IMG/VR virus record: IMGVR_UViG_3300036766_000416
Location: 114,610-178,609 of that record
Length of the DNA stretch: 64,000 nucleotides
Direction: 5' to 3' (one strand)
DNA from: a virus
A program made the position numbers and the translations under genes. Under the pieces are notes generated by a model. That model ran no database searches. It saw only the letters and a list, made by a program, of their open reading frames with translations, and was not told the origin of the DNA. Shown here in pieces: positions 1 to 64,000 of this stretch. Numbering within the stretch: position 1 is the first letter of the stretch; the number at the start of each line of letters is the position of its first letter.

Positions 1-20
1 ACAGAGTGACATAGGGTGGC

Positions 21-1178
21 ATGATGAAAAGTTGGCAATGTGGTTTCGAAATTGATGAACTGAAAACCTTGGAGGCCTTCTACGAGCCATACAATCGCTA
101 TGCCCTGTCACCGTTCGGAAAATTTAAGAAGAATGACATCGCCACCAAGCTGGACAACAAGGCCTTCAACCAGGTCAACGACCGAGACGGGCACGTCGAG
201 GCAGCTTGGGTGCGTGAAAGGTCAAAGGTACCCAGCAAGATCACGATGCACGGCAAAACCATCATTGGTGAGAAACTCAAGGGTGACGTGACCCTTTCAA
301 GACTCTGTGGTGACCCAGAGACCTTAGAGACCTCACTGATGCATGAGGGGTACACGATGGACAACTGCTGGCTCCTGTCCTACGGTGGGGACACCGCGAT
401 CTGCCGGCTCGCTGAACGCCTGGGGTTCAAGAAAATTGGCTACAAGGTCACCTCGTTTGCAGAGATCATGGCGGTCTATTTTCGGGACAGTGACCTCAGT
501 TTGGCACCCAGGAACCACCCAGTGGTGAACAAGGCTGACTTGGTGGGTATGGCAAAGATTGCGAGCATAGGGTCCACGTTGCCCTTGTTGATTCTGCAGA
601 AAATCCAACTCAAAGGTCTCCAATACACCAATCACTACAGCAACTACAACACCAAGAATGCCTGGTCTGCATTGGCCCTTCGAGGTTACTCAGCGGACGC
701 CGCGTTCATCACGAAGCCCGCTGAGATGAATGACAAGTGGCATGAGGCCCACACACACGAACACTTCGAACTTCAAGATACCCCACTCTACGCACAGTTC
801 CCCGAAGTCAGAAAACTACTTACGTTTTTAGACGGGGAGTGCCACCGAGTCAGATTTATGCGTCTCGCCCCTGGTGGGGGAGAACTTACTCGTCATACAG
901 ACCAGGTAGACCCCGACGCTGGCAACTCACTAGGCGCGCTGGCTCGCTTGCACTTCCCTCTCAAAACCAACAAGGACGTCCTATTCAGCACATGGAATGG
1001 TGACGACCAAGAGGAACGCTATCACTTTGGATTCGGTGAGTGTTGGGTCATTGATACTCGGAAACCTCATATGGCTGTCAATGGGGGCACAGAGGAACGG
1101 ATACACCTCGTGGTTGACGTGATTGTGACACCTAAAATCGAACGCATGATCACCGAAGGACTCTCTATTCGAGCCTAA
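21..1178 (+). CDS. 2OG-Fe(II) oxygenase (Asp/Asn hydroxylase-like) with possible GNAT-like N-terminus
   Basis: The C-terminal half resembles aspartyl/asparaginyl beta-hydroxylase-type 2-oxoglutarate dioxygenases: an HTD iron-binding pair at about residues 291-293, a second histidine at about 349 (KPHMAVNGG) and an arginine at about 360 that could bind 2-oxoglutarate. The first ~155 residues end in a segment (RLGFKKIGYKV) typical of the last strands of GNAT acyltransferases, so this may be a two-domain enzyme; the GNAT assignment is weak. ATG at 21 and 24 follow an AGGGTGG ribosome site. It heads a block of DNA-modification-like genes, so the substrate could be DNA, protein or a small molecule. 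The sequence does not decide. Confidence 0.6.
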   Translation: MMKSWQCGFEIDELKTLEAFYEPYNRYALSPFGKFKKNDIATKLDNKAFNQVNDRDGHVEAAWVRERSKVPSKITMHGKTIIGEKLKGDVTLSRLCGDPETLETSLMHEGYTMDNCWLLSYGGDTAICRLAERLGFKKIGYKVTSFAEIMAVYFRDSDLSLAPRNHPVVNKADLVGMAKIASIGSTLPLLILQKIQLKGLQYTNHYSNYNTKNAWSALALRGYSADAAFITKPAEMNDKWHEAHTHEHFELQDTPLYAQFPEVRKLLTFLDGECHRVRFMRLAPGGGELTRHTDQVDPDAGNSLGALARLHFPLKTNKDVLFSTWNGDDQEERYHFGFGECWVIDTRKPHMAVNGGTEERIHLVVDVIVTPKIERMITEGLSIRA

Positions 1179-1196
1179 TCAACCACTTAGCACCCC

Positions 1197-1225
1197 TTGA
1201 CACCTGGACCTGGTTGTGATACCCT
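1197..1225 (+). promoter_or_regulatory. sigma70-type promoter (TTGACA / 17 nt / TACCCT)
   Basis: TTGACA at 1197-1202, a 17-nt spacer and TACCCT at 1220-1225 preceded by TGA (extended -10). Only four bases separate the -10 box from an ATG at 1230, so the transcript would have little or no leader. The same design recurs at 8948, 9243, 11879 and 22294. Confidence 0.6.
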
Positions 1226-1229
1226 TAGT

Positions 1230-1268
1230 ATGACAGTTGAAGAAACACCAGGAGCCTTTATATTATGA
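1230..1268 (+). CDS. 12-codon leader mini-ORF coupled to the helicase-methyltransferase
   Basis: ATG at 1230 opens a 12-residue frame (MTVEETPGAFIL) whose TGA stop overlaps the ATG of the next gene as ATGA. It begins within a few bases of the predicted transcription start. This suggests leaderless translation of a short peptide followed by re-initiation on the main gene, which also has a GGAG about 11 bases upstream. Coding status is inferred from architecture only. Confidence 0.4.
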   Translation: MTVEETPGAFIL

Positions 1269-4200
1269 GTACCCTCAGCAAACTTACAAAGATTGTCAGA
1301 CACAATTACAAAAAGTCTCTGGCCAGGGAACCCAAGGTTCTTCTCTATGTCTATCAGATGATGGACCACAAACCCCTGAATTCTGCCGACGGGATATACA
1401 GTCTCAAGGTGGGGGACCATTGGTGTATCTTCAGGGACATTTATGCGGCCGCCAAAAGGCGAATTCGAGAGGGGTTGGGGTGCCACAAAGCTGCCCTGGA
1501 TGACGGTCGAATCAAGATTCTCGCAGTATTCGATGTGACTGTGTATGCCAAGCACCACAAGAAATATAAAAAACATGGCAAGATCGACCTCAATGTTCAC
1601 AAAGTTATTCCAGGTCACTATCGAGATGACAATTTCCATGTCAACGATATTGGTGAAGTTCTAGCTCTCATCACCAAAGAAATCAACCGCTATTCGACAG
1701 CACAACAGAAGGACACCCTCAAACTCAGCCCTCTCCAACACGATCTGCTCAGAGATTCCATTGTGGCCTACAAGGCAGGGAAACTCCGACAGTTGTTCGC
1801 CGCGGCAGCACGAATCGGAAAAACCTGTATGGCTCTGGCTCTCATGCGGGAACTGAACCTTCCGTTTATGGTGTTCGCCAGCTACGTCACGACTTCACTC
1901 AATTCGATGATTCAGGATGCCGCAAAGTTCGCGCAATTCCACAACATCCTTGTGGTCGATACGCGAAAAAATGACTACCAACAACTCATTAGTGAAGGTC
2001 TTGCGGCGGGTAAGCAAATCGTGGCGCTCCTGAGTATGTGCAATGGTGATGATCGACAGGAACGCATCGACTTTCTCTTCAAGCTGAACCTTCTTCAAAC
2101 GTTGGTGGTCGACGAGGCAGACTATGGGTCACATCAACCGACGCAAACCGAACCACTTCAAGCAGCGGTCTCTGTAAACGAATTGGTGATCCTGATGTCA
2201 GGGACCAATCCAGAACGGTCTATGAGTACCTGGAAAATCGACTTCCAGCGACACATCAGTAATCAAGACATGCAAGTGGCCAGAGGGCTGTACCTCAGAG
2301 GTGAGTACAAACAGTCACCGAGCAAGATGCTCTTCTTCAAGAAGGACTACAGCATTCTCGGCGCGGTTGTTCCGGCTCGCTACTACCAAATGACCCTCAA
2401 GAAACTTCAGGACCTCGCCAAACTCCAGCACCCAGAGGCCTTCACGGATGATGAACTGTGGGGTTCGTGGATCAAGTGGATGAAGAACCCAGCGAAGGCC
2501 AGTGGCCCACTGTCCATGTTCTTTGAGTCAGTCTTTGAGGGCAAGTGGAACCTCGAAGAAGTCAACACCAGGTATCAGTTTAGTATCACCCCAGGTGGAC
2601 AACAAGTGGTGATGGTCTGGCTGCCTTCCTGCACCGAGACCGAGAAGATGAACTTGTTCGCTGAGATTGCTCAAAAAAGTCTCAAAAACTGGGACGTGAT
2701 TCCGCTCTCTGGTGGAGTGACGACCCCCGATGGCACCAGGATGACAGGCGCGAAGGCTGAACGCCATGTGAATGAACGTATTGCCTCAGCCAAATTCAAT
2801 GGCAACCGCAACGTCATGATCATCTCAGCGATCATGGGTGCCCGCTCATTCGGGATCAAGGAAATCACTGAGGTCTATCTGTGCTACGATGAGGGAGCGG
2901 TGGGTTCGACGATTCAGAAAATGTCACGAGCCCTCACACCGTTCTTCGACGGGACTGAGAAACTTGCTCGCATTGTCTCGTGCAGCTTCGACCCTAACCG
3001 TGACGAGAAATTCGACCCACTGGTCCTTGAGTGTGCCAAGCACACCAAGGCTCTGTATGGGATACCCCTGGTCAAGGCCATCAAACTCGTGCTACGCACG
3101 TCAGACTTCTTTGTGATGACCCAGGATGGACCGAAACCCTATGAAATCTCCGCGTACCTTGAGGGTGTGTTGGCCCGCAAGAGTACCGCGCGGGTGTTCG
3201 GGAAAATTTTCAAGCTGGAAAACATTCCCACTGACCTGTTGGAGTCTATCGCCAGGGTCTCTGGAAAAATCGGCAAGACCACGAAACAAGAAGTTGCTCA
3301 ACGAGGCAAGACGCTCGCTGAGGTCCTCAAGAAATCACCAGGAACCAAGAATACTCCGGCTCAAGACAAAATCTGGAAAGACATCCACAACGGCCTGGTC
3401 TACATCGCGTCCAACATCGATTGGATCATGTGCTTCGGTCGCCGTGGGGCCTCATTGGTGGAGTGCCTGGACATTCTCGATAAGGAAACTCAGAGGACCC
3501 GGGATGGCCTCGCTGAGGATTATGGTATCCCCTATGCGGACCTCGCACGATTGCTTCGGTGCGACGTGAGTAGCCATGACCTCCTGGAGTTGGAGTCCTA
3601 CGCGGGCACTGGGACCGCTAGCAACCGCACAAAATTTTCTATCGACCCAGTGGTGATGGAGATGTTGGCGATCATTCCTGAGAAGGATTGGCAGTCGTCT
3701 ACCAAGACCTTTGCGGACCTGGCGATGGCAGGAGGTCAGTTTATTGTTGGGCTGGTGCGAATGCTGAGAACCTACGGACACTCAGACGAGAACATCAGGA
3801 GTCGTGTGTTCGGATTCGACACCTGCAAGCACAGAATTCTCGCTGCTAAATACCACTGTCCAGACCTCATCGGAACCTTTGAGGTCAAAACAATCGAGGA
3901 GTTGATGAAGATGACCCAGAAATTTGACGTGATCGTTGGGAACCCACCGTTTCAACAAAATAGCAAAATCGCAAAAGACAGCGGCACCAATAAACTCTGG
4001 AATAAATTTACAAAACTCGCTATCGATCTTTCACCGGGGGGATATGTGACATACATCACCCCCCAATCATGGTTGGTGGGAAACAGGACATTCGACCTGC
4101 TCACCAGTAAGAAATCAATAAGTGTTAATACCGAAATCTCTCATTATTTTCAGGGTGTTAATAGTTCTTTCTGCTCGTGGGTTCTGTCAAACAAAGACAA

Positions 4201-4795
4201 GGACGACGCAGAAACTGGGAAGATATTTGTGAACGGCAAACCACTTGACAGTTCCCTAGGTTTGATACCCAAAGACAGATCACACAACGGTCTTTCTTTA
4301 GTTGCTAAGTTTTTTTCAAAGAAAGATAAATTTTCATTCGACCGACTTTATAATCATGGATCAACAGCCATTAAAAACGACCCAACACTACTAGGCAAAA
4401 AAAGTCAACGATACCAACACCCAATTACATTCACCGCCTCAAAACAAGGCATTGCGTGGAGTCGCATACCAAGCCCAGTGCAGGGGAAAAAGAAAGTGAT
4501 TATATTTCGTAGCGCCCCTATAAAACCCACGTATTCAACTAATGGTGTTGGTGCTGACGCCTTCTTTAAGTTAGTGACCTCGAAAGAGGAAGGAAAGAAT
4601 ATGGTTGAAATTTTCAACTCAAAACTCTACTCATACATTTTCAAAACCACACTCTATAGTGGATTTTTCTCTATGTCAGTGTTTAACCACATTCCCTATC
4701 TCGATTACACCAGGTCCTGGAGTGACGCTGAAATCTATGAGCACTTCAACATCACCAAGAAAGAGCAAGCACACATTGAAGCCTACCTTGCGTGA
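1265..4795 (+). CDS. Fused SF2 helicase / N6-adenine methyltransferase (Type ISP restriction enzyme-like)
   Basis: A 1176-residue protein. After an unassigned N-terminal ~150 residues come SF2 helicase motifs: Walker A-like RIGKTC at about 182, a DEAD box (VVDEADYG) at about 282, and motifs V/VI near 525-560 (IQKMSRALT). These are followed by an adenine methyltransferase with motif I-like DLAMAGGQF at about 818 and the catalytic NPPF motif at about 892, then a C-terminal region suited to target recognition. The order helicase-methyltransferase-TRD matches single-chain Type ISP enzymes such as LlaGI/LlaBIII, which are longer and carry an Mrr-type nuclease at the N-terminus. No clear PD-(D/E)XK site is visible here, so it may be a nuclease-less modification or anti-restriction protein. 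Confidence 0.75.
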   Translation: MSTLSKLTKIVRHNYKKSLAREPKVLLYVYQMMDHKPLNSADGIYSLKVGDHWCIFRDIYAAAKRRIREGLGCHKAALDDGRIKILAVFDVTVYAKHHKKYKKHGKIDLNVHKVIPGHYRDDNFHVNDIGEVLALITKEINRYSTAQQKDTLKLSPLQHDLLRDSIVAYKAGKLRQLFAAAARIGKTCMALALMRELNLPFMVFASYVTTSLNSMIQDAAKFAQFHNILVVDTRKNDYQQLISEGLAAGKQIVALLSMCNGDDRQERIDFLFKLNLLQTLVVDEADYGSHQPTQTEPLQAAVSVNELVILMSGTNPERSMSTWKIDFQRHISNQDMQVARGLYLRGEYKQSPSKMLFFKKDYSILGAVVPARYYQMTLKKLQDLAKLQHPEAFTDDELWGSWIKWMKNPAKASGPLSMFFESVFEGKWNLEEVNTRYQFSITPGGQQVVMVWLPSCTETEKMNLFAEIAQKSLKNWDVIPLSGGVTTPDGTRMTGAKAERHVNERIASAKFNGNRNVMIISAIMGARSFGIKEITEVYLCYDEGAVGSTIQKMSRALTPFFDGTEKLARIVSCSFDPNRDEKFDPLVLECAKHTKALYGIPLVKAIKLVLRTSDFFVMTQDGPKPYEISAYLEGVLARKSTARVFGKIFKLENIPTDLLESIARVSGKIGKTTKQEVAQRGKTLAEVLKKSPGTKNTPAQDKIWKDIHNGLVYIASNIDWIMCFGRRGASLVECLDILDKETQRTRDGLAEDYGIPYADLARLLRCDVSSHDLLELESYAGTGTASNRTKFSIDPVVMEMLAIIPEKDWQSSTKTFADLAMAGGQFIVGLVRMLRTYGHSDENIRSRVFGFDTCKHRILAAKYHCPDLIGTFEVKTIEELMKMTQKFDVIVGNPPFQQNSKIAKDSGTNKLWNKFTKLAIDLSPGGYVTYITPQSWLVGNRTFDLLTSKKSISVNTEISHYFQGVNSSFCSWVLSNKDKDDAETGKIFVNGKPLDSSLGLIPKDRSHNGLSLVAKFFSKKDKFSFDRLYNHGSTAIKNDPTLLGKKSQRYQHPITFTASKQGIAWSRIPSPVQGKKKVIIFRSAPIKPTYSTNGVGADAFFKLVTSKEEGKNMVEIFNSKLYSYIFKTTLYSGFFSMSVFNHIPYLDYTRSWSDAEIYEHFNITKKEQAHIEAYLA

Positions 4796-4796
4796 A

Positions 4797-5216
4797 GTGA
4801 TTGAACACGTTCGCAACAGGTCCTACATGTCAGGGGTCCAACGGGATGCCCTGCGCGTCAAGGCCACTGGTGAAATCTTCACACCGACACCACTGGTCCA
4901 GGAACTTCTGGACCAACTCCCCACTGAGGTGTTCAGTGAGCCCTCCGAGACCTTCCTAGACCCTTCCTGTGGTGACGGACAGTTTCTCGGCGAGGTCCTG
5001 ATCCGCAAAATGGAGCATGGTAGCACGTTCGCTGAGGCCCTCAACACGATCTATGGTGTCGAACTGATGCCCGACAACAGGGCCCTCTGTGTTGAACGGC
5101 TCCTGTGTGGTCACGAAGAATACCGGGACCTCGTGGAGTCGCACATCGTCTGCGCTGATGCCTTGAGCTATGATTACTCGTTCGGTAAACCTGTGGGTCT
5201 GGAGAACCTGTGCTGA
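4797..5216 (+). CDS. N6-adenine DNA methyltransferase, motif I fragment
   Basis: The protein contains the SAM-binding motif I (FLDPSCGDGQFLGEVL) at about residues 53-68, preceded by GEIFTPTPLVQELL, typical of the N-terminus of gamma-class adenine methyltransferases. It stops after ...PVGLENLC, just where the NPPF catalytic motif should follow; that motif begins the next frame. GTG 4797 follows the previous stop directly; TTG 4788 and ATG 4827 are alternatives. Together with the next ORF it makes one complete methyltransferase in two frames. Confidence 0.75.
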   Translation: MIEHVRNRSYMSGVQRDALRVKATGEIFTPTPLVQELLDQLPTEVFSEPSETFLDPSCGDGQFLGEVLIRKMEHGSTFAEALNTIYGVELMPDNRALCVERLLCGHEEYRDLVESHIVCADALSYDYSFGKPVGLENLC

Positions 5217-5785
5217 TCATTGGGAACCCTCCATTCGGCAAGAGGGCCTCTCTGGCGATAGAGTTTTTCAATCGAGCCACCCGGCTCTCCGATGTGATTG
5301 CGTTCGTGGTGCCAGTACAGTTCAGGAAGTGGTCGGTTCAGTCCAAACTCAACCCGGAAATGCGACTGGTCCTAGACAAGGATGTTCCTGAACACACCTT
5401 CGACGGGATACGCTGCTGTTTGCAAATCTGGAAACGGGGAGGGTCGGGTCCCGATCTACGACTGAAAGCGGCACCCACGATCACCCACAAAGACTTTTTC
5501 ATGTGGCAGTATAATAATACAGAAAAGGCCAAGCGAGTGTTCGGCATCACGTTCGATTTCGCGGTACCCCGTCAAGGGTACGCAGATTACACCAGGCGTG
5601 AGACAGACTACAGGGCCTGTGAACTGACAACCCAATGGATACTCTTTCGAGCACCCAATCCAGTGGTCTTGTCGAGACTCAAGCAATTAGATTTTGAGGC
5701 ACTTGCAAAGAAGAATACGACGATCCCTGGGTTCGGCAAAGCAGACGTGGTGAGATTGTATCATGAGGTGTATGGTGACAACTGA
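5210..5785 (+). CDS. N6-adenine DNA methyltransferase, motif IV fragment
   Basis: It begins LIIGNPPFG, catalytic motif IV, and continues as the C-terminal half of an adenine methyltransferase (191 aa). It starts at GTG 5210, seven bases before the end of the upstream stop codon, with GGAG 5-6 bases upstream, so translation by re-initiation is plausible. A -1 shift at the junction would give one continuous enzyme. Either this is a two-subunit enzyme, a recoded gene, or a recent frameshift. Confidence 0.7.
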   Translation: MLIIGNPPFGKRASLAIEFFNRATRLSDVIAFVVPVQFRKWSVQSKLNPEMRLVLDKDVPEHTFDGIRCCLQIWKRGGSGPDLRLKAAPTITHKDFFMWQYNNTEKAKRVFGITFDFAVPRQGYADYTRRETDYRACELTTQWILFRAPNPVVLSRLKQLDFEALAKKNTTIPGFGKADVVRLYHEVYGDN

Positions 5786-6692
5786 ACGAGACATCGATCA
5801 CGCGCTAGACCTGATTACCCCGGTCCAGTTCGACCAGGGTCTCTATTGGAAACGCGACGACCACTTCCAACCTTTCGGGCCCCTACATGTCAATGGCGGA
5901 AAAGTCCGACAGGCGATCATGGTCTTTCGGTCCAAGCTGGAAGAGCTTCGTGACCCTGAGTGCTACGACAATGGCGTGGTCACCGCCGCCTCAGTGTACT
6001 CCCCACAATCCGCCAACATCGCCAAGGTCGCGCAGCACTATGGGGTGAAGTGTATCTCGACAGTAGGGGGAACCACTGAAGCAGGACTCCGTAAGCACCA
6101 TATGATGCGGCTCACGCGGCACTACGGGTCCGAGATTCGTATTGTCGCAGGGCACGGCATGACCGCGGTGATCCACAGCCGGATGCACGACATTGCGAAG
6201 CAGCTTCGGTACCTCCCAATCGAAATGGGTGAACTGATGGAGGAGAACCCCACTGCAATCTTTGAGTCAACCGCTCGCCAAGTCCAGAACCTACCCGATG
6301 ACCTGGACAACCTCATCGTGCCCACTGGTGTTGCCATCCAGTTGACGGGTATCCTGCGGGGCCTCAGGGAGTTTGACAAAAAAGTTGGACGGGTCGTGTG
6401 TGTCTGTGTGGGACCGACCAGAGAGAAGCAACTGAGCCACTACCTCCGTGACATTTACAAGGAAGAGGTCTCGCGGTACCACAGTGTCGAGATGGTTGCC
6501 CACAAGGCTCCGTATTCGAAACCCTACGAGGTCAAGGTCAACGGTGAGCATATCGATGACCTCTATGAGGGCAAGGCCTTTGACTGGATGACCAAGAACG
6601 TGGATTACCGTAACCAGAAAACCTGCTTCTGGGTCGTCGGCAAGAGGCCTAGAGTGACCGATGTTGATACCATCATCCAGGACATGCTATGA
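5763..6692 (+). CDS. PLP-dependent enzyme, fold type II (ACC deaminase / D-cysteine desulfhydrase-like)
   Basis: The start resembles tryptophan-synthase-beta-fold PLP enzymes: YWKRDDHFQPFG, then GGKVRQ, where the lysine at about residue 46 fits the Schiff-base position. VTAASVYSPQSANIAKVAQHYG fits the substrate/cofactor loop and PTGVAIQLTGILRGL a phosphate-binding glycine loop. Such enzymes eliminate from or deaminate small amino acids. In a phage, between DNA methyltransferases, one possible role is base hypermodification. The start overlaps the upstream gene by 23 bases (ATG 5772 is an alternative) and the end overlaps the next gene by 4. Confidence 0.65.
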   Translation: MRCMVTTERDIDHALDLITPVQFDQGLYWKRDDHFQPFGPLHVNGGKVRQAIMVFRSKLEELRDPECYDNGVVTAASVYSPQSANIAKVAQHYGVKCISTVGGTTEAGLRKHHMMRLTRHYGSEIRIVAGHGMTAVIHSRMHDIAKQLRYLPIEMGELMEENPTAIFESTARQVQNLPDDLDNLIVPTGVAIQLTGILRGLREFDKKVGRVVCVCVGPTREKQLSHYLRDIYKEEVSRYHSVEMVAHKAPYSKPYEVKVNGEHIDDLYEGKAFDWMTKNVDYRNQKTCFWVVGKRPRVTDVDTIIQDML

Positions 6693-8269
6693 ACTACTTC
6701 TATGAACGGGGCACCGAACTACTCGAATCACCCGTCAACAAAACGTTCGACGAACTGTTGGTCATGAGCACCGAGGAATTTCGACAATGGGTCATCGACC
6801 TTCGCAAGACCGTCGTGTACCTCTGGGATACCAAGGGACAGCCGCCACGGGTGGGCTACGACGAAGCAGGGATCATCAAACAGTTTCGGGAACTAGAGCC
6901 CTTCATCACCGAGACCTTCGAGCAGCTTGACGAGTGCACCGGTGAACGGAACGTGATCCGCAACACCTCGAACCTTGGGAACGCGGTGAACCAGTGGTTT
7001 CCCACGATGATGAAGGTGCGTATCAACTACACGAAGGACGTCGACGCAGGGAAATCTATCTACGATTTTTTCGCTAAGGACTCTTTGCTCGATACGTTCG
7101 TGACCTATGCGTCAAGACATTTTCACAGAGACTCGTTCTACAACTTCTCGCTGACCTTGCAGGCCTCTGACACCACACGGTACGGTCAGGTCCCTGTGGC
7201 GACAACGGGTCTGGAGTGGGTCCGACAATTCGAGACTGATGGGTACCGCAACCGTGGACAGTGGGATTACTGGCTCGAAACGATAGCTGCCACGAAAACT
7301 TATACGGGCTACAACGAAGTTCTCAAAGACCGTCAGTACCTCCAGGTGTCTCAGCAAGAATTGGAGACCCTAGGTGACCTGGTACCCGCCCGATGCACAA
7401 CCAACATCAACAGGTCCAAAGGTGACCTCTGTGCCATCAGGGTCTATGAGACCGGGCAGAAGGTGTTTCCAGTAGGCCTCAAGGCATTCCGTATGAGCTT
7501 CTGCCAGTACGCGGTCCAATGGCCTCCATTGACAGCCAAGCATATCATTGAACGGTTTACAAACGAGTGGAAATCTGAACCCACAATATATTGTTGGGAC
7601 CCTAGTGCTGGGTGGGGCGGGCGATTGCTCGGTGCTTTGGCAGTCGAGGATAAGCGTCACATCACCTATCTGGCCAATGACCCCAACAGCGATCATACAA
7701 CAACTCTAGGGCGGACTAAGTATCACGAGGTATACGACTTCTATTGCCAGCACGTTCCTAAAGGTGGAATTTTTGGTGCGGAGCACACTGAATTCAAATT
7801 TTGGCAACTGGGGTCGGAGCTGATGCACCGTGACCCCGGCTTTTGTGAATATAAAGGAAAAATATCTCTGGTGTTTACCAGCCCACCATATTTTTGCAAA
7901 GAAGCCTACTCGGAGGACCCCTCACAGTCCTACAAGAAATTCTCGCAGTACGATCAGTGGCGCGATGGGTTTCTCAAGAGGACCTTGGAGACTGCTGTTG
8001 AGTGGTTGCGACCCGGTGGGTATCTGGCTTGGAATATAGCGAACGCCACATTTAGCGGAGATAGATTGCCCTTAGAAAATGATTCCAATGTTATCCTAAA
8101 ATCGCTTGGTATGGAGTACGTGCAGGTGCTGAAAATGTCCCTTGCTCAAACCCCGGGCGGCAATAGACTAGACAAAGTTACAGGACTTCCAAAAACAGAG
8201 CATTCCTGCAAAGTGGGAGGGTTGTGGTTGAAATGGGAACCTATTCTAATATGGCGCAAACCGAAATAA
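6689..8269 (+). CDS. DNA methyltransferase (N4/N6-type) with long N-terminal extension
   Basis: The C-terminal half carries SAM-binding motif I (WDPSAGWGGRLLGAL) at about residues 302-316 and catalytic motif IV TSPPYF at about 395-400. TSPPY favours N4-cytosine or N6-adenine aminomethylation. The first ~290 residues have no motif I recognise and could serve target recognition or be a separate domain. The start overlaps the PLP gene by ATGA. The 3' end overlaps a convergent homing-endonuclease gene by 29 bases. Confidence 0.75.
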   Translation: MNYFYERGTELLESPVNKTFDELLVMSTEEFRQWVIDLRKTVVYLWDTKGQPPRVGYDEAGIIKQFRELEPFITETFEQLDECTGERNVIRNTSNLGNAVNQWFPTMMKVRINYTKDVDAGKSIYDFFAKDSLLDTFVTYASRHFHRDSFYNFSLTLQASDTTRYGQVPVATTGLEWVRQFETDGYRNRGQWDYWLETIAATKTYTGYNEVLKDRQYLQVSQQELETLGDLVPARCTTNINRSKGDLCAIRVYETGQKVFPVGLKAFRMSFCQYAVQWPPLTAKHIIERFTNEWKSEPTIYCWDPSAGWGGRLLGALAVEDKRHITYLANDPNSDHTTTLGRTKYHEVYDFYCQHVPKGGIFGAEHTEFKFWQLGSELMHRDPGFCEYKGKISLVFTSPPYFCKEAYSEDPSQSYKKFSQYDQWRDGFLKRTLETAVEWLRPGGYLAWNIANATFSGDRLPLENDSNVILKSLGMEYVQVLKMSLAQTPGGNRLDKVTGLPKTEHSCKVGGLWLKWEPILIWRKPK

Positions 8270-8855
8270 CTTCAGTACATTTCCATCCTTTATGATGCCT
8301 CCTTTCCCCGCGAGATGTTGACCACATGTGGCTAACATTCAGCTTATTGGTTCTACAGAACCCCTTCAGGTTTGTTATTTGAAAAGTACTCCCGGCAGGT
8401 GATGTCACCTCCCAGTGTTTATCTCTCTTTCCGCGTATAACTTCAGCAACTTTCCTAACATGTTCTGGGGATTGTGGACCCGTTTTTATTCCTCTATTCC
8501 AGGGAATTCTTCTCTTGAACCTCGCAATAGTCTCTGGCGAGTGTCTGAAACCAAGTTGTCCCTCTCCGCCGTAGGGCATATTATAGCCCTTGCCAGTAGA
8601 GTAGTGTGAATCATAAAGACGAATAAAATAACCCTCCATAATGTTCAACACAAAATCTTTATCAGGTGACTCATACTCAATAGTCCAATCGAATCCAGAC
8701 GCACCATATTTCTTGATGGCTTGATGAAACACAACCCCCTGAGCTTTTGACTTTGCTTCCCATAGATGGATATACTTTCGTTTAGGCCAAGCAGAGTCGT
8801 ACCCGATATAGACTTTTCCGTTGGTCTTGTTTGTCGCTTTATAAATGACAGGCAT
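8241..8855 (-). CDS. GIY-YIG homing endonuclease (minus strand)
   Basis: The N-terminus has the GIY-YIG pattern in the form VIYKATN...VYIGYDS, followed by the catalytic-helix region. NUMOD3-like SPETIARFKRRIPWNRG and SPEHVRK segments come next, then a C-terminal DNA-binding module (SPAGSTFQITNLKGFCR...HKGWKC) shared with other endonucleases here. It is the only confident gene on this strand and is paralogous to the one at 42871. Confidence 0.85.
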   Translation of the reverse strand: MPVIYKATNKTNGKVYIGYDSAWPKRKYIHLWEAKSKAQGVVFHQAIKKYGASGFDWTIEYESPDKDFVLNIMEGYFIRLYDSHYSTGKGYNMPYGGEGQLGFRHSPETIARFKRRIPWNRGIKTGPQSPEHVRKVAEVIRGKRDKHWEVTSPAGSTFQITNLKGFCRTNKLNVSHMWSTSRGERRHHKGWKCTEVISVCAILE

Positions 8856-8947
8856 AACGTTACTTATACGCGATCCACTGTGACAAAAATCCCACAGTTT
8901 TATAATGCTGGTCTAATCTAATTCTAATCTTCCCGCCCGTTTCCTGC

Positions 8948-8976
8948 TTGACACCCACCCCGGTACATGATACGCT
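8948..8976 (+). promoter_or_regulatory. sigma70-type promoter (TTGACA / 17 nt / TACGCT)
   Basis: TTGACA at 8948-8953, a 17-nt spacer, TGA and TACGCT at 8971-8976. Exactly six bases separate the -10 box from the ATG at 8983, so the start codon would sit at +1 (leaderless mRNA). No Shine-Dalgarno sequence is present. Confidence 0.6.
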
Positions 8977-8982
8977 TAGTGT

Positions 8983-9246
8983 ATGAACAAAGCACTCATC
9001 CCTGTCAATTCAGTTGTCACCCACCTCAGCAAGTATGGCATGAAGAAACAAGCCGGACTCGTTGTGGCTGATGCCGGGACCAAGTATGGTCGGCAGTATG
9101 TTTGGGTGTCGTGGGTCGCCCCTAAGACTCTCGTGGTCATGCAGACCGCCTTTTGGACCCAGGTTTTGAGGGTTTCCGACCAGACTGCCCAAGAATTTAT
9201 TAAACAGACAGCAAAATCAATGAGTTACGCCGAGAATAGGGCTTGA
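8983..9246 (+). CDS. Small protein of unknown function, leaderless
   Basis: An 87-residue protein with no motif I recognise and no signal peptide. The middle is rich in aromatic and beta-branched residues (YVWVSWVAPKTLVVMQ), suggesting a small beta-rich fold. It has its own promoter and an ATG at the predicted transcription start. Its last codons overlap the -35 box of the next promoter. Confidence 0.6.
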   Translation: MNKALIPVNSVVTHLSKYGMKKQAGLVVADAGTKYGRQYVWVSWVAPKTLVVMQTAFWTQVLRVSDQTAQEFIKQTAKSMSYAENRA

Positions 9247-9270
9247 CATTCCGGTAGGATATGATAGAAT
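9243..9270 (+). promoter_or_regulatory. sigma70-type promoter (TTGACA / 16 nt / TAGAAT)
   Basis: TTGACA at 9243-9248, a 16-nt spacer and TAGAAT at 9265-9270 with extended TGA. Six bases separate the -10 from GTG 9277. The stretch from the -10 box through the first codons is nearly the same as at 11902-11934, indicating a duplicated promoter-leader. Confidence 0.65.
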
Positions 9271-9276
9271 TAAGAC

Positions 9277-11739
9277 GTGGATAAGAGAGAAAACCTAGAG
9301 ACCAAAAAAAGCATGTTTACCGTTGAAACCAAGAGTATGCTCGCCAAGCTGATGGCCGCTGAGAATATCAAAGTTGAGCACCGAGTCTGCAAGACCGCTA
9401 GCTTCAACCTCAAGACCCGCACGTTGACCTGCCCGATCTGGAACAATATGTCAGGCGACCTCTATGACCTACTGATGGGGCATGAGGTTTCTCACGCCAA
9501 GAACACTCCGATGAACGGATGGCACGATTCTGTAGTCTATGCCGGGGGTGACAAAAAAGCCTCTGCGATGGCACAGAAAGCCTTCAAGAACTTCCTCAAT
9601 GTCGTTGAGGATGCCCGTATCGAAAAGCTGATCAAGCGAACCTACCCCGGGCTCCGACAACCAATGATCCGGGCCTACAAGGAATTGGTCGCCAAAGACT
9701 TTTTTGGACTGTCTGCAATCTCGGACTTCAATGAACTGTATCTGATCGACCGCTTGAACCTCGCTGCGAAGTGCGGGTCATCGCTCAATATTCGATTCTC
9801 GAAAAAAGAACAACCCCTCTATGATGAAATGATGACCCTGGAGACCTGGGATCAAGTTGTGGCCCTTGCGAAAAAACTCTACAAGCATAGTGTCGATGAG
9901 CAAAAAGATGGCGAGCAAAAAAAGAAAGAGTTAGCCGATCACCTCAAGGATTCTTTACAGGATCAAGATGAGGGCGAGGATGGAGAAGAGGGAGAAGAAT
10001 CTGATTGGGATGAGGATTATGATTCTGAGGAAACTGAGGATGGGGACCGCAATGAAACGGGTTCCGATGACCTCGATTCTGATGAAGAAGATCCTGATTC
10101 TGAGAAAGCTGATGGTCAGGATAGTGACGCCGAGGGCGAAGATGCCGATGGCGACAAAGAAGAAAAGGCCGACGATAAGACCACCAAGAAGTCGAAGGAC
10201 GAGGGTGAGGGAAACCGAACCAAGGATTCTGACAAGAAACCTGCCGGAAACAAGAGCGACGGGGAGGGTGCTGGGCAGCAAGAAACGACTCAGGACCAGG
10301 AATTTATTCCCAAAGCGAAAACCGACGAGTCATTCCGTAACATGGAGCAAAATCTTGTCGCGGATAGCAATGTGGTCCCAATGGACGTCATTATCCCGAC
10401 CCCGAACCTCAAGGACCTTGTGGCCCCCGCTGCTGTAGTCAATAAGGGTCTCACGTCGTTCTATGCTGGATACCGAGCCAAGGGTATTCAACTGCTGAAC
10501 GAATTCAAGAAAAAGAACGAGGATTATATCTCATTGCTCGCCAAAGAGTTCGAGATGAAGAAAGCTGCGCGGTCCTACGCGAAAGCAAAAATTTCCGACA
10601 CTGGGGATATCAATGTCAACAAGCTTGCGAACTATAAGTTGGAAGACAATATGTTCAAAAAACTCATGGTGGTCCACAAAGGAAAGTCACATGGGCTTGT
10701 ATTGATCCTGGACAAGTCTGGGTCGATGTCCGAGCATATCAAAGGGGCCATGGAGCAGATTCTTGTGATGGCACTCTTCTGCAGAAAAGTCAATATCCCG
10801 TTCGTGGCGTATAGCTTCAGTGACAATGTAGGATCTGCTCGCAGCCACGATTTTCCTGGGCGAGAGGTATATTCACCGAACCCCCTGAAGCCGTTCAGCA
10901 CCAAAGAGGGTGAGATGTTCATGGGAAACCTCGACCTTCGGGAGATGTTCAATTCGAAGATGCCCGCGCACGAATTTACGCAAGCGATTGCCAATCACCT
11001 GTTATTGTTGAATGGATTCAAGGGACGAGACGGCATGGGTATCCCTGAGCACGAACGAATGGGTTCGACGCCGCTCAATGAGGCGTTGGTCGCCTTGAGA
11101 GACATGATCCGAAACTTCAAGAAAGCTCATCGCCTGGACATTGTGAATGCCATCGTGGTACATGACGGAGATTCTGACGGGAACAGGGAAGTGCATGGAC
11201 CTACTCAGAATTCTAGCTGGCAGAGAAAACGGTTTGACCCTCAGCATATGCGAGTAACCCTGATCGACCACAAAGAACACCTGCGCGTGGACGTGCCCAA
11301 GGATTATCGGGGCGTGACCATTGCCCTGATGAAGTGGGTTCAAATGACCGCCGATTGCGGGGTCTTTGGATTCTTCATCACCGGGAACACCGCCAAGAGT
11401 GCCAAGCGTGGAATCATGGGTCTCTATCAGAACAAACAAGGGATCAGAATGAAGTTCGGCGGTCGCCTGGATCAACCTGTGGCCGACCAAATGATCTTGC
11501 TGGACAAGCTCGCCAAGGAAGTGATCGAGCATAAATTTCTCGAATCCTACTCTGACGGCTATACGCGATTCTATTTCATCCCAGGCTCAACGGAATTGCA
11601 GACCAGCAATGACACCATGGTGATTCATGGGGGCAAGTGGACCCCTTTCCGCCTCCTGGCCGCCTTCAAAAAGGTACACCAGAAGCGCCGAGTGAGTAGG
11701 GTTTTAGTCAATCGCTTCATTGAACTGATGAGCGTCTAG
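9277..11739 (+). CDS. CobT-like protein: HExxH metallopeptidase-like domain plus VWA domain
   Basis: An 820-residue protein with three parts. An N-terminal region carries GHEVSH (HExxH-type zinc site, H about 69) and VVEDARIEKL, as in phage/CobT metallopeptidase-like domains. Residues ~225-335 are a very acidic, low-complexity linker. The C-terminal von Willebrand A domain has MIDAS motif DKSGSMS at about 478. VWA proteins of this type work with MoxR/CobS AAA+ ATPases, and such an ATPase is the next gene. GTG 9277 would be leaderless at +1; ATG 9313 is an alternative without a good ribosome site. The substrate (cobalt chelation, protein remodelling or proteolysis) is unknown. Confidence 0.75.
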   Translation: MDKRENLETKKSMFTVETKSMLAKLMAAENIKVEHRVCKTASFNLKTRTLTCPIWNNMSGDLYDLLMGHEVSHAKNTPMNGWHDSVVYAGGDKKASAMAQKAFKNFLNVVEDARIEKLIKRTYPGLRQPMIRAYKELVAKDFFGLSAISDFNELYLIDRLNLAAKCGSSLNIRFSKKEQPLYDEMMTLETWDQVVALAKKLYKHSVDEQKDGEQKKKELADHLKDSLQDQDEGEDGEEGEESDWDEDYDSEETEDGDRNETGSDDLDSDEEDPDSEKADGQDSDAEGEDADGDKEEKADDKTTKKSKDEGEGNRTKDSDKKPAGNKSDGEGAGQQETTQDQEFIPKAKTDESFRNMEQNLVADSNVVPMDVIIPTPNLKDLVAPAAVVNKGLTSFYAGYRAKGIQLLNEFKKKNEDYISLLAKEFEMKKAARSYAKAKISDTGDINVNKLANYKLEDNMFKKLMVVHKGKSHGLVLILDKSGSMSEHIKGAMEQILVMALFCRKVNIPFVAYSFSDNVGSARSHDFPGREVYSPNPLKPFSTKEGEMFMGNLDLREMFNSKMPAHEFTQAIANHLLLLNGFKGRDGMGIPEHERMGSTPLNEALVALRDMIRNFKKAHRLDIVNAIVVHDGDSDGNREVHGPTQNSSWQRKRFDPQHMRVTLIDHKEHLRVDVPKDYRGVTIALMKWVQMTADCGVFGFFITGNTAKSAKRGIMGLYQNKQGIRMKFGGRLDQPVADQMILLDKLAKEVIEHKFLESYSDGYTRFYFIPGSTELQTSNDTMVIHGGKWTPFRLLAAFKKVHQKRRVSRVLVNRFIELMSV

Positions 11740-11763
11740 AATGCCCTCCAAGGGGTCCAAAAA

Positions 11764-11830
11764 GAGTGGGTATGCTAGGACATTGGTGCCCACTCAATCG
11801 ACCCTCCTGGACCCTTTGCGGGGGTCGTTT
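11764..11830 (+). terminator. Tandem hairpins after the VWA gene
   Basis: Two successive stems: GAGTGGG (11764-11770) with CCCACTC (11789-11795), and CGACCCTC (11799-11806) with GGGGGTCG (11820-11827), the latter followed by only three T. A factor-independent terminator is plausible but the U-tract is weak. Confidence 0.5.
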
Positions 11831-11878
11831 GAGTGTTCAAAAGTGGACATTATAAACCTCTAATGTGGCTCATAGAAC

Positions 11879-11907
11879 TTGACAGGGACCTCGGTGTTTG
11901 ATAGAAT
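11879..11907 (+). promoter_or_regulatory. sigma70-type promoter (TTGACA / 17 nt / TAGAAT)
   Basis: TTGACA at 11879-11884, a 17-nt spacer, extended TGA and TAGAAT at 11902-11907. Six bases separate it from an ATG at 11914. An inverted repeat ACATTA...TAATGT at 11847-11866 lies just upstream and could be an operator. Confidence 0.65.
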
Positions 11908-11913
11908 TAGATC

Positions 11914-11955
11914 ATGGATAGCAGAGAAAACCAACTAATTGGGAGTGACAGATAA
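11914..11955 (+). CDS. 13-codon leaderless mini-ORF before the AAA+ gene
   Basis: ATG 11914 lies at the predicted +1 and encodes MDSRENQLIGSDR. Its TAA shares bases with the ATG of the AAA+ gene (TAATG). The first residues MD-x-REN match the start of the VWA protein (MDKREN), so leader DNA and peptide are related. Translation coupling is inferred. Confidence 0.45.
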   Translation: MDSRENQLIGSDR

Positions 11956-13178
11956 TGAGCGCCAGAAGTGAAAGCCGTGAAAAGTTCCTAGCCCTGTTGA
12001 TTGCGACCGGAAAAGCGACCGTGACCACCAAGGAATTACTGGACCTGTGCGAAGCGAACGACCTCAAGGAACCTCAGTGGTTTACCAAGGACACCGCGAA
12101 CCGAGCGGGGCGTGGTCAGTTTCTCGTGCCGAATGGGGCTGTGCCAGTCTCATCGAAATTCAGTGCCCCTGCCCTCGAACCGAAAATTGTGGAAGAAGAA
12201 GTGGTGGCCTTTCAACCCCTCACGGGCAAACCGAAACCCCGGGTTATCTCCGTCGTGACCGACCTTGAGGACCAGGGTATTGTTCCCATCAAGTATAAAA
12301 ATTATGTACCCTTTGGCAACTTTGAGGACCTCAAGTCTATCATCGTTTCTCGCCAATTCTACCCTGTGTTCATCACGGGCCCTTCTGGTAATGGGAAGTC
12401 TATGTCCGTGGAGCAAGTTTGCGCCCTACTGGGGCGCGAGTATGTTTGCGTTTCCATGACCCCTGAGACCGATGAGGGTGACCTTCTCGGAAACTACATT
12501 CTTCTCGATAATCAGATGGTCTGGCGTGACGGTGCCGTGACAACGGCCGCTCGCCGTGGGGCTGTCTTGTGCATCGACGAGATTGACTACGGAGCCCAGA
12601 ACCTTTCGTGCCTCCAGAGAGTCTTGGAAGGGAAGCCATTCTTACTGAAAAAGAAGGGTGAGATTGTCACTCCGGCGCCTGGATTCCAGATTATTGCGAC
12701 CGCTAACACCAAAGGAAAAGGTTCTGAGGATGGTCGCTACATGTTCACCAACGTGCTCAACGAGGCCTTCCTTGAGCGATTTCCCATCACCTTCGAGCAA
12801 GAGTGGGCACCTCAGGTGGTTGAGCGGAAAATTATCAAGAAAGAACTGGAAGCCGCGGGTCGGGGCGATGATGAGTTTGCCAATCACCTCGTGATCTGGG
12901 CTTCTACAATTCGCAAAGCCTACGATGAGGAGGGTGCGTCAAGTGAAGTGATTTCCACTAGACGACTCGTTCACATTGCCAGAGCGTATCCGATCTTCGG
13001 TGGTGACAGACTCAAGGCAATTCGGTATTGTCTAAACCGCTTTGACGAAGAAACAAAAAAAAGTTTCATAGATTTATATTCAAAGGTCGATTCGAGCATA
13101 GTTATACAAAATACTATGGCAGGTGAAGGCACTCAAGACGGATCGGAGAATACAACACAAGAGCCTGTCACTGTCTAA
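11955..13178 (+). CDS. cobS: CobS/MoxR-like AAA+ ATPase
   Basis: A 407-residue AAA+ protein with Walker A GPSGNGKS at about 142, Walker B VLCIDEID at about 204, the GAVTTAARRG segment and sensor-like IIATANT. This set is typical of the CobS subunit of cobaltochelatase and MoxR ATPases. Phage homologues are commonly labelled CobS. It very likely works with the VWA/peptidase partner upstream. A link to cobalamin is attractive because the phage encodes a B12-type ribonucleotide reductase, but no CobN subunit is visible. The ~120 N-terminal residues include a small helical region. A weak stem (CTACCA/TGGTAG at 13216-13237) follows. Confidence 0.8.
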   Translation: MSARSESREKFLALLIATGKATVTTKELLDLCEANDLKEPQWFTKDTANRAGRGQFLVPNGAVPVSSKFSAPALEPKIVEEEVVAFQPLTGKPKPRVISVVTDLEDQGIVPIKYKNYVPFGNFEDLKSIIVSRQFYPVFITGPSGNGKSMSVEQVCALLGREYVCVSMTPETDEGDLLGNYILLDNQMVWRDGAVTTAARRGAVLCIDEIDYGAQNLSCLQRVLEGKPFLLKKKGEIVTPAPGFQIIATANTKGKGSEDGRYMFTNVLNEAFLERFPITFEQEWAPQVVERKIIKKELEAAGRGDDEFANHLVIWASTIRKAYDEEGASSEVISTRRLVHIARAYPIFGGDRLKAIRYCLNRFDEETKKSFIDLYSKVDSSIVIQNTMAGEGTQDGSENTTQEPVTV

Positions 13179-13249
13179 ACCGACAACGATCAAAATGCCA
13201 ACGGGTCATGGTATTACTACCACTGAGTATCTTGGTAGCGAAATAGTTC

Positions 13250-13278
13250 TTGACAATCCACCGAAATTATGTTATCAT
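13250..13278 (+). promoter_or_regulatory. sigma70-type promoter (TTGACA / 17 nt / TATCAT)
   Basis: TTGACA at 13250-13255, a 17-nt spacer, extended TGT and TATCAT at 13273-13278. Unlike several others it has a leader of roughly 80 bases before the ATG at 13365. Confidence 0.65.
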
Positions 13279-13364
13279 AGTCCTCAATCGTGCGAGGTTC
13301 TTTGTGAGCCAGCACAGGGAATGGGGCGACCTCTTTTTCGTCCCAATTATAGTGAGGTGTTCCT

Positions 13365-13661
13365 ATGAGTCATGTTTCAGCAAAGTCACGCATTCTCGCA
13401 TTCTTGTCCAAGACCACAGGGTACAACACCCTCAGCGTCAAGCAAGCTCGCGCCCGTTTTGGTATCCAGAACGTGTCTGCCCGCATCGCCCAGCTTCGGC
13501 AAGAAGGCTACTCAATCTACACCAATAAGTGCACCCACGGCGCCAAGGGTTATGAGTACCGCCTCGGCCGTCCTTCCAAATCATTCATCGCCAAGTGCGA
13601 AATGAATGGTGTGGTCGCCAAGGGTCCTGAAGCACTTCAGACAAACCAGAGCGCGTTCTAA
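13365..13661 (+). CDS. Winged-helix/HTH DNA-binding protein
   Basis: A 98-residue basic protein. Residues ~5-48 (SRILAFLSKTTGYNTLSVKQARARFG, then SARIAQLRQEGYSI) have the spacing of a winged helix-turn-helix, with a wing-like YTNKCTHGAKGYEYRLG. Probably a small phage transcription factor. It is a single-gene unit between its own promoter and a strong terminator, consistent with separate control. Confidence 0.6.
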   Translation: MSHVSAKSRILAFLSKTTGYNTLSVKQARARFGIQNVSARIAQLRQEGYSIYTNKCTHGAKGYEYRLGRPSKSFIAKCEMNGVVAKGPEALQTNQSAF

Positions 13662-13687
13662 TTCCAGAACGTTTCGCTCTGCAATAC

Positions 13688-13720
13688 AGCGGAGGTCCTC
13701 TTTACGGGGTCCTCCGCTTT
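13688..13720 (+). terminator. Factor-independent terminator
   Basis: A perfect 8-bp stem AGCGGAGG (13688-13695) / CCTCCGCT (13711-13718), followed by a short T stretch. It closes the HTH gene unit. The deaminase ribosome site lies just downstream. Confidence 0.7.
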
Positions 13721-13740
13721 CGTCCGGTCTTGGAGGCACT

Positions 13741-14193
13741 GTGGATTATCGAAAATGGGACCTCAGGTTCATTGAACTCGCCAAACACGTTTCTCTGTGG
13801 AGCAAAGACCCAAGCACCCAAGTCGGTGCTGTCGTGGTCGATAGAAAGAACCGGGTACTCAGTCTAGGGTATAATGGGTTCCCTCGTGGGGTCAAGGATA
13901 CCGATGAACGACTCAACAACCGTGACGTCAAGTATTCCATAGTCGTCCATGCGGAAATCAATGCGCTGATCTTTGCCACACAACCCCTCGAAGATACCAC
14001 TCTCTACCTGTGGCCGTTTCTTTCGTGCTCTAGTTGCACCTCTATCATCATCAACGCAGGCGTCAAACGAGTCGTGGCCCCTGTAAGCCATAATCCCCGT
14101 TGGCTAGACTCCATCACCCTGAGCCAAACACTCTACCATGAAGCTGGTGTTCAGGTTGTGCTCATTCCCATGTTTGACAAGATGACTACATAA
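13741..14193 (+). CDS. dCMP deaminase
   Basis: A zinc-dependent cytidine/deoxycytidylate deaminase: HAEINAL at about residue 70 supplies the zinc histidine and catalytic glutamate, and CSSC at about 96-99 supplies the two zinc cysteines (the usual proline before the first is serine). It converts dCMP to dUMP, feeding ThyX encoded at 58.9 kb. GTG 13741 is chosen because GGAGG stands 5-8 bases upstream. Length (150 aa) fits the family. Confidence 0.85.
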   Translation: MDYRKWDLRFIELAKHVSLWSKDPSTQVGAVVVDRKNRVLSLGYNGFPRGVKDTDERLNNRDVKYSIVVHAEINALIFATQPLEDTTLYLWPFLSCSSCTSIIINAGVKRVVAPVSHNPRWLDSITLSQTLYHEAGVQVVLIPMFDKMTT

Positions 14194-14202
14194 GAGTATG
14201 AC
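14174..14202 (+). promoter_or_regulatory. Possible promoter (TTGACA / 17 nt / TATGAC)
   Basis: A perfect -35 box with a 4/6 match at -10, at the end of the deaminase gene. A GGGAGGG ribosome site follows before the next gene. Confidence 0.35.
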
Positions 14203-14224
14203 TTTATTATAGGGAGGGTTTGAA

Positions 14225-15019
14225 GTGGAAATAAAAATTGACATCGAAGTTCTACACAAGAACAAAATCTTCATCGCAACACCGATGTATGGTGGACAAT
14301 GCTGCGGTATGTATATGAAAAGTTGTCTGGACCTCCAGACCATTTTTCAGCAATACGGAATCCCCTCCAGGTTCTCCTTCATTTTCAACGAATCACTCAT
14401 CACCAGGGCCCGCAATTACCTCGTCGACGAATTTCTCAGAACCGACTTCACCCACCTCTTGTTTCTCGATGCTGACATTCACTTCAACCCTCAAGATATT
14501 ATTGCCATGCTCGCGCTGGACAAGGACGTGATCGGTGCCCCATACCCCAAAAAAGCCTTGAACTGGCACAACATCGCTAAGGCTGCTCGCAATCACCCAG
14601 AGCTTGACCCCAAGGAACTTGAGAACGTCGTGGGTGACTATGTGTTCAATGTGGTCAAGGGTACTGAAAAATTTCAGGTCTCGGAGCCTCTGGAGGTCAT
14701 GGAAATCGGTACAGGCTACATGCTCGTCAAGCGCGAGGTATTTGCGAAGTTTGCTGAGGCCTATCCGCAACTCAAATACCGGCCAGACCATGTTGGACAA
14801 AAAAACTTTGACGGCACTCGATACATACACGCATATTTTGATACAGTGATCGACCCACAGAGCGAACGGTACCTCTCAGAGGACTACATGTTCTGTCAGT
14901 GGTACCGCGCGATTGGTGGACACATCTGGTTGTGCCCATGGGTCCAGACGCAGCATGTAGGGACATACGCCTTCACCGGTAACATGGCGAAGATCGCCGA
15001 TCTCACAGGGAGTCTGTAA
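14225..15019 (+). CDS. Glycosyltransferase, GT-A/Anp1-like
   Basis: A 264-residue protein starting at GTG 14225 behind GGGAGGG. It contains IATPMYGGQCC near the N-terminus and FLDADIHF at about 78-86, a DxD-type metal/nucleotide-sugar site. RARNYLVDEFL and a late EDYMFCQWYRAIGG segment resemble Anp1-like phage glycosyltransferases. The acceptor is unknown; DNA bases, virion proteins and host glycans are all possible. It is distant from the main glycosyltransferase block at 33-42 kb. Confidence 0.7.
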   Translation: MEIKIDIEVLHKNKIFIATPMYGGQCCGMYMKSCLDLQTIFQQYGIPSRFSFIFNESLITRARNYLVDEFLRTDFTHLLFLDADIHFNPQDIIAMLALDKDVIGAPYPKKALNWHNIAKAARNHPELDPKELENVVGDYVFNVVKGTEKFQVSEPLEVMEIGTGYMLVKREVFAKFAEAYPQLKYRPDHVGQKNFDGTRYIHAYFDTVIDPQSERYLSEDYMFCQWYRAIGGHIWLCPWVQTQHVGTYAFTGNMAKIADLTGSL

Positions 15020-15020
15020 C

Positions 15021-15425
15021 ATGAGATTCTTCACATACCTTCTCGGTGGTCTCTTACTGGGCCTCATTCTCGCACTCGTGGTCACCACATTTGCATCGGA
15101 AACTATCCAAGTGTGTACCGCAACAGACGGTAGCATAACATACACCAACAAGAACCAACGGGGTTGCTCCGCGGTGACACTACCAGAACTCTCGGTCATC
15201 CCCACACGAAACATTCCTGTGGTTCCTCTCTCCCCCCAAGTGTCGGTCACTGAGGAGAAGGCTCCGTCAGTCAACGATGGTATCTGTGCGCTCTATGAGG
15301 AATGGATGACCCTCGCGTCAAGAACACTAGGTGGCTTCGCACACAACACCATTCAAGATACCCAACGTCGTCTGGTACTCGTTCAATTATTTGGTGGTGG
15401 GTTTGCTCCAAATTCATGTCACTGA
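15021..15425 (+). CDS. Exported or membrane-anchored small protein
   Basis: Residues ~3-25 form a hydrophobic signal/anchor (FFTYLLGGLLLGLILALVV). The following DGSITYTNKNQRGCSAV resembles the DUF4124-like motif of periplasmic proteins. The C-terminal part contains two further cysteines. Role unknown; a periplasmic location during infection is inferred. Confidence 0.6.
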   Translation: MRFFTYLLGGLLLGLILALVVTTFASETIQVCTATDGSITYTNKNQRGCSAVTLPELSVIPTRNIPVVPLSPQVSVTEEKAPSVNDGICALYEEWMTLASRTLGGFAHNTIQDTQRRLVLVQLFGGGFAPNSCH

Positions 15426-15434
15426 AAGGTTCTC

Positions 15435-15884
15435 GTGATCCATAAACACCACATAATTCCTGTTCATGCGGGAGGGTCAGATGATCTCTCGAATATCAAG
15501 GAAGTAACCATTGCGGAACATGCAGAAGAACATCGGTTGCTCTGGAAACAATACGGTCGATACCAGGATTGGTGTGCGTGGAAGGGATTATCTGCTAAAA
15601 TAGGGCGAGAAGAGATTTATAGTATCATAGCAAAAATAAATGGGAGACTTGGGGGTCTGTCGCTAAAAGGAAAACCAAAATCAGAGGAACACAAGAAAAA
15701 GATTTTATCCCTCAAACAAGCATTTAGAAAAGGTGATGCCCCTTGGAACAAAGGAAAAACTTCGAATCAAGAAACCAGAGATAAAATATCAAGGTCTTTA
15801 ACAGGCAAGAAACAATCACAGAAAACCATTCAAAAGAGAGCAACATCAAATAGTCATCCGAGAGGAAAATACAAAAAAGGATAA
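15435..15884 (+). CDS. HNH homing endonuclease
   Basis: The N-terminus KHHIIPVHAGGSDDLSNI...EHAEEH has the His and Asn pattern of HNH nucleases. Later NUMOD3-type segments (SEEHKKKILSLKQAF, APWNKGKTS) likely bind DNA. It starts at GTG 15435. It is more A+T-rich than its neighbours and paralogous to the gene at 39195. It separates the membrane protein from the dNMP kinase. Confidence 0.85.
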   Translation: MIHKHHIIPVHAGGSDDLSNIKEVTIAEHAEEHRLLWKQYGRYQDWCAWKGLSAKIGREEIYSIIAKINGRLGGLSLKGKPKSEEHKKKILSLKQAFRKGDAPWNKGKTSNQETRDKISRSLTGKKQSQKTIQKRATSNSHPRGKYKKG

Positions 15885-15898
15885 AGGGAGATTATATC

Positions 15899-16519
15899 AT
15901 GTTCATTGGTTTGGTTGGGTTTATAGGGTCGGGCAAAGGAAGTGTCGGTGACATTCTCAGCAATGATTTTGGGTACACTCAGGATTCCTTTGCGAAGCCT
16001 CTCAAAGACGCAGTGACGGCCATCTTTGGATGGGACCGACAGAAGCTTGAAGGTAACACACACGAGTCTCGACAGTGGCGCGAACAACCCTGTGAGTTCT
16101 GGTCCAAACAATTCGGGTACCCCTTTACACCGAGACTGGCTCTACAACTCATGGGTACCGAAGCAGGGCGCAACGTGTTTCACCCAGACCTCTGGGTCAT
16201 CTCATTGCTCAATCGTAGCCAAGGCAAAAACGTTGTGGTCACCGACGTCCGATTCAAGAACGAGGTTGCTGCAGTCCACAACGCAGGTGGCTTGGTGATT
16301 CGAGTGCGCCGAGGCCTCGAACCATTGTGGTACAAGACTGCGCTGCTCGCAAACGGTGGCGACAAAGAAGCCATCAACACAATGGAGAAATCTGGTGTCC
16401 ACCAAAGCGAACATGATTGGATCGGCTCCCACGTTGACGTGACCATCGACAATGACGGTACTCTTGCAGACCTTCGAGAAAAAATAACCGGGGTGCTCTT
16501 GACAACCGGCACGAAGTAG
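15899..16519 (+). CDS. Deoxynucleoside monophosphate kinase (T4 gp1-like)
   Basis: P-loop GFIGSGKGSVGDIL at the N-terminus, then DSFAKPLKDAV, the phage dNMP kinase substrate region, and VVVTDVRFKNEVAAV followed by VIRVRR. It phosphorylates dNMPs to dNDPs for DNA synthesis. Length (206 aa) is close to T4 gp1. Ribosome site AAGGGAG. Confidence 0.85.
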   Translation: MFIGLVGFIGSGKGSVGDILSNDFGYTQDSFAKPLKDAVTAIFGWDRQKLEGNTHESRQWREQPCEFWSKQFGYPFTPRLALQLMGTEAGRNVFHPDLWVISLLNRSQGKNVVVTDVRFKNEVAAVHNAGGLVIRVRRGLEPLWYKTALLANGGDKEAINTMEKSGVHQSEHDWIGSHVDVTIDNDGTLADLREKITGVLLTTGTK

Positions 16520-16527
16520 TGTATAAT
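16499..16527 (+). promoter_or_regulatory. sigma70-type promoter (TTGACA / 17 nt / TATAAT)
   Basis: Perfect consensus hexamers at 16499-16504 and 16522-16527 with a 17-nt spacer, overlapping the end of the kinase gene. It would give a leader of about 38 bases for the sliding-clamp gene. Confidence 0.75.
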
Positions 16528-16571
16528 CAATTCAGTCGTCACCATGTTACATCATTCACCTGTGAGGCTTT

Positions 16572-17252
16572 ATGAAACTTAGCGAAAACACCGTCAACGT
16601 GCTCAGGAATTTCTCCACCATCAATACCGCTCTCTGGTTCAAAGGTGGTAATGTTTTGCGAACCATCAGCCCGTTCAAAACGGTACTTGCGGAAGCCGTG
16701 ATCGACGAAACGATATCCTCGGACTTTGGGGTGTACGACTTGCATCAACTTCTCAGTATCCTCTCACTGTACCAGGATACCCCAGAGGTCACGGTAGATG
16801 GCAACAACCTCGTGATCCAAGGTCACGGTGGTCGTAGCAAGATCACCTATCGCTGCTGCGATTCCACGATGATCAAGACACCACCCGACAAGGAAATCAA
16901 GCTTCCCTCAGAAGACCTGTCGTTCCTACTGACAGAAACAGACCTTGAGTGGGTCATGAAGTCTGCCAGTGTGCTCGCCAATCCCCATATCGCCGTCGTA
17001 GGTGACGGGAGCAAGCTGGTGCTGCGAACCTTGGATGCCTCCAACGACTCAGCACACACTGATACCCTGGACATTGGACCCCATACGGGAACCCCCGTCA
17101 AATTCGTGTTCAAGACCGAAAACTGGAAGTTCCTACGTGGGACCTATGCAGTGACCGCCTCGAACAAGAGTGCCACGACCGGGGTAGCCAAGTTCCAGAA
17201 TCAAGCTCGCAAGATCGTCTACTTCGTAGCAATTGAAGGACAGACCAAGTAA
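16572..17252 (+). CDS. 45: Sliding clamp, DNA polymerase processivity factor (gp45)
   Basis: The N-terminus MKLSENTVNVLRNFSTINT and the segment VYDLHQLLSILSLYQDTPEV match the T4 gp45 clamp pattern. Length (226 aa) is the same class. It forms the trimeric ring that tethers gp43 and, in T4, also activates late transcription. It lies between a consensus promoter and a terminator, so it can be expressed at a high level independently of the clamp-loader genes. Confidence 0.9.
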   Translation: MKLSENTVNVLRNFSTINTALWFKGGNVLRTISPFKTVLAEAVIDETISSDFGVYDLHQLLSILSLYQDTPEVTVDGNNLVIQGHGGRSKITYRCCDSTMIKTPPDKEIKLPSEDLSFLLTETDLEWVMKSASVLANPHIAVVGDGSKLVLRTLDASNDSAHTDTLDIGPHTGTPVKFVFKTENWKFLRGTYAVTASNKSATTGVAKFQNQARKIVYFVAIEGQTK

Positions 17253-17282
17253 CCCCGGCATAGTAGGAGTCCTATCACCGAT

Positions 17283-17327
17283 AAACCGCCCTCCTGAGCC
17301 CTTTCTGGCCCCTGTGGGGGTGGTTTT
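17283..17327 (+). terminator. Factor-independent terminator after gp45
   Basis: AAACCGCCC (17283-17291) pairs with GGGTGGTTT (17318-17326, one G-U), followed by T. A CCCC/GGGG inner stem is also possible. Confidence 0.7.
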
Positions 17328-17354
17328 GTCACATAGAAACAAGAGGATAGACAA

Positions 17355-18299
17355 TTGGAACCCAATCTTAGACATGCCCTGTGGACCGAACGCTATCGAC
17401 CCCTCACCGTTGAGGACTGTATTCTGCCGGACCGACTCAAGGTTCCGTTCAGGGAATACGTCAAGACCAAGACTATCCCGAACCTGTTGCTAGCGGGCAC
17501 CGCAGGTGTTGGCAAGACTACTATCGCCAAGGCGCTCTGCAACGAAATCGGGTGCGATTATCTAGTCATCAACGGTAGTGATGAATCGGGCATCGACACG
17601 TTTAGAACCAAAATAAAAAACTATGCGTCCTCACTGTCGATGACCGGAGGTCGCAAAGTCATCATCATCGATGAAAGTGATTACCTGAATCCCAACTCTA
17701 CTCAACCAGCGTTGCGTGGTGCCATGGAAGAATTTGCAGGTAACTGTTCGTTTATCTTCACAGCCAACCACAAAAACCGACTCATCGAACCACTGCACTC
17801 TCGGTGTGCCGTTGTGGAGTTTACCCTCAAGGGCACCGAGAAACAAAAGATGGCTGCGGCATTCTTCACCAGGGTCCAAGCGATTCTCAAAACTGAAACC
17901 ATTGAATATGACCAGAAAGTTCTTGCGGAACTGGTCACTAAGTATTTTCCAGATTTTCGACGGGTTTTGAATGAATTACAACGATACTCAAAGTTCGGCA
18001 AGATCGATGTTGGTATCCTGAGCCATATCGGTGACGTAGACATCACAGAGGTTGTTGGGTACCTCAAGGTCAAGGATTTTGGTTCACTGAGAAAATGGGT
18101 GGGGAGTCATACCATAGAACCGACGGTGTTATTCAGGAAAATTTATGATGGTATGTATGAAATCCTGAAGCCAGAATCTATACCTCAGGTGGTTTTGCTC
18201 CTAGCAGATTATGGGTATAAATCAGCCTTCGTGGTCGACCAGGAGATAAATACAATGGCATGTTTAGTCGAATTGATACTACAGTGTGAGTTCGTATAG
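17355..18299 (+). CDS. 44: Clamp loader large subunit (gp44), AAA+ ATPase
   Basis: WTERYRPLTVEDCILP is the characteristic start of clamp loaders. Walker A AGTAGVGKTT is at about 46-55, Walker B VIIIDESDYL at about 101, and an SRC motif (LHSRCAVVEF) gives the arginine finger. It loads gp45 with gp62. TTG 17355 is chosen: AGAGGAT lies upstream and no in-frame ATG is nearby. The stop overlaps the GTG of an HNH endonuclease inserted between gp44 and gp62. Confidence 0.9.
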   Translation: MEPNLRHALWTERYRPLTVEDCILPDRLKVPFREYVKTKTIPNLLLAGTAGVGKTTIAKALCNEIGCDYLVINGSDESGIDTFRTKIKNYASSLSMTGGRKVIIIDESDYLNPNSTQPALRGAMEEFAGNCSFIFTANHKNRLIEPLHSRCAVVEFTLKGTEKQKMAAAFFTRVQAILKTETIEYDQKVLAELVTKYFPDFRRVLNELQRYSKFGKIDVGILSHIGDVDITEVVGYLKVKDFGSLRKWVGSHTIEPTVLFRKIYDGMYEILKPESIPQVVLLLADYGYKSAFVVDQEINTMACLVELILQCEFV

Positions 18300-18823
18300 T
18301 GAAACATCATATTATCCCCCTTCATGAATGGAAGAAAAGGTTCAATCCAAAGGCTACAAGGGCTGATAAAGAATTGAACGCTCCCGACAATGTTGTTGTT
18401 CTCACAATAGAGCAACATGCTCAGGTTCACCAATTCCTGTATGAGCAATATGGTAGGTGGGAAGATAGGCTGGCTTGGAAGGGGCTGACTGGTGGAATTG
18501 GTACAGAAAGTATTCTCGCTGAGAAGCAGCGTTTGAACGGTAGCAGATCGGGACTACTCATAAAAGGAATTCCGAAATCACAAGATCATAAAAATGCCCT
18601 AAAAAGTGCTTCCAGAAAAAGATGGGATTCGGAACAAGGTAAAAAAGAAATAGATAAAATGGCTCGCAATTATAAAGTGATTTGTCCATCTGGTTTGGTT
18701 ATGGTAATACGAAATCTCACACAATTCTGCAGAGAGCACAATCTTCCAATTCAAAACATGACTCATGTAGCCAAAGGTAAGAGAAAACATTGTAAGCACT
18801 ATTGGTGTGAGGAAATCGGATGA
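18299..18823 (+). CDS. HNH homing endonuclease between gp44 and gp62
   Basis: KHHIIPLHEWKKRFNPKA...APDNVVVLTIEQHAQVHQ is an HNH core. It is followed by a NUMOD3-like KGIPKSQDHKNALK and a C-terminal module (CPSGLVMVIRNLTQFCREHNLPIQNM) also found on GIY-YIG enzymes here. Its start overlaps the gp44 stop (TAGTG) and its end overlaps the gp62 start, so it sits seamlessly inside the clamp-loader operon. Paralogue at 32872. Confidence 0.85.
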   Translation: MKHHIIPLHEWKKRFNPKATRADKELNAPDNVVVLTIEQHAQVHQFLYEQYGRWEDRLAWKGLTGGIGTESILAEKQRLNGSRSGLLIKGIPKSQDHKNALKSASRKRWDSEQGKKEIDKMARNYKVICPSGLVMVIRNLTQFCREHNLPIQNMTHVAKGKRKHCKHYWCEEIG

Positions 18824-19221
18824 CACCCTTTGACTTTGTTCGTCAAATCAATACCGGTAAACAAGACCTGATGACCGATGACTTGTCGGAGAAGGAATAT
18901 GTCCCGTTCGTCGTGAATCGTACCTTGTCCTATGAAATGGACAGTCTGATGCAGGCCAACGAAATGAACACGCGGGCCCATTGTGACAAGAAACTCCAAT
19001 ATCACTACCTCCTGGGCACCGTCCGGTCCCGCAAGCGACCGTTTCACAAGTGGTTCAAAGCGGCCAGCGACGACGTGATCGATGATATCAAGCTATTCTA
19101 TGGGTATTCGGACAAGAGAGCCTATGAGGCACTTGAGTTGCTTACACCCGAACAACTCCAAGAAATCAGCGAAAAAACTGATCCCGGCGGCCGCGCTGGA
19201 CACAGGAAGCAGAAAGTATAA
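18820..19221 (+). CDS. 62: Clamp loader small subunit (gp62)
   Basis: A 133-residue protein resembling the phage clamp-loader A subunit: short N-terminal helices (PFDFVRQINTGKQDLM), YVPFVVNRTLSYEMD, and the basic RSRKRPFHKW segment. T4 gp62 is longer. Its position directly after gp44, apart from the inserted HNH gene, and before RegA is the canonical T4 order. Confidence 0.8.
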   Translation: MTPFDFVRQINTGKQDLMTDDLSEKEYVPFVVNRTLSYEMDSLMQANEMNTRAHCDKKLQYHYLLGTVRSRKRPFHKWFKAASDDVIDDIKLFYGYSDKRAYEALELLTPEQLQEISEKTDPGGRAGHRKQKV

Positions 19222-19224
19222 ATA
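19217..19224 (+). promoter_or_regulatory. T4-late-like TATAAATA motif
   Basis: An exact TATAAATA overlapping the gp62 stop codon, 45 bases before regA. It matches the T4 late promoter element recognised by gp55-type sigma factors. A single 8-mer can occur by chance, so confidence is limited. Confidence 0.3.
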
Positions 19225-19268
19225 GCCATGCGATATGTCACCACTATGAGAGAAAGCGAGTTGAACGC

Positions 19269-19688
19269 ATGGAAGACATTTTCAATGGCGTCGGGGTCGA
19301 GATTGCCCTCACGACACCAGAGGATTTTCTCAAAATCCGTGAAACCCTATCCAGGATCGGCGTCTCGTCACGCAAAGAGAAGATTCTCTACCAGTCATGC
19401 CACATCCTCCACAAACGCGGTCGCTACGTTGTGCTCCATTTCAAAGAACTATTCCTTCTTGACGGCAAACCCACAGACATTACCGAAAACGACCTTGCAC
19501 GGCGCAATGCGATTGCAGGACTCCTGGCTGAATGGAAACTCTGCAGTATCCTCCACCCAGGGACCTTGGGCGCGTCAGCACCGTTGGCACAGATCAAGAT
19601 CATCGCACATAAAGAGAAAGCAGATTGGACGCTCGTGACCAAGTATACCATGGGTAGGAAAACGCTACCAACCACACAAAGCATATAA
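19269..19688 (+). CDS. regA: RegA translational repressor
   Basis: EIALTTPEDFLKIRETLSRIGVSS and KEKILYQSCHILHKRGRYVVLHFKELF match the T4 RegA core, an mRNA-binding repressor of early phage transcripts. The 139-residue length is slightly more than T4 RegA, with extra residues at the C-terminus. The order gp45-gp44-gp62-regA is as in T4. Confidence 0.88.
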   Translation: MEDIFNGVGVEIALTTPEDFLKIRETLSRIGVSSRKEKILYQSCHILHKRGRYVVLHFKELFLLDGKPTDITENDLARRNAIAGLLAEWKLCSILHPGTLGASAPLAQIKIIAHKEKADWTLVTKYTMGRKTLPTTQSI

Positions 19689-20167
19689 GTTCATTTAATA
19701 CAAGTTCGCTCTATATCACATAAACAGTTTCGGGTGACGGATAGACCTCACTAAGTTTTCTAAAGGTCCTATAGAGGATCAAGAGTGGCATTAACAAGCC
19801 ACATGGTGCTGATGGACTGGTCGAACGGTCCCAGTGCTTGCGACCTTCAGTTCGCTCGTCAAAGGGAGTCAAGCGGTTCCTCCCCTTTCTTCTTCGGAAG
19901 TTGAGTCGTTCGACATGCCCACGGCATTCCTCGCTGCCTCAGCATAGTTTTGCCCGAAAACCTTAACTTCAAACCCACCGATGAAGCGTAGCACGAGCCG
20001 TAGGCGAGTGGATGAAGAACTTCCGAAGATGACCTTATGAAACCTCAAGTTCGGAAATGCTTTTGGGCGCTTGGAATAGTCTTGTTCATTTCGGATTAGA
20101 CGTCGAGGTCGCAAGGTCACGTTAGGAAACGTGTAGGGATAACTCAATTTTTATTATAAAGGTTATT
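19689..20167 (+). other. 479-bp region without a convincing gene; possible structured RNA
   Basis: This is the longest non-coding stretch of the window. It contains a perfect 12-bp inverted repeat (TCTTCGGAAGTT at 19891-19902 with its complement at 20018-20029). Short local stems are at 19744/19764, 19785/19798, 19816/19831, 19861/19883, 19905/19911, 19915/19923 and 20118/20129. The density of hairpins suggests a structured RNA, but short stems are common by chance. No tRNA-like fold was found. A weak minus-strand frame overlaps the right half. Confidence 0.4.
19869..20147 (-). CDS. Doubtful small ORF on the minus strand
   Basis: A 92-codon frame starting at TTG with no clear ribosome site. 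The segment GGFEVKVFGQNYAEAARNAV looks protein-like, while the rest does not. It lies inside the hairpin-rich region, and either interpretation may be wrong. Confidence 0.2.
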   Translation of the reverse strand: MSYPYTFPNVTLRPRRLIRNEQDYSKRPKAFPNLRFHKVIFGSSSSTRLRLVLRFIGGFEVKVFGQNYAEAARNAVGMSNDSTSEEERGGTA

Positions 20168-20464
20168 ATGTCAATGCACTACTCAATAAAACCTGGTTGC
20201 CATTACTCCAAATACTCATCAGAATCCGCTTGGTACGCATTCTACCATGATGACACCTACTCAAGTGGCTCAGGTCCATCCAAGACTTCTCAAAAATTGG
20301 CGCTGTGGCACAACAACCTCTGCACGGATTGGCCCTACCTCGGTCTCAAAGGTATGAGGCCTGAGGATATTCAGAACCACTATAAGTGTTCTGATATAGA
20401 ACTCGCTTCTGCCCTATGTTTCATTGAACGATTTTATCGAGATGTTGAAAAGAGATTTGTATGA
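20168..20464 (+). CDS. Hypothetical protein, 98 aa
   Basis: Unrecognised. The N-terminal half is rich in Ser/Tyr/His and the C-terminal half is probably helical (IELASALCFIERFYRDVEKRF). It is preceded by an AAAGG-type site. The stop overlaps the next gene by ATGA, indicating cotranslation. Confidence 0.6.
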   Translation: MSMHYSIKPGCHYSKYSSESAWYAFYHDDTYSSGSGPSKTSQKLALWHNNLCTDWPYLGLKGMRPEDIQNHYKCSDIELASALCFIERFYRDVEKRFV

Positions 20465-21111
20465 CCATCAAGGATTTTAAGTTTCGGTTTGGTTCAGAAC
20501 TGACACGGGCTCGACGTGTTCTCAATGCTCCCTTGATCTACCTTCACAATCGTTGGGTCTGCCCCAGTGACCGAGTGATCATCAAGCACCCCGACTGTCC
20601 TCGTGGTCGGTACCGCGATGCAGATACCGTGTTGTTGTATGCCATGTTTCAAGTGTTGGTGGACTTTGTGGAAACTGAGTGCGGGAATCATTATTTCAAT
20701 CAACCACATTCACATTTCGAGACCTTTAGTCAAAAAGTTTATCGAGTAATTCAAGACCTTCCAGTGTTTCACTACCTTCTTCCACCACTTCGCAACGCTC
20801 GCCGTGGTCTCCATTATCTGAGATGGTGTATGAAGCTGACCGATCACCCGGGGCAAGCTCAGTTCGGTTGTGATGTATTCGAACTCTATCGTTTCTGGAA
20901 ACACGAGAGACCGGCGCGAGTCGAACCATTCGATGGTGGTGAACAGTTCACAGAAGAACGAAGGAATATGGAACCAGGTCACTACCTCGATTTTTCGCCA
21001 GAATATTCGGCATTTTTGAAACAAGCTGGAGAAATTGAGGATAAATATATTGAGGAAGATACAAGAATGTTGACGCAACTGGTTAAGATTAGGGGAGGTC
21101 TTTGGACATGA
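20461..21111 (+). CDS. Hypothetical protein, 216 aa
   Basis: No catalytic motif recognised. The region PRGRYRDADTVLLYAMFQVLVDFVE followed by aromatic-rich helices resembles a conserved hypothetical protein of large phages. It is soluble and cotranslated with the previous gene. Function unknown. Confidence 0.6.
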   Translation: MTIKDFKFRFGSELTRARRVLNAPLIYLHNRWVCPSDRVIIKHPDCPRGRYRDADTVLLYAMFQVLVDFVETECGNHYFNQPHSHFETFSQKVYRVIQDLPVFHYLLPPLRNARRGLHYLRWCMKLTDHPGQAQFGCDVFELYRFWKHERPARVEPFDGGEQFTEERRNMEPGHYLDFSPEYSAFLKQAGEIEDKYIEEDTRMLTQLVKIRGGLWT

Positions 21112-21590
21112 GCCAACTAAGCCCGCATTTTTCATTGAGGGAACTGACACGATCTGATACCGCACTGAGACTGGGTATAGACAATCTTCCAACAGAAGAG
21201 CACTTGAAGAATCTTGTGCTGGTCTGTCACCATATACTAGAGCCAGTTCGCGCAAAGTTCGGAGTGGTCCGAATCAATTCTGGGTACCGGTCACTCGCAC
21301 TGAACATGTCCATAAACCCTATGACGACCACACTCACTAGGTTATCTAGGCACTGCACGGGGCAAGCAGCAGACTTTGAGGTGGATGGGGTTTCGAACGT
21401 AGTAGTCGCCGAATGGTGTCGAGACAATCTCCCTGAGTATCAACAAATTATTTTGGAATTTTATACTCCAGGTCAACCAAACTCTGGATGGGTGCACGGA
21501 GCATATGTGGTCGGACAGCAGAAAAAAGAGTGTCTGACAGCGGTGAAGGTGAATGGAAAAACAACATATCTATTAGGATTACAACCATGA
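21108..21590 (+). CDS. Peptidase M15-like (D-Ala-D-Ala carboxypeptidase fold), endolysin candidate
   Basis: SPHFSLRELTRSDTA is the typical start of peptidase_M15_3 proteins. The zinc residues are seen in RHCTGQAADFE (HxxGxAxD-type) and in WVHGAY near the C-terminus. It likely cleaves peptidoglycan peptides at lysis. ATG 21108 overlaps the previous stop and has GGGGAGG upstream. It lies far from the holin-like gene at 56.2 kb. Confidence 0.75.
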   Translation: MSQLSPHFSLRELTRSDTALRLGIDNLPTEEHLKNLVLVCHHILEPVRAKFGVVRINSGYRSLALNMSINPMTTTLTRLSRHCTGQAADFEVDGVSNVVVAEWCRDNLPEYQQIILEFYTPGQPNSGWVHGAYVVGQQKKECLTAVKVNGKTTYLLGLQP

Positions 21591-21608
21591 ATAAGAAAAG
21601 GAATAGTG

Positions 21609-21959
21609 ATGCATCCGTATCATGATGTAAAAAACTTTGTTGAGATCAGTGGTGCCCGAGACCCTGTATTGTATGAGAAATTGATTGGAGAGGAATATAA
21701 AGAATTTCTCGCTGCCAAGACCGATGACAATAAATTGCAAGAGGCCTCCGATCTTATCTGGGTATTATATGGTTACTGTATCACTCGTGGATGGGACGTT
21801 GATGGTGCCTGGCAAGAATTGACGAAAGCGAACATGGCGAAGATACAAGTTGATCCTACCACTGGGCAATTGAAACGCCGTGCTGATGGAAAAATTTTGA
21901 AACCCGCCGGCTGGGTGAAGCCGGATATGATACCGTTTCTTAACATTACGAAGGAGTGA
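21609..21959 (+). CDS. MazG-like / PRA-PH-type nucleotide pyrophosphohydrolase
   Basis: The all-alpha NTP pyrophosphatase pattern is visible: EEYKEFLAAKTDD..EASDLIWVLYGYCITRGWD and AWQELTKANMAKI, with the metal-binding ExxE and D positions. It would hydrolyse dNTPs or modified nucleotides and fits the phage nucleotide pool genes. Length 116 aa. Confidence 0.7.
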   Translation: MHPYHDVKNFVEISGARDPVLYEKLIGEEYKEFLAAKTDDNKLQEASDLIWVLYGYCITRGWDVDGAWQELTKANMAKIQVDPTTGQLKRRADGKILKPAGWVKPDMIPFLNITKE

Positions 21960-21964
21960 ACATC

Positions 21965-22297
21965 ATGGGGGATATCAAGTTAATTGTGCTCAACAATGGG
22001 CTTCAAATTATGGGTGAGATCGTGAGTACCGACGCAGGTGACGCATCGATCCATAGCCAAGGTAAAGTTCTGGTTGTCAATCCGGTCAGTGTGGTAATGG
22101 TACCTAACAAGACCCCTGGTCAACATCAGGCGCAGATTGGTTTCGGATCGTTTCTGGAGTATGTCGAAGAATACAAAACTGGTATCCCACTGCATGTGAC
22201 CGACATCCTGACAGTGGTCACACCGGTACAGGATTTGCTCAATCACTACAAGACCCTGTTCTCTGGTCTCGTGCTACCTCCTGGGATTAACGGTTGA
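21965..22297 (+). CDS. Hypothetical small beta-rich (Sm/SH3-like) protein
   Basis: A 110-residue protein beginning DIKLIVLNNGLQIMGEIVS, with alternating hydrophobics like an LSm/SH3 barrel, and ending in a helix (VQDLLNHYKTLF). ATG 21965 is chosen for the AAGGAG 8 bases upstream. It precedes the polymerase promoter. Role unknown. Confidence 0.6.
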   Translation: MGDIKLIVLNNGLQIMGEIVSTDAGDASIHSQGKVLVVNPVSVVMVPNKTPGQHQAQIGFGSFLEYVEEYKTGIPLHVTDILTVVTPVQDLLNHYKTLFSGLVLPPGING

Positions 22298-22322
22298 CAA
22301 TTCTCAGTGAATGTGTTATCAT
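22294..22322 (+). promoter_or_regulatory. sigma70-type promoter for DNA polymerase (TTGACA / 17 nt / TATCAT)
   Basis: TTGACA at 22294-22299, a 17-nt spacer, extended TGT and TATCAT at 22317-22322. Five bases separate it from the polymerase ATG at 22328, predicting a leaderless message. No ribosome-binding site is present. Confidence 0.7.
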
Positions 22323-22327
22323 AGTCC

Positions 22328-23851
22328 ATGTCCAAGCCTTTCTACACCAATGTCTCGGTGAGCGGAAACCACGTCTACTATCGTGGTATCGAAAACGGTC
22401 GTCGGGTGCAGCGGAAACTCTCCTATGCCCCGACGCTCTTTGTGCCTTCAAAGACCCCCAACACCACAGTCACCTGGAAAGACCTGCAAGGTAACCCTGT
22501 TGAACCAATGAAGTTCACGTCGATCTACGACGCCAAAGATTTCATCAAACGGTACAAGGACGTTAAAGGGTTCACGATCTACGGACAGCAAAACTTTGCG
22601 ACGGCTTTCATTGCAGAACAGCACCCCGAAGAAATTATGGAATGGGACCTTGCCCATGTGGTGACCGCGTACATCGATATCGAAGTCGATACTGAGTACC
22701 GAATGCCAGACGTCGATACCTGCCTGAATCCCATCACTGCTGTCACTATCAAATTTTCCAACGACCCCCAGTATCATGTGTTTGGCTGCAATCAGTATAC
22801 CCCTCACCGTCCCGATATCACCTGGTATCAGTGTGTCGATGAGTGTAACCTTGTAACCCGCTTTATGTCACTGTGGCGCGACAGAGCCCCTGATATCATT
22901 ACTGGGTGGAGTGTCAAGACCTTCGATATTCCCTACCTCGTCGGACGTATCATCATGTTGTTAGGTGAGGATCAAGCTCAGTGGTTGTCACCATGGGGGA
23001 AGGTGAACCGTCGTGAAGAAAAATCAAAGTTCGGGAAACCAATTACTACGTACCAACTTTTGGGTATTTCCACTCTTGACTATTTTCAACTCTACAACAA
23101 GTATGCCCCCAAGTCGAACCAAGAATCCTACAAGTTAGACTACATCGCTCATGTGGAATTGGGTGAACGCAAAGTCAACTATGAAGAACATGAAACACTT
23201 CACAACCTTTATCGAGACAATTTTCAAAAATTTATTGAGTATAACATTCATGACGTCGAGTTAGTGGAAATGCTCAATGCCAAGGGACGCCTTGTTGATA
23301 TGGCTGTCTTGCTTGCCTACGACAACAAGACGAACTATGAAGATGCGTTTTTTCAGGTACGTATGTGGGATGCGATCACCTACAATCACCTGAACCGAAA
23401 GTATATTGTGATACCTCCCAAAAAGGGAGAGGAAAAAGACGAAGCGTATGAGGGTGCGTATGTCAAGGACCCACAGACAGGTCTCTTTGAGTGGTTGATG
23501 AGTCTGGACTTGGATAGCTTGTACCCCCATTTGATTATGCAATATAACTTGTCACCCGAAACATTGATCGACCCCAAGAACTATACACCTGCTATGAAAG
23601 CGGTGTTGGAACAGGGGGTATCCGTAAACGCTTTGCTCCAGCAAAAGATCACCCTTGATGGTCTTGAAGGGTGTACGCTGACCCCCAATGGACAATTTTT
23701 TGATACCACTCGGGTTGGATTTCTTTCTGAGATTATGGATACCATGTATGCCGCTAGGGTACACTACAAAAATAAGCAACTCGAATTAGAACTAGAACTT
23801 GAGGAGATTAAGGGGGAAATGATGCGGCGAGGAACTAACTTTCCTAAATAG
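22328..23851 (+). CDS. 43A: DNA polymerase family B (gp43), N-terminal part: exonuclease and motif A
   Basis: 507 residues holding the 3'-5' exonuclease (Exo I YIDIEVD at about 115; Exo II GWSVKTFDIPYL, where the usual Asn is Ser; Exo III YNIHDVELVEML) and polymerase motif A (SLDLDSLYPHLI at about 391). The frame ends after a coiled region (LELELEEIKGEMMRRG), before motif B. The remaining polymerase lies beyond a GIY-YIG endonuclease gene. Split gp43 genes caused by homing endonucleases are known in some T4-like phages, so the parts may assemble. Confidence 0.9.
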   Translation: MSKPFYTNVSVSGNHVYYRGIENGRRVQRKLSYAPTLFVPSKTPNTTVTWKDLQGNPVEPMKFTSIYDAKDFIKRYKDVKGFTIYGQQNFATAFIAEQHPEEIMEWDLAHVVTAYIDIEVDTEYRMPDVDTCLNPITAVTIKFSNDPQYHVFGCNQYTPHRPDITWYQCVDECNLVTRFMSLWRDRAPDIITGWSVKTFDIPYLVGRIIMLLGEDQAQWLSPWGKVNRREEKSKFGKPITTYQLLGISTLDYFQLYNKYAPKSNQESYKLDYIAHVELGERKVNYEEHETLHNLYRDNFQKFIEYNIHDVELVEMLNAKGRLVDMAVLLAYDNKTNYEDAFFQVRMWDAITYNHLNRKYIVIPPKKGEEKDEAYEGAYVKDPQTGLFEWLMSLDLDSLYPHLIMQYNLSPETLIDPKNYTPAMKAVLEQGVSVNALLQQKITLDGLEGCTLTPNGQFFDTTRVGFLSEIMDTMYAARVHYKNKQLELELELEEIKGEMMRRGTNFPK

Positions 23852-23875
23852 TGCGTTGGGAAGGGAGAATTTCAT

Positions 23876-24580
23876 ATGTATTATTTGATTTATAAGACGG
23901 TTAACCGTCATAATGGAAAGTATTATATTGGTTCCCACGAGACCTGTAACCCATACGATTCTTATTTGGGGTCGGGTACAATACTTAGGCGTGCAATAAA
24001 GAAATATGGTAAGAGAAATTTTACAAAATTCATTATAGAGTTCTGCGACACTAGAGATATAATGTATGAGCGGGAAAGGGAATTGGTAGAAGTTGCCAGG
24101 AAAGATGAAAGAAGTTATAATGTAAATGTGGGAGGTTCTGGTGGATGGAATTTTGTGAATGAAAGTGGAACGAATCTAGGTTTGGGCAACCCCATGCATC
24201 AACAAAATGCAAAGAAAGCGGTGTCCGTTGCGATAAAATCTAATTGGGCAAAAAATCGCCCAAAGTATTTGAAAATTTCTTTGGATAATCTTTCTAAAGC
24301 CAACAATGTTGGCGTCATAAGAAGCGCATACACTCGTAAACTTATATCAGAAAACAATAGAAAAATGTGGAATAATCCTGTAATTCGAGAGAAAATTTTG
24401 TATGCTAATCGCACAAAATTTGAAATATTATCTCCTGGTGGAGAGATTTTTCATACTGACCAATTGGAAAAATTTTGCATCGACCGAGGCCTAACTTACG
24501 TATCAATATGGGACACTATTCGTCGTAAAAGGCCAGTGAAGAAAGGTCGATCAAAGGGGTGGATGTGCAAAAAGATTTAA
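23876..24580 (+). CDS. GIY-YIG homing endonuclease splitting DNA polymerase
   Basis: YYLIYKTVNRHNGKYYIGSHE is the GIY-YIG core, and the conserved catalytic Arg/Glu region follows. The C-terminus has the shared DNA-binding module (SPGGEIFHTDQLEKFCIDRGL...SKGWMC). It has its own GGGAG ribosome site. There is almost no flanking DNA left for an intron core on either side, so it appears free-standing. Markedly A+T-rich. Confidence 0.85.
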   Translation: MYYLIYKTVNRHNGKYYIGSHETCNPYDSYLGSGTILRRAIKKYGKRNFTKFIIEFCDTRDIMYERERELVEVARKDERSYNVNVGGSGGWNFVNESGTNLGLGNPMHQQNAKKAVSVAIKSNWAKNRPKYLKISLDNLSKANNVGVIRSAYTRKLISENNRKMWNNPVIREKILYANRTKFEILSPGGEIFHTDQLEKFCIDRGLTYVSIWDTIRRKRPVKKGRSKGWMCKKI

Positions 24581-24705
24581 CTTCTATATCAGATAAGGAA
24601 CTCCAGCGCCTTCGTAAGGAGAAAGAGTTTGAAATTTCACGCTATAGGAATCTCCAATTAGCGAAGAAAGTAGGACTCAACTCTGCTTACGGGGCGCTGG
24701 GTTAG
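24559..24705 (+). CDS. 43B: DNA polymerase (gp43) motif B fragment ending at TAG
   Basis: This frame encodes DLTSISDKELQRLRKEKEFE and then motif B, AKKVGLNSAYGALG, and stops at TAG immediately after the last Gly (GGT). Likely starts are GTG 24559 or GTG 24565, the latter with AAAGGGG upstream inside the endonuclease gene. The next polymerase residues continue in another frame after a second GGT. It can only contribute to a polymerase if the ribosome crosses the break. Confidence 0.6.
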   Translation: MDVQKDLTSISDKELQRLRKEKEFEISRYRNLQLAKKVGLNSAYGALG

Positions 24706-25730
24706 GTTCTGAATACTTCAGGTTCTTTGATATCCGTATTGCCGAGGGTGTCACACTAGCAGGTCAGTTGGGTATCCGCTGGATTGGAAACAGACTGAAT
24801 GGGTTCCTCAATACCCTTTTGAAAACTACCGAGGTGGACTATGTGATTGCCAGTGATACGGACTCGGTATACCTACATCTCGCACCGCTAGTGTGTCGTG
24901 TGTTTAAGGACACCACAGATACCCAAAAAGTCATTGACTTTCTTGATAAAGTGTTCAAGGAAAAAATCAAAGGTTTCATCGAAATGAACTATACGGAGCT
25001 TGCTAAATACACCCATGCGTATGCCCAGAAGATGCGTATGAAGCGTGAATCTCTGGCGAACAAAGGCATCTGGACAGCCAAGAAACGCTATATCCTGAAC
25101 GTGTGGGATTCAGAGGGTGTTCGGTATAAAAAACCCAAGATGGTCATTCACGGTCTGGAGGCGATCAAATCTTCGACACCTGGCGCCTGCCGAGAGAAGA
25201 TCAAAGAGGCATTGACGATCATCATGAATGGTACCGAAAATGAACTCATCGAACATATTGAAAAATTTCGTGTGTCATTCAAGACCCTCCCCATTGCTGA
25301 CATCGCATTCCCTCGTGGTATGAATGACCTAGAAAAATGTGACAGTGATGAATGCAATGATTCAACCAGTGCGTTGTCGTTCGATGATTCGTCAACAGCC
25401 GACCGACAAATTTATGAAAACCGTACACCCATCCACGTCAAGGGTGCGCTCGTGTATAATAGGTTTTTGAAACAAATGAAACTTGATACGCAATATGAAA
25501 CCCTGCGTTCGGGTGAAAAACTGAAATTTGTGTACCTCAAGGAACCCAATATTTTTCGAGAATCAGTTATGTCGTTCCTGGTGCGCGTACCCAAAGAATT
25601 CCACCTGGAAACCTGTGTGGACTATGACCTCATGTTCACCAAGGCCTTCCTTGATCCCCTCAATATTGTCTTGAAATGTATTGGGTGGTCAGCCGAGAAG
25701 AAATCTACACTAGATGATTTTTTTGGATAG
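24705..25730 (+). CDS. 43B: DNA polymerase family B (gp43), C-terminal part: motif C and thumb
   Basis: The open frame resumes with SEYFRFFDIRIAEGVTLAGQ, the direct continuation of motif B, and carries motif C (IASDTDSVYLHL) and thumb residues up to a C-terminal clamp-binding-like STLDDFFG. No ATG lies near its beginning (TTG 24768 is the first simple start and would lose conserved sequence). Separate translation is therefore unlikely to yield a full domain; joining to the previous fragment is expected. Confidence 0.8.
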   Translation, partial: GSEYFRFFDIRIAEGVTLAGQLGIRWIGNRLNGFLNTLLKTTEVDYVIASDTDSVYLHLAPLVCRVFKDTTDTQKVIDFLDKVFKEKIKGFIEMNYTELAKYTHAYAQKMRMKRESLANKGIWTAKKRYILNVWDSEGVRYKKPKMVIHGLEAIKSSTPGACREKIKEALTIIMNGTENELIEHIEKFRVSFKTLPIADIAFPRGMNDLEKCDSDECNDSTSALSFDDSSTADRQIYENRTPIHVKGALVYNRFLKQMKLDTQYETLRSGEKLKFVYLKEPNIFRESVMSFLVRVPKEFHLETCVDYDLMFTKAFLDPLNIVLKCIGWSAEKKSTLDDFFG

Positions 25731-25781
25731 CAGCTTCTTTAGTTTGTCATAATGATCTATTTAGCAACGGAGGTTCTTCTC

Positions 25782-26018
25782 ATGACTCCTGTAAAGGATG
25801 GTTTCAAAATTGTCGATATGCCCAAACTGGACTATAAGGGTAGGGTACTCTGTAACCGCTGTGGTATCGAGTGTGACAGTGACCAGTTACTCTACGCGAG
25901 ACCTCTCGAAGGTTTCAAGAGCAAGTACCTATCCTGGTACTGCCCGACCTGGAATTGCCATGGTCACCTGAGTAGTGGAGTTTATTTTCTGTCAACTTCG
26001 ACTCTCACCGAGGGTTGA
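25782..26018 (+). CDS. Small zinc-binding-like protein
   Basis: 78 residues with CNRCGIEC and CPTWNC, spaced like a four-cysteine zinc ribbon. ATG 25782 is preferred over 25752 because GGAGG lies 8 bases upstream. It lies between polymerase and the RyR-domain gene. Function unknown. Confidence 0.6.
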   Translation: MTPVKDGFKIVDMPKLDYKGRVLCNRCGIECDSDQLLYARPLEGFKSKYLSWYCPTWNCHGHLSSGVYFLSTSTLTEG

Positions 26019-26043
26019 CTTTACTCATCAACTGTGCTATAAT
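26015..26043 (+). promoter_or_regulatory. sigma70-type promoter (TTGACT / 17 nt / TATAAT)
   Basis: TTGACT at 26015-26020, a 17-nt spacer and TATAAT at 26038-26043 with extended TGC. It probably drives the RyR-domain gene and the uvsX-helicase operon. Confidence 0.7.
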
Positions 26044-26054
26044 CGAAAGGATCA

Positions 26055-26408
26055 ATGATGAAATTCACATACGAAGAAATTGCGGAAATCTGTCACGAGA
26101 ATAACCGAGCGTATTGCCATGCGTTTGGCGACTACTCGCAACCAGCATGGAAGTATGTGCCCCAAGAAATCAAGGATTCGATTGTCAACGGTGTCGAATT
26201 TCACCTGGCGAATCCTGATGCCAGCCCCGAAGCATCGCACAAGCAATGGGTCAAAATCAAGCTAGAAAATAAGTGGAAGGTGGGTCCTGTTAAGGACGTG
26301 AAGAAAAAAGAGCATCCAAACTTGAGACCCTACAGCGAATTGTCAGACGTAGAGCGCGGAAAGGACATTATTTTCTCCGCGTTGGTTAATACTCTCAAAG
26401 GAATCTAG
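26055..26408 (+). CDS. RyR-domain protein
   Basis: 117 residues with the ryanodine-receptor-repeat pattern: IAEICHENNRAYCHAFGD, PAWKYVPQEIKDSIVNGVEFHLANP, HKQWVKIKLENKWKVGPVKD and HPNLRPYSELSDVERGKD. Phage RyR domains are proposed to sense ligands, with no settled function. ATG 26055 and 26058 both follow AAAGGA. It is first in the uvsX operon. Confidence 0.75.
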   Translation: MMKFTYEEIAEICHENNRAYCHAFGDYSQPAWKYVPQEIKDSIVNGVEFHLANPDASPEASHKQWVKIKLENKWKVGPVKDVKKKEHPNLRPYSELSDVERGKDIIFSALVNTLKGI

Positions 26409-26411
26409 AAT

Positions 26412-27431
26412 ATGAGCTTGATGGATCGAATCAAAAAAACCAGCAGCATAGAAATCGCTAGTGTCCTTGACGAATCAGAGGTATTCGGTGAGCGCCAACT
26501 CATTCTCACCGAGGTTCCAGTCATCAACATCGCCCTCTCCGGTACCCTAAAGGGTGGTTTGACTTCGGGTGTCACAGAGATTGCTGGACCCTCCAAACAT
26601 TTCAAAACGGGTATTGCGTTGCTCTTGATGCGAGCATTCCTCAAGCAGTACCAAGATGGCGCAATTTTATTTTATGATGCCGAGTTTGGTACCCCAGGTT
26701 CCTACTTCCAGACCTTCGGGATCGACATGAAGAAGGTCTTCCACACCCCCATCACCGACGTCGAACAACTCAAGCAAGACATCATGAAACAGTTGGTTGA
26801 GATGAAACGCGGAGACCACCTGATGATCGTCATTGACTCTATCGGACAATTGGCCTCACTCAAAGAAGTGGAAGATACCCTTGAAGGTAAGTCGGTGGCC
26901 GACATGACAAGGGCAAAGGCGATCAAGTCGTTGTTTCGTATGATCACCCCACACCTGAGAATCAAGGATATCCCATTGGTTGTGGTGAATCACACCTACA
27001 TGGAAATTGGTATGTTCCCTAAGGCTATCGCAAGTGGTGGTACGGGTATGACGTATGCTGCCGATACCATCTGGATTGTGGGTCGCCAACAGGAAAAGGT
27101 AGACAACGCGGTCGCTGGATTCAACTTCATTATCAATGTGGAGAAATCACGATTCGTGAAAGAGAAATCAAAGTTGCCCATCTCCGTGTCATTCGAGAAG
27201 GGTATCGAACAGTATTCTGGTCTCCTAGAGATTGCTCTAGAGGGTGGGTTCGTGCTCAAGCCATTGCCTGGATGGTACGCGAAGCCGGGTGCCAAGACCA
27301 AGGTGCGCGAGGTAGACACCAAGACCGAAGAGTTTTGGAAGGACATTCTAGCCAATGAGGAATTTGATGCGTATATTCGAAAGCGTTTTGAAATGGCTTA
27401 CGGCCAAATTTTGGGGAGTGACAACACCTAA
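26412..27431 (+). CDS. uvsX: UvsX recombinase (RecA-like)
   Basis: 339 residues with Walker A GPSKHFKT at about 59, Walker B LMIVIDSIGQL and the L1/L2-type loop region VVVNHTYMEIGMFPKAIASGGTG. It carries out homologous strand exchange and recombination-dependent replication with gp41 and gp61. It is directly followed by an overlapping small gene and the helicase, as in T4. Confidence 0.92.
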   Translation: MSLMDRIKKTSSIEIASVLDESEVFGERQLILTEVPVINIALSGTLKGGLTSGVTEIAGPSKHFKTGIALLLMRAFLKQYQDGAILFYDAEFGTPGSYFQTFGIDMKKVFHTPITDVEQLKQDIMKQLVEMKRGDHLMIVIDSIGQLASLKEVEDTLEGKSVADMTRAKAIKSLFRMITPHLRIKDIPLVVVNHTYMEIGMFPKAIASGGTGMTYAADTIWIVGRQQEKVDNAVAGFNFIINVEKSRFVKEKSKLPISVSFEKGIEQYSGLLEIALEGGFVLKPLPGWYAKPGAKTKVREVDTKTEEFWKDILANEEFDAYIRKRFEMAYGQILGSDNT

Positions 27432-27744
27432 GGTTCTCCCACAAGAGGGTATTGACTATGTGTTTGTCGATATCACCCTCGACGAACCTATCAGTGCGGT
27501 GAAGCTACTCCTAGAACCCTATCAGGGTATCATTTATTATTATGGCTGGGTGAAACCTCAACCACTCGACGACGGTGTGATGGGCCTTGCGTTTCAATAC
27601 ACGCTCTATGAAACCGCAGGTCGACCATATAAAGACCTTGTGAATTCGAAAGAGTTCACAAATTACCTGGGTGACGTGCTTACCACAATCATTATGAATG
27701 AGCAGCATAAATTAGAGTCAGTGACCATGAAGGACAGCGAATGA
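27418..27744 (+). CDS. Hypothetical protein between uvsX and helicase (gp40 position)
   Basis: About 108 residues if it starts at GTG 27418, which overlaps the uvsX end by 14 bases; ATG 27355 is possible but would overlap by 77. No motif recognised. T4 has gene 40 in the same place, but similarity to gp40 is not evident by eye. The stop overlaps the helicase start. Confidence 0.5.
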   Translation: MTTPKVLPQEGIDYVFVDITLDEPISAVKLLLEPYQGIIYYYGWVKPQPLDDGVMGLAFQYTLYETAGRPYKDLVNSKEFTNYLGDVLTTIIMNEQHKLESVTMKDSE

Positions 27745-29141
27745 TCCGTTTGGAGTCGGCAATCCTCAAGAACCTGATCTACCACGAGGAATACGCTCGC
27801 AAAGTCTTGCCCTTTCTCAAGACGGAGTATTTCAAAGAGCACACCGAGCAACTGATCTACGAGCAGATCGCCAAGTTCATTGATACCTACCACAACCTGC
27901 CTACCCATGAAGCGTTGGTTATCACGATCACCGAGCTTCACAACCTCAAAGAGGAACAGGTCCAGCAAGCCGTCTCATTATTGCAGCAGCTACACGCCGA
28001 CAAACAAGAACCCACTGATATTCCCTGGCTCATTGCTCAGACCGAACGGTTCTGTCAGGACTCCGCGCTCTACAATTCGGTACTTGAAGCGGTGTCGATC
28101 ATGGACGACAAGACGGGCAAGAAATCAAAGGGATCGATACCCGACCTCCTCACCAAAGCGTTATCCGTGACATTTGATAATCATGTGGGTCATGATTACA
28201 TGACGCAGTCAGATTCTCGGTACGAGTTTTACCACCATACCGAGAAGAAGATTCCGTTTGATCTAGATTATTTCAACAGGATTACTCGTGGTGGATTCTC
28301 TCTCAAGACTCTCAACATTTTCCTGGCTGGAGTTGGAGTTGGTAAAACTTTGGTCATGGGGCACATGGCAGCCTCAGCACTTAGTCGAGGTTACAATGTT
28401 TTGTATATCACCATGGAAATGGCTGAGGAGAAAATTGCTGAACGCATTGATGCGAACCTGCTCAATGTGGATATCAACACCCTGGAGAAGATTGCGAAAG
28501 AGGATTATGAGAAGCGATTTGCGATTCTCAAGTCCAAGACCTGTGGCAAACTAATCATTAAGGAATATCCGACCGCTTCTGCATCGACACTTCATTTTGC
28601 CGCGCTGCTGAATGAATTGCAACTCAAGAAATCGTTTCGTCCCGATTTGATTTTCATTGATTACTTGAATATCTGTGCTTCCTCTAGGATTCGTCCAGGT
28701 GGCAATGTGAATTCTTATACCTACATCAAAGCCATTGCGGAAGAACTGAGAGGTCTCGCAGTCGAATACAAGGTTCCTGTGATTTCAGCGACCCAAACGA
28801 CTCGCCAGGGATTCGATTCGAGTGACCTGGAACTGACGGACACCTCAGAGTCCTTTGGGTTACCGGCAACAGCCGATTTTATGGCTGCTATTATTAGTAA
28901 TGATGAATTGGAAGCCCTGAATCAGTTTATGGTCAAGCAGTTAAAAAATCGTTACATGGATAAGGCTACAAATAAGAGATTTGTAGTGGGTGTGGACAAA
29001 TCAAAAATGAGATTATACGATATCGCTGCGAGTGCTCAGACGAATTTGACTGATGCCGGCCAGGTTAAGAATGAGGAAGATGAAGAAGTGAGAAAACCAT
29101 TCGAGCACAAGAAACGAGACTTTAGGGGGTTCAAAATTTAA
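27741..29141 (+). CDS. 41: Replicative DNA helicase (gp41, DnaB-like)
   Basis: 466 residues. The C-terminal RecA-like ATPase has Walker A AGVGVGKTLVMG at about 197, ITMEMAEEKIAERIDAN, Walker B LIFIDYLNIC at about 303 and the sensor segment VPVISATQTTRQG. The N-terminal helical domain suits hexamer formation. It unwinds DNA at the fork with primase gp61 (57.8 kb). Confidence 0.92.
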   Translation: MIRLESAILKNLIYHEEYARKVLPFLKTEYFKEHTEQLIYEQIAKFIDTYHNLPTHEALVITITELHNLKEEQVQQAVSLLQQLHADKQEPTDIPWLIAQTERFCQDSALYNSVLEAVSIMDDKTGKKSKGSIPDLLTKALSVTFDNHVGHDYMTQSDSRYEFYHHTEKKIPFDLDYFNRITRGGFSLKTLNIFLAGVGVGKTLVMGHMAASALSRGYNVLYITMEMAEEKIAERIDANLLNVDINTLEKIAKEDYEKRFAILKSKTCGKLIIKEYPTASASTLHFAALLNELQLKKSFRPDLIFIDYLNICASSRIRPGGNVNSYTYIKAIAEELRGLAVEYKVPVISATQTTRQGFDSSDLELTDTSESFGLPATADFMAAIISNDELEALNQFMVKQLKNRYMDKATNKRFVVGVDKSKMRLYDIAASAQTNLTDAGQVKNEEDEEVRKPFEHKKRDFRGFKI

Positions 29142-29142
29142 T

Positions 29143-29742
29143 ATGAAAGATGAATTCAACCTCGGTGTCACTGCGTATCATGCTGGGTACCCTTATGTCG
29201 CGGTATTTGATGAGGTGCTTCCAAGAAACTTTTGTCATACCCTTATTGAGAAATTTGAGCGCAATGAGCCTAACGAACAGGTCGAAACTTTCTATGCTGG
29301 TATCAGGCACTTCATCGAGGTCAACATTTCACAGAATTGGCCTGATGAGCACCTAAGACTCCTCGCATACCTGCAAGAAGCCTGGAAGGTCTACCAGACC
29401 GTTCAAGGTCTCCGTGAGACTCAGTACCCCAAACAGTTCGGCTACGAGGCCTTCCGCATGAAACGCTACCTACCCAATGGGCGCGACGAATTTGCGCTGC
29501 ACACCGATGTTGGAAGCTACGCATCTGCTCGTCGTTTCGTGTCGTTTTTGTTTTACCTGAATACGGTGGAGAAGGGTGGTGAAACTGAATTCGGCAAGAC
29601 ACAAGGTAACGCATCGGTTACAATTCCTGCTGTTACCGGCAGGCTCCTGATATTCCCTCCATTGTGGACGCACCCTCACTGGGGTTGCAAGGTTGTCAGT
29701 GGTCCAAAGTATATCGTATCGGGATACCTGCATTACATATGA
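29143..29742 (+). CDS. 2OG-Fe(II) oxygenase, prolyl-4-hydroxylase type
   Basis: 199 residues with the iron ligands HTD at about 120-122 and a distal His in LWTHPHWG at about 177-179, plus the 2OG-binding basic residue in SGPKYIVSGY. Common in T4-like phages of aquatic bacteria; targets may be proteins or DNA. Second oxygenase of the window after the one at 21. Confidence 0.8.
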   Translation: MKDEFNLGVTAYHAGYPYVAVFDEVLPRNFCHTLIEKFERNEPNEQVETFYAGIRHFIEVNISQNWPDEHLRLLAYLQEAWKVYQTVQGLRETQYPKQFGYEAFRMKRYLPNGRDEFALHTDVGSYASARRFVSFLFYLNTVEKGGETEFGKTQGNASVTIPAVTGRLLIFPPLWTHPHWGCKVVSGPKYIVSGYLHYI

Positions 29743-30371
29743 AACTCACAAAAATTTACAACCTCGTCTATCAGACACCTGAGCGAACGTTGTCTCTCAA
29801 ACAAATCCTGAGGCCACTGAGAGCATCATTCAGACCATACCCCTGGATACGGTTCCTCGGTAACATTTTGCCCATCCAATACACCGAATCTCGGTACTCA
29901 ACGGTGCCCGCTGATAATCTGTTGTGTGTCACGGGTCACTTCGATCCTGACTACCAGGGTCGCTCAGTGTGTTTCGTGACACTCAGTAATTACTCACAGG
30001 ACCCCCAGAAAAAAATTCGATTTATGGGTACCCTCAGGCACCGCATCCTGTTCGATGTGTTTGCGACCATTGCTCACGAGCGCATCCACATGCTCCAGAA
30101 TTATAAAGCTACTGGGTGCCCACGACCTCTCCATGACCGCTATGCGGACCCTGTCACTGAGAGAAACCGAAGGTACTATGGGGCCACCAACGAGATCGAC
30201 GCCTATGGGTTCACTGCGGCCCTTGAGGAGCACTATGGGGAGCAACCAGATATCCTCACCAGGTACCGAACGGTCTTTGCGCCTGATGACCTATGTTACA
30301 AGAGGTTCCTCAAAAAGAAGGTGAAATACAGCTTGACATTGCCCCAGGTCCGTGTTATAACGGGAATATAA
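29739..30371 (+). CDS. Zincin-type metallopeptidase-like protein
   Basis: The zinc motif HERIH at about 113 is followed by NEIDAYGFTAALEEHYG, a third-ligand-like acidic helix. 210 residues from ATG 29739, which overlaps the previous stop (ATGA). Related in layout to the HExxH protein at 54458. Substrate unknown. Its 3' end contains the promoter for the next genes. Confidence 0.6.
   Translation: MKLTKIYNLVYQTPERTLSLKQILRPLRASFRPYPWIRFLGNILPIQYTESRYSTVPADNLLCVTGHFDPDYQGRSVCFVTLSNYSQDPQKKIRFMGTLRHRILFDVFATIAHERIHMLQNYKATGCPRPLHDRYADPVTERNRRYYGATNEIDAYGFTAALEEHYGEQPDILTRYRTVFAPDDLCYKRFLKKKVKYSLTLPQVRVITGI
30333..30361 (+). promoter_or_regulatory. sigma70-type promoter (TTGACA / 17 nt / TATAAC)
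   Basis: TTGACA at 30333-30338, a 17-nt spacer and TATAAC at 30356-30361 with extended TGT, inside the end of the zincin gene, upstream of the 411-aa gene. Confidence 0.65.
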
Positions 30372-30374
30372 ATA
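30367..30374 (+). promoter_or_regulatory. T4-late-like TATAAATA promoter motif
   Basis: An exact TATAAATA five bases after the sigma70 -10 box and 22 bases before an ATG with a strong GGAGG site. It suggests dual early and late transcription of the following gene. Confidence 0.5.
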
Positions 30375-30395
30375 CATTATCACCTGGAGGGAAAA

Positions 30396-31631
30396 ATGTC
30401 CAAGCAAGCCGATCTACAGGAAACAGCACAAGCATTGTTCTGCGCGATGGCAGATTACTTGGGTGTCGCCAAGGTTGAAACGATATTTGACTTGAAAGTG
30501 AACGACACATATACCAAGTTCAAAGAAGCCTGGGATTCAAAACATCCCTCACTCACGGTCAGCACAGTGCTCAAGACGCGAGTGGATGCGCCCGGTGACT
30601 CGCTGAAAGAAATTGAAGCATTGTTTCACCGCGACAACGACTGGTATAAATCTTCTGTCCAGATTGCTAAAAAAGTCATAGAAGAAGTGGACGCGATCAG
30701 TACAAAATTTGCGCGAATCAAATCACCGAATTGGTCTGATTTGTTCTACTCTCGTGGTGATAAAGAGGTGATGGGTAATATCTCTGCGTTGTTCTCGATT
30801 GCCAATGGCACACAGAAGAAACTTAATGCCTTACCCAACGCTGCTCACAAAACTATTTTTACGAATTTGAATAAGTGGTGTCCTGCTGATATTTACTTTG
30901 CCTCGGAAAAAGCCAAGCGAGACATCAAAGAGTTATTGCGGGTGAATCAGAATAAATCCATGACATTCACCGTGTTGAATGGTCTTGTGAGTTCGTTAAT
31001 TGATTCGGGCGACCTGTTGCCCCTCTCGTTGAAACAACAGCCCGGCACCGTCACCATTAAAAAGGTGAATTTCGACAGAAAGAAAGAACTGGAGGATATG
31101 GAGAAGTTCCAATTTCTCAGTGTTGAGAAGTGGGAGCCTTATGTAAAAAATGGAAAACAGGCTCGTTACCTGAGTATTCGTTACGATCCCGCAAGTCCCA
31201 GGAGTTTTATTTATATTCGGCACGACCCCGCCACCCCGGCATTCAAGGCTGAAGTGGTACATGCCTCAGGAGGTGCGACTGTCTCGCGTGAAGGCTCCGC
31301 TCCTCCAGGAGTGATGGAAAAAGCCATAGCTCTTGCTGATGGCAATACCAACTATTCCAGGAAATTCTTCAAGACATTCAAGGACGGAGAAGCGGAATTT
31401 GCCAAGGAAATGAAAACGAAAAGAATGACCGAGATGAAGTCAAAAGACAGGACGAAGTTCGATGTGGAACGGACCTGGCTTAGTTCTTCTCTTATCACGA
31501 ATGCTGTCTTTCCAGAACTCATTAAGTGGTTGAAGCGAGATAAAAAGAATTCCACCAGATTCGTGCAGTTGGTGTTCGCTTACACGACGTCCCGTTCTGA
31601 TGAATCCGGTAAGTTTGTGATCGCCAAATAG
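30396..31631 (+). CDS. Unknown protein, 411 aa
   Basis: No motif recognised. Lysine-rich and mostly helical N-terminal two-thirds, then a beta-rich central region (RYLSIRYDPASPRSFIYIRHDP), then basic helices. It is controlled by a sigma70 promoter and a possible late promoter, with a strong ribosome site, so it may be abundant. It could be a virion or DNA-associated protein (inference). Pairs with the following gene. Confidence 0.6.
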   Translation: MSKQADLQETAQALFCAMADYLGVAKVETIFDLKVNDTYTKFKEAWDSKHPSLTVSTVLKTRVDAPGDSLKEIEALFHRDNDWYKSSVQIAKKVIEEVDAISTKFARIKSPNWSDLFYSRGDKEVMGNISALFSIANGTQKKLNALPNAAHKTIFTNLNKWCPADIYFASEKAKRDIKELLRVNQNKSMTFTVLNGLVSSLIDSGDLLPLSLKQQPGTVTIKKVNFDRKKELEDMEKFQFLSVEKWEPYVKNGKQARYLSIRYDPASPRSFIYIRHDPATPAFKAEVVHASGGATVSREGSAPPGVMEKAIALADGNTNYSRKFFKTFKDGEAEFAKEMKTKRMTEMKSKDRTKFDVERTWLSSSLITNAVFPELIKWLKRDKKNSTRFVQLVFAYTTSRSDESGKFVIAK

Positions 31632-31647
31632 CATGGAAGCTGTTCAT

Positions 31648-32871
31648 ATGTCTCTCAAAACGTTTATCACAGAATCCTCTGAGGGTAAGAATGTGCACCT
31701 AGAGCACCTCGAAGACCAGGTGTTGAATCGTGGGGTTGATGGTGCTCGTGAGGCGATCAATTTTCTCCGTAGTCTACGTGACATGCTCTCAGGGCACACT
31801 GAGAAACCCATCAACGTCACTACCAAGTTCGATGGAGCCCCTGCGGTGATCTGTGGGCTCAATCCAGAAAACGGTAAGTTCTTCGTAGGCACCAAGGGGG
31901 TGTTCAACAAGACCGCCAAGCTGAACTATACGGAACACGATATCGACCTGAACCATCCATCTGAAGGTCTCAACAATAAGCTCAAGGTCTGCCTTCGCTA
32001 TCTTCCAAAATTAGGAATAAAAGGGATTCTCCAAGGCGACCTCATGTTTACAAAAGGTGACATAAAATCCGAAACCATTGAAGGAGAAAAATATGTTACC
32101 TTTACTCCGAATACTCTTACCTATGCTATTCCTGCCGGTACTACTCTTGCTAGCCGTATTCTTTCTGCTGCTCTGGGCATAGTGTTTCACACGGAGTACC
32201 ATGGCACCACAATGGCGGGTCTCAAGGCGTCCTACAAGGTCGACCTAGGGTACCTGCATCACTCGAAAGAGGTCTGGTTCAGGAACGCGGATTTGGTAGA
32301 CGAGAGCGGCACAGTGAGTTTCACGGTAGCTGAAACGGCGCACTGTACCTCCTTGCTCGCAGTGGCAGGCACGATGTTCCAAGCGATCAACGGTAAAGTT
32401 CTGAACCAGATTGCGCTGAACACGGTCTACCGTGACTACCTCAAGACCTTCAACAACTCCAAGGTCCACGAAGGTGCAGCGATTACCAATACTGTTCAGC
32501 ACACCAACGAGTTTATCCGATGGCTCGATGCCAAGATGACGGCTGCAATCGGTGAAGCGAAGCAACCCGATACGAAGCGCAAGCGCACCCAGGAGAAAAC
32601 CCTGGTGCTTGGATTTTTTAGGGCTCATGCAGCCGACTTACGTGATATTTTCAACTTGACAAACCAGTTGGTATATGCTAAACTATTGATCGTCCAAAAG
32701 CTTCAACAGGTCCAGGGCACCCGAAAGTTTTTCAAGACCGCTGACGGCTACCAAGTCACAGGTGACGAAGGCTATGTGGCTGTGGATCACGTTGGGAACG
32801 CGGTGAAGCTGGTTGACCGCTTGCAGTTCTCACACCAGAATTTTACCGCTTCTAAAATATGGGATAAATGA
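31648..32871 (+). CDS. Protein with nucleotidyltransferase-like KxDG motif; capsid-targeting-like N-terminus
   Basis: 407 residues from ATG 31648, preferred over 31633 because of GGAAG upstream. TTKFDGAPAVICG at about 58-70 resembles motif I (KxDG) of ATP/NAD-dependent ligases, with later GKFFVGTKGVFNK and GILQGDLMFTKGD as possible further nucleotidyltransferase motifs. A conserved hypothetical of T4-like phages looks similar. The start MSLKTFITE resembles T4 capsid-targeting peptides ending in (L/I)xE. An RNA/DNA ligase-type or capping activity is only a hypothesis. Confidence 0.55.
   Translation: MSLKTFITESSEGKNVHLEHLEDQVLNRGVDGAREAINFLRSLRDMLSGHTEKPINVTTKFDGAPAVICGLNPENGKFFVGTKGVFNKTAKLNYTEHDIDLNHPSEGLNNKLKVCLRYLPKLGIKGILQGDLMFTKGDIKSETIEGEKYVTFTPNTLTYAIPAGTTLASRILSAALGIVFHTEYHGTTMAGLKASYKVDLGYLHHSKEVWFRNADLVDESGTVSFTVAETAHCTSLLAVAGTMFQAINGKVLNQIALNTVYRDYLKTFNNSKVHEGAAITNTVQHTNEFIRWLDAKMTAAIGEAKQPDTKRKRTQEKTLVLGFFRAHAADLRDIFNLTNQLVYAKLLIVQKLQQVQGTRKFFKTADGYQVTGDEGYVAVDHVGNAVKLVDRLQFSHQNFTASKIWDK
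32656..32684 (+). promoter_or_regulatory. Possible internal promoter (TTGACA / 17 nt / TAAACT)
   Basis: Inside the preceding coding sequence, 188 bases before the HNH gene. It fits the spacing of the other promoters and could express the endonuclease and the glycan genes. A coding-sequence coincidence is possible. Confidence 0.3.
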
Positions 32872-33462
32872 ATGAGATTCAAACATCATATAATTCCTCT
32901 TCATGAATGGCGCCGTAGGATCAACCCCAAAGCCAACAGGCACAATAAAGAATACAATGCCCCAGACAATGTGGTTTGGCTGACGCTTGAGCAGCATATT
33001 CAGGTGCACCAATTACTTTATGAATTGAATGGAAGTGAGTGTGATAGGATTGCGTATTCTCGAATGTCAGGACAGATGGGATGTTGGGAGGCAACCATAG
33101 CAGCGGCACGCCTAGCCAATACAGGGAAAAAACACACCGAGGAGACAAAGCATAAGTGGTCTGTTATGAGGATGGGTAGCAAACACACAGAAGAGTGGAA
33201 ACGGGATACCTCTTCTCGGATGAAAGGAAATACGTTTTGTGTCGGATATAAGTACACACTAGAACAACGAGAAGCCCGATCAAGAGGTATGATCGGAAAA
33301 CAAAATGCTTTGGGTACCATACAAACCGCAGAGAATAAGCGGCGAAAGAGTGAAGCCGCGAAGAAAAGGTGGAAATTATGGAGAGAGAAAAAAGAGACCT
33401 TGTTATTGGGGCCATCGACAAATATAATTTTGAACAAATTGCCCCCTGGGTTAATAGTTTAG
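32872..33462 (+). CDS. HNH homing endonuclease
   Basis: KHHIIPLHEWRRRINPKANRHN...APDNVVWLTLEQHIQVHQ is the HNH core. NUMOD3-like repeats (KKHTEETKHKWS, SKHTEEWKRDTS) follow. Paralogue of the one at 18299. Its last ~85 bases overlap the start of the next gene in another frame, so the C-terminus seems to have been extended into the neighbour. Confidence 0.85.
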   Translation: MRFKHHIIPLHEWRRRINPKANRHNKEYNAPDNVVWLTLEQHIQVHQLLYELNGSECDRIAYSRMSGQMGCWEATIAAARLANTGKKHTEETKHKWSVMRMGSKHTEEWKRDTSSRMKGNTFCVGYKYTLEQREARSRGMIGKQNALGTIQTAENKRRKSEAAKKRWKLWREKKETLLLGPSTNIILNKLPPGLIV

Positions 33463-34256
33463 ATAGATCGGGATTTAGTGGAATCAAGGCAGTTGTTGCC
33501 TACAATATCAACCATGCGACCTGTGAAGAACTCACCAAGCGCGGTTATTCCATTCTTGCTTTTCAGAGGGACCCTGTCAGTGGTGACCTTAGTTATCCAA
33601 GTCGGGATTATGCTGTTGTTACGGACCGATTTTTACACTACTACCTTATGCTCAATAACCCACAGAACGCCGAGGGCATTAGGTACGTCATTGCGACCGA
33701 CGCAAAGGACGTGATCTTTCAGCGCAACCCTTCAGATTTTCTTAACGGTTGCAACCCAGGTATCGTCGCTTCCTCTGAGGGTATCGCATACGAGCATGAG
33801 CCTTGGGGTCGAAACAATCTCACCCAATCCTTCGGTCCCCTCGTGTATGAACAGCACAAAACAAACACCATTATCAATTGTGGAGTTCTCGCTGGTACCT
33901 TCAGTCACTTCATGGGTCTCTGTAAATCCATCTACCTGATGTCTCATGGTACTGTTCAACATGTTCCTGGAGGTGGTGGTCCCGACCAAGCGGCACTGAA
34001 CCTCCTGCTGTCCACTGAGGCTTACAAAGAGTGTACCATGGTGACGACTCATGCTGATGCCTGGGCCTGTCAGGCCGGCACTACTATGGACCCCAATAAA
34101 ATTGATTCGTATAGACCCCATATCACAGAATCATTGCCTCGATTTTATCCTGGAACTGGTGAGGTGATGAATGCGTCAGGTGAACCATACACACTGGTAC
34201 ACCAATGGGACCGTGTACCCGAAATTCGTGCAGCCGTCGAAAAGAGATACCGATGA
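33378..34256 (+). CDS. Glycosyltransferase-like protein (GT-A, DxD)
   Basis: 292 residues from ATG 33378 (AAGGTGG upstream). DLVIGAIDKYNFEQIAPWVNSL near the N-terminus and VIATDAKDVIFQRNP at about 106-120 provide a DxxD/DxD-like donor site; later GGGGPDQAALNLLL is typical of GT-A enzymes. First gene of a glycan cassette. The acceptor is unknown. Confidence 0.65.
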   Translation: MEREKRDLVIGAIDKYNFEQIAPWVNSLDRSGFSGIKAVVAYNINHATCEELTKRGYSILAFQRDPVSGDLSYPSRDYAVVTDRFLHYYLMLNNPQNAEGIRYVIATDAKDVIFQRNPSDFLNGCNPGIVASSEGIAYEHEPWGRNNLTQSFGPLVYEQHKTNTIINCGVLAGTFSHFMGLCKSIYLMSHGTVQHVPGGGGPDQAALNLLLSTEAYKECTMVTTHADAWACQAGTTMDPNKIDSYRPHITESLPRFYPGTGEVMNASGEPYTLVHQWDRVPEIRAAVEKRYR

Positions 34257-35491
34257 CCGAGCCATTTCTCGAATGTGAGTTCGGCACCCTGTATCTTGGT
34301 GACTCGCTAGACATCCTGAAAACTCTCGACGACAACTCAGTGGACTCAGTGGTGACCGACCCTCCATATGGGCTCACGAACGCAAGACCTCAGGTGTTCA
34401 AGTCTGTCAGAGACCCCAGTGTGAACAAGGGTGCCAAAGGGTTTATGGGTATGGAATGGGACCATGGGGTACCTGGACCTGACTACTGGGCCGAGGCGTT
34501 CCGCGTAGCGAAGCCAGGAGCCCACATGCTCGCGTTCGGCGGAACGAGAACCTATCACCGTCTTGCGTGTGCGATTGAGGACGCGGGTTGGGAGATCCGA
34601 GACTGCATCATGTGGGTCTATGGGTCCGGGTTCCCAAAGTCCCTCGATATTGGTAAGGCTCTCGACAAGTCAGCAGGAGCCACACGTCAAGTCACTGGGT
34701 CTCGCCAAGGTAACGTGGGCATCCAAGGTGGAAACTTTGGTCGTTCGCCTCTCACGGGTACGATTCTGCAGTATGATGACCCTGTTACTGAGAACGCCAA
34801 GCAATGGGATGGGTGGGGTACCGCTTTGAAGCCAGCCTGGGAGCCGATCATCGTGGCCCGCAAACCCGTCGAGGGTTCTGTATCATCGAACGTCCTGAAG
34901 TATGGCACCGGTGCGATCAACGTTGATGAGAGCCGTGTAGGTACTCAAGGTGGCACTGAGAGTGTGGGTGATCCCAATTTCAAAAATCAGGTGTATGGTA
35001 AAGGTATGGGTGGACTGGGGATCGTCGATGGTGACAAAGGTCGCTGGCCCGCCAATCTGATCCATGACGGTAGCGAGGAGGTGCTAGAGGTATTTCCTGA
35101 TGCACCTGGGCAGCAATTTGCTGTAGGTCCTGAGCATGGTGACAAAAAATCGATCAATACATTTGGTGATTATGGACCACGACAACAATTTGAACCTCGT
35201 AACGATTCTGGTTCTGCTGCCCGGTTCTTCTATTGCGCGAAGGCCTCCCCGTCAGAACGCGGTGAGACCAACAACCATCCAACGGTCAAGCCACAAGCCC
35301 TCATGCAGTATTTGTGTCGCCTGGTGACCCCTCCAGGGGGCACGGTGCTTGATCCATTCATGGGTTCGGGGAGTACCTGCTTGGCCGCAAAAGAGACTCG
35401 TTTCAAATTCGTGGGTATCGACATGACCCCTAAGTATTGTGAGATTGCGAAGCAACGATTGATAACCTCTGAAGGGATATTCGGTCTATGA
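34253..35491 (+). CDS. DNA methyltransferase, beta-class (N4-cytosine/N6-adenine)
   Basis: 412 residues. The order of motifs is catalytic TDPPYGL at about 35, then, near the C-terminus, TVKPQALMQYL and SAM-binding LDPFMGSGSTCLAA at about 366, giving the permuted beta arrangement. A long central target-recognition region is Gly/Asn-rich. It sits oddly within glycosyltransferase genes. The start overlaps the previous stop by ATGA. Confidence 0.85.
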   Translation: MTEPFLECEFGTLYLGDSLDILKTLDDNSVDSVVTDPPYGLTNARPQVFKSVRDPSVNKGAKGFMGMEWDHGVPGPDYWAEAFRVAKPGAHMLAFGGTRTYHRLACAIEDAGWEIRDCIMWVYGSGFPKSLDIGKALDKSAGATRQVTGSRQGNVGIQGGNFGRSPLTGTILQYDDPVTENAKQWDGWGTALKPAWEPIIVARKPVEGSVSSNVLKYGTGAINVDESRVGTQGGTESVGDPNFKNQVYGKGMGGLGIVDGDKGRWPANLIHDGSEEVLEVFPDAPGQQFAVGPEHGDKKSINTFGDYGPRQQFEPRNDSGSAARFFYCAKASPSERGETNNHPTVKPQALMQYLCRLVTPPGGTVLDPFMGSGSTCLAAKETRFKFVGIDMTPKYCEIAKQRLITSEGIFGL

Positions 35492-36510
35492 CAACCGCCG
35501 AAGCACCGGAACCTCAAGGGTACAAAGTAGAGATAACTGTTCAGAAGAAACCACGACGGTTCTTGTTCGTGGTCCATCGGTACGCACCGTTTCCTGGTGG
35601 CTCAGAGAACTACGTAAAGGACATGGCCGAAGAGACTATGCTACGTGGTCACTCTGTCGCGGTGTTCGCCGGTGAGCATATGGGTGACTACCACGGTATC
35701 AGAGTATCCTCAGAACCTAGCATCCTCACCGAACCCTGGGACCTCATCATCGTCCATGGTGGTGACGTAGGCATCCAGAATTTTGTGCTGAAGCACGCCG
35801 ACAAGCTCGGTGGACCTGTGCTCTATCTCCTGATACTCCCATCGAATTCTGTTGAGTGTGTGAGTGCGCTGCACCGTGTCTCATTCATCGGCTGCAGTAC
35901 CATCGCTGACTGGCGCCACGTCGATGCCTACAAGGCACAGAGCCGCGCCGTCAGAGTGCGCCACGGAATCAACCTTGAGGGTTCAATCGGACATCCTGGA
36001 TTCAAGTCCAAGCATAATATCAAAACAAAAAATATGTTCCTGTCGTCTGGTGGATTTTGGCCCAACAAGGCATTCGGTGAATTGGTTGACGTGTTCAAGA
36101 GCAATCACCGCACGGATACCACGTTGGTTTTGACTGGTTATGATAACCGTCATGGAATCATGCCACCTGACGAAGAATTTGTGCGTTCGTTTTTGCTTGA
36201 TGACCGTCGTGAAATGCTCTCGGCTCTCATGGACGCGGACCTCTACGTCCTCAACAGTACCTCAGAGGGATTTGGATTGGTCTTACTGGAGTCGATGGTC
36301 AACATGACACCCTGGGCAGCCAGGAGCATCGCTGGTGCTGAACTGATGCGCGAGTATGGGTTTACCTACAACACACCACAAGAATTGGGTACGTTTCTTC
36401 ATTCGTTTATGGGCGCCCCCGGGCCTCACTTGCTGGAAGCTCAGAAATACGCGATCACCACGCACCTGATCAAGCACACGGTTGATGATATTCTACATGT
36501 GGGACTATGA
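35488..36510 (+). CDS. Glycosyltransferase, GT-B fold (GT4-like)
   Basis: VVHRYAPFPGGSENYVKDMAEE is the GT4 N-terminal glycine-rich loop. VRHGIN, LSSGGFWPNKAF and the donor-binding NSTSEGFGLVLLESM (E-x7-E type) follow. 340 residues, a complete two-Rossmann enzyme. It transfers a sugar from an activated nucleotide-sugar to an unidentified acceptor. Confidence 0.8.
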   Translation: MTTAEAPEPQGYKVEITVQKKPRRFLFVVHRYAPFPGGSENYVKDMAEETMLRGHSVAVFAGEHMGDYHGIRVSSEPSILTEPWDLIIVHGGDVGIQNFVLKHADKLGGPVLYLLILPSNSVECVSALHRVSFIGCSTIADWRHVDAYKAQSRAVRVRHGINLEGSIGHPGFKSKHNIKTKNMFLSSGGFWPNKAFGELVDVFKSNHRTDTTLVLTGYDNRHGIMPPDEEFVRSFLLDDRREMLSALMDADLYVLNSTSEGFGLVLLESMVNMTPWAARSIAGAELMREYGFTYNTPQELGTFLHSFMGAPGPHLLEAQKYAITTHLIKHTVDDILHVGL

Positions 36511-37130
36511 ATTTTACTTTTGGCATCTGCACAACCTATGAGAATATTCCACAACTACGAGAGGTGGTGACGTCCATTCAGGCCCTCAATGTTCCCCAAG
36601 CAGAAATACTTATCGTAGGTTCCTATAGTGGCTTCGATAGTGACAAGGTACACGATTTGGATTGCCAGCATATACTCGTTGATGGATGGCTACCAAAGAA
36701 GAAAAATATGGTAGCGAAATTTGCTTACTATGAAAACCTTGTGATGCTCCATGACTACTATGTGTTCGACCCCGATTGGTACAGGGCCTATCAAAAGTTT
36801 GAAGAAGAGTGGGATGTGTGTTCGAACCCACAGTTTCTCCAAAACGGAAACCGACACTTCACCGACTGGGTTGTGTGGGATTCACCAATCCACCCACGGT
36901 ATCACTCATTGTGTCATGACGACTGGACACAGACGAAGTATCAGTATGTGAGCGGAGGGTACTTTCTTGTCAAGCGAAGTTTTTTGAGAGAGAATCCTCT
37001 CAACGAAGAACTGAAACCCGGGTCACCAGAGGACGTTGAGTGGTCACTCAGAATCCGTGACAAAGCAGTAATCAAGTGTAACCCATGGGCCATTGTGCGC
37101 CACAACAAGAAGCATAGGGACTGCAAATGA
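36507..37130 (+). CDS. Glycosyltransferase family 2-like protein
   Basis: FGICTTYENIPQLREVVTSIQALN and ILIVGSYSG match the start of GT2 enzymes, and LHDYYVFDPDWY replaces the usual DxD. SGGYFLVKRSFLRENPLNEEL and PEDVEWSLRIRDK fit the acceptor region and ED motif. 207 residues. The altered DxD leaves activity uncertain. Confidence 0.65.
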   Translation: MNFTFGICTTYENIPQLREVVTSIQALNVPQAEILIVGSYSGFDSDKVHDLDCQHILVDGWLPKKKNMVAKFAYYENLVMLHDYYVFDPDWYRAYQKFEEEWDVCSNPQFLQNGNRHFTDWVVWDSPIHPRYHSLCHDDWTQTKYQYVSGGYFLVKRSFLRENPLNEELKPGSPEDVEWSLRIRDKAVIKCNPWAIVRHNKKHRDCK

Positions 37131-38497
37131 ATAAATTAGTGATCTTTGATCTGGACGGTGTGTTGATAGATAGCCGCAGGATTCACTTCCTGGCTCTCAA
37201 TAGGGCCCTTGATCCTATTCACCCCAAGTTTTGTATCATGTGGGATGAACACTTGGCCAAGTATGACGGTCTCCCCACAACCAAAAAACTCAAATTACTT
37301 ACCACTGAAAAGGGGTTGCCCGAACGGTTTTATGATGAAATTTGGAAAGAAAAACAAAAGCATACCGTAGAACTTTACAAAGAAATTCCAGAAAATCCCA
37401 GGCTCCAATCGATCTGTGATATTATCAAGTCACGGGGTATCAAGATTGCCGTGGCCTCCAATAGCATCTATGTCACCATGGCGATGGCGCTCAGTCGCAT
37501 TGGTATCATTGAATATGTGGATTATATGGTGTCCAATGAAGAGGTCAAGCACCCGAAGCCCTACCCTGAAATGTATTGGAAATGTATGATACAACTCAAG
37601 GCACTTCCAGAGAACACGGTGATCATCGAAGATAGCCATATTGGCCGTGAAGCAGCTCTGGCATCCAAAGCCCATTTGATACCTGTGAGGGATAGTGAGG
37701 ATACAACGCTGGCTCTTGCTGGAGAAATTATTTCATACTTCGCGGGTGTCAATAAACCACGGATACCTTGGCACAATAAGAAGATGAACATTGTCATTCC
37801 TATGGCTGGCCATGGGTCTCGATTTGTGCAAGCGGGGTATACGTTCCCGAAGCCCTTGATTGAGGTCAATGGAAAACCGATGATCCAGGTGGTTGTGGAG
37901 AACCTGAACATCGAAGCACACTACATATTCATAGTTCAAAAAGAACATTATGAGAAATACCAACTCAAGTATATGCTCAATATGATTGCCCCAGGTTGCC
38001 ATGTCATTCAAGTTGCCGGGGTCACTGAGGGGGCCGCATGTACCACGCTGTTGGCGAGAGAGTATATTGATAATGATGACCCATTGCTCATTGCGAACTC
38101 GGATCAGTATGTGGAATGGAACTCCAACGAATGCTTGTATGCATTCACTGCTGACGGGATTGACGCTGGAATCCTTACTTTCAAATCAGTCCACCCCAAG
38201 TGGTCCTATGCGAGACTTGATGACCAGGGATTTGTTGCTGAGGTAGCCGAGAAGCGTCCTATCTCTGATCTGGCAACCGTGGGCATCTACTATTGGAAGC
38301 GCGGGGCCGACTATGTGAAGTATGCGGAGCAGATGATACAGAAAAATATTCGCACCAACAATGAGTTTTACGCGTGCCCTGTGTTCAACGAAGCGATAGC
38401 CGACGGCAAGAAAGTGCGCGTCAAGAATATTGAAAAAATGTGGGGTATCGGGACACCCGAGGACCTGAAAACATACCTAGAGCGCCATTCATCCTAA
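37127..38497 (+). CDS. HAD phosphatase fused to sugar-phosphate nucleotidyltransferase
   Basis: Residues 1-~210 are a HAD hydrolase: IFDLDGVLID, VASNS, KPYPEMYW and IIEDSHIGREAA. Residues ~220-456 are a nucleotidyltransferase: IVIPMAGHGSRFVQAGYTFPKPLIEVNGKPMI, LIANSDQY in place of the usual GD, and a C-terminal WGIGTPEDL. It probably makes a nucleotide-activated sugar or alditol and dephosphorylates a related intermediate, feeding the glycosyltransferases. Cotranslated with the preceding gene (ATGA overlap). Confidence 0.8.
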   Translation: MNKLVIFDLDGVLIDSRRIHFLALNRALDPIHPKFCIMWDEHLAKYDGLPTTKKLKLLTTEKGLPERFYDEIWKEKQKHTVELYKEIPENPRLQSICDIIKSRGIKIAVASNSIYVTMAMALSRIGIIEYVDYMVSNEEVKHPKPYPEMYWKCMIQLKALPENTVIIEDSHIGREAALASKAHLIPVRDSEDTTLALAGEIISYFAGVNKPRIPWHNKKMNIVIPMAGHGSRFVQAGYTFPKPLIEVNGKPMIQVVVENLNIEAHYIFIVQKEHYEKYQLKYMLNMIAPGCHVIQVAGVTEGAACTTLLAREYIDNDDPLLIANSDQYVEWNSNECLYAFTADGIDAGILTFKSVHPKWSYARLDDQGFVAEVAEKRPISDLATVGIYYWKRGADYVKYAEQMIQKNIRTNNEFYACPVFNEAIADGKKVRVKNIEKMWGIGTPEDLKTYLERHSS

Positions 38498-38510
38498 GAA
38501 AGGTGATTTA

Positions 38511-39191
38511 ATGACAGACATGATTAAGAAATTTTGGGCAGACCAGGCATCTGGTTGGTCATTGAGCAACAAGAATCCTCTTGTGGGTTGGTACCATGAG
38601 CACAATGCCGACACACGAGAGGGAGAATTGTTGTTTCGCGGAGTCCCTATCAAAGTTGGTTCACTAGCTCTAGAGTATGGCTGTGGTCCTGGAAGGAATA
38701 TGATCAAATTCAAAGAGTTTTTTCATCGAATTGATGGGGCTGACATTTCTCAGGAAATATTGAATAAATTGCCCCTCAATCTTGAAGAAGCAAATGTCGC
38801 GGTACCCAACCTCTTTCATACAGATGGACATTCACTCCCACTTGTCAGTGACTCTGGATACGATGTGGTTTTTTCTATTATCTGTATGCAGCATATTGCT
38901 TGTCGTTCCTGGAGATTGGAGTTGTATCGTGAATTTTTGAGGGTGCTTGTTCCTGGAGGGTTCTTTTGTTTTCAGATGGGGTTTGGAAAAAATGATAGTG
39001 CCGCCGATTATTTTCACGACTATGACGACACCGACAATCACCATCGAGATGTGAGGGTTGAGGATGTCTCGGTGCTCCAAAAGGACCTGGAGGATCAAGG
39101 TTTCGTTGGGTTTGATCATGTATTGACTGACCCGTGCCACGATATTCATGCTCAGTGGATATGGGTGCGCGTCCAGAGGCCAGTGAGGTAG
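38511..39191 (+). CDS. SAM-dependent methyltransferase (class I), paralogue 1
   Basis: 226 residues. SAM motif I LEYGCGPGRNMI, then IDGADIS and FLRVLVPGGFFCFQMGFG. It lacks DNA-methyltransferase motifs, so the substrate is probably a small molecule or sugar. Closely related to the gene at 41069 (shared FWxDxAxxWSLxNKNPxVGW start). Confidence 0.75.
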   Translation: MTDMIKKFWADQASGWSLSNKNPLVGWYHEHNADTREGELLFRGVPIKVGSLALEYGCGPGRNMIKFKEFFHRIDGADISQEILNKLPLNLEEANVAVPNLFHTDGHSLPLVSDSGYDVVFSIICMQHIACRSWRLELYREFLRVLVPGGFFCFQMGFGKNDSAADYFHDYDDTDNHHRDVRVEDVSVLQKDLEDQGFVGFDHVLTDPCHDIHAQWIWVRVQRPVR

Positions 39192-39194
39192 GGA

Positions 39195-39743
39195 ATGCAC
39201 AAGCACCACATAATTCCTAGACACATGGGCGGGACTGATGAAGCATCTAATATCAAAGAAATAACCATTAAGGAACATGCAGAAGAACATTATAAATTAT
39301 GGAAACATTATGGGTATTGGCAAGATGAAGTTGCTTGGAGAGCATTATCTGGACAAATTTCTTGCGAAGAGGCTACCAAGGAGGCAACCTCAAGGGCTCG
39401 CAAGGGAATTGCTCTATCGCAGGAATGGAAAGACAAGATCAGTAGTTCTCTCAGTGGGAAGAAACATTCCGCTATCCATGTCGAAAAACAACGTCTATCA
39501 CACAAAGGACACAAACGGACACTGGAAACAAGAAAGAAAATTTCTATCGCTAGAGCAGGGAAGTTGTTGTCGGAGGAACATAAAAATAATATTCGTTTGT
39601 CAGTAAATCTCAAGGACTGTAAAGAAAAACAAAGCAGTGCTAAAAGAAAGATCATAACATGTCCCCATTGTAATAAAAGTGGTTGTGGACCCATGTATCG
39701 TTGGCATTTTGATAATTGTAAGGAGAAAAGGAATGTCTCTTAG
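39195..39743 (+). CDS. HNH homing endonuclease with C-terminal zinc finger
   Basis: HKHHIIPRHMGGTDEASNIKEITIKEHAEEH is the HNH core, followed by NUMOD3 repeats. The C-terminus carries CPHCNKSGCGPMYRWHFDNC, a C2HC zinc-finger pattern also present on GIY-YIG enzymes at 42871 and 52463. It overlaps the next gene by 11 bases. Confidence 0.85.
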   Translation: MHKHHIIPRHMGGTDEASNIKEITIKEHAEEHYKLWKHYGYWQDEVAWRALSGQISCEEATKEATSRARKGIALSQEWKDKISSSLSGKKHSAIHVEKQRLSHKGHKRTLETRKKISIARAGKLLSEEHKNNIRLSVNLKDCKEKQSSAKRKIITCPHCNKSGCGPMYRWHFDNCKEKRNVS

Positions 39744-40536
39744 TTGTTGGATACTTACCTTCAATCGTCCTGCTGCCCTCAATAGACAGATTGATGCATT
39801 CAGTCGATGGACCGACGTGAAAATTTTCACCAATCACCCAGAGATCCAATTGACCGCAGAACACTCAGACCTTCATAAACGCGGGTTGCTACCTATTCTC
39901 TATAATTCATTGTCAGACCCAGAGGCCACCTCATACTGTGCGCGAAGCTGGAATAATATTTTCCTGAAGGGTTTCAAAGACCAAGACGAAATGATTTGTG
40001 TGCAGGACGACACCCAAATCAATGATTGGGAGCGATTTCGTGATTTGATTCTGGCAAACAAAGACCGCTATGACCTGATATGGGGACCTGGTGGTGATCA
40101 ATTCTTTTACATGAAGAAGAAAATCTTGCAGACCGTTGGATGGTTCGACGAGCGGTACCTCGGGTGCTATTGTGGTGACGCGGATTGGCTCCAACGCATC
40201 TGGCAGCAGTATGACCACAATAAACTCTCGGTCTATGAGACTCATGATTGGGGATTCGTTCACAATGATATCGGTCTCGGACAATTCATCCCCACACACA
40301 TTCAATCGAAATCCATCGACCCTAACTACGTCAATCAGCACCACGAGATTGAAAAGGTTGTTGGTGTGAGGACCAATCGTATTCTGGAGCATTCACAGGC
40401 GTTCTATGTATCCAAGTGGGGCCACATGCTCAACGGCACGGGTCCTATTAGTCGTACCGATTTACCAAATGGTTCAATGATTACAGAGATTGATTGGTAC
40501 CCATGGTTCACAGAAAAATATCTCAAAGGTAAATAA
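39733..40536 (+). CDS. Glycosyltransferase-like protein
   Basis: 267 residues from ATG 39733 (AAAAGGA upstream). LSCWILTFNRPAALNRQIDAF is a GT2-like start, MICVQDDTQI is a likely DxD-type site, and GCYCGDADWLQRIWQQ resembles the acceptor/catalytic region. Fourth glycosyltransferase of the cassette. Confidence 0.65.
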   Translation: MSLSCWILTFNRPAALNRQIDAFSRWTDVKIFTNHPEIQLTAEHSDLHKRGLLPILYNSLSDPEATSYCARSWNNIFLKGFKDQDEMICVQDDTQINDWERFRDLILANKDRYDLIWGPGGDQFFYMKKKILQTVGWFDERYLGCYCGDADWLQRIWQQYDHNKLSVYETHDWGFVHNDIGLGQFIPTHIQSKSIDPNYVNQHHEIEKVVGVRTNRILEHSQAFYVSKWGHMLNGTGPISRTDLPNGSMITEIDWYPWFTEKYLKGK

Positions 40537-41069
40537 TGAAAACGATCATCGAAGTGGGTGCCCATCAGGGTGTCGAAACCTTCAATTTTCTCACTGACTA
40601 CGAAGCGGAGGTCTGGGCATTCGAACCTGATCAGTCAGAGTTCATCATACTGTATAAAATGTCACGAGAATTTCCTCGTCTCCATGTGCTCCCATTCGCG
40701 GTTGACATTGGGGATAACCAGGAACCCCTATTTCGCCGAGAGAATGGACAGAGTACCTTAGAGCCCCCTGCGTTTGGTACCAGTGTCGCCACGAATTTCA
40801 CGATGACCTGGACAATCAGACTCGATACATTCATGACGCTCTACTCTATTGGTCACGTAGACTACCTGCGAATTGACGCACCACTTCGTGAGGAGATGAT
40901 CCTTGAGAGCCTGGGTGACCGAATCAAGGATATTGAGCGTGGTCGTGTCAGTCGCTATGAACACCGATCGGCGGTACCTGCGTTCCTCTGTGACCATGGG
41001 TTCAACATCATGAGTGACACGGTTTCAAACAATACACTGTGCCCTGACATAAAATTTTGGAGGTTGTGA
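40536..41069 (+). CDS. FkbM-family methyltransferase
   Basis: 177 residues. IIEVGAHQGVETFNFL and EVWAFEPD are the SAM-binding FkbM signature; WTIRLDTFMTLYSIGHVDYLRIDAP is the family's second conserved block. FkbM enzymes O-methylate sugars or polyketides, fitting glycan decoration. The usual DxEG after the second block reads RIDAP, so the C-terminal half is shorter or degenerate. Confidence 0.75.
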   Translation: MKTIIEVGAHQGVETFNFLTDYEAEVWAFEPDQSEFIILYKMSREFPRLHVLPFAVDIGDNQEPLFRRENGQSTLEPPAFGTSVATNFTMTWTIRLDTFMTLYSIGHVDYLRIDAPLREEMILESLGDRIKDIERGRVSRYEHRSAVPAFLCDHGFNIMSDTVSNNTLCPDIKFWRL

Positions 41070-41779
41070 TGGCTATTGAAGAAAATGATTTTTTGAAACG
41101 TCAGCAAACATTCTGGGGTGACATAGCCAAGAACTGGTCTCTCGAAAATAAAAATCCAATCGTAGGTTGGTGGAACGAGCACCAAGCTTTCGAAGAATAC
41201 GACACCGTGTTATTCAGGAATATTCCTCTCACTGGGCACGAAGTGGCCTTAGAGTATGGTTGTGGCCCCGCGAGAAACCTTGTGCGGTTCAAAGATCGTT
41301 TTGCGCGAATCGACGGGGTTGACATTGCTCCAGACTGTATCGAGAAAGCGAAAGTGTATCTGTCGTCCCTGGGGTTACCAGAACCCAATCTCTGGGCGAA
41401 CGACGGTCGCTCACTGCCGATGATTGCAGATGCACAGTATGACATCGTGTTCATGGTCATCAGTCACCAGCATATCACCAGTCGTTCGGTCAGACTCCAA
41501 CTCTATAAAGAATTCCTGCGGGTCCTGAAGCCCGGCGGCTACCTGTGCTTCCAAACCGGGTATGGTCCAGGTCACCCAAGGTCGGTTGACTACTTCACAG
41601 AGCACTACGACAACGAAGTAGACTTTGTGGACAAGGATGTTCGCGTTGAATCTATTGTTGTTATAAAAAAAGATTTGGAGGATTGTGGGTTCAAATGGTT
41701 GGACCATGTATTCACAAGAACCGTTCACGATGAACACCCATGTTGGACATGGATTCGTTGCCAAAAACCAAATGTATAG
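41069..41779 (+). CDS. SAM-dependent methyltransferase (class I), paralogue 2
   Basis: 236 residues. Motif I LEYGCGPARNLV, IDGVDIAPDCIEKAK and FLRVLKPGGYLCFQTGYG. Paralogue of the gene at 38511, so the cassette probably methylates two related positions or grew by duplication. ATG 41069 follows GGAGG. Confidence 0.75.
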   Translation: MAIEENDFLKRQQTFWGDIAKNWSLENKNPIVGWWNEHQAFEEYDTVLFRNIPLTGHEVALEYGCGPARNLVRFKDRFARIDGVDIAPDCIEKAKVYLSSLGLPEPNLWANDGRSLPMIADAQYDIVFMVISHQHITSRSVRLQLYKEFLRVLKPGGYLCFQTGYGPGHPRSVDYFTEHYDNEVDFVDKDVRVESIVVIKKDLEDCGFKWLDHVFTRTVHDEHPCWTWIRCQKPNV

Positions 41780-42368
41780 TATTTACCAAATAGTAAATAA
41801 TATCAATAATAAGAGGTATGTTGGGTTCACGTCACTAAGAAATCCGAGAACTAGATTTATCCAACATTCATCTAAATCCAAAAGAGGTTCCAAGTCTCCC
41901 ATACATTGTGCGATCAGGAAATATGGGAAAAATAATTTTCATTTTGAAATTCTAGAGCAAGGTGAAGATGGGGAGTATGGTAAAAATATTGTTGAACCTA
42001 TGTATATTGAATGGATGGTGCCTGAATATAATTTGACTAGGGGTGGTGAGGGTGCTTTTGGTTATAAGCACACAGAACAATCAAAGAGCAAGTTATCCCA
42101 AAAACTAAAAGGAAGGACGTTTAGTGACGACCATATAAGAAATTTAGTAATAGCTAGGTCTTTTAGAAAAGTCACTGAGAGTTGGAAAATCAACAACGGT
42201 GAGGGACACGCAAAAATATTTATTATAACTTCACCTACCGGGCAATCCTACACCATAAAAAACCTAAGAAAATTTTGTAGACAGAATAATCTCCATCAAG
42301 GTTATATGGTTTCTATCGCAAAGGGTAAAAACAAATCCTATAAGGGGTGGAGGTGTAAATATCCATGA
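41772..42368 (+). CDS. GIY-YIG homing endonuclease
   Basis: MYSIYQIVNNINNKRYVGFTS is the GIY-YIG core. Residues EDGEYGKNIVEPMYIEWM contain the catalytic Glu. A NUMOD3-like HTEQSKSKLSQKL and the shared C-terminal module (SPTGQSYTIKNLRKFCRQNN...YKGWRC) follow. It starts inside the last codons of the previous gene. Distinctly A+T-rich. Confidence 0.85.
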   Translation: MYSIYQIVNNINNKRYVGFTSLRNPRTRFIQHSSKSKRGSKSPIHCAIRKYGKNNFHFEILEQGEDGEYGKNIVEPMYIEWMVPEYNLTRGGEGAFGYKHTEQSKSKLSQKLKGRTFSDDHIRNLVIARSFRKVTESWKINNGEGHAKIFIITSPTGQSYTIKNLRKFCRQNNLHQGYMVSIAKGKNKSYKGWRCKYP

Positions 42369-42835
42369 TCCTTATTTCTCATAGAGGCAACCTCAACGGG
42401 GCGGCTCCTGACCTCGAAAACACCCTAGGGTACATCGACACCGCTATCAAGAGTGGTTTTGATGTCGAGATCGACGTCTGGGGCATCGAAGGTCGCCTGT
42501 GGCTCGGTCATGATGCAGGTGTCAAGTCCATCTCCACGGGGTACCTTCATGACAACTTTGATCGACTGTGGGTTCACTGCAAGAATATCGAGGCGATCAA
42601 CATGCTCCATGCCCATGCCCCATTGGTTCGACACTTTTGGCACCAAAAGGACGACTATACGATGGTCAGCAATGGGTTGGTGTGGTGCTTCCCAGGCAAG
42701 CAGCCACCAGCAAAGGGTGGCATTGTGGTCATGCCAGAACTCCTGATGACACTGGACGCGATTCGTTCGTATTGGAACCAGGGTGTCTATGGGATTTGCA
42801 GCGACTTTGTGGGGGTGCTCAAAGATCATAAATAG
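42365..42835 (+). CDS. Glycerophosphodiester phosphodiesterase-like protein
   Basis: 156 residues. ISHRGNLNG...LENTLGYID, VEIDVWGIEGRLWLGHD match the GDPD catalytic residues (HR, E-x-D, H) of the TIM-barrel N-terminal half, but the protein is about half normal length. It may act on a phosphodiester-linked glycan precursor, or bind it. Last gene of the glycan cassette. Confidence 0.65.
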   Translation: MILISHRGNLNGAAPDLENTLGYIDTAIKSGFDVEIDVWGIEGRLWLGHDAGVKSISTGYLHDNFDRLWVHCKNIEAINMLHAHAPLVRHFWHQKDDYTMVSNGLVWCFPGKQPPAKGGIVVMPELLMTLDAIRSYWNQGVYGICSDFVGVLKDHK

Positions 42836-42870
42836 CTCATCGACCCATAATCCACCTGCAGAGGGTGTTC

Positions 42871-43494
42871 ATGCTTGCCACAATCTACAAGGCTACCAAT
42901 ATACTTAACGGCAGACCCTACATAGGGTTCGATTCTTCTTGGCCAAACCGTCAAAAAGAACACCTTAGACAAGCCTTTCAACCAAAATCCTCCTCCTACT
43001 CCACTGCTTTCCACAAAGCTATCCGCGAATCGAAACCAGAATCATTTGTGTGGGAAGTTCTCTATACCTCTGACGATTTAGAGCACACTCTCAATGTCAT
43101 GGAGTCTCGATTTATCCAAGAACACAACTCCCATCACCTTTATGGACATGGATACAACATGACCTTGGGTGGCAATGGGTCTGTGATACATTCGTTGATT
43201 GAAATAGAGAAAATGTGCGAAGCACAGAAAAGAAGGTATACTGACCCAGAACAGAGGCGTCTGACAGGAGAGGCAATAAAGAAGTCCTATACCCCCGAAC
43301 TCATAAAAAAGAGGTCTCAGGGAACCAAAAAATCATATACTCCTGAGTTGAGGGAGATACGTCGCCAGCAAATGCTGTGTAAAAATCCAGCAAAAACTAT
43401 GTCTAGGATTGAGTGTCCTCATTGCCACCTGGTTGGTTCCAGCAATAATATGAAACGATACCACTTTGATAATTGTGAGGTGTCGCGTGGATAA
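42871..43494 (+). CDS. GIY-YIG homing endonuclease with C-terminal zinc finger
   Basis: ATIYKATNILNGRPYIGFDSSWPNRQ core; VMESRFIQEHNS holds the catalytic Glu; C-terminal CPHCHLVGSSNNMKRYHFDNC is the C2HC finger shared with an HNH enzyme. ATG 42871 follows GAGGG. Paralogue of the minus-strand gene at 8241. Confidence 0.85.
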   Translation: MLATIYKATNILNGRPYIGFDSSWPNRQKEHLRQAFQPKSSSYSTAFHKAIRESKPESFVWEVLYTSDDLEHTLNVMESRFIQEHNSHHLYGHGYNMTLGGNGSVIHSLIEIEKMCEAQKRRYTDPEQRRLTGEAIKKSYTPELIKKRSQGTKKSYTPELREIRRQQMLCKNPAKTMSRIECPHCHLVGSSNNMKRYHFDNCEVSRG

Positions 43495-46063
43495 ACTCAT
43501 CATACCCCACGGACTGAATTTGGATAGGGCGTCTCTACCTCAGGTGAAATCCACCGATGTTCCTGATTATCTTCGTTGGCTCTCACAGCACAAGCACTAC
43601 TCTTCTTTCCGAACTGAGTTGCCTGTTGCCTCATTGTTCTTCACGCAAGGCAACCTGAACAAATCAAAAATAAAACATTTCATGACGGATAAAAGAGACA
43701 ATCTCAGAAAACCTGTTATTGTTTCGGGAGATCATTATGTAATTGATGGACACCATAGAGTTACTGCTCTCCTGAACATGGACCCCACAGATACCATACC
43801 AGTTATCATGGTCCATGCAAAGGTCCTGGACCTCATTACTGCTACTAGAGAATATCCGCGCTCATTCACCAAGAACGTGGTCGAGTCATTCGCGTTGGTC
43901 ACTGAGGCCGCTGAGAAGCATACAGTTCTCACCTTTGGTCGCTTCAACCCACCCACAGCGGGGCACAAAAAGCTTGTCGATAAGGTCCACGAGGTGGCCA
44001 AGGAACACACGGCAGACCACCATGTGGTTCTCAGTCACACCCATGATGCTGAGAAGAACCCTCTCAGTCCAGCAGACAAACTCAAGCACGCCAAGCGGGC
44101 CTTTCCGGGCACCCATGTTTATGCGTCATCCACCAAGTACCCCACGATTTTCCACCATGCGGCCCATTTCCATAAAGCAGGTACCAAGCACCTCCATGTG
44201 GTCGTTGGGTCCGATAGGGTCAAGGAGTTCCATGACTCCCTTCATAAATATAATGGACACTTCGACAAGGAAGGCCACGGATACAAATTCAAGAGTATTA
44301 CAGTTCACTCGGCGGGTCACCGAGACCCTGATGCCAAAGGAGTAGAAGGTATGAGTGCGAGCAAGATGCGTGAACATGCCCATTCCGGCAACTTCAAGGA
44401 ATTTAGCAGAGGGGTCTCCAGTCATATGACACCTGAACATGCGAAAGAGTTATATCATGATGTTCGTAAAGGGCAGGGGCACCTGAAGGAATCATGGTAC
44501 AACACCAAAGTTGGACATGTTGAATTCAAAAAGGCAGATCCAAAGTGTAAACACTGCGGCGGCACAGGTTACACAGACAACTATAATGCCCATGGAAGTC
44601 CAGCGGCTCCTGGTTTTGGAACGCACAATTCTTCAGCGTGCTCATGTACCAGTAAATGGGTAGAAGCTAAGTTGAAAGAGGAAGTTGTAGAAATCCTCGC
44701 CGAGGGTGTTCACGACGCCGGTATCTTCAAGGCTGTGTTCATCACTGGTGGCACAGGGTCCGGCAAAGACTTCGTGATGAAGAAGTCTCTGCATGGTCAC
44801 GGTCTCACCGAGATCAACTCAGACACAGCCTTAGAGCACCTGATGCACAAAGGTGGACTGGACAAGAAGATGCCAGCCCACGAAAAAGAAAAACGTGACG
44901 TCACCAGAGAGCGCGCCAAGTCGATCACTGACCTCAGACAGCAGCTAGCGATTCATGGTCGCAATGGTCTCATCATCAACAGCACAGGTGCAAAGGCTGA
45001 CCAGATCAAGAAACTCAAGGGTGCCCTGGAGGACCTTGGGTACGACGCCAAGATGGTGTTTGTTGATGCTTCCGACAACGTGAGCAGAAACCGCAATGTC
45101 GAACGTGGCCAACGTGGCGGTCGCATGATTCCAGAGGATCTGCGAGCCAAGAAGTGGCGCGAGGCACAGGACAGTCGCGTGGTGTTCTCCAAGATGTTTG
45201 GACAGGAGCACTACCACGAATTTCAAAATGACGAGGACCTGCGGCACAACACTGATCCTGAGATTCATTCTCAAAAAACAGCGGAACTGGATGACCTGTT
45301 CAAGACCGTCAGAAAGTTCACACAGCAACCACCCAAGCACCCCGTGGCTCAGGAGTGGGTCCACAGGAACCTGGGTAAACTGGCCAAGCAGCCTATTGGC
45401 AATCGCGCTCAACAAAAGGCTATGACACCTCCATCCTCAGATTCGCAGGCGTCAGAGGAAGCGAGAAAACTTGGTTTAACCTACTACGGTTATGGAAAAT
45501 TCGGGAAGAATTCTCGTGTATCACATTTCAGTCTGCATGGCAAGCTCGTCGAGAAACAGAAAGCACTAAAACCCCCGGCATCACTAAAAGCAAATACCGC
45601 AAAGACACAGACAACCAAGAAGCCGCTGAACGAGGCATTCGAAGAACTTATCACGGAGGTCACTCATGGGAATGTACCTGATCTACAAACACCCAACGCT
45701 CTGGAAGATTTGGTGCTGGTACCAGGGAGTGAAGTTCTGGATGGAGAATTTGAACACCTCATCGAATCAAGTGATACCGACGGAATCCGTGACCTTAGAG
45801 ATTGTTACACCGAAACACAAGAAATTCCGCAAGAAAAAGTCACCTTTGATACTCTCAGGCGACGATTGGTCGTTTCAAGTGGCCAAGGGGCAGAAGAAAG
45901 AACGAAAACGCTCAGTGAAGGAGAAGCTACGCTAGAGCCGGGAACTGAGTCGGGAGCCATCTTGGGTACAGGAACCAATGAGGTCATCGACAAAACTAAT
46001 GGGGGCTTGGCGACCAGTGGTCCCAAGAAAACATTAAGGAAATTTAGGACAGATATAAAATAA
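43487..46063 (+). CDS. Multidomain protein: ParB-like, NMN-adenylyltransferase-like, zinc-finger and P-loop kinase domains
   Basis: 858 residues from GTG 43487 (GAGG upstream). In order: a ParB/Srx-like segment (VIDGHHRVTALL, about 86); a cytidylyltransferase/NMNAT-like domain starting TFGRFNPPTAGHKKL (about 149) with the later GMSASKMREH motif; a DnaJ-like CKHCGGTGYTD (about 355) with CSC; a P-loop kinase domain (FITGGTGSGKDFVMKK, about 418); and a Ser/Lys-rich tail. Several (L/I)xE sites lie between domains. It could be a processed virion polyprotein or an enzyme assembly; NAD-related metabolism is one hypothesis. Confidence 0.65.
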   Translation: MDKLIIPHGLNLDRASLPQVKSTDVPDYLRWLSQHKHYSSFRTELPVASLFFTQGNLNKSKIKHFMTDKRDNLRKPVIVSGDHYVIDGHHRVTALLNMDPTDTIPVIMVHAKVLDLITATREYPRSFTKNVVESFALVTEAAEKHTVLTFGRFNPPTAGHKKLVDKVHEVAKEHTADHHVVLSHTHDAEKNPLSPADKLKHAKRAFPGTHVYASSTKYPTIFHHAAHFHKAGTKHLHVVVGSDRVKEFHDSLHKYNGHFDKEGHGYKFKSITVHSAGHRDPDAKGVEGMSASKMREHAHSGNFKEFSRGVSSHMTPEHAKELYHDVRKGQGHLKESWYNTKVGHVEFKKADPKCKHCGGTGYTDNYNAHGSPAAPGFGTHNSSACSCTSKWVEAKLKEEVVEILAEGVHDAGIFKAVFITGGTGSGKDFVMKKSLHGHGLTEINSDTALEHLMHKGGLDKKMPAHEKEKRDVTRERAKSITDLRQQLAIHGRNGLIINSTGAKADQIKKLKGALEDLGYDAKMVFVDASDNVSRNRNVERGQRGGRMIPEDLRAKKWREAQDSRVVFSKMFGQEHYHEFQNDEDLRHNTDPEIHSQKTAELDDLFKTVRKFTQQPPKHPVAQEWVHRNLGKLAKQPIGNRAQQKAMTPPSSDSQASEEARKLGLTYYGYGKFGKNSRVSHFSLHGKLVEKQKALKPPASLKANTAKTQTTKKPLNEAFEELITEVTHGNVPDLQTPNALEDLVLVPGSEVLDGEFEHLIESSDTDGIRDLRDCYTETQEIPQEKVTFDTLRRRLVVSSGQGAEERTKTLSEGEATLEPGTESGAILGTGTNEVIDKTNGGLATSGPKKTLRKFRTDIK

Positions 46064-46527
46064 TGTCGAATTATCGTAAGATTTATGAGCAATACTATGG
46101 GGTCAAGATTCCCAAAGGTCACCATATCCACCACAAGGATATGGATCATGGGAATGACGATCCTTTGAATTTGGAAGCTTTGCATCCAGACGAGCACGCA
46201 AAAAAGCATGGGTTTAGTTCTAATTTCATTATGGCGCAATCGACCGCTGTTGAGCGGGCTGCCATAGGACGAAAGAGATTGGAATGGAGAACTAAGAAAT
46301 CCAAGGATATGATGGGCAACGTGAACGGAAAGGGAAACAAGGGTAAGAAACTTACCGACGAAACAAAAGCTAAAATAACAATAGCAATGATAGGTCGAAT
46401 TATGACATCTGAACATAAAGCAAGACTTTCGGCTTCGAAGATGGGAAATACAAATACTCTAGGATTTAAGCACACGGCTCAGTCTATAGCTAACATGACA
46501 CTTGCGGCAAGGAATAGGAAAAAGTAA
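46063..46527 (+). CDS. HNH homing endonuclease
   Basis: YGVKIPKGHHIHHKDMDHGNDDPLNLEALHPDEHAKKHG is a compact HNH core with clear His/Asn/His residues. NUMOD3-like TDETKAKITIAMIGR and SEHKARLSASKMGN follow. The ATG shares bases with the previous stop (TAATG). Of a different subfamily from the four KHHIIP enzymes. Confidence 0.85.
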   Translation: MSNYRKIYEQYYGVKIPKGHHIHHKDMDHGNDDPLNLEALHPDEHAKKHGFSSNFIMAQSTAVERAAIGRKRLEWRTKKSKDMMGNVNGKGNKGKKLTDETKAKITIAMIGRIMTSEHKARLSASKMGNTNTLGFKHTAQSIANMTLAARNRKK

Positions 46528-46528
46528 C

Positions 46529-48484
46529 ATGCGCTCACTTAAAACCCATATAACCGAACTAGCAGACCCAAAATTTGTGAAACCTATCAAGACCGAGTAT
46601 CACTATACCGGGAAAATAAACGGTAAAACCTTTGTGGTTCCTCACTCCTACAACTATGAAATGAACATTGGTGGCAAAATCAATCCGATGCATCATCATA
46701 TCGTGACGTCGTTGAACCATACGATCCACAACAATCCAACACTCACACCAGAAGAGCATGCAAGGGTCCACGCGCATATCGCCTTACATCACGGTGAACG
46801 AGAGTCGGCAAAGTTGGAGGAGGGTATGGGGTCTCATAAGGTACCCGTGTATCACTCAGACCGCAAGACACTCCTGGGGCACGTAAAATCCTCAGCAACC
46901 TCTGTGGGTGCCGCCAAGGTCGCTAAGTCGAAGTCCACTTCGTTTGAGCGAGTGAACGGAAAGTATGCGTGGGTGTCTAGTGACCCTGCAGTAAAGAAGT
47001 TGGAAGAGCATCGGTACCTGGGTTTCGACCACAAAGGTGGACAGCACGATATTCAAGCGACCTCAACCTGTGACGCGCACCTCAAGGTGGCTGCGAAAGC
47101 CAACACACCCAAGAGTCAAGACCACAAGATCCATGTGCATTTGCATACACTCGATACACCAGAAGGACCAAAAGAGGTCCGACATGACACCATGTTTGAG
47201 GAAACAGAGGAATCCATGATACAAGAAGGTCGACCAATCCGCGGTGACGTATTCCATCACCACCAGACATTGATTGCTAAGAAAACACTCAAGATGAGCG
47301 ATGCCGGCGCACGTATCATGGGTGGACAAACGAAAGAAGAAGCCCGAGCGCACCTCAAGAAAATGGGCTGGACACAGAAACAAATCCACCAGCACGAACA
47401 CGAACTGAACGAACGTACCCTCACAGGTGCCGAGGACACCAAAAAGGAAGAAATTGTCCATAGCATGAAAAAGAAACTCCAAGGTTTCAAAGCACGCTAT
47501 GGTGACAAAGCCAAGAGTGTGATGTATGCAACTGCAACCAAACAGGCCAAGAGATTGGCAGAAGAGGAAGTTATGAACAATGAAGAAACACTGACCGAAG
47601 GTCTCCATGCCTACAAGGTCATCCACAAGGGCAGAGAGATTGACAAAAGAAAACATGCCGGTAAATTATTTCGAGAGGCGATCAAGTACGGAGATGAAGT
47701 AACCATCTCCCACAACTACGGAATAGACAGCGGCAAACAAGGCACCGTGCTTCATCCGAATAAAGTTCGCACCAATGAGCGCGGGGTACCAACGGATGTT
47801 CCAGGCGCCTATAAGCCTGTCGACCATAAGAAAGAGCATGTTGTGAAACTTCACAGTGGATCATATGCTGTTGTACCAAAAGGATCACTTACAAAACTAA
47901 AAGAGGACTCTATGTTGAAAGAATCCGAACAACTCGACGAACTCAGCAAGGGTACGCTCAAGAGCTATATCAAGAAGGCAAGTCCATCGTTGGGATACCA
48001 TTCTTATGTGGCTGGTTCAGATACTCGCAGATCAGAAACAGCGAAGAAGGCGGCCCGTAGCTTCTTTGCCAAGCAAGGAGAAGAATCCGACAAAATCTCT
48101 AAGCGCCGCGAAAAGGGTATCCAACAGGCCGCGAGCAAGCTGGAGGAATCCTCAAGCGCACTAAACGAATTTTCAAATACACCCAAGAAACCCGGTTCCT
48201 TGGAATTGTGGCATAATGAGAAGGTGAAACAAGAGAAGGAAATGTCTGAGAGAATGAAGAGGGAAAAGTCCAAAACACTCAACACCATCCGAGAGGTACT
48301 CTCAGAATCCTTTACCCGCAAGCACTTCAAGGCGATTGCTGAGGTCATCAAGTCTCATACAGACGCCAACACACGACAGAAACTTGCTGACGCCCACGCG
48401 AACGCTTTTACAAAGGATAATCCGAGATTTTCACACGAAAAATTTCATGCGGCCGCCGGAACAACATATACTAAGGCAAAATAA
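46529..48484 (+). CDS. Modular virion-like protein with repeated (L/I)xE sites
   Basis: 651 residues from ATG 46529. The start MRSLKTHITE resembles T4 capsid-targeting peptides. Then come modules seen in T4-like phage proteins: KARYGDKAKSVMYATATKQAKRLAEEE, EQLDELSKGTLKSYIKKA, a KOW/SH3-like DEVTISHNYGIDSGKQGTVLHP and a terminal HFKAIAEVIKSH...HEKFHAAAG. Modules are separated by ESMIQE, LTE, LKE and LSE sequences. I infer a polyprotein cut by the prohead protease. No enzyme motif recognised. Confidence 0.55.
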   Translation: MRSLKTHITELADPKFVKPIKTEYHYTGKINGKTFVVPHSYNYEMNIGGKINPMHHHIVTSLNHTIHNNPTLTPEEHARVHAHIALHHGERESAKLEEGMGSHKVPVYHSDRKTLLGHVKSSATSVGAAKVAKSKSTSFERVNGKYAWVSSDPAVKKLEEHRYLGFDHKGGQHDIQATSTCDAHLKVAAKANTPKSQDHKIHVHLHTLDTPEGPKEVRHDTMFEETEESMIQEGRPIRGDVFHHHQTLIAKKTLKMSDAGARIMGGQTKEEARAHLKKMGWTQKQIHQHEHELNERTLTGAEDTKKEEIVHSMKKKLQGFKARYGDKAKSVMYATATKQAKRLAEEEVMNNEETLTEGLHAYKVIHKGREIDKRKHAGKLFREAIKYGDEVTISHNYGIDSGKQGTVLHPNKVRTNERGVPTDVPGAYKPVDHKKEHVVKLHSGSYAVVPKGSLTKLKEDSMLKESEQLDELSKGTLKSYIKKASPSLGYHSYVAGSDTRRSETAKKAARSFFAKQGEESDKISKRREKGIQQAASKLEESSSALNEFSNTPKKPGSLELWHNEKVKQEKEMSERMKREKSKTLNTIREVLSESFTRKHFKAIAEVIKSHTDANTRQKLADAHANAFTKDNPRFSHEKFHAAAGTTYTKAK

Positions 48485-49050
48485 TGGAAGCGTTTGTTTA
48501 TTGCTGGACAGACTTCTTGACCAATAAACTCTATGTCGGAGTTCATAAAGGAACTCCAGAGGATGGGTACATCTGTTCAAGTAAGATAATGTTGGAAGAA
48601 TACAATAAGAGACCGCAAGATTTTTCTAGGCAAATTATTGCTTCTGGTTTATACAAAGAAATGTATGTTCTGGAGACAGCAATATTGAAGGCAGCTAAAG
48701 CAGACAGGGACCCGGGGTACTATAACCTACACCTAAATAATGGCAAATTCAGCAATGAAGGTTTCAAACACTCGGAACAAACTAAAAGTGAATTGAGCAA
48801 AATAGCTTTAGGAAGGATTCCTTGGAATAAAGGAAAAACGGGGCTTCAAGTGGCTTGGAATAAGGGAAAAAAGAGGGATACGCCATGGAATGTGGGAGTT
48901 CCAAAGAATGAATTTATTAAATTAAAAATCAGTATGAAATTGAAGGGGAGAATTCCTTGGAACAAGGGAAAGACTGGACTGCAAGTGGCCTGGAATAAGG
49001 GAAAGATCGGATTACAAGTAGCTTGGAATAAGGGAAAAAGGAAAACATAA
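48484..49050 (+). CDS. GIY-YIG homing endonuclease with WNKG repeats
   Basis: FVYCWTDFLTNKLYVGVHKG core; a catalytic-Glu region LETAILKAAKADRDPGYYN; then six copies of a WNKGK-type unit (NUMOD3). Paralogue of the genes at 55558 and 57182. ATG shares bases with the preceding stop. The repeated C-terminus probably varies in DNA contact length. Confidence 0.85.
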   Translation: MEAFVYCWTDFLTNKLYVGVHKGTPEDGYICSSKIMLEEYNKRPQDFSRQIIASGLYKEMYVLETAILKAAKADRDPGYYNLHLNNGKFSNEGFKHSEQTKSELSKIALGRIPWNKGKTGLQVAWNKGKKRDTPWNVGVPKNEFIKLKISMKLKGRIPWNKGKTGLQVAWNKGKIGLQVAWNKGKRKT

Positions 49051-49051
49051 C

Positions 49052-50395
49052 ATGCCAAAGAAATTCAAGGAACTCACAGCTAAACTCAGCGAATCGAAGT
49101 ATGGGGATGCAATGTCATCGCGGTTACCTAGTCACCTGGATGATCCTCGTGACAAAGGAACTGTGAAACCATCGGCTGCTTACCTCAAAGCAAAAAAGAA
49201 ACGTGCATTGCATTTTGCTAATAAGGGTGACATTCAGGTGAAAAAATCTGTCTATGAGTCCTATCGTGACCAAGCACTGGAAGAATCTGTGGGCTCAGTG
49301 CCCAATGCAGCATTCAATGAGAGTGGTCCAGAAACCTACAAAGTCGGAGATAAGGTTCATGTTGGTGTGGGCACTAAGGGTGGAGCAGGCCATGTGGGAA
49401 TAATCCATAAGATGAATTCAGATGAGGTGCATGTTAAGATTGGTGTTGATAAGTATGGGGATCGAATCATTCGTGCTCCCCATCGTCTTGTAAGTCTCCA
49501 TGAGGACACTTCGGGTGGGGGCTACAAAGTCGGAGACCGTGTGGTACCTAAAATCGGACCACACAAAGGTGAGATGCATCGGGTAATCCATGTTCACGAT
49601 ACGGGTCACTTGAATATCACTCCAGAAAATAAGCAACACAAGAATCGCTATCACCTTGGAGCAGCCAAGGCGCACCCAAATGATGTGACACGCGCTGAGA
49701 AGTTGGAAGAATCCTTCAAAACTTGGGTTCATACAGGTCATCCATTTCACAAAGCGGTTGAGCACGCCAAGGATAGAGGACATAGAATCACCTATGGCAC
49801 TCAGTCAAAAAAGTGGCACGTCATTGGACCCAATGACCGAGACTATCACACCTCGTTTGCCCTGGACCCTGATGAAGCGCATCGACAGGGAGAAGCTACG
49901 TCATTGTTGAGTTCGACGAGTGCGCGAAGATTGGAAGAATCCAAGCACCCAGAAGGTATGACCAACTTTGGTAAAAAAATAAAACTAAAAGATTATTTTG
50001 ATCCTTTCAAGCATAAAAAAGGTGTTTCAGATAAGCAGGAGCCGCGCACAGGTCTCGAAAGCAAGAAATACCGAAACCTTGCTGAGAATCCTATCGTTCG
50101 TGAAGCCTTTGAGGCTGCGAAAGCAAAAAAAAAGGATAGCAACCTGAAGCCTAATGACTTCCAGGAACCCAAGGATATGAAGTCGCCTGGGCAGCAGGAC
50201 CCACAGCAAGCGGACCTCCAAGCGAAGCCCGCACCGTTTGGTGGACAGCAACCACAAGGTGCCCCAGAGAAACAGAGCAACGCACCGAAGCCAGAAAAGA
50301 AAACTGACAAGCTGACCGTCAAGGGACCTGGGGTTGAGGATGCCTTTCAAAAGGAACCAACTGTTGCAGGTTTGACAACACTTGTTAAGGCCTAA
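49052..50395 (+). CDS. Modular virion-like protein with two KOW/SH3-like repeats
   Basis: 447 residues. Two KVGDKV/KVGDRV-initiated beta repeats (about 96-150 and 155-210) look like KOW/SH3 domains; KTWVHTGHPFHKAVEHAKDRGHRITYG follows; the C-terminal ~120 residues are Lys/Pro/Gln-rich. LSE, LEE and LHE segments mark module borders. No catalytic motif. Role in the virion is inferred from neighbours. Confidence 0.5.
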   Translation: MPKKFKELTAKLSESKYGDAMSSRLPSHLDDPRDKGTVKPSAAYLKAKKKRALHFANKGDIQVKKSVYESYRDQALEESVGSVPNAAFNESGPETYKVGDKVHVGVGTKGGAGHVGIIHKMNSDEVHVKIGVDKYGDRIIRAPHRLVSLHEDTSGGGYKVGDRVVPKIGPHKGEMHRVIHVHDTGHLNITPENKQHKNRYHLGAAKAHPNDVTRAEKLEESFKTWVHTGHPFHKAVEHAKDRGHRITYGTQSKKWHVIGPNDRDYHTSFALDPDEAHRQGEATSLLSSTSARRLEESKHPEGMTNFGKKIKLKDYFDPFKHKKGVSDKQEPRTGLESKKYRNLAENPIVREAFEAAKAKKKDSNLKPNDFQEPKDMKSPGQQDPQQADLQAKPAPFGGQQPQGAPEKQSNAPKPEKKTDKLTVKGPGVEDAFQKEPTVAGLTTLVKA

Positions 50396-50413
50396 GGAAA
50401 CATAAATAGCATT

Positions 50414-51025
50414 ATGGTGTATGGAATAATTTATCGTTATACAAATAAGGTCAATGGCAAGGTCTACATAGGGCAGACCAAGAACCCTAGTAGGAGAAAG
50501 GCTGACCATAAGAGTTGTTGTTTGAATGGAAGGGGTAGTTACCTCCATACCTCTATGAGGAAGCATGGATTTGATAATTTTCTTTATGAAGAGATTGATA
50601 CGGCAATTGATAAACAGTCTCTCGATCTTCTTGAGAAACATTATATTCAAATACACGACTCAAATACACCTGAACGAGGATATAATTTGACCGTGGGTGG
50701 CCCGGGCATCATGGAGGGTCGCAAGCACACAATGCTTTCTAAGCAAAGGATGAGCGTCACTAAAAAAGGTATACCTAACTTTAGATTGAGGAATCACACC
50801 AGAACCTCATCGCATTGCTCTAACATATCATTATCAAAGAAGGGGTCCATTCCTACTGCTACAATCAAACGTTGGGAAGTGACAACACCAACGGGGGAAG
50901 TGTTGCGACCGTTTAATTTGGCACAATACGCTAGAGATAATAAATTGAATCGCGGGCATTTAGCGAATAGTGGCCGAATACATCGAACGCATAAGGGGTA
51001 TCGTGCGATAGAGTTAACATCATGA
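50414..51025 (+). CDS. GIY-YIG homing endonuclease
   Basis: GIIYRYTNKVNGKVYIGQTKNPSRRK is a textbook core including the Arg; LLEKHYIQIHDS holds the Glu; NUMOD3-like MEGRKHTMLSKQRMSVT and the shared C-terminal module (TPTGEVLRPFNLAQYARDN) follow. A CATAAATA sequence lies just upstream. The end overlaps the next gene (ATGA). Confidence 0.87.
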   Translation: MVYGIIYRYTNKVNGKVYIGQTKNPSRRKADHKSCCLNGRGSYLHTSMRKHGFDNFLYEEIDTAIDKQSLDLLEKHYIQIHDSNTPERGYNLTVGGPGIMEGRKHTMLSKQRMSVTKKGIPNFRLRNHTRTSSHCSNISLSKKGSIPTATIKRWEVTTPTGEVLRPFNLAQYARDNKLNRGHLANSGRIHRTHKGYRAIELTS

Positions 51026-51528
51026 TACGTGACCCAGGGTCGATTATTTATTCGGATTCCGATGGAGTTCTTTGTGACTTTATGAAGGGAGCAGAAAAGG
51101 TATTAGGACACCCATTTGACAATGCTCATCGTAAAGAAAATGGTGACCTTTTGAATGCTCATGTGGGGTTTTGGGAAACCCTACCTCCAATGCCTGACTG
51201 GAAAGTTTTGTGGGGGTTTATTGAAAAGTTTCACCCTCATATTTTGACTGCTGTACCCTCGGGACCGTGGGGTTTTGATTTCCATAAGGTTGAACGAGGT
51301 AAGCGCGAATGGTACCGCAGACACATACCTTCGTTACCCCAGAATCGAATTCATGTGGTGTATCGAGAGCAAAAATCAGATTATGCAGTAAATAATAAAA
51401 TGCTGGGCATATTGATTGACGATAACGCAAAAAATGTGCAGGAATTCACTAACGCCGGGGGTATTGGTGTTCTGCATCACAATGCGAAATCAACCATTAT
51501 ATTACTGAAAAATTTGGGATATCACTAA
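51022..51528 (+). CDS. HAD-type 5'(3')-deoxyribonucleotidase-like
   Basis: 168 residues. IIYSDSDGVLCDF supplies the DxDG nucleophile, ILTAVPSG motif II and LGILIDDNAKNVQEF motif IV of HAD phosphatases. Closest in layout to dNT-1-type nucleotidases. It could trim dNMPs or dephosphorylate a modified nucleotide. Confidence 0.7.
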   Translation: MIRDPGSIIYSDSDGVLCDFMKGAEKVLGHPFDNAHRKENGDLLNAHVGFWETLPPMPDWKVLWGFIEKFHPHILTAVPSGPWGFDFHKVERGKREWYRRHIPSLPQNRIHVVYREQKSDYAVNNKMLGILIDDNAKNVQEFTNAGGIGVLHHNAKSTIILLKNLGYH

Positions 51529-51545
51529 CATAAAGGAGAAGTCAC

Positions 51546-52088
51546 ATGAGTCTATGGGGATCAAGAGATTTAGCAAACAACGCACCTAAATTCACGGTGT
51601 TCAGTGGCATCGGGGCTGTAGCGAATGGTGTCTCTGGCAACGGACAGGATTTGTTCGCCAACACCACAGTTGGTGTCTGGCACGCCAACCTGACATTAGG
51701 TGTCGATGGTCTCACAGCCGCCGAGAAAGCGAATACCGCAGGTCCAGCACACGCGGGTTGGGTCAATCGCAAAGAGGGCACTGGTGGTGTTGTATCCATC
51801 GTGCTCACGAACGCGGGTTCAGGGTACACAGGTGGTAACGGATTCATCACCTTCGCGGGTGGTGGAAATGGTAGCGGAGCGAACGCTTCCTACACCGTCA
51901 ATGCTGCGAACAGCAACAGCGTCTCATCGGTGACCTTGGTCAACGGTGGGTTCAACTACAACGCCGCAGCGATCACCGCAAACACCGTTGCAACCTATAC
52001 GGTTCGAGCGACCTTTACGGTCACCGTAGGTGGACGAGCCGGACGCAATCAGTATGAGACCCTGGTGGCTGGTGGAAGCATCGTCTAA
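51546..52088 (+). CDS. Virion structural protein (Gly/Asn-rich)
   Basis: 180 residues, starting MSLWGSRDLANNAPKF as in structural proteins of T4-like cyanophages. The body is Gly/Ala/Asn/Thr-rich with beta repeats such as VSIVLTNAGSGYTGGNGFI, typical of head-decoration or fibre-like proteins. Strong AAAGGAG ribosome site, as expected for an abundant product. Confidence 0.7.
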   Translation: MSLWGSRDLANNAPKFTVFSGIGAVANGVSGNGQDLFANTTVGVWHANLTLGVDGLTAAEKANTAGPAHAGWVNRKEGTGGVVSIVLTNAGSGYTGGNGFITFAGGGNGSGANASYTVNAANSNSVSSVTLVNGGFNYNAAAITANTVATYTVRATFTVTVGGRAGRNQYETLVAGGSIV

Positions 52089-52089
52089 G

Positions 52090-52491
52090 ATGCACTCGTT
52101 TGAGGAGTACCTAAGTGAATGCCTGGATGTCGAGGTCGTCGGAGAACCCGGCGCCCTTGAGCTGCATGATCCCGAACATCGGGATGCGCTGAACTTTGCC
52201 TTGCTCGATATCACCGATGCATCACACGATACGCGATTGGTCTATATCGAGATTGCATCAACATTGAGTGGTGCTGGGTACCAGATACCCTCAGTGTCGG
52301 AGTTCCCTGAGTTGTTAGAGTCCGATGGAGAAATCATCATAGGTCTCATTGGACCTGATGGAGACCCAGACCCCTGTGCGCTGTATTTTGCGTTTTCAGA
52401 TCAAGAGATTTTTGCTGAAATAGTCACCGATGAAGAATTGGATGACATAGTGAGTGATACTGATGTACACGATTTACCAAATAAAGAATAA
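52090..52491 (+). CDS. Acidic hypothetical protein with capsid-targeting-like start
   Basis: 133 residues, strongly acidic. The start MHSFEEYLSE resembles the T4 capsid-targeting peptide pattern ending in (L/I)xE. No other motif. Its last nine codons lie inside the following endonuclease gene (29-bp overlap). Confidence 0.5.
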   Translation: MHSFEEYLSECLDVEVVGEPGALELHDPEHRDALNFALLDITDASHDTRLVYIEIASTLSGAGYQIPSVSEFPELLESDGEIIIGLIGPDGDPDPCALYFAFSDQEIFAEIVTDEELDDIVSDTDVHDLPNKE

Positions 52492-52990
52492 ATTGAATGG
52501 TAAAATATACCGAGGATTTACTACTCAGAGACCTCAAAAACGTTGGATAGCACACAAATCACAGGCTAGGACAGGTAAATATAAACATATCCATCTTTAT
52601 TGCGCTCTGAGAAAATATGGTCCTGAGAATTTTTTGTTTGAAATTTTAGAACAAGGTCATGATCATAATTATGGATTAGAAGTACGAGAACCCTTTCTTA
52701 TTGCTGAAATAGATCCACATGTCAGTTATAACATGACCCCGGGCGGAGAAGGTAATCGTAGCTATGTTTGTAGGGCTGAAACTGGTCGAAAAATTAGTGA
52801 AGCTTTGAGAGGGAAGAAGAAACCACCTCGGTCTTTTGAACATGCTTTCAGAATTAGTAAAGCCTTAACGGGGAAAGAATCTCCCCATAAAGGCAAGACT
52901 CAGAGAATCGTTCGATGCCCGCATTGTGGTGTAGAAGGCGGATATTGTGTCATGGGTCGACACCATTTTTATAATTGTAAAATGATTTAA
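52463..52990 (+). CDS. GIY-YIG homing endonuclease with C-terminal zinc finger
   Basis: MYTIYQIKNKLNGKIYRGFTTQ core; EVREPFLIAEIDP region with the Glu; NUMOD3-like TGRKISEALRGKK; C-terminal CPHCGVEGGYCVMGRHHFYNC finger. Paralogue of 41772 and 53778. A+T-rich. Start inside the preceding gene. Confidence 0.85.
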   Translation: MYTIYQIKNKLNGKIYRGFTTQRPQKRWIAHKSQARTGKYKHIHLYCALRKYGPENFLFEILEQGHDHNYGLEVREPFLIAEIDPHVSYNMTPGGEGNRSYVCRAETGRKISEALRGKKKPPRSFEHAFRISKALTGKESPHKGKTQRIVRCPHCGVEGGYCVMGRHHFYNCKMI

Positions 52991-53003
52991 GAAGAGTCAT
53001 AAT

Positions 53004-53402
53004 ATGCTAGGTTTTGAGAATCTTACAGCAGAAAATGTTTTCGTATATGCTGTAAAAGCTTATGAAAAAAGCAATTATCTTCAAAGCGAACTAAAACAAG
53101 ACCTCAAGTATTTCATCTATGTCAGGCGCCTCCTGCGTCGGTATCATCAGACGGGTGAATTGAAAGAACGACTGACACTCAATCACCTGGTCATTCTGTA
53201 TAATCTCTTTGGGGTACCAGCGGCAACAAGGCTTTTGTATTATTATGTGCGACCAGAAGATTACTCGGTGCTCAAAACATTTCTCTTGTTCCTGGGGTAC
53301 CAACCAGACCGCATTGAAGGTATCCATGGTCTCACAATCCACTCATCGGACCTGTCCGTTGAACAACCTGTAGCAGATGCGCTGAGAAAGATACGCCCAT
53401 GA
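53004..53402 (+). CDS. Conserved hypothetical protein of T4-like phages
   Basis: 132 residues, mostly helical (AENVFVYAVKAYEKSNYLQSEL...FIYVRRLLRRYHQTGELKERL) with LNHLVILYNLFGVPAATRLLYYY. I recognise it as resembling a short conserved protein of T4-like marine phages with no known function. Cotranslated with the next gene. Confidence 0.6.
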   Translation: MLGFENLTAENVFVYAVKAYEKSNYLQSELKQDLKYFIYVRRLLRRYHQTGELKERLTLNHLVILYNLFGVPAATRLLYYYVRPEDYSVLKTFLLFLGYQPDRIEGIHGLTIHSSDLSVEQPVADALRKIRP

Positions 53403-53776
53403 TCGTCACCTCTATCGCCAAGCAAGCGTACCATGGTGCTGTAGAGAAAAAAGGTGCCCTTGCGACCATCGCCACCATCGTGGCCATTGTCGCCGCTCTT
53501 ATAGGAACCTATGTGACTCTCTCGAATAACTTGACGACCGCTAAGGCTGCTCGTGATGAGCAGATGAAGGGGTACGCAGTCCAGATTGGTGTGCTACACA
53601 CAGAGGTCAATGGACTCAAAGAGGACATCGAGAATATGCGTAAGTGGAATAAATCGATGTCAGAGCGCCTCAATGCCCAAGAGAAATCGGAGCTAGCCCG
53701 ACAATCGGATTCCCTAGAAAACCGAATCAATCGGCTGGAAGATGCAGCCATGAGCGCACAGAGAAAGAAAAAGTAA
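53399..53776 (+). CDS. Membrane-anchored coiled-coil protein (spanin-like candidate)
   Basis: 125 residues. One transmembrane segment at about 18-42 (ALATIATIVAIVAALIGTYVTL) followed by a long charged coiled coil to the C-terminus (VNGLKEDIENMRKWNKSMSERLN). The topology suits an inner-membrane spanin (Rz-like) or a related lysis factor. It lies within a region with holin-like genes. Confidence 0.5.
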   Translation: MIVTSIAKQAYHGAVEKKGALATIATIVAIVAALIGTYVTLSNNLTTAKAARDEQMKGYAVQIGVLHTEVNGLKEDIENMRKWNKSMSERLNAQEKSELARQSDSLENRINRLEDAAMSAQRKKK

Positions 53777-53777
53777 C

Positions 53778-54464
53778 ATGTATCATATCTACCGTATAAC
53801 TAATAATCTGAATCATAAAGCATACATAGGTTACACGATAGAGAATCCACCGAAAAAACGCTATCGAGCACATATTTACTTAGCACGAAAAGGTTCAACA
53901 AGTCATATTCACAGAGCTATAAGGAAGGATGGAATTACGAATTTTTCTTTTGAAGTTCTCTGTTGGGGAGAGGATCATAAAGCAGGACTGGAGATTGCTG
54001 AACCGTTGATGATTGAGTTGTTTCCGCATGAATATAATATGACGAAAGGTGGAGAGGGAATACTAGGATATAAGCATACTCCAGAACAGAATTTAGCAAA
54101 ATCAGCTAGATCGAAAATTTCTTCTTTGGGGAACAAAAACTGCCTAGGTAAGAAAAATGCCTTAGGAACTAAGCGAACCCCAGAACAATGTCTTGAAATG
54201 TCAATACTTCGAATGGGTCACAAAGGATGCCAGCACACCGAGGAAAGCCTTATGAAAATCCGTGCGGCTAGAGCAAAACAAATAGTTTGGAATAAGGGAA
54301 TAAAGACGGGCCCCCAGTCACCAGAACATATAGCAAAAAGGAGAGGGAGAATTCCCTGGAATAAAGGTCTTTCTGGTGATGTTAGAGTAAAACATAGTGA
54401 ATCAACAAAAAAGAAAATGCTCGGTAGAATCCCTTGGAATAAAGGCGCTGGTGTGGTATGTTAG
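53778..54464 (+). CDS. GIY-YIG homing endonuclease with NUMOD3 repeats
   Basis: MYHIYRITNNLNHKAYIGYTIENPPKKRYRAH core; AGLEIAEPLMIELFP holds the Glu; at least four NUMOD3-type units (HTPEQNLAKSARSK, WNKGIKTGPQSPEHIAKRRG and similar) follow. It starts right after the previous stop and overlaps the next gene by 7 bases. Confidence 0.87.
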   Translation: MYHIYRITNNLNHKAYIGYTIENPPKKRYRAHIYLARKGSTSHIHRAIRKDGITNFSFEVLCWGEDHKAGLEIAEPLMIELFPHEYNMTKGGEGILGYKHTPEQNLAKSARSKISSLGNKNCLGKKNALGTKRTPEQCLEMSILRMGHKGCQHTEESLMKIRAARAKQIVWNKGIKTGPQSPEHIAKRRGRIPWNKGLSGDVRVKHSESTKKKMLGRIPWNKGAGVVC

Positions 54465-55552
54465 AATTGGTGATAGAATCTATTGAACCCAGACTAGAAG
54501 ATTATATTGAGGGGTTCTGTCAATTTGTTTACGAAAAATTGGGTGTGATATCCCCACCTACCCTCATCTTTGTTGATCGCACCGGTGCCGCTTCATTTGG
54601 CCACTATAGCCCATCACAGAAATCTGTGACAGTGGCTACCAAAGGTCGCCATATGGCTGATACATTGCGAACAGTTTGTCACGAGATCATTCATCACAAG
54701 CAAATGGAATTAGGACTTATAGAAACACTGTCGTTGTTTGAACTTGAGGCAGAAGCAAATGCTGTAGCGGGTCTCCTGCTTAGAGATGCCAACAAAGAAC
54801 ACCCCGAATGGTATGGTGTCATGGATTCGGTGGGTATCAATAATGACACTGACGAACACGAATCATTTGGTGCCAGAGCAGCCGATCCAACAAGACCTTC
54901 TGGACCTATTGAGTTAGCTGAACTCACTGCCATTCACGAGCGCGTCCGGTCCGGCCGACCTCCTGGTAAACCCATCTCGGTTAAAAAGTTGCCTCCTAGG
55001 GCTTTTAAGATTCAAACGACAAAAGAAGTTGACATTGATCCATCCTATTCTGGTGACGATGTAAAAATTCATGTGCCGAAAAGGATAAAGTATAAACCAA
55101 CAGAATATGGTATGACGACGAGTGAGAAGGCAAAAAAGGAAGCCGAGGAAAAAGAGACGAGAGCGTATGATGAATATACTCTGGACCATAGATTCAGCCA
55201 CTTAAAATATCATCATGCGAAAAACCCTGGAATGGTTAATGAGGATGCTCCTGTCAATGCCGCTGGGTCTGGAGAAATAGCAGGAATTGGTGTCGGACCA
55301 CAGGGAGAACCTGGTATCAAGAAGTCCAAAATGATACACCGCAAACCCAAAAGTGGTCTCGCAACAATTTTTGCTGGTTTTCCACGCAAGACGCTGAAAG
55401 AATATAAGGCCACTATCATCAAGAAATTAAACTGGAATGACATTGAGAAAGATACCGCAGCGTTTGTCAAACCATTGGTCAAGCCAAAAAAGAATCTGAG
55501 ATTCTTGGGGATGCCACACAAATCACTGAAACAATTTATGAAGGGTAAATAG
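54458..55552 (+). CDS. Zincin-like metallopeptidase domain with C-terminal extension
   Basis: 364 residues. The N-terminal domain has VCHEIIHHKQ at about 75 and ELEAEANAVAGLLL, the HExxH...E arrangement, as in small phage metallopeptidases. The C-terminal ~200 residues are Lys/Pro-rich with FAGFPRKTLKEYK and GMPHKSLKQFMKGK. It may be a virion-associated or maturation protease, or structural. Confidence 0.6.
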   Translation: MLELVIESIEPRLEDYIEGFCQFVYEKLGVISPPTLIFVDRTGAASFGHYSPSQKSVTVATKGRHMADTLRTVCHEIIHHKQMELGLIETLSLFELEAEANAVAGLLLRDANKEHPEWYGVMDSVGINNDTDEHESFGARAADPTRPSGPIELAELTAIHERVRSGRPPGKPISVKKLPPRAFKIQTTKEVDIDPSYSGDDVKIHVPKRIKYKPTEYGMTTSEKAKKEAEEKETRAYDEYTLDHRFSHLKYHHAKNPGMVNEDAPVNAAGSGEIAGIGVGPQGEPGIKKSKMIHRKPKSGLATIFAGFPRKTLKEYKATIIKKLNWNDIEKDTAAFVKPLVKPKKNLRFLGMPHKSLKQFMKGK

Positions 55553-55557
55553 TCATA

Positions 55558-56187
55558 ATGGAAGCCTTTGTGTATTGCTGGACAGATTTTGGTACTAACA
55601 AACTTTATGTTGGAGTCCACAAAGGAACTCCAGACGATGGCTATGTGTGTTCAAGTAAAATTATGAAAGAAGAATATTTCAAGAGGCCTGAAGATTTTTC
55701 TAGGGAAATTCTAGCAACTGGTGATTGGCCAATGATGTATCAATTGGAAACGTCATTGCTTTCTGCACTTCAAGCCGATAAGGACCCCGGATTTTATAAC
55801 CAACATTTGAACTCTGGGACGTTTTATCAAAAGGGACCAATCGATTCTGAAACCAAAAAGAAGATAAGTTTGGCTCTAAAAGGAAGGCCCCTATCCCCCG
55901 AAACAATCACCAAGCTCTCCGCAGCCCATATGGGTCGCCCACCGTGGAATAAAGGCAAAAAAGGTCTTCAGTCGGGTAAAGATAATCCTTTTTATGGGAA
56001 AACACACTCGCCTATATCGATTGTTGCTATGTCGGTTGCTCACATGGGAAACACACCATGGAATAAAGGCAAACAGGGTCTTCAGGTAGGTTGGAATAAA
56101 GGCATCAAGACTGGTCCACAATCACCAGAACATATAGTAAAAAGAAGTGGCAGAATCCCGTGGAATAAAGGATTGAAAGGAAAATAA
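55558..56187 (+). CDS. GIY-YIG homing endonuclease with NUMOD3 repeats
   Basis: FVYCWTDFGTNKLYVGVHKG core, nearly the same as in the gene at 48484, then NUMOD3 units ending WNKGIKTGPQSPEHIVKRSG. The same unit also terminates the endonuclease at 53778, showing exchange of C-terminal parts. Confidence 0.87.
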   Translation: MEAFVYCWTDFGTNKLYVGVHKGTPDDGYVCSSKIMKEEYFKRPEDFSREILATGDWPMMYQLETSLLSALQADKDPGFYNQHLNSGTFYQKGPIDSETKKKISLALKGRPLSPETITKLSAAHMGRPPWNKGKKGLQSGKDNPFYGKTHSPISIVAMSVAHMGNTPWNKGKQGLQVGWNKGIKTGPQSPEHIVKRSGRIPWNKGLKGK

Positions 56188-56188
56188 A

Positions 56189-56731
56189 ATGAGTGACTTT
56201 CTTAAATCAGCGGGAGGAATCCTAGCCACTCTGGCTCCAACCGCAGCTTCACTATTGGGGGGTCCTCTTGCTGGCCTTGCAACCTCTGCTCTCATAGGCG
56301 CTTTAGGTCTAGCACCAGACACCGCACACGATGATCTTATGAAAGCCGTCAGTCTTGCCACTCCCGACCAGTTGATTAAGCTAAAGGAAGTTGAGTCGAA
56401 ATTGATCCTCGACCTCAAGGCGCTCGATGTTGACGTATTAAAAATTGACGCCGGTGACCGAGACTCGGCTCGTAAGCGAGAGGTCGCCACACAGGATTAT
56501 ACACCGCGAATCCTCGCGGGCCTGATCGTGACCCTGTTTATTGGTGTTCAGTATTTTGTGTTTGCTGGGCACAGCGTTGAACCAACAATGCGAGATTTTG
56601 CGATGCGTTCATTGGGTACCTTGGACGCCTCATTGGCTATGATTTTGGCCTATTACTTTGGTTCATCTGCTGGCTCACGAAGCAAGGATGCACAAATTGC
56701 TACCCTTGTCAATGGGAAGAATGGAAAATGA
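56189..56731 (+). CDS. Holin-like protein (3TM type)
   Basis: 180 residues: hydrophobic N-terminal segment (LATLAPTAASLLGGPLAGLATSALIGAL), central helical region with DRDSARKREVATQDYTPRILAGLIV, and two more membrane segments (TLFIGVQYFVF, SLAMILAYYFGSSAGSRSKD). It resembles the Holin_3TM superfamily. It would time lysis by opening the inner membrane for an endolysin. Confidence 0.75.
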   Translation: MSDFLKSAGGILATLAPTAASLLGGPLAGLATSALIGALGLAPDTAHDDLMKAVSLATPDQLIKLKEVESKLILDLKALDVDVLKIDAGDRDSARKREVATQDYTPRILAGLIVTLFIGVQYFVFAGHSVEPTMRDFAMRSLGTLDASLAMILAYYFGSSAGSRSKDAQIATLVNGKNGK

Positions 56732-56732
56732 C

Positions 56733-57140
56733 ATGTCCGAGATAAAAGTTGCTGAGGTGCTACCCGAGTGTCAATCTGGGTTTGCTGACATCCGATTGGC
56801 TGTGGGTCTCATCGAACGCGATCTATCCACACAGACCAAGATCACTGATAAACTCTCAGAGGCCATTGAGCGAATCGAAGCGATGAATGCTAACCTTGTC
56901 AAGATGCTCGCAGTCCATGAACTGAAACACGAACTGACCTGCAGTGACCTCAAGGTTGTTGAAGATAAGGTCGATGAATTACGTATTCATAAACCCACTC
57001 AACAAGATGCCCAGGTATCAAAAACTCTTGCACAACTTGAAAGGTGGAAATACATACTGATGGGTATGATCCTTGCGTTGGGGTGGCTTCTAGGTCATAT
57101 CAATTGGGACGTGGTGCTCAGTGCGCTTCGCGTTAAATAG
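56733..57140 (+). CDS. Coiled-coil membrane protein (XhlA-like), lysis accessory
   Basis: 135 residues: long heptad-rich N-terminal part (LVEDKVDELRI-type) and a C-terminal membrane segment (WKYILMGMILALGWLLGHI). Like XhlA/hemolysin-type phage proteins coupled with holins. ATG 56733 or 56721. Immediately after the holin-like gene. Confidence 0.55.
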   Translation: MSEIKVAEVLPECQSGFADIRLAVGLIERDLSTQTKITDKLSEAIERIEAMNANLVKMLAVHELKHELTCSDLKVVEDKVDELRIHKPTQQDAQVSKTLAQLERWKYILMGMILALGWLLGHINWDVVLSALRVK

Positions 57141-57143
57141 TCC

Positions 57144-57172
57144 TTGCTTTTTGCGGTGGTTTGCTGTATAAT
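57144..57172 (+). promoter_or_regulatory. sigma70-type promoter (TTGCTT / 17 nt / TATAAT)
   Basis: A weaker -35 with a perfect -10 at 57167-57172. Nine bases separate it from the endonuclease ATG at 57182, so almost no leader. It may drive the endonuclease, primase, thyX and RNR. Confidence 0.6.
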
Positions 57173-57181
57173 AGTTACATT

Positions 57182-57844
57182 ATGGATAGCTTTGTATACC
57201 GGTGGAAAGACGACCCTTATCAAAAATTCTATATTGGTGTTCATAAAGGATGCCAATATGACGGATACCTTTGCTCTAGTAAGTTGGTAAGAGAAGAGTA
57301 CCGCAAACGACCCGGTGATTTTATAAGAGAAATCATAGCAACGGGCACCTATGAAGATATGTACCTGTTGGAAACACAACTGCTTAAAGAGGTAGACGCC
57401 AGAAACAACCCATCATACTACAATCAACACAACAACGAATCTCCATTTTATCACCAGGGTCCCAAAAGTAGAGAACATCTACAAAAAATTTCATTAGCTA
57501 ACAAGAATTCTCAGAAGGTCCGCGACCAAATAAAAAGAATTACCACCGATCCAATAATAAAATCAAAACTCGCTCTTACCAGAAAAACCTCAAGTAAATT
57601 CCAATCACATGTAAGAAGGCTCAATTCTGATCCTGCCATCCACAAGAAGAGTGCTCGGTCTCAGTCGGGAACCTGGGTTATAACTTTTCCTGATGGGCAA
57701 CAAGAAACCATAGTAAACTTGCGCGAATTTTGTAGAACAAACAACCTAAACCAATCGTCCATGTGGAGAGTTTCGCGCGGCCAGTCCTCTAAACATAAAG
57801 GTTTTGCCTGTCTCAAAGTTCAACACAAGAAAACTATATCATGA
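57182..57844 (+). CDS. GIY-YIG homing endonuclease
   Basis: FVYRWKDDPYQKFYIGVHKG core; LLETQLLKEVDARNNPSYYN region; C-terminal shared module (FPDGQQETIVNLREFCRTNNLNQ...HKGFAC). Paralogue of 48484 and 55558 but with the other type of C-terminal module. The end overlaps the primase start. Confidence 0.87.
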   Translation: MDSFVYRWKDDPYQKFYIGVHKGCQYDGYLCSSKLVREEYRKRPGDFIREIIATGTYEDMYLLETQLLKEVDARNNPSYYNQHNNESPFYHQGPKSREHLQKISLANKNSQKVRDQIKRITTDPIIKSKLALTRKTSSKFQSHVRRLNSDPAIHKKSARSQSGTWVITFPDGQQETIVNLREFCRTNNLNQSSMWRVSRGQSSKHKGFACLKVQHKKTIS

Positions 57845-58902
57845 TTCATACCGATTTGAAATATGTGGGGTTACTTTCTTGCCACTTTGAAAGGGTTGTT
57901 CGTAAGAACGGCTACCTCTGGAACGTTCGATGCCCCATTTGCCTTGATTCTCAAATAAAGAAAAACAAGATGCGCGGGTACATCTACCAATCTGAACAAC
58001 GCCTGGCATACAAGTGTCATAATTGCAACGCTTCAATGTGGTTTGGTGCGCTTATCAAACACCTCAATCCAAGACTCTATAAAGAATACCTCATGGAGAC
58101 ATTCAAAGAAAGCGATCCAGGGGCTCGGCATCGTCGGCAGGTTAAGCTATTGACAACTCCTGGATTTTTTGATCAACCATTGGAGAGTGGTACGTCGTCA
58201 CCAAAAACCTTCAAAACCGCTGAATTTATTTCAAAATTACCACAAACACATTTTGCGGTGCAGTATGTCAATGCTCGCAAGATACCCACAAAGACCTGGT
58301 CACGACTTCTATTCACCGAACGCTACAGAGACTTCTGTGATGAAGTGTACCCCAAACACGGTAAGAAACTGTCCAATGATGGTAGACTGGTCATTCCGTT
58401 CTATGACGCGCACGGGTCGCTGATAGCGGTCAGTGGTCGCGCATTCAATGACACTGGGGTACGGTACATCACTATTCGTACCAATGCAGACGATAGCAAG
58501 TTGATCTATGGTCTCGATAGAGTGGATCAATCCAAGACTGTTTTGGTGGTTGAGGGACCTCTAGATTCCCTATTCCTAGAGAACACAATTGCCTCAGGAG
58601 ATGCGAACCTTATCTCGGTGACCAAGCACCTGTCTGCGGCTAAGGTGACATTGGTGTTCGACAATGAGAGCCGTAATAAAGAAATCGTGAAACAGATGGA
58701 AGAGGCGATTCAGTTAAGATGTGAGGTGGTCGTTTGGCCAGAGTGGTTGTTACCCAAGGACATCAATGAAATGGTGCTCGCTGGGTACCCAGCGGCCGCT
58801 ATCGCAGACATCATACATAAGAACACATACAATGGCCTGACAGCGTTGACGCACCTGAATTTCTGGAAGCGGTGTTCACAATTCAAGGGAGTAACATCAT
58901 GA
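57841..58902 (+). CDS. 61: DNA primase (gp61-like)
   Basis: 353 residues. N-terminal zinc ribbon (CPIC at about 31 and CHNC at about 60) and a TOPRIM core (VLVVEGPLDSLF at about 235, then VTLVFDNES). As T4 gp61, it makes RNA primers with helicase gp41. The overlap with thyX (ATGA) places replication and dTMP synthesis in one transcript. Confidence 0.9.
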   Translation: MIHTDLKYVGLLSCHFERVVRKNGYLWNVRCPICLDSQIKKNKMRGYIYQSEQRLAYKCHNCNASMWFGALIKHLNPRLYKEYLMETFKESDPGARHRRQVKLLTTPGFFDQPLESGTSSPKTFKTAEFISKLPQTHFAVQYVNARKIPTKTWSRLLFTERYRDFCDEVYPKHGKKLSNDGRLVIPFYDAHGSLIAVSGRAFNDTGVRYITIRTNADDSKLIYGLDRVDQSKTVLVVEGPLDSLFLENTIASGDANLISVTKHLSAAKVTLVFDNESRNKEIVKQMEEAIQLRCEVVVWPEWLLPKDINEMVLAGYPAAAIADIIHKNTYNGLTALTHLNFWKRCSQFKGVTS

Positions 58903-59585
58903 GTGTGAGTGAGTTAAAGGTGCTTGATTATGGTCATGTGAGACTCGTGGACTCTATGGGTTCCGATTTGTCCATCGTGCGATCTGCACGAGTGAGTTAT
59001 AATGCGGTGTGGCGCACAGGTGAGGACGAAGGCAAAGATGCCAAGCTCATTCAGTACCTTATCAAGAATCGTCACACCACACCATTTGAATCTGTGACAT
59101 TTACGTTCGATGTGAAAGCACCGATATTTGTATTTCGTCAGTGGCACAGACACAGAACATGGTCCTATAACGAGATGTCTGCAAGGTACACAGAACTCCC
59201 CGAAGAGTTCTACATTCCAGAGGCTAAGGAAATCACTACGCAATCAGCGAGCAATAAACAAATGCGAACGGATGAGTTGCATCCCGATGGTGAAGTGATG
59301 CGCGAGGTGATGCGACTCAATAATGAGGCGGCCTTTGTATCTTATCGTCAACTCCTACACATGGGATGCCCGCGAGAACTTGCGCGATCAGTGTTACCTG
59401 TTGCGACCTATAGTCAGATGTTCGGCACCGTCAATTTGTGGAACCTGTTTCATTTCCTGAATCTCAGAACACACGCACACGCGCAGTTTGAAATACGTGT
59501 ATATGCGCTCGCAATGCTTGAACTCATTCGACCGATTTGTCCCGTCGCGGTTACTGCATGGGAAGAACTCAACATAAAAAAGTAA
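58899..59585 (+). CDS. thyX: Flavin-dependent thymidylate synthase ThyX
   Basis: 228 residues. Signature RHRTWSYNEMSARYTELPEEFY at about 85-105 (ThyX motif RHRxxSxNExSxRY), FRQWHRHR, and a C-terminal LRTHAHAQFEIR. It converts dUMP to dTMP using FAD, NADPH and methylenetetrahydrofolate. Together with the dCMP deaminase it provides a phage dTMP route. ATG 58899 has GGGAG upstream. Confidence 0.93.
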   Translation: MSVSELKVLDYGHVRLVDSMGSDLSIVRSARVSYNAVWRTGEDEGKDAKLIQYLIKNRHTTPFESVTFTFDVKAPIFVFRQWHRHRTWSYNEMSARYTELPEEFYIPEAKEITTQSASNKQMRTDELHPDGEVMREVMRLNNEAAFVSYRQLLHMGCPRELARSVLPVATYSQMFGTVNLWNLFHFLNLRTHAHAQFEIRVYALAMLELIRPICPVAVTAWEELNIKK

Positions 59586-59607
59586 TAGAACTAGAGAGGT
59601 TGATAGC

Positions 59608-59745
59608 ATGAATAAGAGAACCGACTCCCCAATATTCTGCGCTCACGCAAACGAATGTCCGAATATCTGCCCATGCCCTAAGGGTTGCTGGTGTAATAGA
59701 AACTCAAAGCGCATGTGCTACAAAAAATCTCTAAAAAAGAAATAG
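59608..59745 (+). CDS. Cysteine-rich micro-protein, 45 aa
   Basis: Begins ATG 59608 behind GAGAGG. 45 residues with seven cysteines (CAHANECPNICPCPKGCWC...MCYKK) and a basic tail. Possibly metal-binding. It sits between ThyX and RNR, perhaps cotranscribed. Function unknown. Confidence 0.55.
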   Translation: MNKRTDSPIFCAHANECPNICPCPKGCWCNRNSKRMCYKKSLKKK

Positions 59746-59754
59746 GAAACCATC

Positions 59755-61536
59755 ATGGAGACTCCCGAATATTCCCCTACTGGATTTTCTCTCAAAATTT
59801 TCAAGGACCGTTACGCATTTCATGAATCTGAAACATGGCCAGAAGCCTGTCAGCGTTTGGCTACACAAATGTCTATTGCTGAGGTTCCCGATAAGCAATC
59901 GATCTATCGTGGAAAATTTTATCACGCGCTCATCGCCAATCTCTTTGTTCCTGGTGGACGGATATGGGCGAACGCTGGGCGAGCAAATCCCGCATTGCTC
60001 AATTGCTTTGTGCTTGACGAGAACAAGGACAGCAAGGAAGGTTGGGGTAGCTCCGCGTATAACATGATCGTCACATCGATGTCAGGTGGTGGCTGTGGTG
60101 ACGATTTCTCTGATGTGCGTCCTCGTGGTGCCTCAATTGGCGACCAGCGTGGTGTGGCTCCTGGTGCTGTGGAACTCATGCGTCTGGTTGATGCGGCAGC
60201 GCAACCTGTTCGCAATGGTGGACAGCGACGAGTGGCGTTGATGTTCAGCTTGGACCTCTCCCATCCTGATATTGAAGAATTCTTGAATGCCAAATTGATC
60301 AAAGGTGAACTCACACACGCGAATGTCTCAGTGCGCTCTAAGCATACTAAAGCCTTTATCAAAGCGGTGAAAGATGATGGTGACTGGGAACTCTCATGGA
60401 AAGGGAAATACCGAAAGACAATCAAGGCTCGTGCGCTGTGGGATATTATTGTCCGAAACGCCTATAATTCCGCTGAGCCAGGGTTCTTGAATTGGGAATT
60501 GGTGGCGTCAGAGAATCCGACATACTATTGTACCGAACTCACGACAACCAATCCGTGTGGTGAACAGCCCTTGAATCGCTTTTCATCATGCTGCCTCGGT
60601 CATATTGTGCTCTCACGATTCGTGAAAGAAGGGTCGGTCGACTATCCATCATTAGGTGACACGATTCGTCTGGCTGTCCGATTCCTCGATAACGTGCTGA
60701 GTGTCAATCATTTTCCACTTCCTGAGATGAAGATCGTTTCAGATAACATTCGCCGCATTGGACTAGGTACCACAGCACTTGCCGATACCTTGGCGATGCT
60801 TGGGTATCGCTATGGGTCCGAGGAAGGCAACAAGTTTACAGATCACTTATATAGGTTCATATCCAAGATTGCGTATGAAGCTTCGATCATTCTTGCTGTT
60901 GAGAAAGGTGCGTTCCCACTATGCCACTCAGAGAAACATGTGGAGTCTGGATTCGTGAAACGGATGCCAGCCAAGATCAAGAGCTTGATTCGTGAGCATG
61001 GCATACGAAACTGCTGCATCCTCACACAGGCACCCACAGGAACGGTAAGCATACTCAGTGAGAATTGCAGTTCAGGAATTGAACCTATATTCGCACCGGC
61101 TTATACCAGAAGATATTGGGAAAATGAAGTTCGCAAAGAGGAAGTCGTCATACACCCCCTGTTTGAAAAGTTTATGAGTGAGGGAAAGAGTGTGGAGCAC
61201 TTTGTGGGTTCCCATGACCTCACGGTACGCGATCACCTCGAAGTTCAATCCATTATCCAAAAGCATGTAGACTCAGCGGTCTCCAAGACCATAAATATCC
61301 CTGTGGACTATGACATGGCTGACATGGAGAAACTGTGGCTTGAATACCTCCCACACCTCAAGGGTACCACATTCTACCGAGAGACCACACGAGGGTACGT
61401 CAACAAGTCTGGTGATATCGAGCCACCACCATTGACCGCTATACCGTTGAAAGAGGCCAAGAAACGATTCAAAGAGGTCCACAAAGTTGAAGCTGCTCAG
61501 GCCACCGATTGCCCAAGCGGAGTCTGTCAATTATGA
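59755..61536 (+). CDS. nrdJ: Class II (adenosylcobalamin-dependent) ribonucleotide reductase
   Basis: 593 residues. GRIWANAGRANPALLNCFVL, TTTNPCGEQPL (about 263-273), RRIGLGTTALADTLAMLGY, APTGTVSIL and the redox-active C-terminal CPSGVC match B12-dependent NrdJ enzymes. No iron-protein partner (NrdB) is seen nearby, as expected. It makes deoxynucleotides (NTP or NDP substrate unresolved). The CobS/CobT-like pair at 9-13 kb may relate to its cofactor. Confidence 0.88.
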   Translation: METPEYSPTGFSLKIFKDRYAFHESETWPEACQRLATQMSIAEVPDKQSIYRGKFYHALIANLFVPGGRIWANAGRANPALLNCFVLDENKDSKEGWGSSAYNMIVTSMSGGGCGDDFSDVRPRGASIGDQRGVAPGAVELMRLVDAAAQPVRNGGQRRVALMFSLDLSHPDIEEFLNAKLIKGELTHANVSVRSKHTKAFIKAVKDDGDWELSWKGKYRKTIKARALWDIIVRNAYNSAEPGFLNWELVASENPTYYCTELTTTNPCGEQPLNRFSSCCLGHIVLSRFVKEGSVDYPSLGDTIRLAVRFLDNVLSVNHFPLPEMKIVSDNIRRIGLGTTALADTLAMLGYRYGSEEGNKFTDHLYRFISKIAYEASIILAVEKGAFPLCHSEKHVESGFVKRMPAKIKSLIREHGIRNCCILTQAPTGTVSILSENCSSGIEPIFAPAYTRRYWENEVRKEEVVIHPLFEKFMSEGKSVEHFVGSHDLTVRDHLEVQSIIQKHVDSAVSKTINIPVDYDMADMEKLWLEYLPHLKGTTFYRETTRGYVNKSGDIEPPPLTAIPLKEAKKRFKEVHKVEAAQATDCPSGVCQL

Positions 61537-61895
61537 AACCATTTCTTTTCTGTGCTGCATTGCTACTTACTGGGTGCTCAGTGGTCTTTGTGCCCACATA
61601 CCACGAGACTGAATTCAACGACCTCGTCACCATCGCCGCTCAAAGTGCGAGAGGCACCTGTGACGTGGAACAGACCACGAAGCTCCTGGACCTCTCAACG
61701 CACCTGCTCTATTACACTGAATTGTTGCCTAACAATACGAAGCTACATAGTGGTGTTGTGGCGATGAATGAGAGTGTGAAAGAGTTATTCGATCATACTC
61801 AGCCTATCTCACCGATATTCTGTTCGCTCAAGTTACGATTGATTAACAAGATGGCTCTGACACTAGGGGCCGCGAGTGGAGGGAAACCGCAATGA
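61533..61895 (+). CDS. Lipoprotein
   Basis: 120 residues with a signal peptide and lipobox LTGC at about 13-16 (FLFCAALLLTGCS). The mature part has several conserved-looking cysteines. It could be a superinfection-exclusion or outer-membrane spanin-like protein; the sequence does not decide. Confidence 0.65.
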   Translation: MKPFLFCAALLLTGCSVVFVPTYHETEFNDLVTIAAQSARGTCDVEQTTKLLDLSTHLLYYTELLPNNTKLHSGVVAMNESVKELFDHTQPISPIFCSLKLRLINKMALTLGAASGGKPQ

Positions 61896-62140
61896 GCACC
61901 GGACTAATCAACATGCTCCTATTGGAGAAAGACAAAGACGTTCAAGAACTCGCTATGCTACTCGCTGATATCGAGAAGGCATTGGTGTCCAAGGAAATCA
62001 CTGAGCAGGAGTATGTGCAACTGCAAATAGATGTGGAACGATTACGCGCAGTGACAATGCTTGCGAATGATGCTCGTATAGATATTATGGTACACGAAGC
62101 GATTCGTGGACTCATACAATTAGCTAAGACTGTGTGGTGA
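61892..62140 (+). CDS. Hypothetical helical protein, 82 aa
   Basis: All-helical, charged, no motif. Overlaps the lipoprotein gene by ATGA and is followed closely by the next gene. Function unknown. Confidence 0.55.
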   Translation: MSTGLINMLLLEKDKDVQELAMLLADIEKALVSKEITEQEYVQLQIDVERLRAVTMLANDARIDIMVHEAIRGLIQLAKTVW

Positions 62141-62143
62141 TTT

Positions 62144-62560
62144 ATGAAGATTTTCTATCGTGATGGATATAAATACCAACTGTTTGCAGATTACATTTAT
62201 AATTTGCCTGATTACTTTGTGCCCACATGGCACGAGATAGAAACAGATTTCTTGTGGTATGATGGTGTCAAGCAGTTGATCGTGAAGCAGGGGTACGCAT
62301 GGGATGGTCCTAGTGGTCCCACATGGGACACCAAGAATTTTCTGCGTGGGTCCCTGGTACACGATTCTGTCTATCAGTTGTGCCGTGAAGGGTTCCTCGA
62401 GAAGAATATACATCGCCCCATTGCGGATAGGCTTCTCTATGACCTGGTGCGCGAAGATGGCATGAATTGGTTCCGTGCGAAGTATGTCTATTACGCCGTG
62501 CGTGTGGCAGCGAACCCTATGGCTCGCAAACAACCGAAAGTGATATTAACAGCACCATGA
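62144..62560 (+). CDS. DUF1353-like protein
   Basis: 138 residues with the DUF1353 hallmark GYAWDGPSGPTWDTKNFLRGSLVHDSVYQL, a histidine-containing motif found in many phage proteins of unknown function. It is often near lysis and tail genes. Confidence 0.75.
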   Translation: MKIFYRDGYKYQLFADYIYNLPDYFVPTWHEIETDFLWYDGVKQLIVKQGYAWDGPSGPTWDTKNFLRGSLVHDSVYQLCREGFLEKNIHRPIADRLLYDLVREDGMNWFRAKYVYYAVRVAANPMARKQPKVILTAP

Positions 62561-62829
62561 GTGAACCAAAGGTTGTGAGTCTCAAGGGCATTGCACCTGG
62601 GCATTATGTGCGCGTGGATCGTGGCACGGACTGGGGTAATCCATTTGTGATGCGTAGTCAAACCGAGCTAGAACGCCATAGAGTGTGTGGGCTCTATGAG
62701 CAATACGCACAGTGGAGAATGACCGTAGACCCTGAATGGCTAGACTCATTGAGAGGAAAAAATTTAGCCTGTTGGTGTGCTCCAAAGCGTTGTCACGCAG
62801 ACACTCTATTGAGGTTAGCGAATGAGTGA
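62557..62829 (+). CDS. DUF4326-like protein
   Basis: 90 residues. DWGNPFVM, LRGKNLACWCAPKRCHADTLL is the DUF4326 pattern with the CWC..P..CH metal-like cluster. The role of the family is unknown. ATG 62557 overlaps the preceding stop. Confidence 0.7.
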   Translation: MSEPKVVSLKGIAPGHYVRVDRGTDWGNPFVMRSQTELERHRVCGLYEQYAQWRMTVDPEWLDSLRGKNLACWCAPKRCHADTLLRLANE

Positions 62830-63031
62830 CAGAGAGAAATCATTGATTAAAGCAGGTAACGAGTTAGTCAAAACATTCGGTCATCGAGTGGGATGCCCAG
62901 TCCTCAATCGTCCTGAATGGGCGTGTGGCTGTGGGCAAGCAGACGAATATGGATATGCGATGAGCACATGGAGAACAGCAGTTGAAACGATCACGGACGA
63001 AGGGTATCCACCTCAATGGTTGAAAAAATAG
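62822..63031 (+). CDS. Hypothetical protein, 69 aa, cysteine-containing
   Basis: Contains VGCPVLNRPEWACGCGQA with three cysteines, a possible small metal site. Overlaps the neighbours at both ends. Function unknown. Confidence 0.5.
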   Translation: MSDREKSLIKAGNELVKTFGHRVGCPVLNRPEWACGCGQADEYGYAMSTWRTAVETITDEGYPPQWLKK

Positions 63032-63450
63032 TCCTCATGCTCGCCCTCATTGTGCTTGGCTTTGCTAGCATGGTGTCTGCTCATTTACCCATCGAGGTGC
63101 TCTATTGTCCTGCCTTTCAATATGTCGGCGCAACCCATATTCCTAAAATGCTGACCACAAAGGTGACCGAGAATGGATTGTATGCGGAACTCTATGATGT
63201 GACAGGTGACAATAAAGTGGATATCGTGACCTATTCGGCTCTGGATGGTGGGATCTTTGATAAAGATAAAGGTGAACCTCTTCACAAAGACATGCCGATT
63301 TTCTATGAGGTTGACGATGATGGCGACCAAGAAGCCGATGCGCTCTATATTGATGCGCGTGGTGAACAGCGTTGCGAGGATATTATTCTCTATGCAGAAG
63401 ATTCGGCCCGCGGTGGTAGCCTCGTGTCCTGGGGAACGTTGGCATTTTAA
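63016..63450 (+). CDS. Exported protein with EF-hand/dockerin-like calcium loops
   Basis: 144 residues with a signal peptide (LMLALIVLGFASMVSA). Two segments, DVTGDNKVDIVTY and EVDDDGDQEADALY, have the DxxxDxxxD pattern of calcium-binding loops. Two cysteines could form a disulphide in the periplasm. Function unknown. Confidence 0.5.
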   Translation: MVEKIVLMLALIVLGFASMVSAHLPIEVLYCPAFQYVGATHIPKMLTTKVTENGLYAELYDVTGDNKVDIVTYSALDGGIFDKDKGEPLHKDMPIFYEVDDDGDQEADALYIDARGEQRCEDIILYAEDSARGGSLVSWGTLAF

Positions 63451-63479
63451 CAAGTGTAAACAGAGAGGATAGGGATAAT

Positions 63480-63917
63480 ATGTCACAGACAACTGTTGCT
63501 TTACGAGTAGTATTGGCAGACGTTTTTTCTTTATATTACAAATTACACTCGGCACATTGGAATACCACTGGTTTACTATTTCATAGTTTACATGGATTTT
63601 TTGACGTTCTTTATACTGAAGTTTGGAAATCTGTAGATGAAATTGCCGAGCACATTCGAACACTTGACGAACTGGCACCAGCCTCCTTAACAGAATTATT
63701 AAGTCACGCATCTCTCCAAGAAAATTCTCTTATTCCAGGAACACCTTCAGAAATGATACAAGAAATCATCATTCTTAACCATATAGTGCTTCACTCCCTC
63801 TATAGTGCTCACACCGCGTCAGAATATGAGAAGCACACGGGTATAACAAATTTTATTGAATCAAGAATTGATATCCACGCCAAACATCAATGGCAACTCA
63901 AGGCCCATTTGAATTGA
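63480..63917 (+). CDS. dps: Dps/ferritin-like DNA-binding protein
   Basis: 145 residues. LHSAHWNTTGLLFHSLHGFFDVLYTEVWKSVDEIAEHIRTL carries the Dps-type ferroxidase residues (His, Trp-His-like, Asp, Glu), and the second helix pair is present. It oxidises iron and may bind or shield phage DNA. Found in some phages. Confidence 0.7.
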   Translation: MSQTTVALRVVLADVFSLYYKLHSAHWNTTGLLFHSLHGFFDVLYTEVWKSVDEIAEHIRTLDELAPASLTELLSHASLQENSLIPGTPSEMIQEIIILNHIVLHSLYSAHTASEYEKHTGITNFIESRIDIHAKHQWQLKAHLN

Positions 63918-63925
63918 GGAGTCCG

Positions 63926-64000
63926 ATGCAACACAAAAGCATTTGCTCAGAGTGTAATCGACCATGTACCATTGAGTATGAAGAAAATGATGGTACTATT
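63926..64000 (+). CDS. Start of a further gene, cut by the window edge
   Basis: ATG 63926 begins MQHKSICSECNRPCTIEYEE, with CxxC and another Cys, possibly zinc-binding. A GAGG site lies upstream. The rest is outside the window. Confidence 0.4.
   Translation, partial: MQHKSICSECNRPCTIEYEENDGTI

Follow-up and report, generated by a model that had tools for sequence, protein, structure and literature searches.

The window analyzed here, a stretch of 64,000 nucleotides from a virus of bacteria (IMG/VR record IMGVR_UViG_3300036766_000416), raises the question of how a DNA polymerase can be made from a gene that carries a stop codon at catalytic motif B. The preliminary description of the locus had reported a frame break at this point, and the sequence indeed reads ...GGG GCG CTG GGT (24700-24702) TAG (24703-24705) GT TCT GAA TAC TTC..., with a second GGT at 24705-24707 and SEYFRFFD running from 24708. 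The break thus stands as described; the accompanying view of a single polymerase frame does not. The sole PolB gene of the window is observed to be split already upstream, at the tip of the fingers, by a GIY-YIG (Seg-like) homing endonuclease gene (HEG), and the interrupted frame is therefore that of the C-terminal cistron, which begins at GTG 24565. The HEG, the gene split and the mobility discussed below are absent from that earlier account. The features of the locus are collected in Table 1.

Table 1. Features of the split polymerase gene and of the motif B insert, in window coordinates.
Feature	Position	Strand	Basis
gp43A, N-terminal half of split T4-type PolB DNA polymerase, 507 aa	22328..23851	+	ORF
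GIY-YIG (Seg-like) homing endonuclease gene, 234 aa, at the polymerase fingers tip	23876..24580	+	
Shine-Dalgarno-like AAAGGGG, within the HEG, 5' of the gp43B start	24553..24559	+	
gp43B first segment, 46 codons, from GTG to the putative take-off Gly codon via motif B (KKVGLNSAYGALG)	24565..24702	+	
Putative take-off codon GGT (Gly, codon 46)	24700..24702	+	
5-nt insert TAGGT (equivalent to GGTTA at 24700-24704): in-frame TAG, then GT	24703..24707	+	
Putative landing codon GGT (Gly), homologous to the recipient's native Gly codon	24705..24707	+	
gp43B remainder, SEYFRFFD..., motif C DTDS, to the polymerase stop, 340 aa	24708..25730	+	

The gp43A half contains the exonuclease domain and motif A (DLDSLYP), matches the Pfam families DNA_pol_B_exo1 and DNA_pol_B, and is ~82% identical to its uninterrupted relatives over 501 aa; it stops shortly past the end of the fingers helix. 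The HEG product matches Pfam GIY-YIG with E=0.0012, below the curated cut-off, and is ~39% identical over 174 aa to an Aeromonas phage Aes012 protein designated 'Seg-like homing endonuclease GIY-YIG family'. With the YIG, E67 and N82 conserved in its alignments, a GIY-YIG catalytic domain can be taken as present at the level of sequence, the cutting itself being inferred. GIY-YIG-like genes abound in this genome: HEG-profile matches number 18 in the virus record (window 41685-57844 and the rest of G000), many of them between structural genes.

The gp43B start overlaps the end of the HEG by 16 nt, and AAAAGG or AAAGGG occurs at the place equivalent to its Shine-Dalgarno-like element in nearly all relatives. 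The 46 codons of the first segment encode MQKDLTSISDKELQRLRKEKEFEISRYRNLQLAKKVGLNSAYGALG and are followed by TAG, the insert lying ~120 nt downstream of the HEG. The remainder of gp43B aligns from its residue 3 to residue 574 of RB69 gp43 (E ~1e-43), which places the insert directly 3' of motif B, is ~84% identical to relatives, and is seen to be under purifying selection (dN/dS 0.05-0.07). The gene order gp43A, GIY-YIG HEG, gp43B at the fingers tip, as in seg43 and the split gene 43 of T4-like phages, is met. In the nearest uninterrupted relatives (L002-L005), HEG and insert are both absent and the sequence is GAMGSEYFRFFD; these relatives are 82-91% identical in amino acids downstream and read GAMG-SEYFRFFD with no extra bases, which confirms the earlier proposal that removal of the five bases restores motif B. 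Another intact polymerase elsewhere in the genome, named in the preliminary description as something that would refute its reading, did not turn up, since no second PolB was found in the 178.6-kb virus record.

The insert is observed to recur at the same codon in many other genomes. Database scans yielded 25 distinct site sequences with inserts there, from tens of metagenomes, which we group into about 20 cassettes; the loci are IMG/VR contigs, several of them redundant. The inserts are 4 nt (2 sites), 5 nt (11), 6 nt (5), 7 nt (1), 9 nt (3), 10 nt (1) and 11 nt (2) long and cover all three frame classes. An in-frame stop (TAG, TAA or TGA) stands directly after the take-off codon in 25/25 site sequences, and the flanking codons agree in their first two bases (GG/GG, CT/CT or GC/GC) in 23/25; they are identical in 12 sites, and the third base differs in 11 of the 23 pairs (e.g., GGT to GGA). 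Gly/Gly pairs form the majority. Leu/Leu pairs are found in five sites (L041, L120, L126, L294, L125), with examples such as CTT-TAG-CTC, CTT-TGA-CTT, CTT-TAGC-CTT and CTT-TAGTGC-CTT, and the native Gly (or Cys) follows the landing Leu, so that the product would again be of native length. The single Ala/Ala version reads GCG-TGACCCGG-GCT, with GCG as the take-off and GCT as the landing codon (L134:4001-4950). The take-off position is codon 46 for the window and most other cassettes, with a range of 44-47 that covers nearly all of them; L126, with codon 51, is outside it. Conservation at the protein level is back at the first codon after the insert, and long stretches downstream of it show dN/dS values of ~0.05-0.13 (Nei-Gojobori; dS is saturated in several pairs). 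The 4-nt class, GGT TAGC AAC (L025:4821-4850, L037, L130), has no synonymous landing codon; either a +1 shift, with a Ser added, or a landing on AGC despite the mismatch would be needed.

Two of the scans used patterns conditioned on the insert, and the frequency of the insert among HEG-split genes is for this reason not unbiased. The 6-nt pattern led to a divergent phage (L006/L007) with the same arrangement, GGA-TAA-GGA, with identities of 46% for the polymerase and 38% for the HEG. The 5-nt pattern led to 12 contigs, all of them polymerase genes with GGT-TAG at this codon, preceded by a HEG in every contig that extends far enough to include it (L015 breaks off near the HEG). Many more inserts came from HEG profile scans, which are blind to the insert. 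The hits inspected in the phage collection included no isolated phage with the bypass version, nothing in that collection matched the C-terminal half of the L031 HEG, and no relatives of the HEG were found in cellular genomes.

The association of the insert with the HEG is likewise observed. Inserts number 0 among 117 distinct HEG-less polymerase sites, a set that derives mostly from a scan whose pattern ended before the insert position, and the HEG-split genes comprise 24 site sequences with a short insert, 2 with a group I intron and 14 with neither. All inserts but one are thus in HEG-split genes. The exception, L015, has a HEG C-terminal tail (...KGKLKGWTCKKI) at the contig end, ~170 nt upstream of motif B, and possibly represents either the remains of a HEG that decayed while the bypass persisted or an artefact of the contig end. 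The upstream sequence of L015 gives no match to the HEG of its twin cassette L113.

The group I introns occupy this same position, which is what one would expect if it were a homing site. In Aeromonas phage Aes120 (L022) the intron match spans 2726-2961, and we read the exon junction as GCT T^TA GGT AAC; in the isolated coliphage Escherichia phage G2285 (L021, 3989-5221), gene 43 contains both the HEG and a group I intron, whose exon borders were left unset by the depositors; this phage would be a handy relative for laboratory work. The HEG of the Ala cassette, L134, groups with the HEGs of both intron-bearing phages, and a replacement between intron and bypass is possible there. In the HEG-split polymerases without an insert the motif is mostly altered to GS.G (including GSLG and GSVG), GACG or GSCG (L034, L038, L049-L051, L116-L124, L128, L129). 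This is perhaps self-protection by substitution, which we regard as only a lead; the HEG-less set was required to read GA.G, so the contrast in altered motifs is biased. Intron, bypass insert and altered site may be viewed as alternative solutions at one homing site. In Synechococcus phage ACG-2014f (L023:1085-4101), the polymerase is split in the same fingers-tip region by two small ORFs, with no HEG and no motif B insert; a HEG has possibly been lost.

The transfer of the cassette, with a breakpoint at the insert, is apparent from pairs of related loci. In L031/L032, L113/L015, L025/L037 and L029/L024, the last 60 nt up to the insert are 97-100% identical, compared to 67-92% in the first 60 nt past it and mostly 45-85% beyond; upstream, the identity stays high over the gp43B start. 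The whole HEG is 83-100% identical in L031/L032 and L025/L037, and only 65-83% in L029/L024. The identity of L113 and L015 extends through GGTTAGG, directly after which TAATGCT stands against AAACGAA. Such a breakpoint indicates that the HEG and the insert home together, that the cassette ends at the insert, and that the landing Gly codon, third base included, was already present in the recipient, from which the GGT/GGA mismatches follow. For the window itself, the segment 5' of the insert has a pN of ~0.2 to L002/L003, compared to 0.016 for L002 vs L003, as expected if this segment came with the cassette. The insert types also cluster on the HEG and polymerase trees (16 and 17 changes, with shuffled means of 24.6 and 24.5), deep support in both trees being weak. 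On these comparative grounds the mobility of the cassette appears well supported.

We consider it quite probable that the locus is a mobile cassette of HEG and bypass, in which an ultra-short stop-hop would shield the cassette from its own nuclease. The HEG splits gene 43 into gp43A and gp43B, and gp43B would be translated from a ribosome-binding site of its own, located within the HEG. Forty-six codons on, at GGT-TAG, the peptidyl-tRNA-Gly would release GGT, skip TA and re-pair with the GGT located 5 nt downstream, and translation would resume at SEYFRFFD to yield an unaltered motif B. The insert, situated at the presumed target of the nuclease, would likely break the HEG's own recognition or cut site, so that the cassette would escape its own nuclease while converting polymerase genes that lack the HEG, and for such protection the intron at this site is indirect support; the hop would render the insert harmless to the essential gene, and gp43A and gp43B would assemble. 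The hop, the cutting by the HEG at this site, the blocking of cutting by the insert and the assembly of the two polypeptides are all inferred. Insert lengths in all frame classes, three stop codons, synonymous flanking codons and the immediate return of protein conservation all have to be accounted for. With a hop to the synonymous codon, the native spacing returns for inserts of 5, 6, 7, 9, 10 and 11 nt, and this one mechanism could cover every class except the 4-nt one. In its general form, the proposal that natural 5-11-nt stop-hops act as self-immunity tags in a family of HEG cassettes of viral polymerase genes, landing on the Gly, Leu or Ala codon of the recipients, is in our judgment likely. 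Landing on a codon of the recipient would allow one cassette to enter many polymerases with enzyme function kept. The narrow range of take-off positions may reflect a nascent-peptide requirement or a fixed distance from the split to motif B.

Some observations speak against a hop. One tRNA may read both codons poorly where the third bases differ, as in GGT to GGA, the 4-nt class looks more like a +1 shift, and the native downstream Gly or Leu codon partly accounts for the codon match with no need to invoke the tRNA. RNA folding revealed no conserved structure, and single-sequence folds were unremarkable (z values of -0.8, -0.7, -2.1, -1.3 and +1.1). To our knowledge, synthetic stop-hops are inefficient. 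All the evidence is comparative, without translation data, so that the ultra-short hop suggested in the preliminary description by analogy to T4 gene 60 is the best fit to these data and not proven by them.

Error, pseudogene, -1 slip, readthrough and a third subunit all fit worse. Conventional recoding, which we regard as unlikely, would invoke a -1 shift where the insert is 5 nt long (adding Leu-Gly), a +1 shift where it is 4 nt and readthrough where it is 6 or 9 nt. Inserts of 5, 7 and 11 nt do leave the target frame open, and GGT TAGC AAC does suit a +1 shift, but a separate event would be needed per length class and two or more residues would be added to an invariant catalytic motif. The -1 slip onto GGG, raised earlier as an alternative for the window, is possible only with a G before the codon. 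It was rejected, because in several lineages the tRNA-Gly would have to re-pair with the incompatible TGG or AGG; in L040, moreover, a TAA directly 5' of the landing GGT closes the target frame, which excludes frameshifting there, and readthrough cannot work in L040 either. With all three stop codons in use, no single suppressor serves, and a reassignment of TAG was discarded on this ground and because the 5-nt insert changes the frame. A phage-encoded suppressor or Gly tRNA was also discarded, as the 25 tRNA genes clustered at L103:12967-19951 include none for Gly and no suppressor anticodon is reported. Alternatively, the stop could be real, a 46-aa peptide and a separately initiated C-terminal polypeptide making up a three-piece polymerase. 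The parts of a split gp43 are known to function together in a complex (PMC2988022) and TTG 24768 is an in-frame start; yet SEYFRFFDIRIAEGVTLAGQ, the stretch that separates the insert from any start codon, shows conservation at the protein level, start codons are not enriched, being no nearer than in HEG-less genes (a median of 60 nt to the first in both), and mostly there is no upstream start in that frame, so that we find this possibility very unlikely.

Removal at the RNA level, the insert being a relic of a group I intron at the same site or excised like one, could appeal to the introns that occupy this site in other phages and to the grouping of the L134 HEG with theirs. We judge it highly improbable, as a ribozyme is too large for 4-11 nt and the Rfam search detected no group I intron in 23300-25000 of the window; an intron spanning the HEG was rejected on the same search and for want of non-coding space. 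We know of no enzyme that excises so few nucleotides. A damaged gene or an assembly artefact deserves hardly any credence: a stop codon placed in an essential catalytic motif would at first seem lethal, but the same inserts are present in assemblies from many separate metagenomes. The recurrence of a stop-bearing insert at one codon in divergent phages is due neither to chance nor to sequencing error, so the wrong sequence that the earlier account had left as a possible cause of the break can be dismissed, and damage or artefact is already refuted as a general explanation. A pseudogene is ruled out by the low dN/dS downstream and by the absence of another PolB.

The mobile cassette with a stop-hop, if true, would provide the first natural family of ultra-short ribosome hops, represented before by artificial constructs and one 50-base case in T4, and programmed bypassing would then be a strategy to which selfish genes resort repeatedly, no longer a curiosity of T4. 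In bacteria and phages, bypassing has so far rested essentially on T4 gene 60, with its 50-nt gap and elaborate signals; the ~20 natural cassettes (4-11 nt, three stops, Gly/Leu/Ala) constitute a ready-made comparative experiment on the requirements of a hop. With intron, altered site and bypass insert all present at one codon of one gene, the cassettes are also a direct test of the proposal that bypass sequences originated as a substitute for introns in HEG self-protection. No report of a bypass in a polymerase gene was found in the literature searched, outside of which remained Bonocora 2011, Lang 2014 and Petrov 2010. A 2010 review regarded the gene 60 bypass as a feature of T4 alone and raised the question of further cases in T4-related phages, and according to a 2016 review (PMC5009743) no natural in-frame stop-hop was known, shorter-distance counterparts of the bypass having long been presumed to exist.

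The synthetic +5 and +6 stop-hops (Weiss et al. 1987, as cited in PMC5009743) are similar to the present inserts in that matched codons flank a stop and the hop spans a few nucleotides, and differ in being laboratory constructs rather than natural. The byps of Magnusiomyces capitatus mitochondria are alike as mobile-looking inserts neutralised in translation by bypassing (PMC5009743); unlike the present ones, they are mitochondrial and genome-wide (81 inserts), with no adjacent HEG at a homing site. Gene 43 of Aeromonas phages 25 and Aes120 (gp43A, seg43 HEG, gp43B) has the same split, HEG position and insertion site, which holds a 276-nt self-splicing group I intron in these phages and a 5-nt stop-bearing insert in the window; of this seg43-type feature, a group I intron in gp43B, there is none in the window, and it is present in L021 and L022. 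The phage 25 HEG is said to have been shown to cut intron-free 43B DNA. The intron was predicted in a review to use the free-standing HEG.

The T4 mobA/gene 60 system and the present cassettes share a HEG inserted in, and splitting, an essential replication gene, as well as a linked and mobile combination of HEG and bypass, and in gene 60, as in the window, the stop comes right after Gly codon 46 and the gap ends at a matching Gly codon. T4 mobA/gene 60 was reportedly described as a mobile cassette by Bonocora et al. in 2011. The gene and nuclease differ, being a polymerase with a GIY-YIG HEG here and a topoisomerase with an HNH HEG in T4, and the gap is 4-11 nt compared to 50 nt in gene 60. 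The take-off stem-loop of gene 60 is a feature that is not met, as there is no room for it in the short gap and no consistent fold is seen. Finally, the gene 60 bypass belongs to a single lineage, whereas the present cassettes are distributed over many lineages and include Leu and Ala versions.
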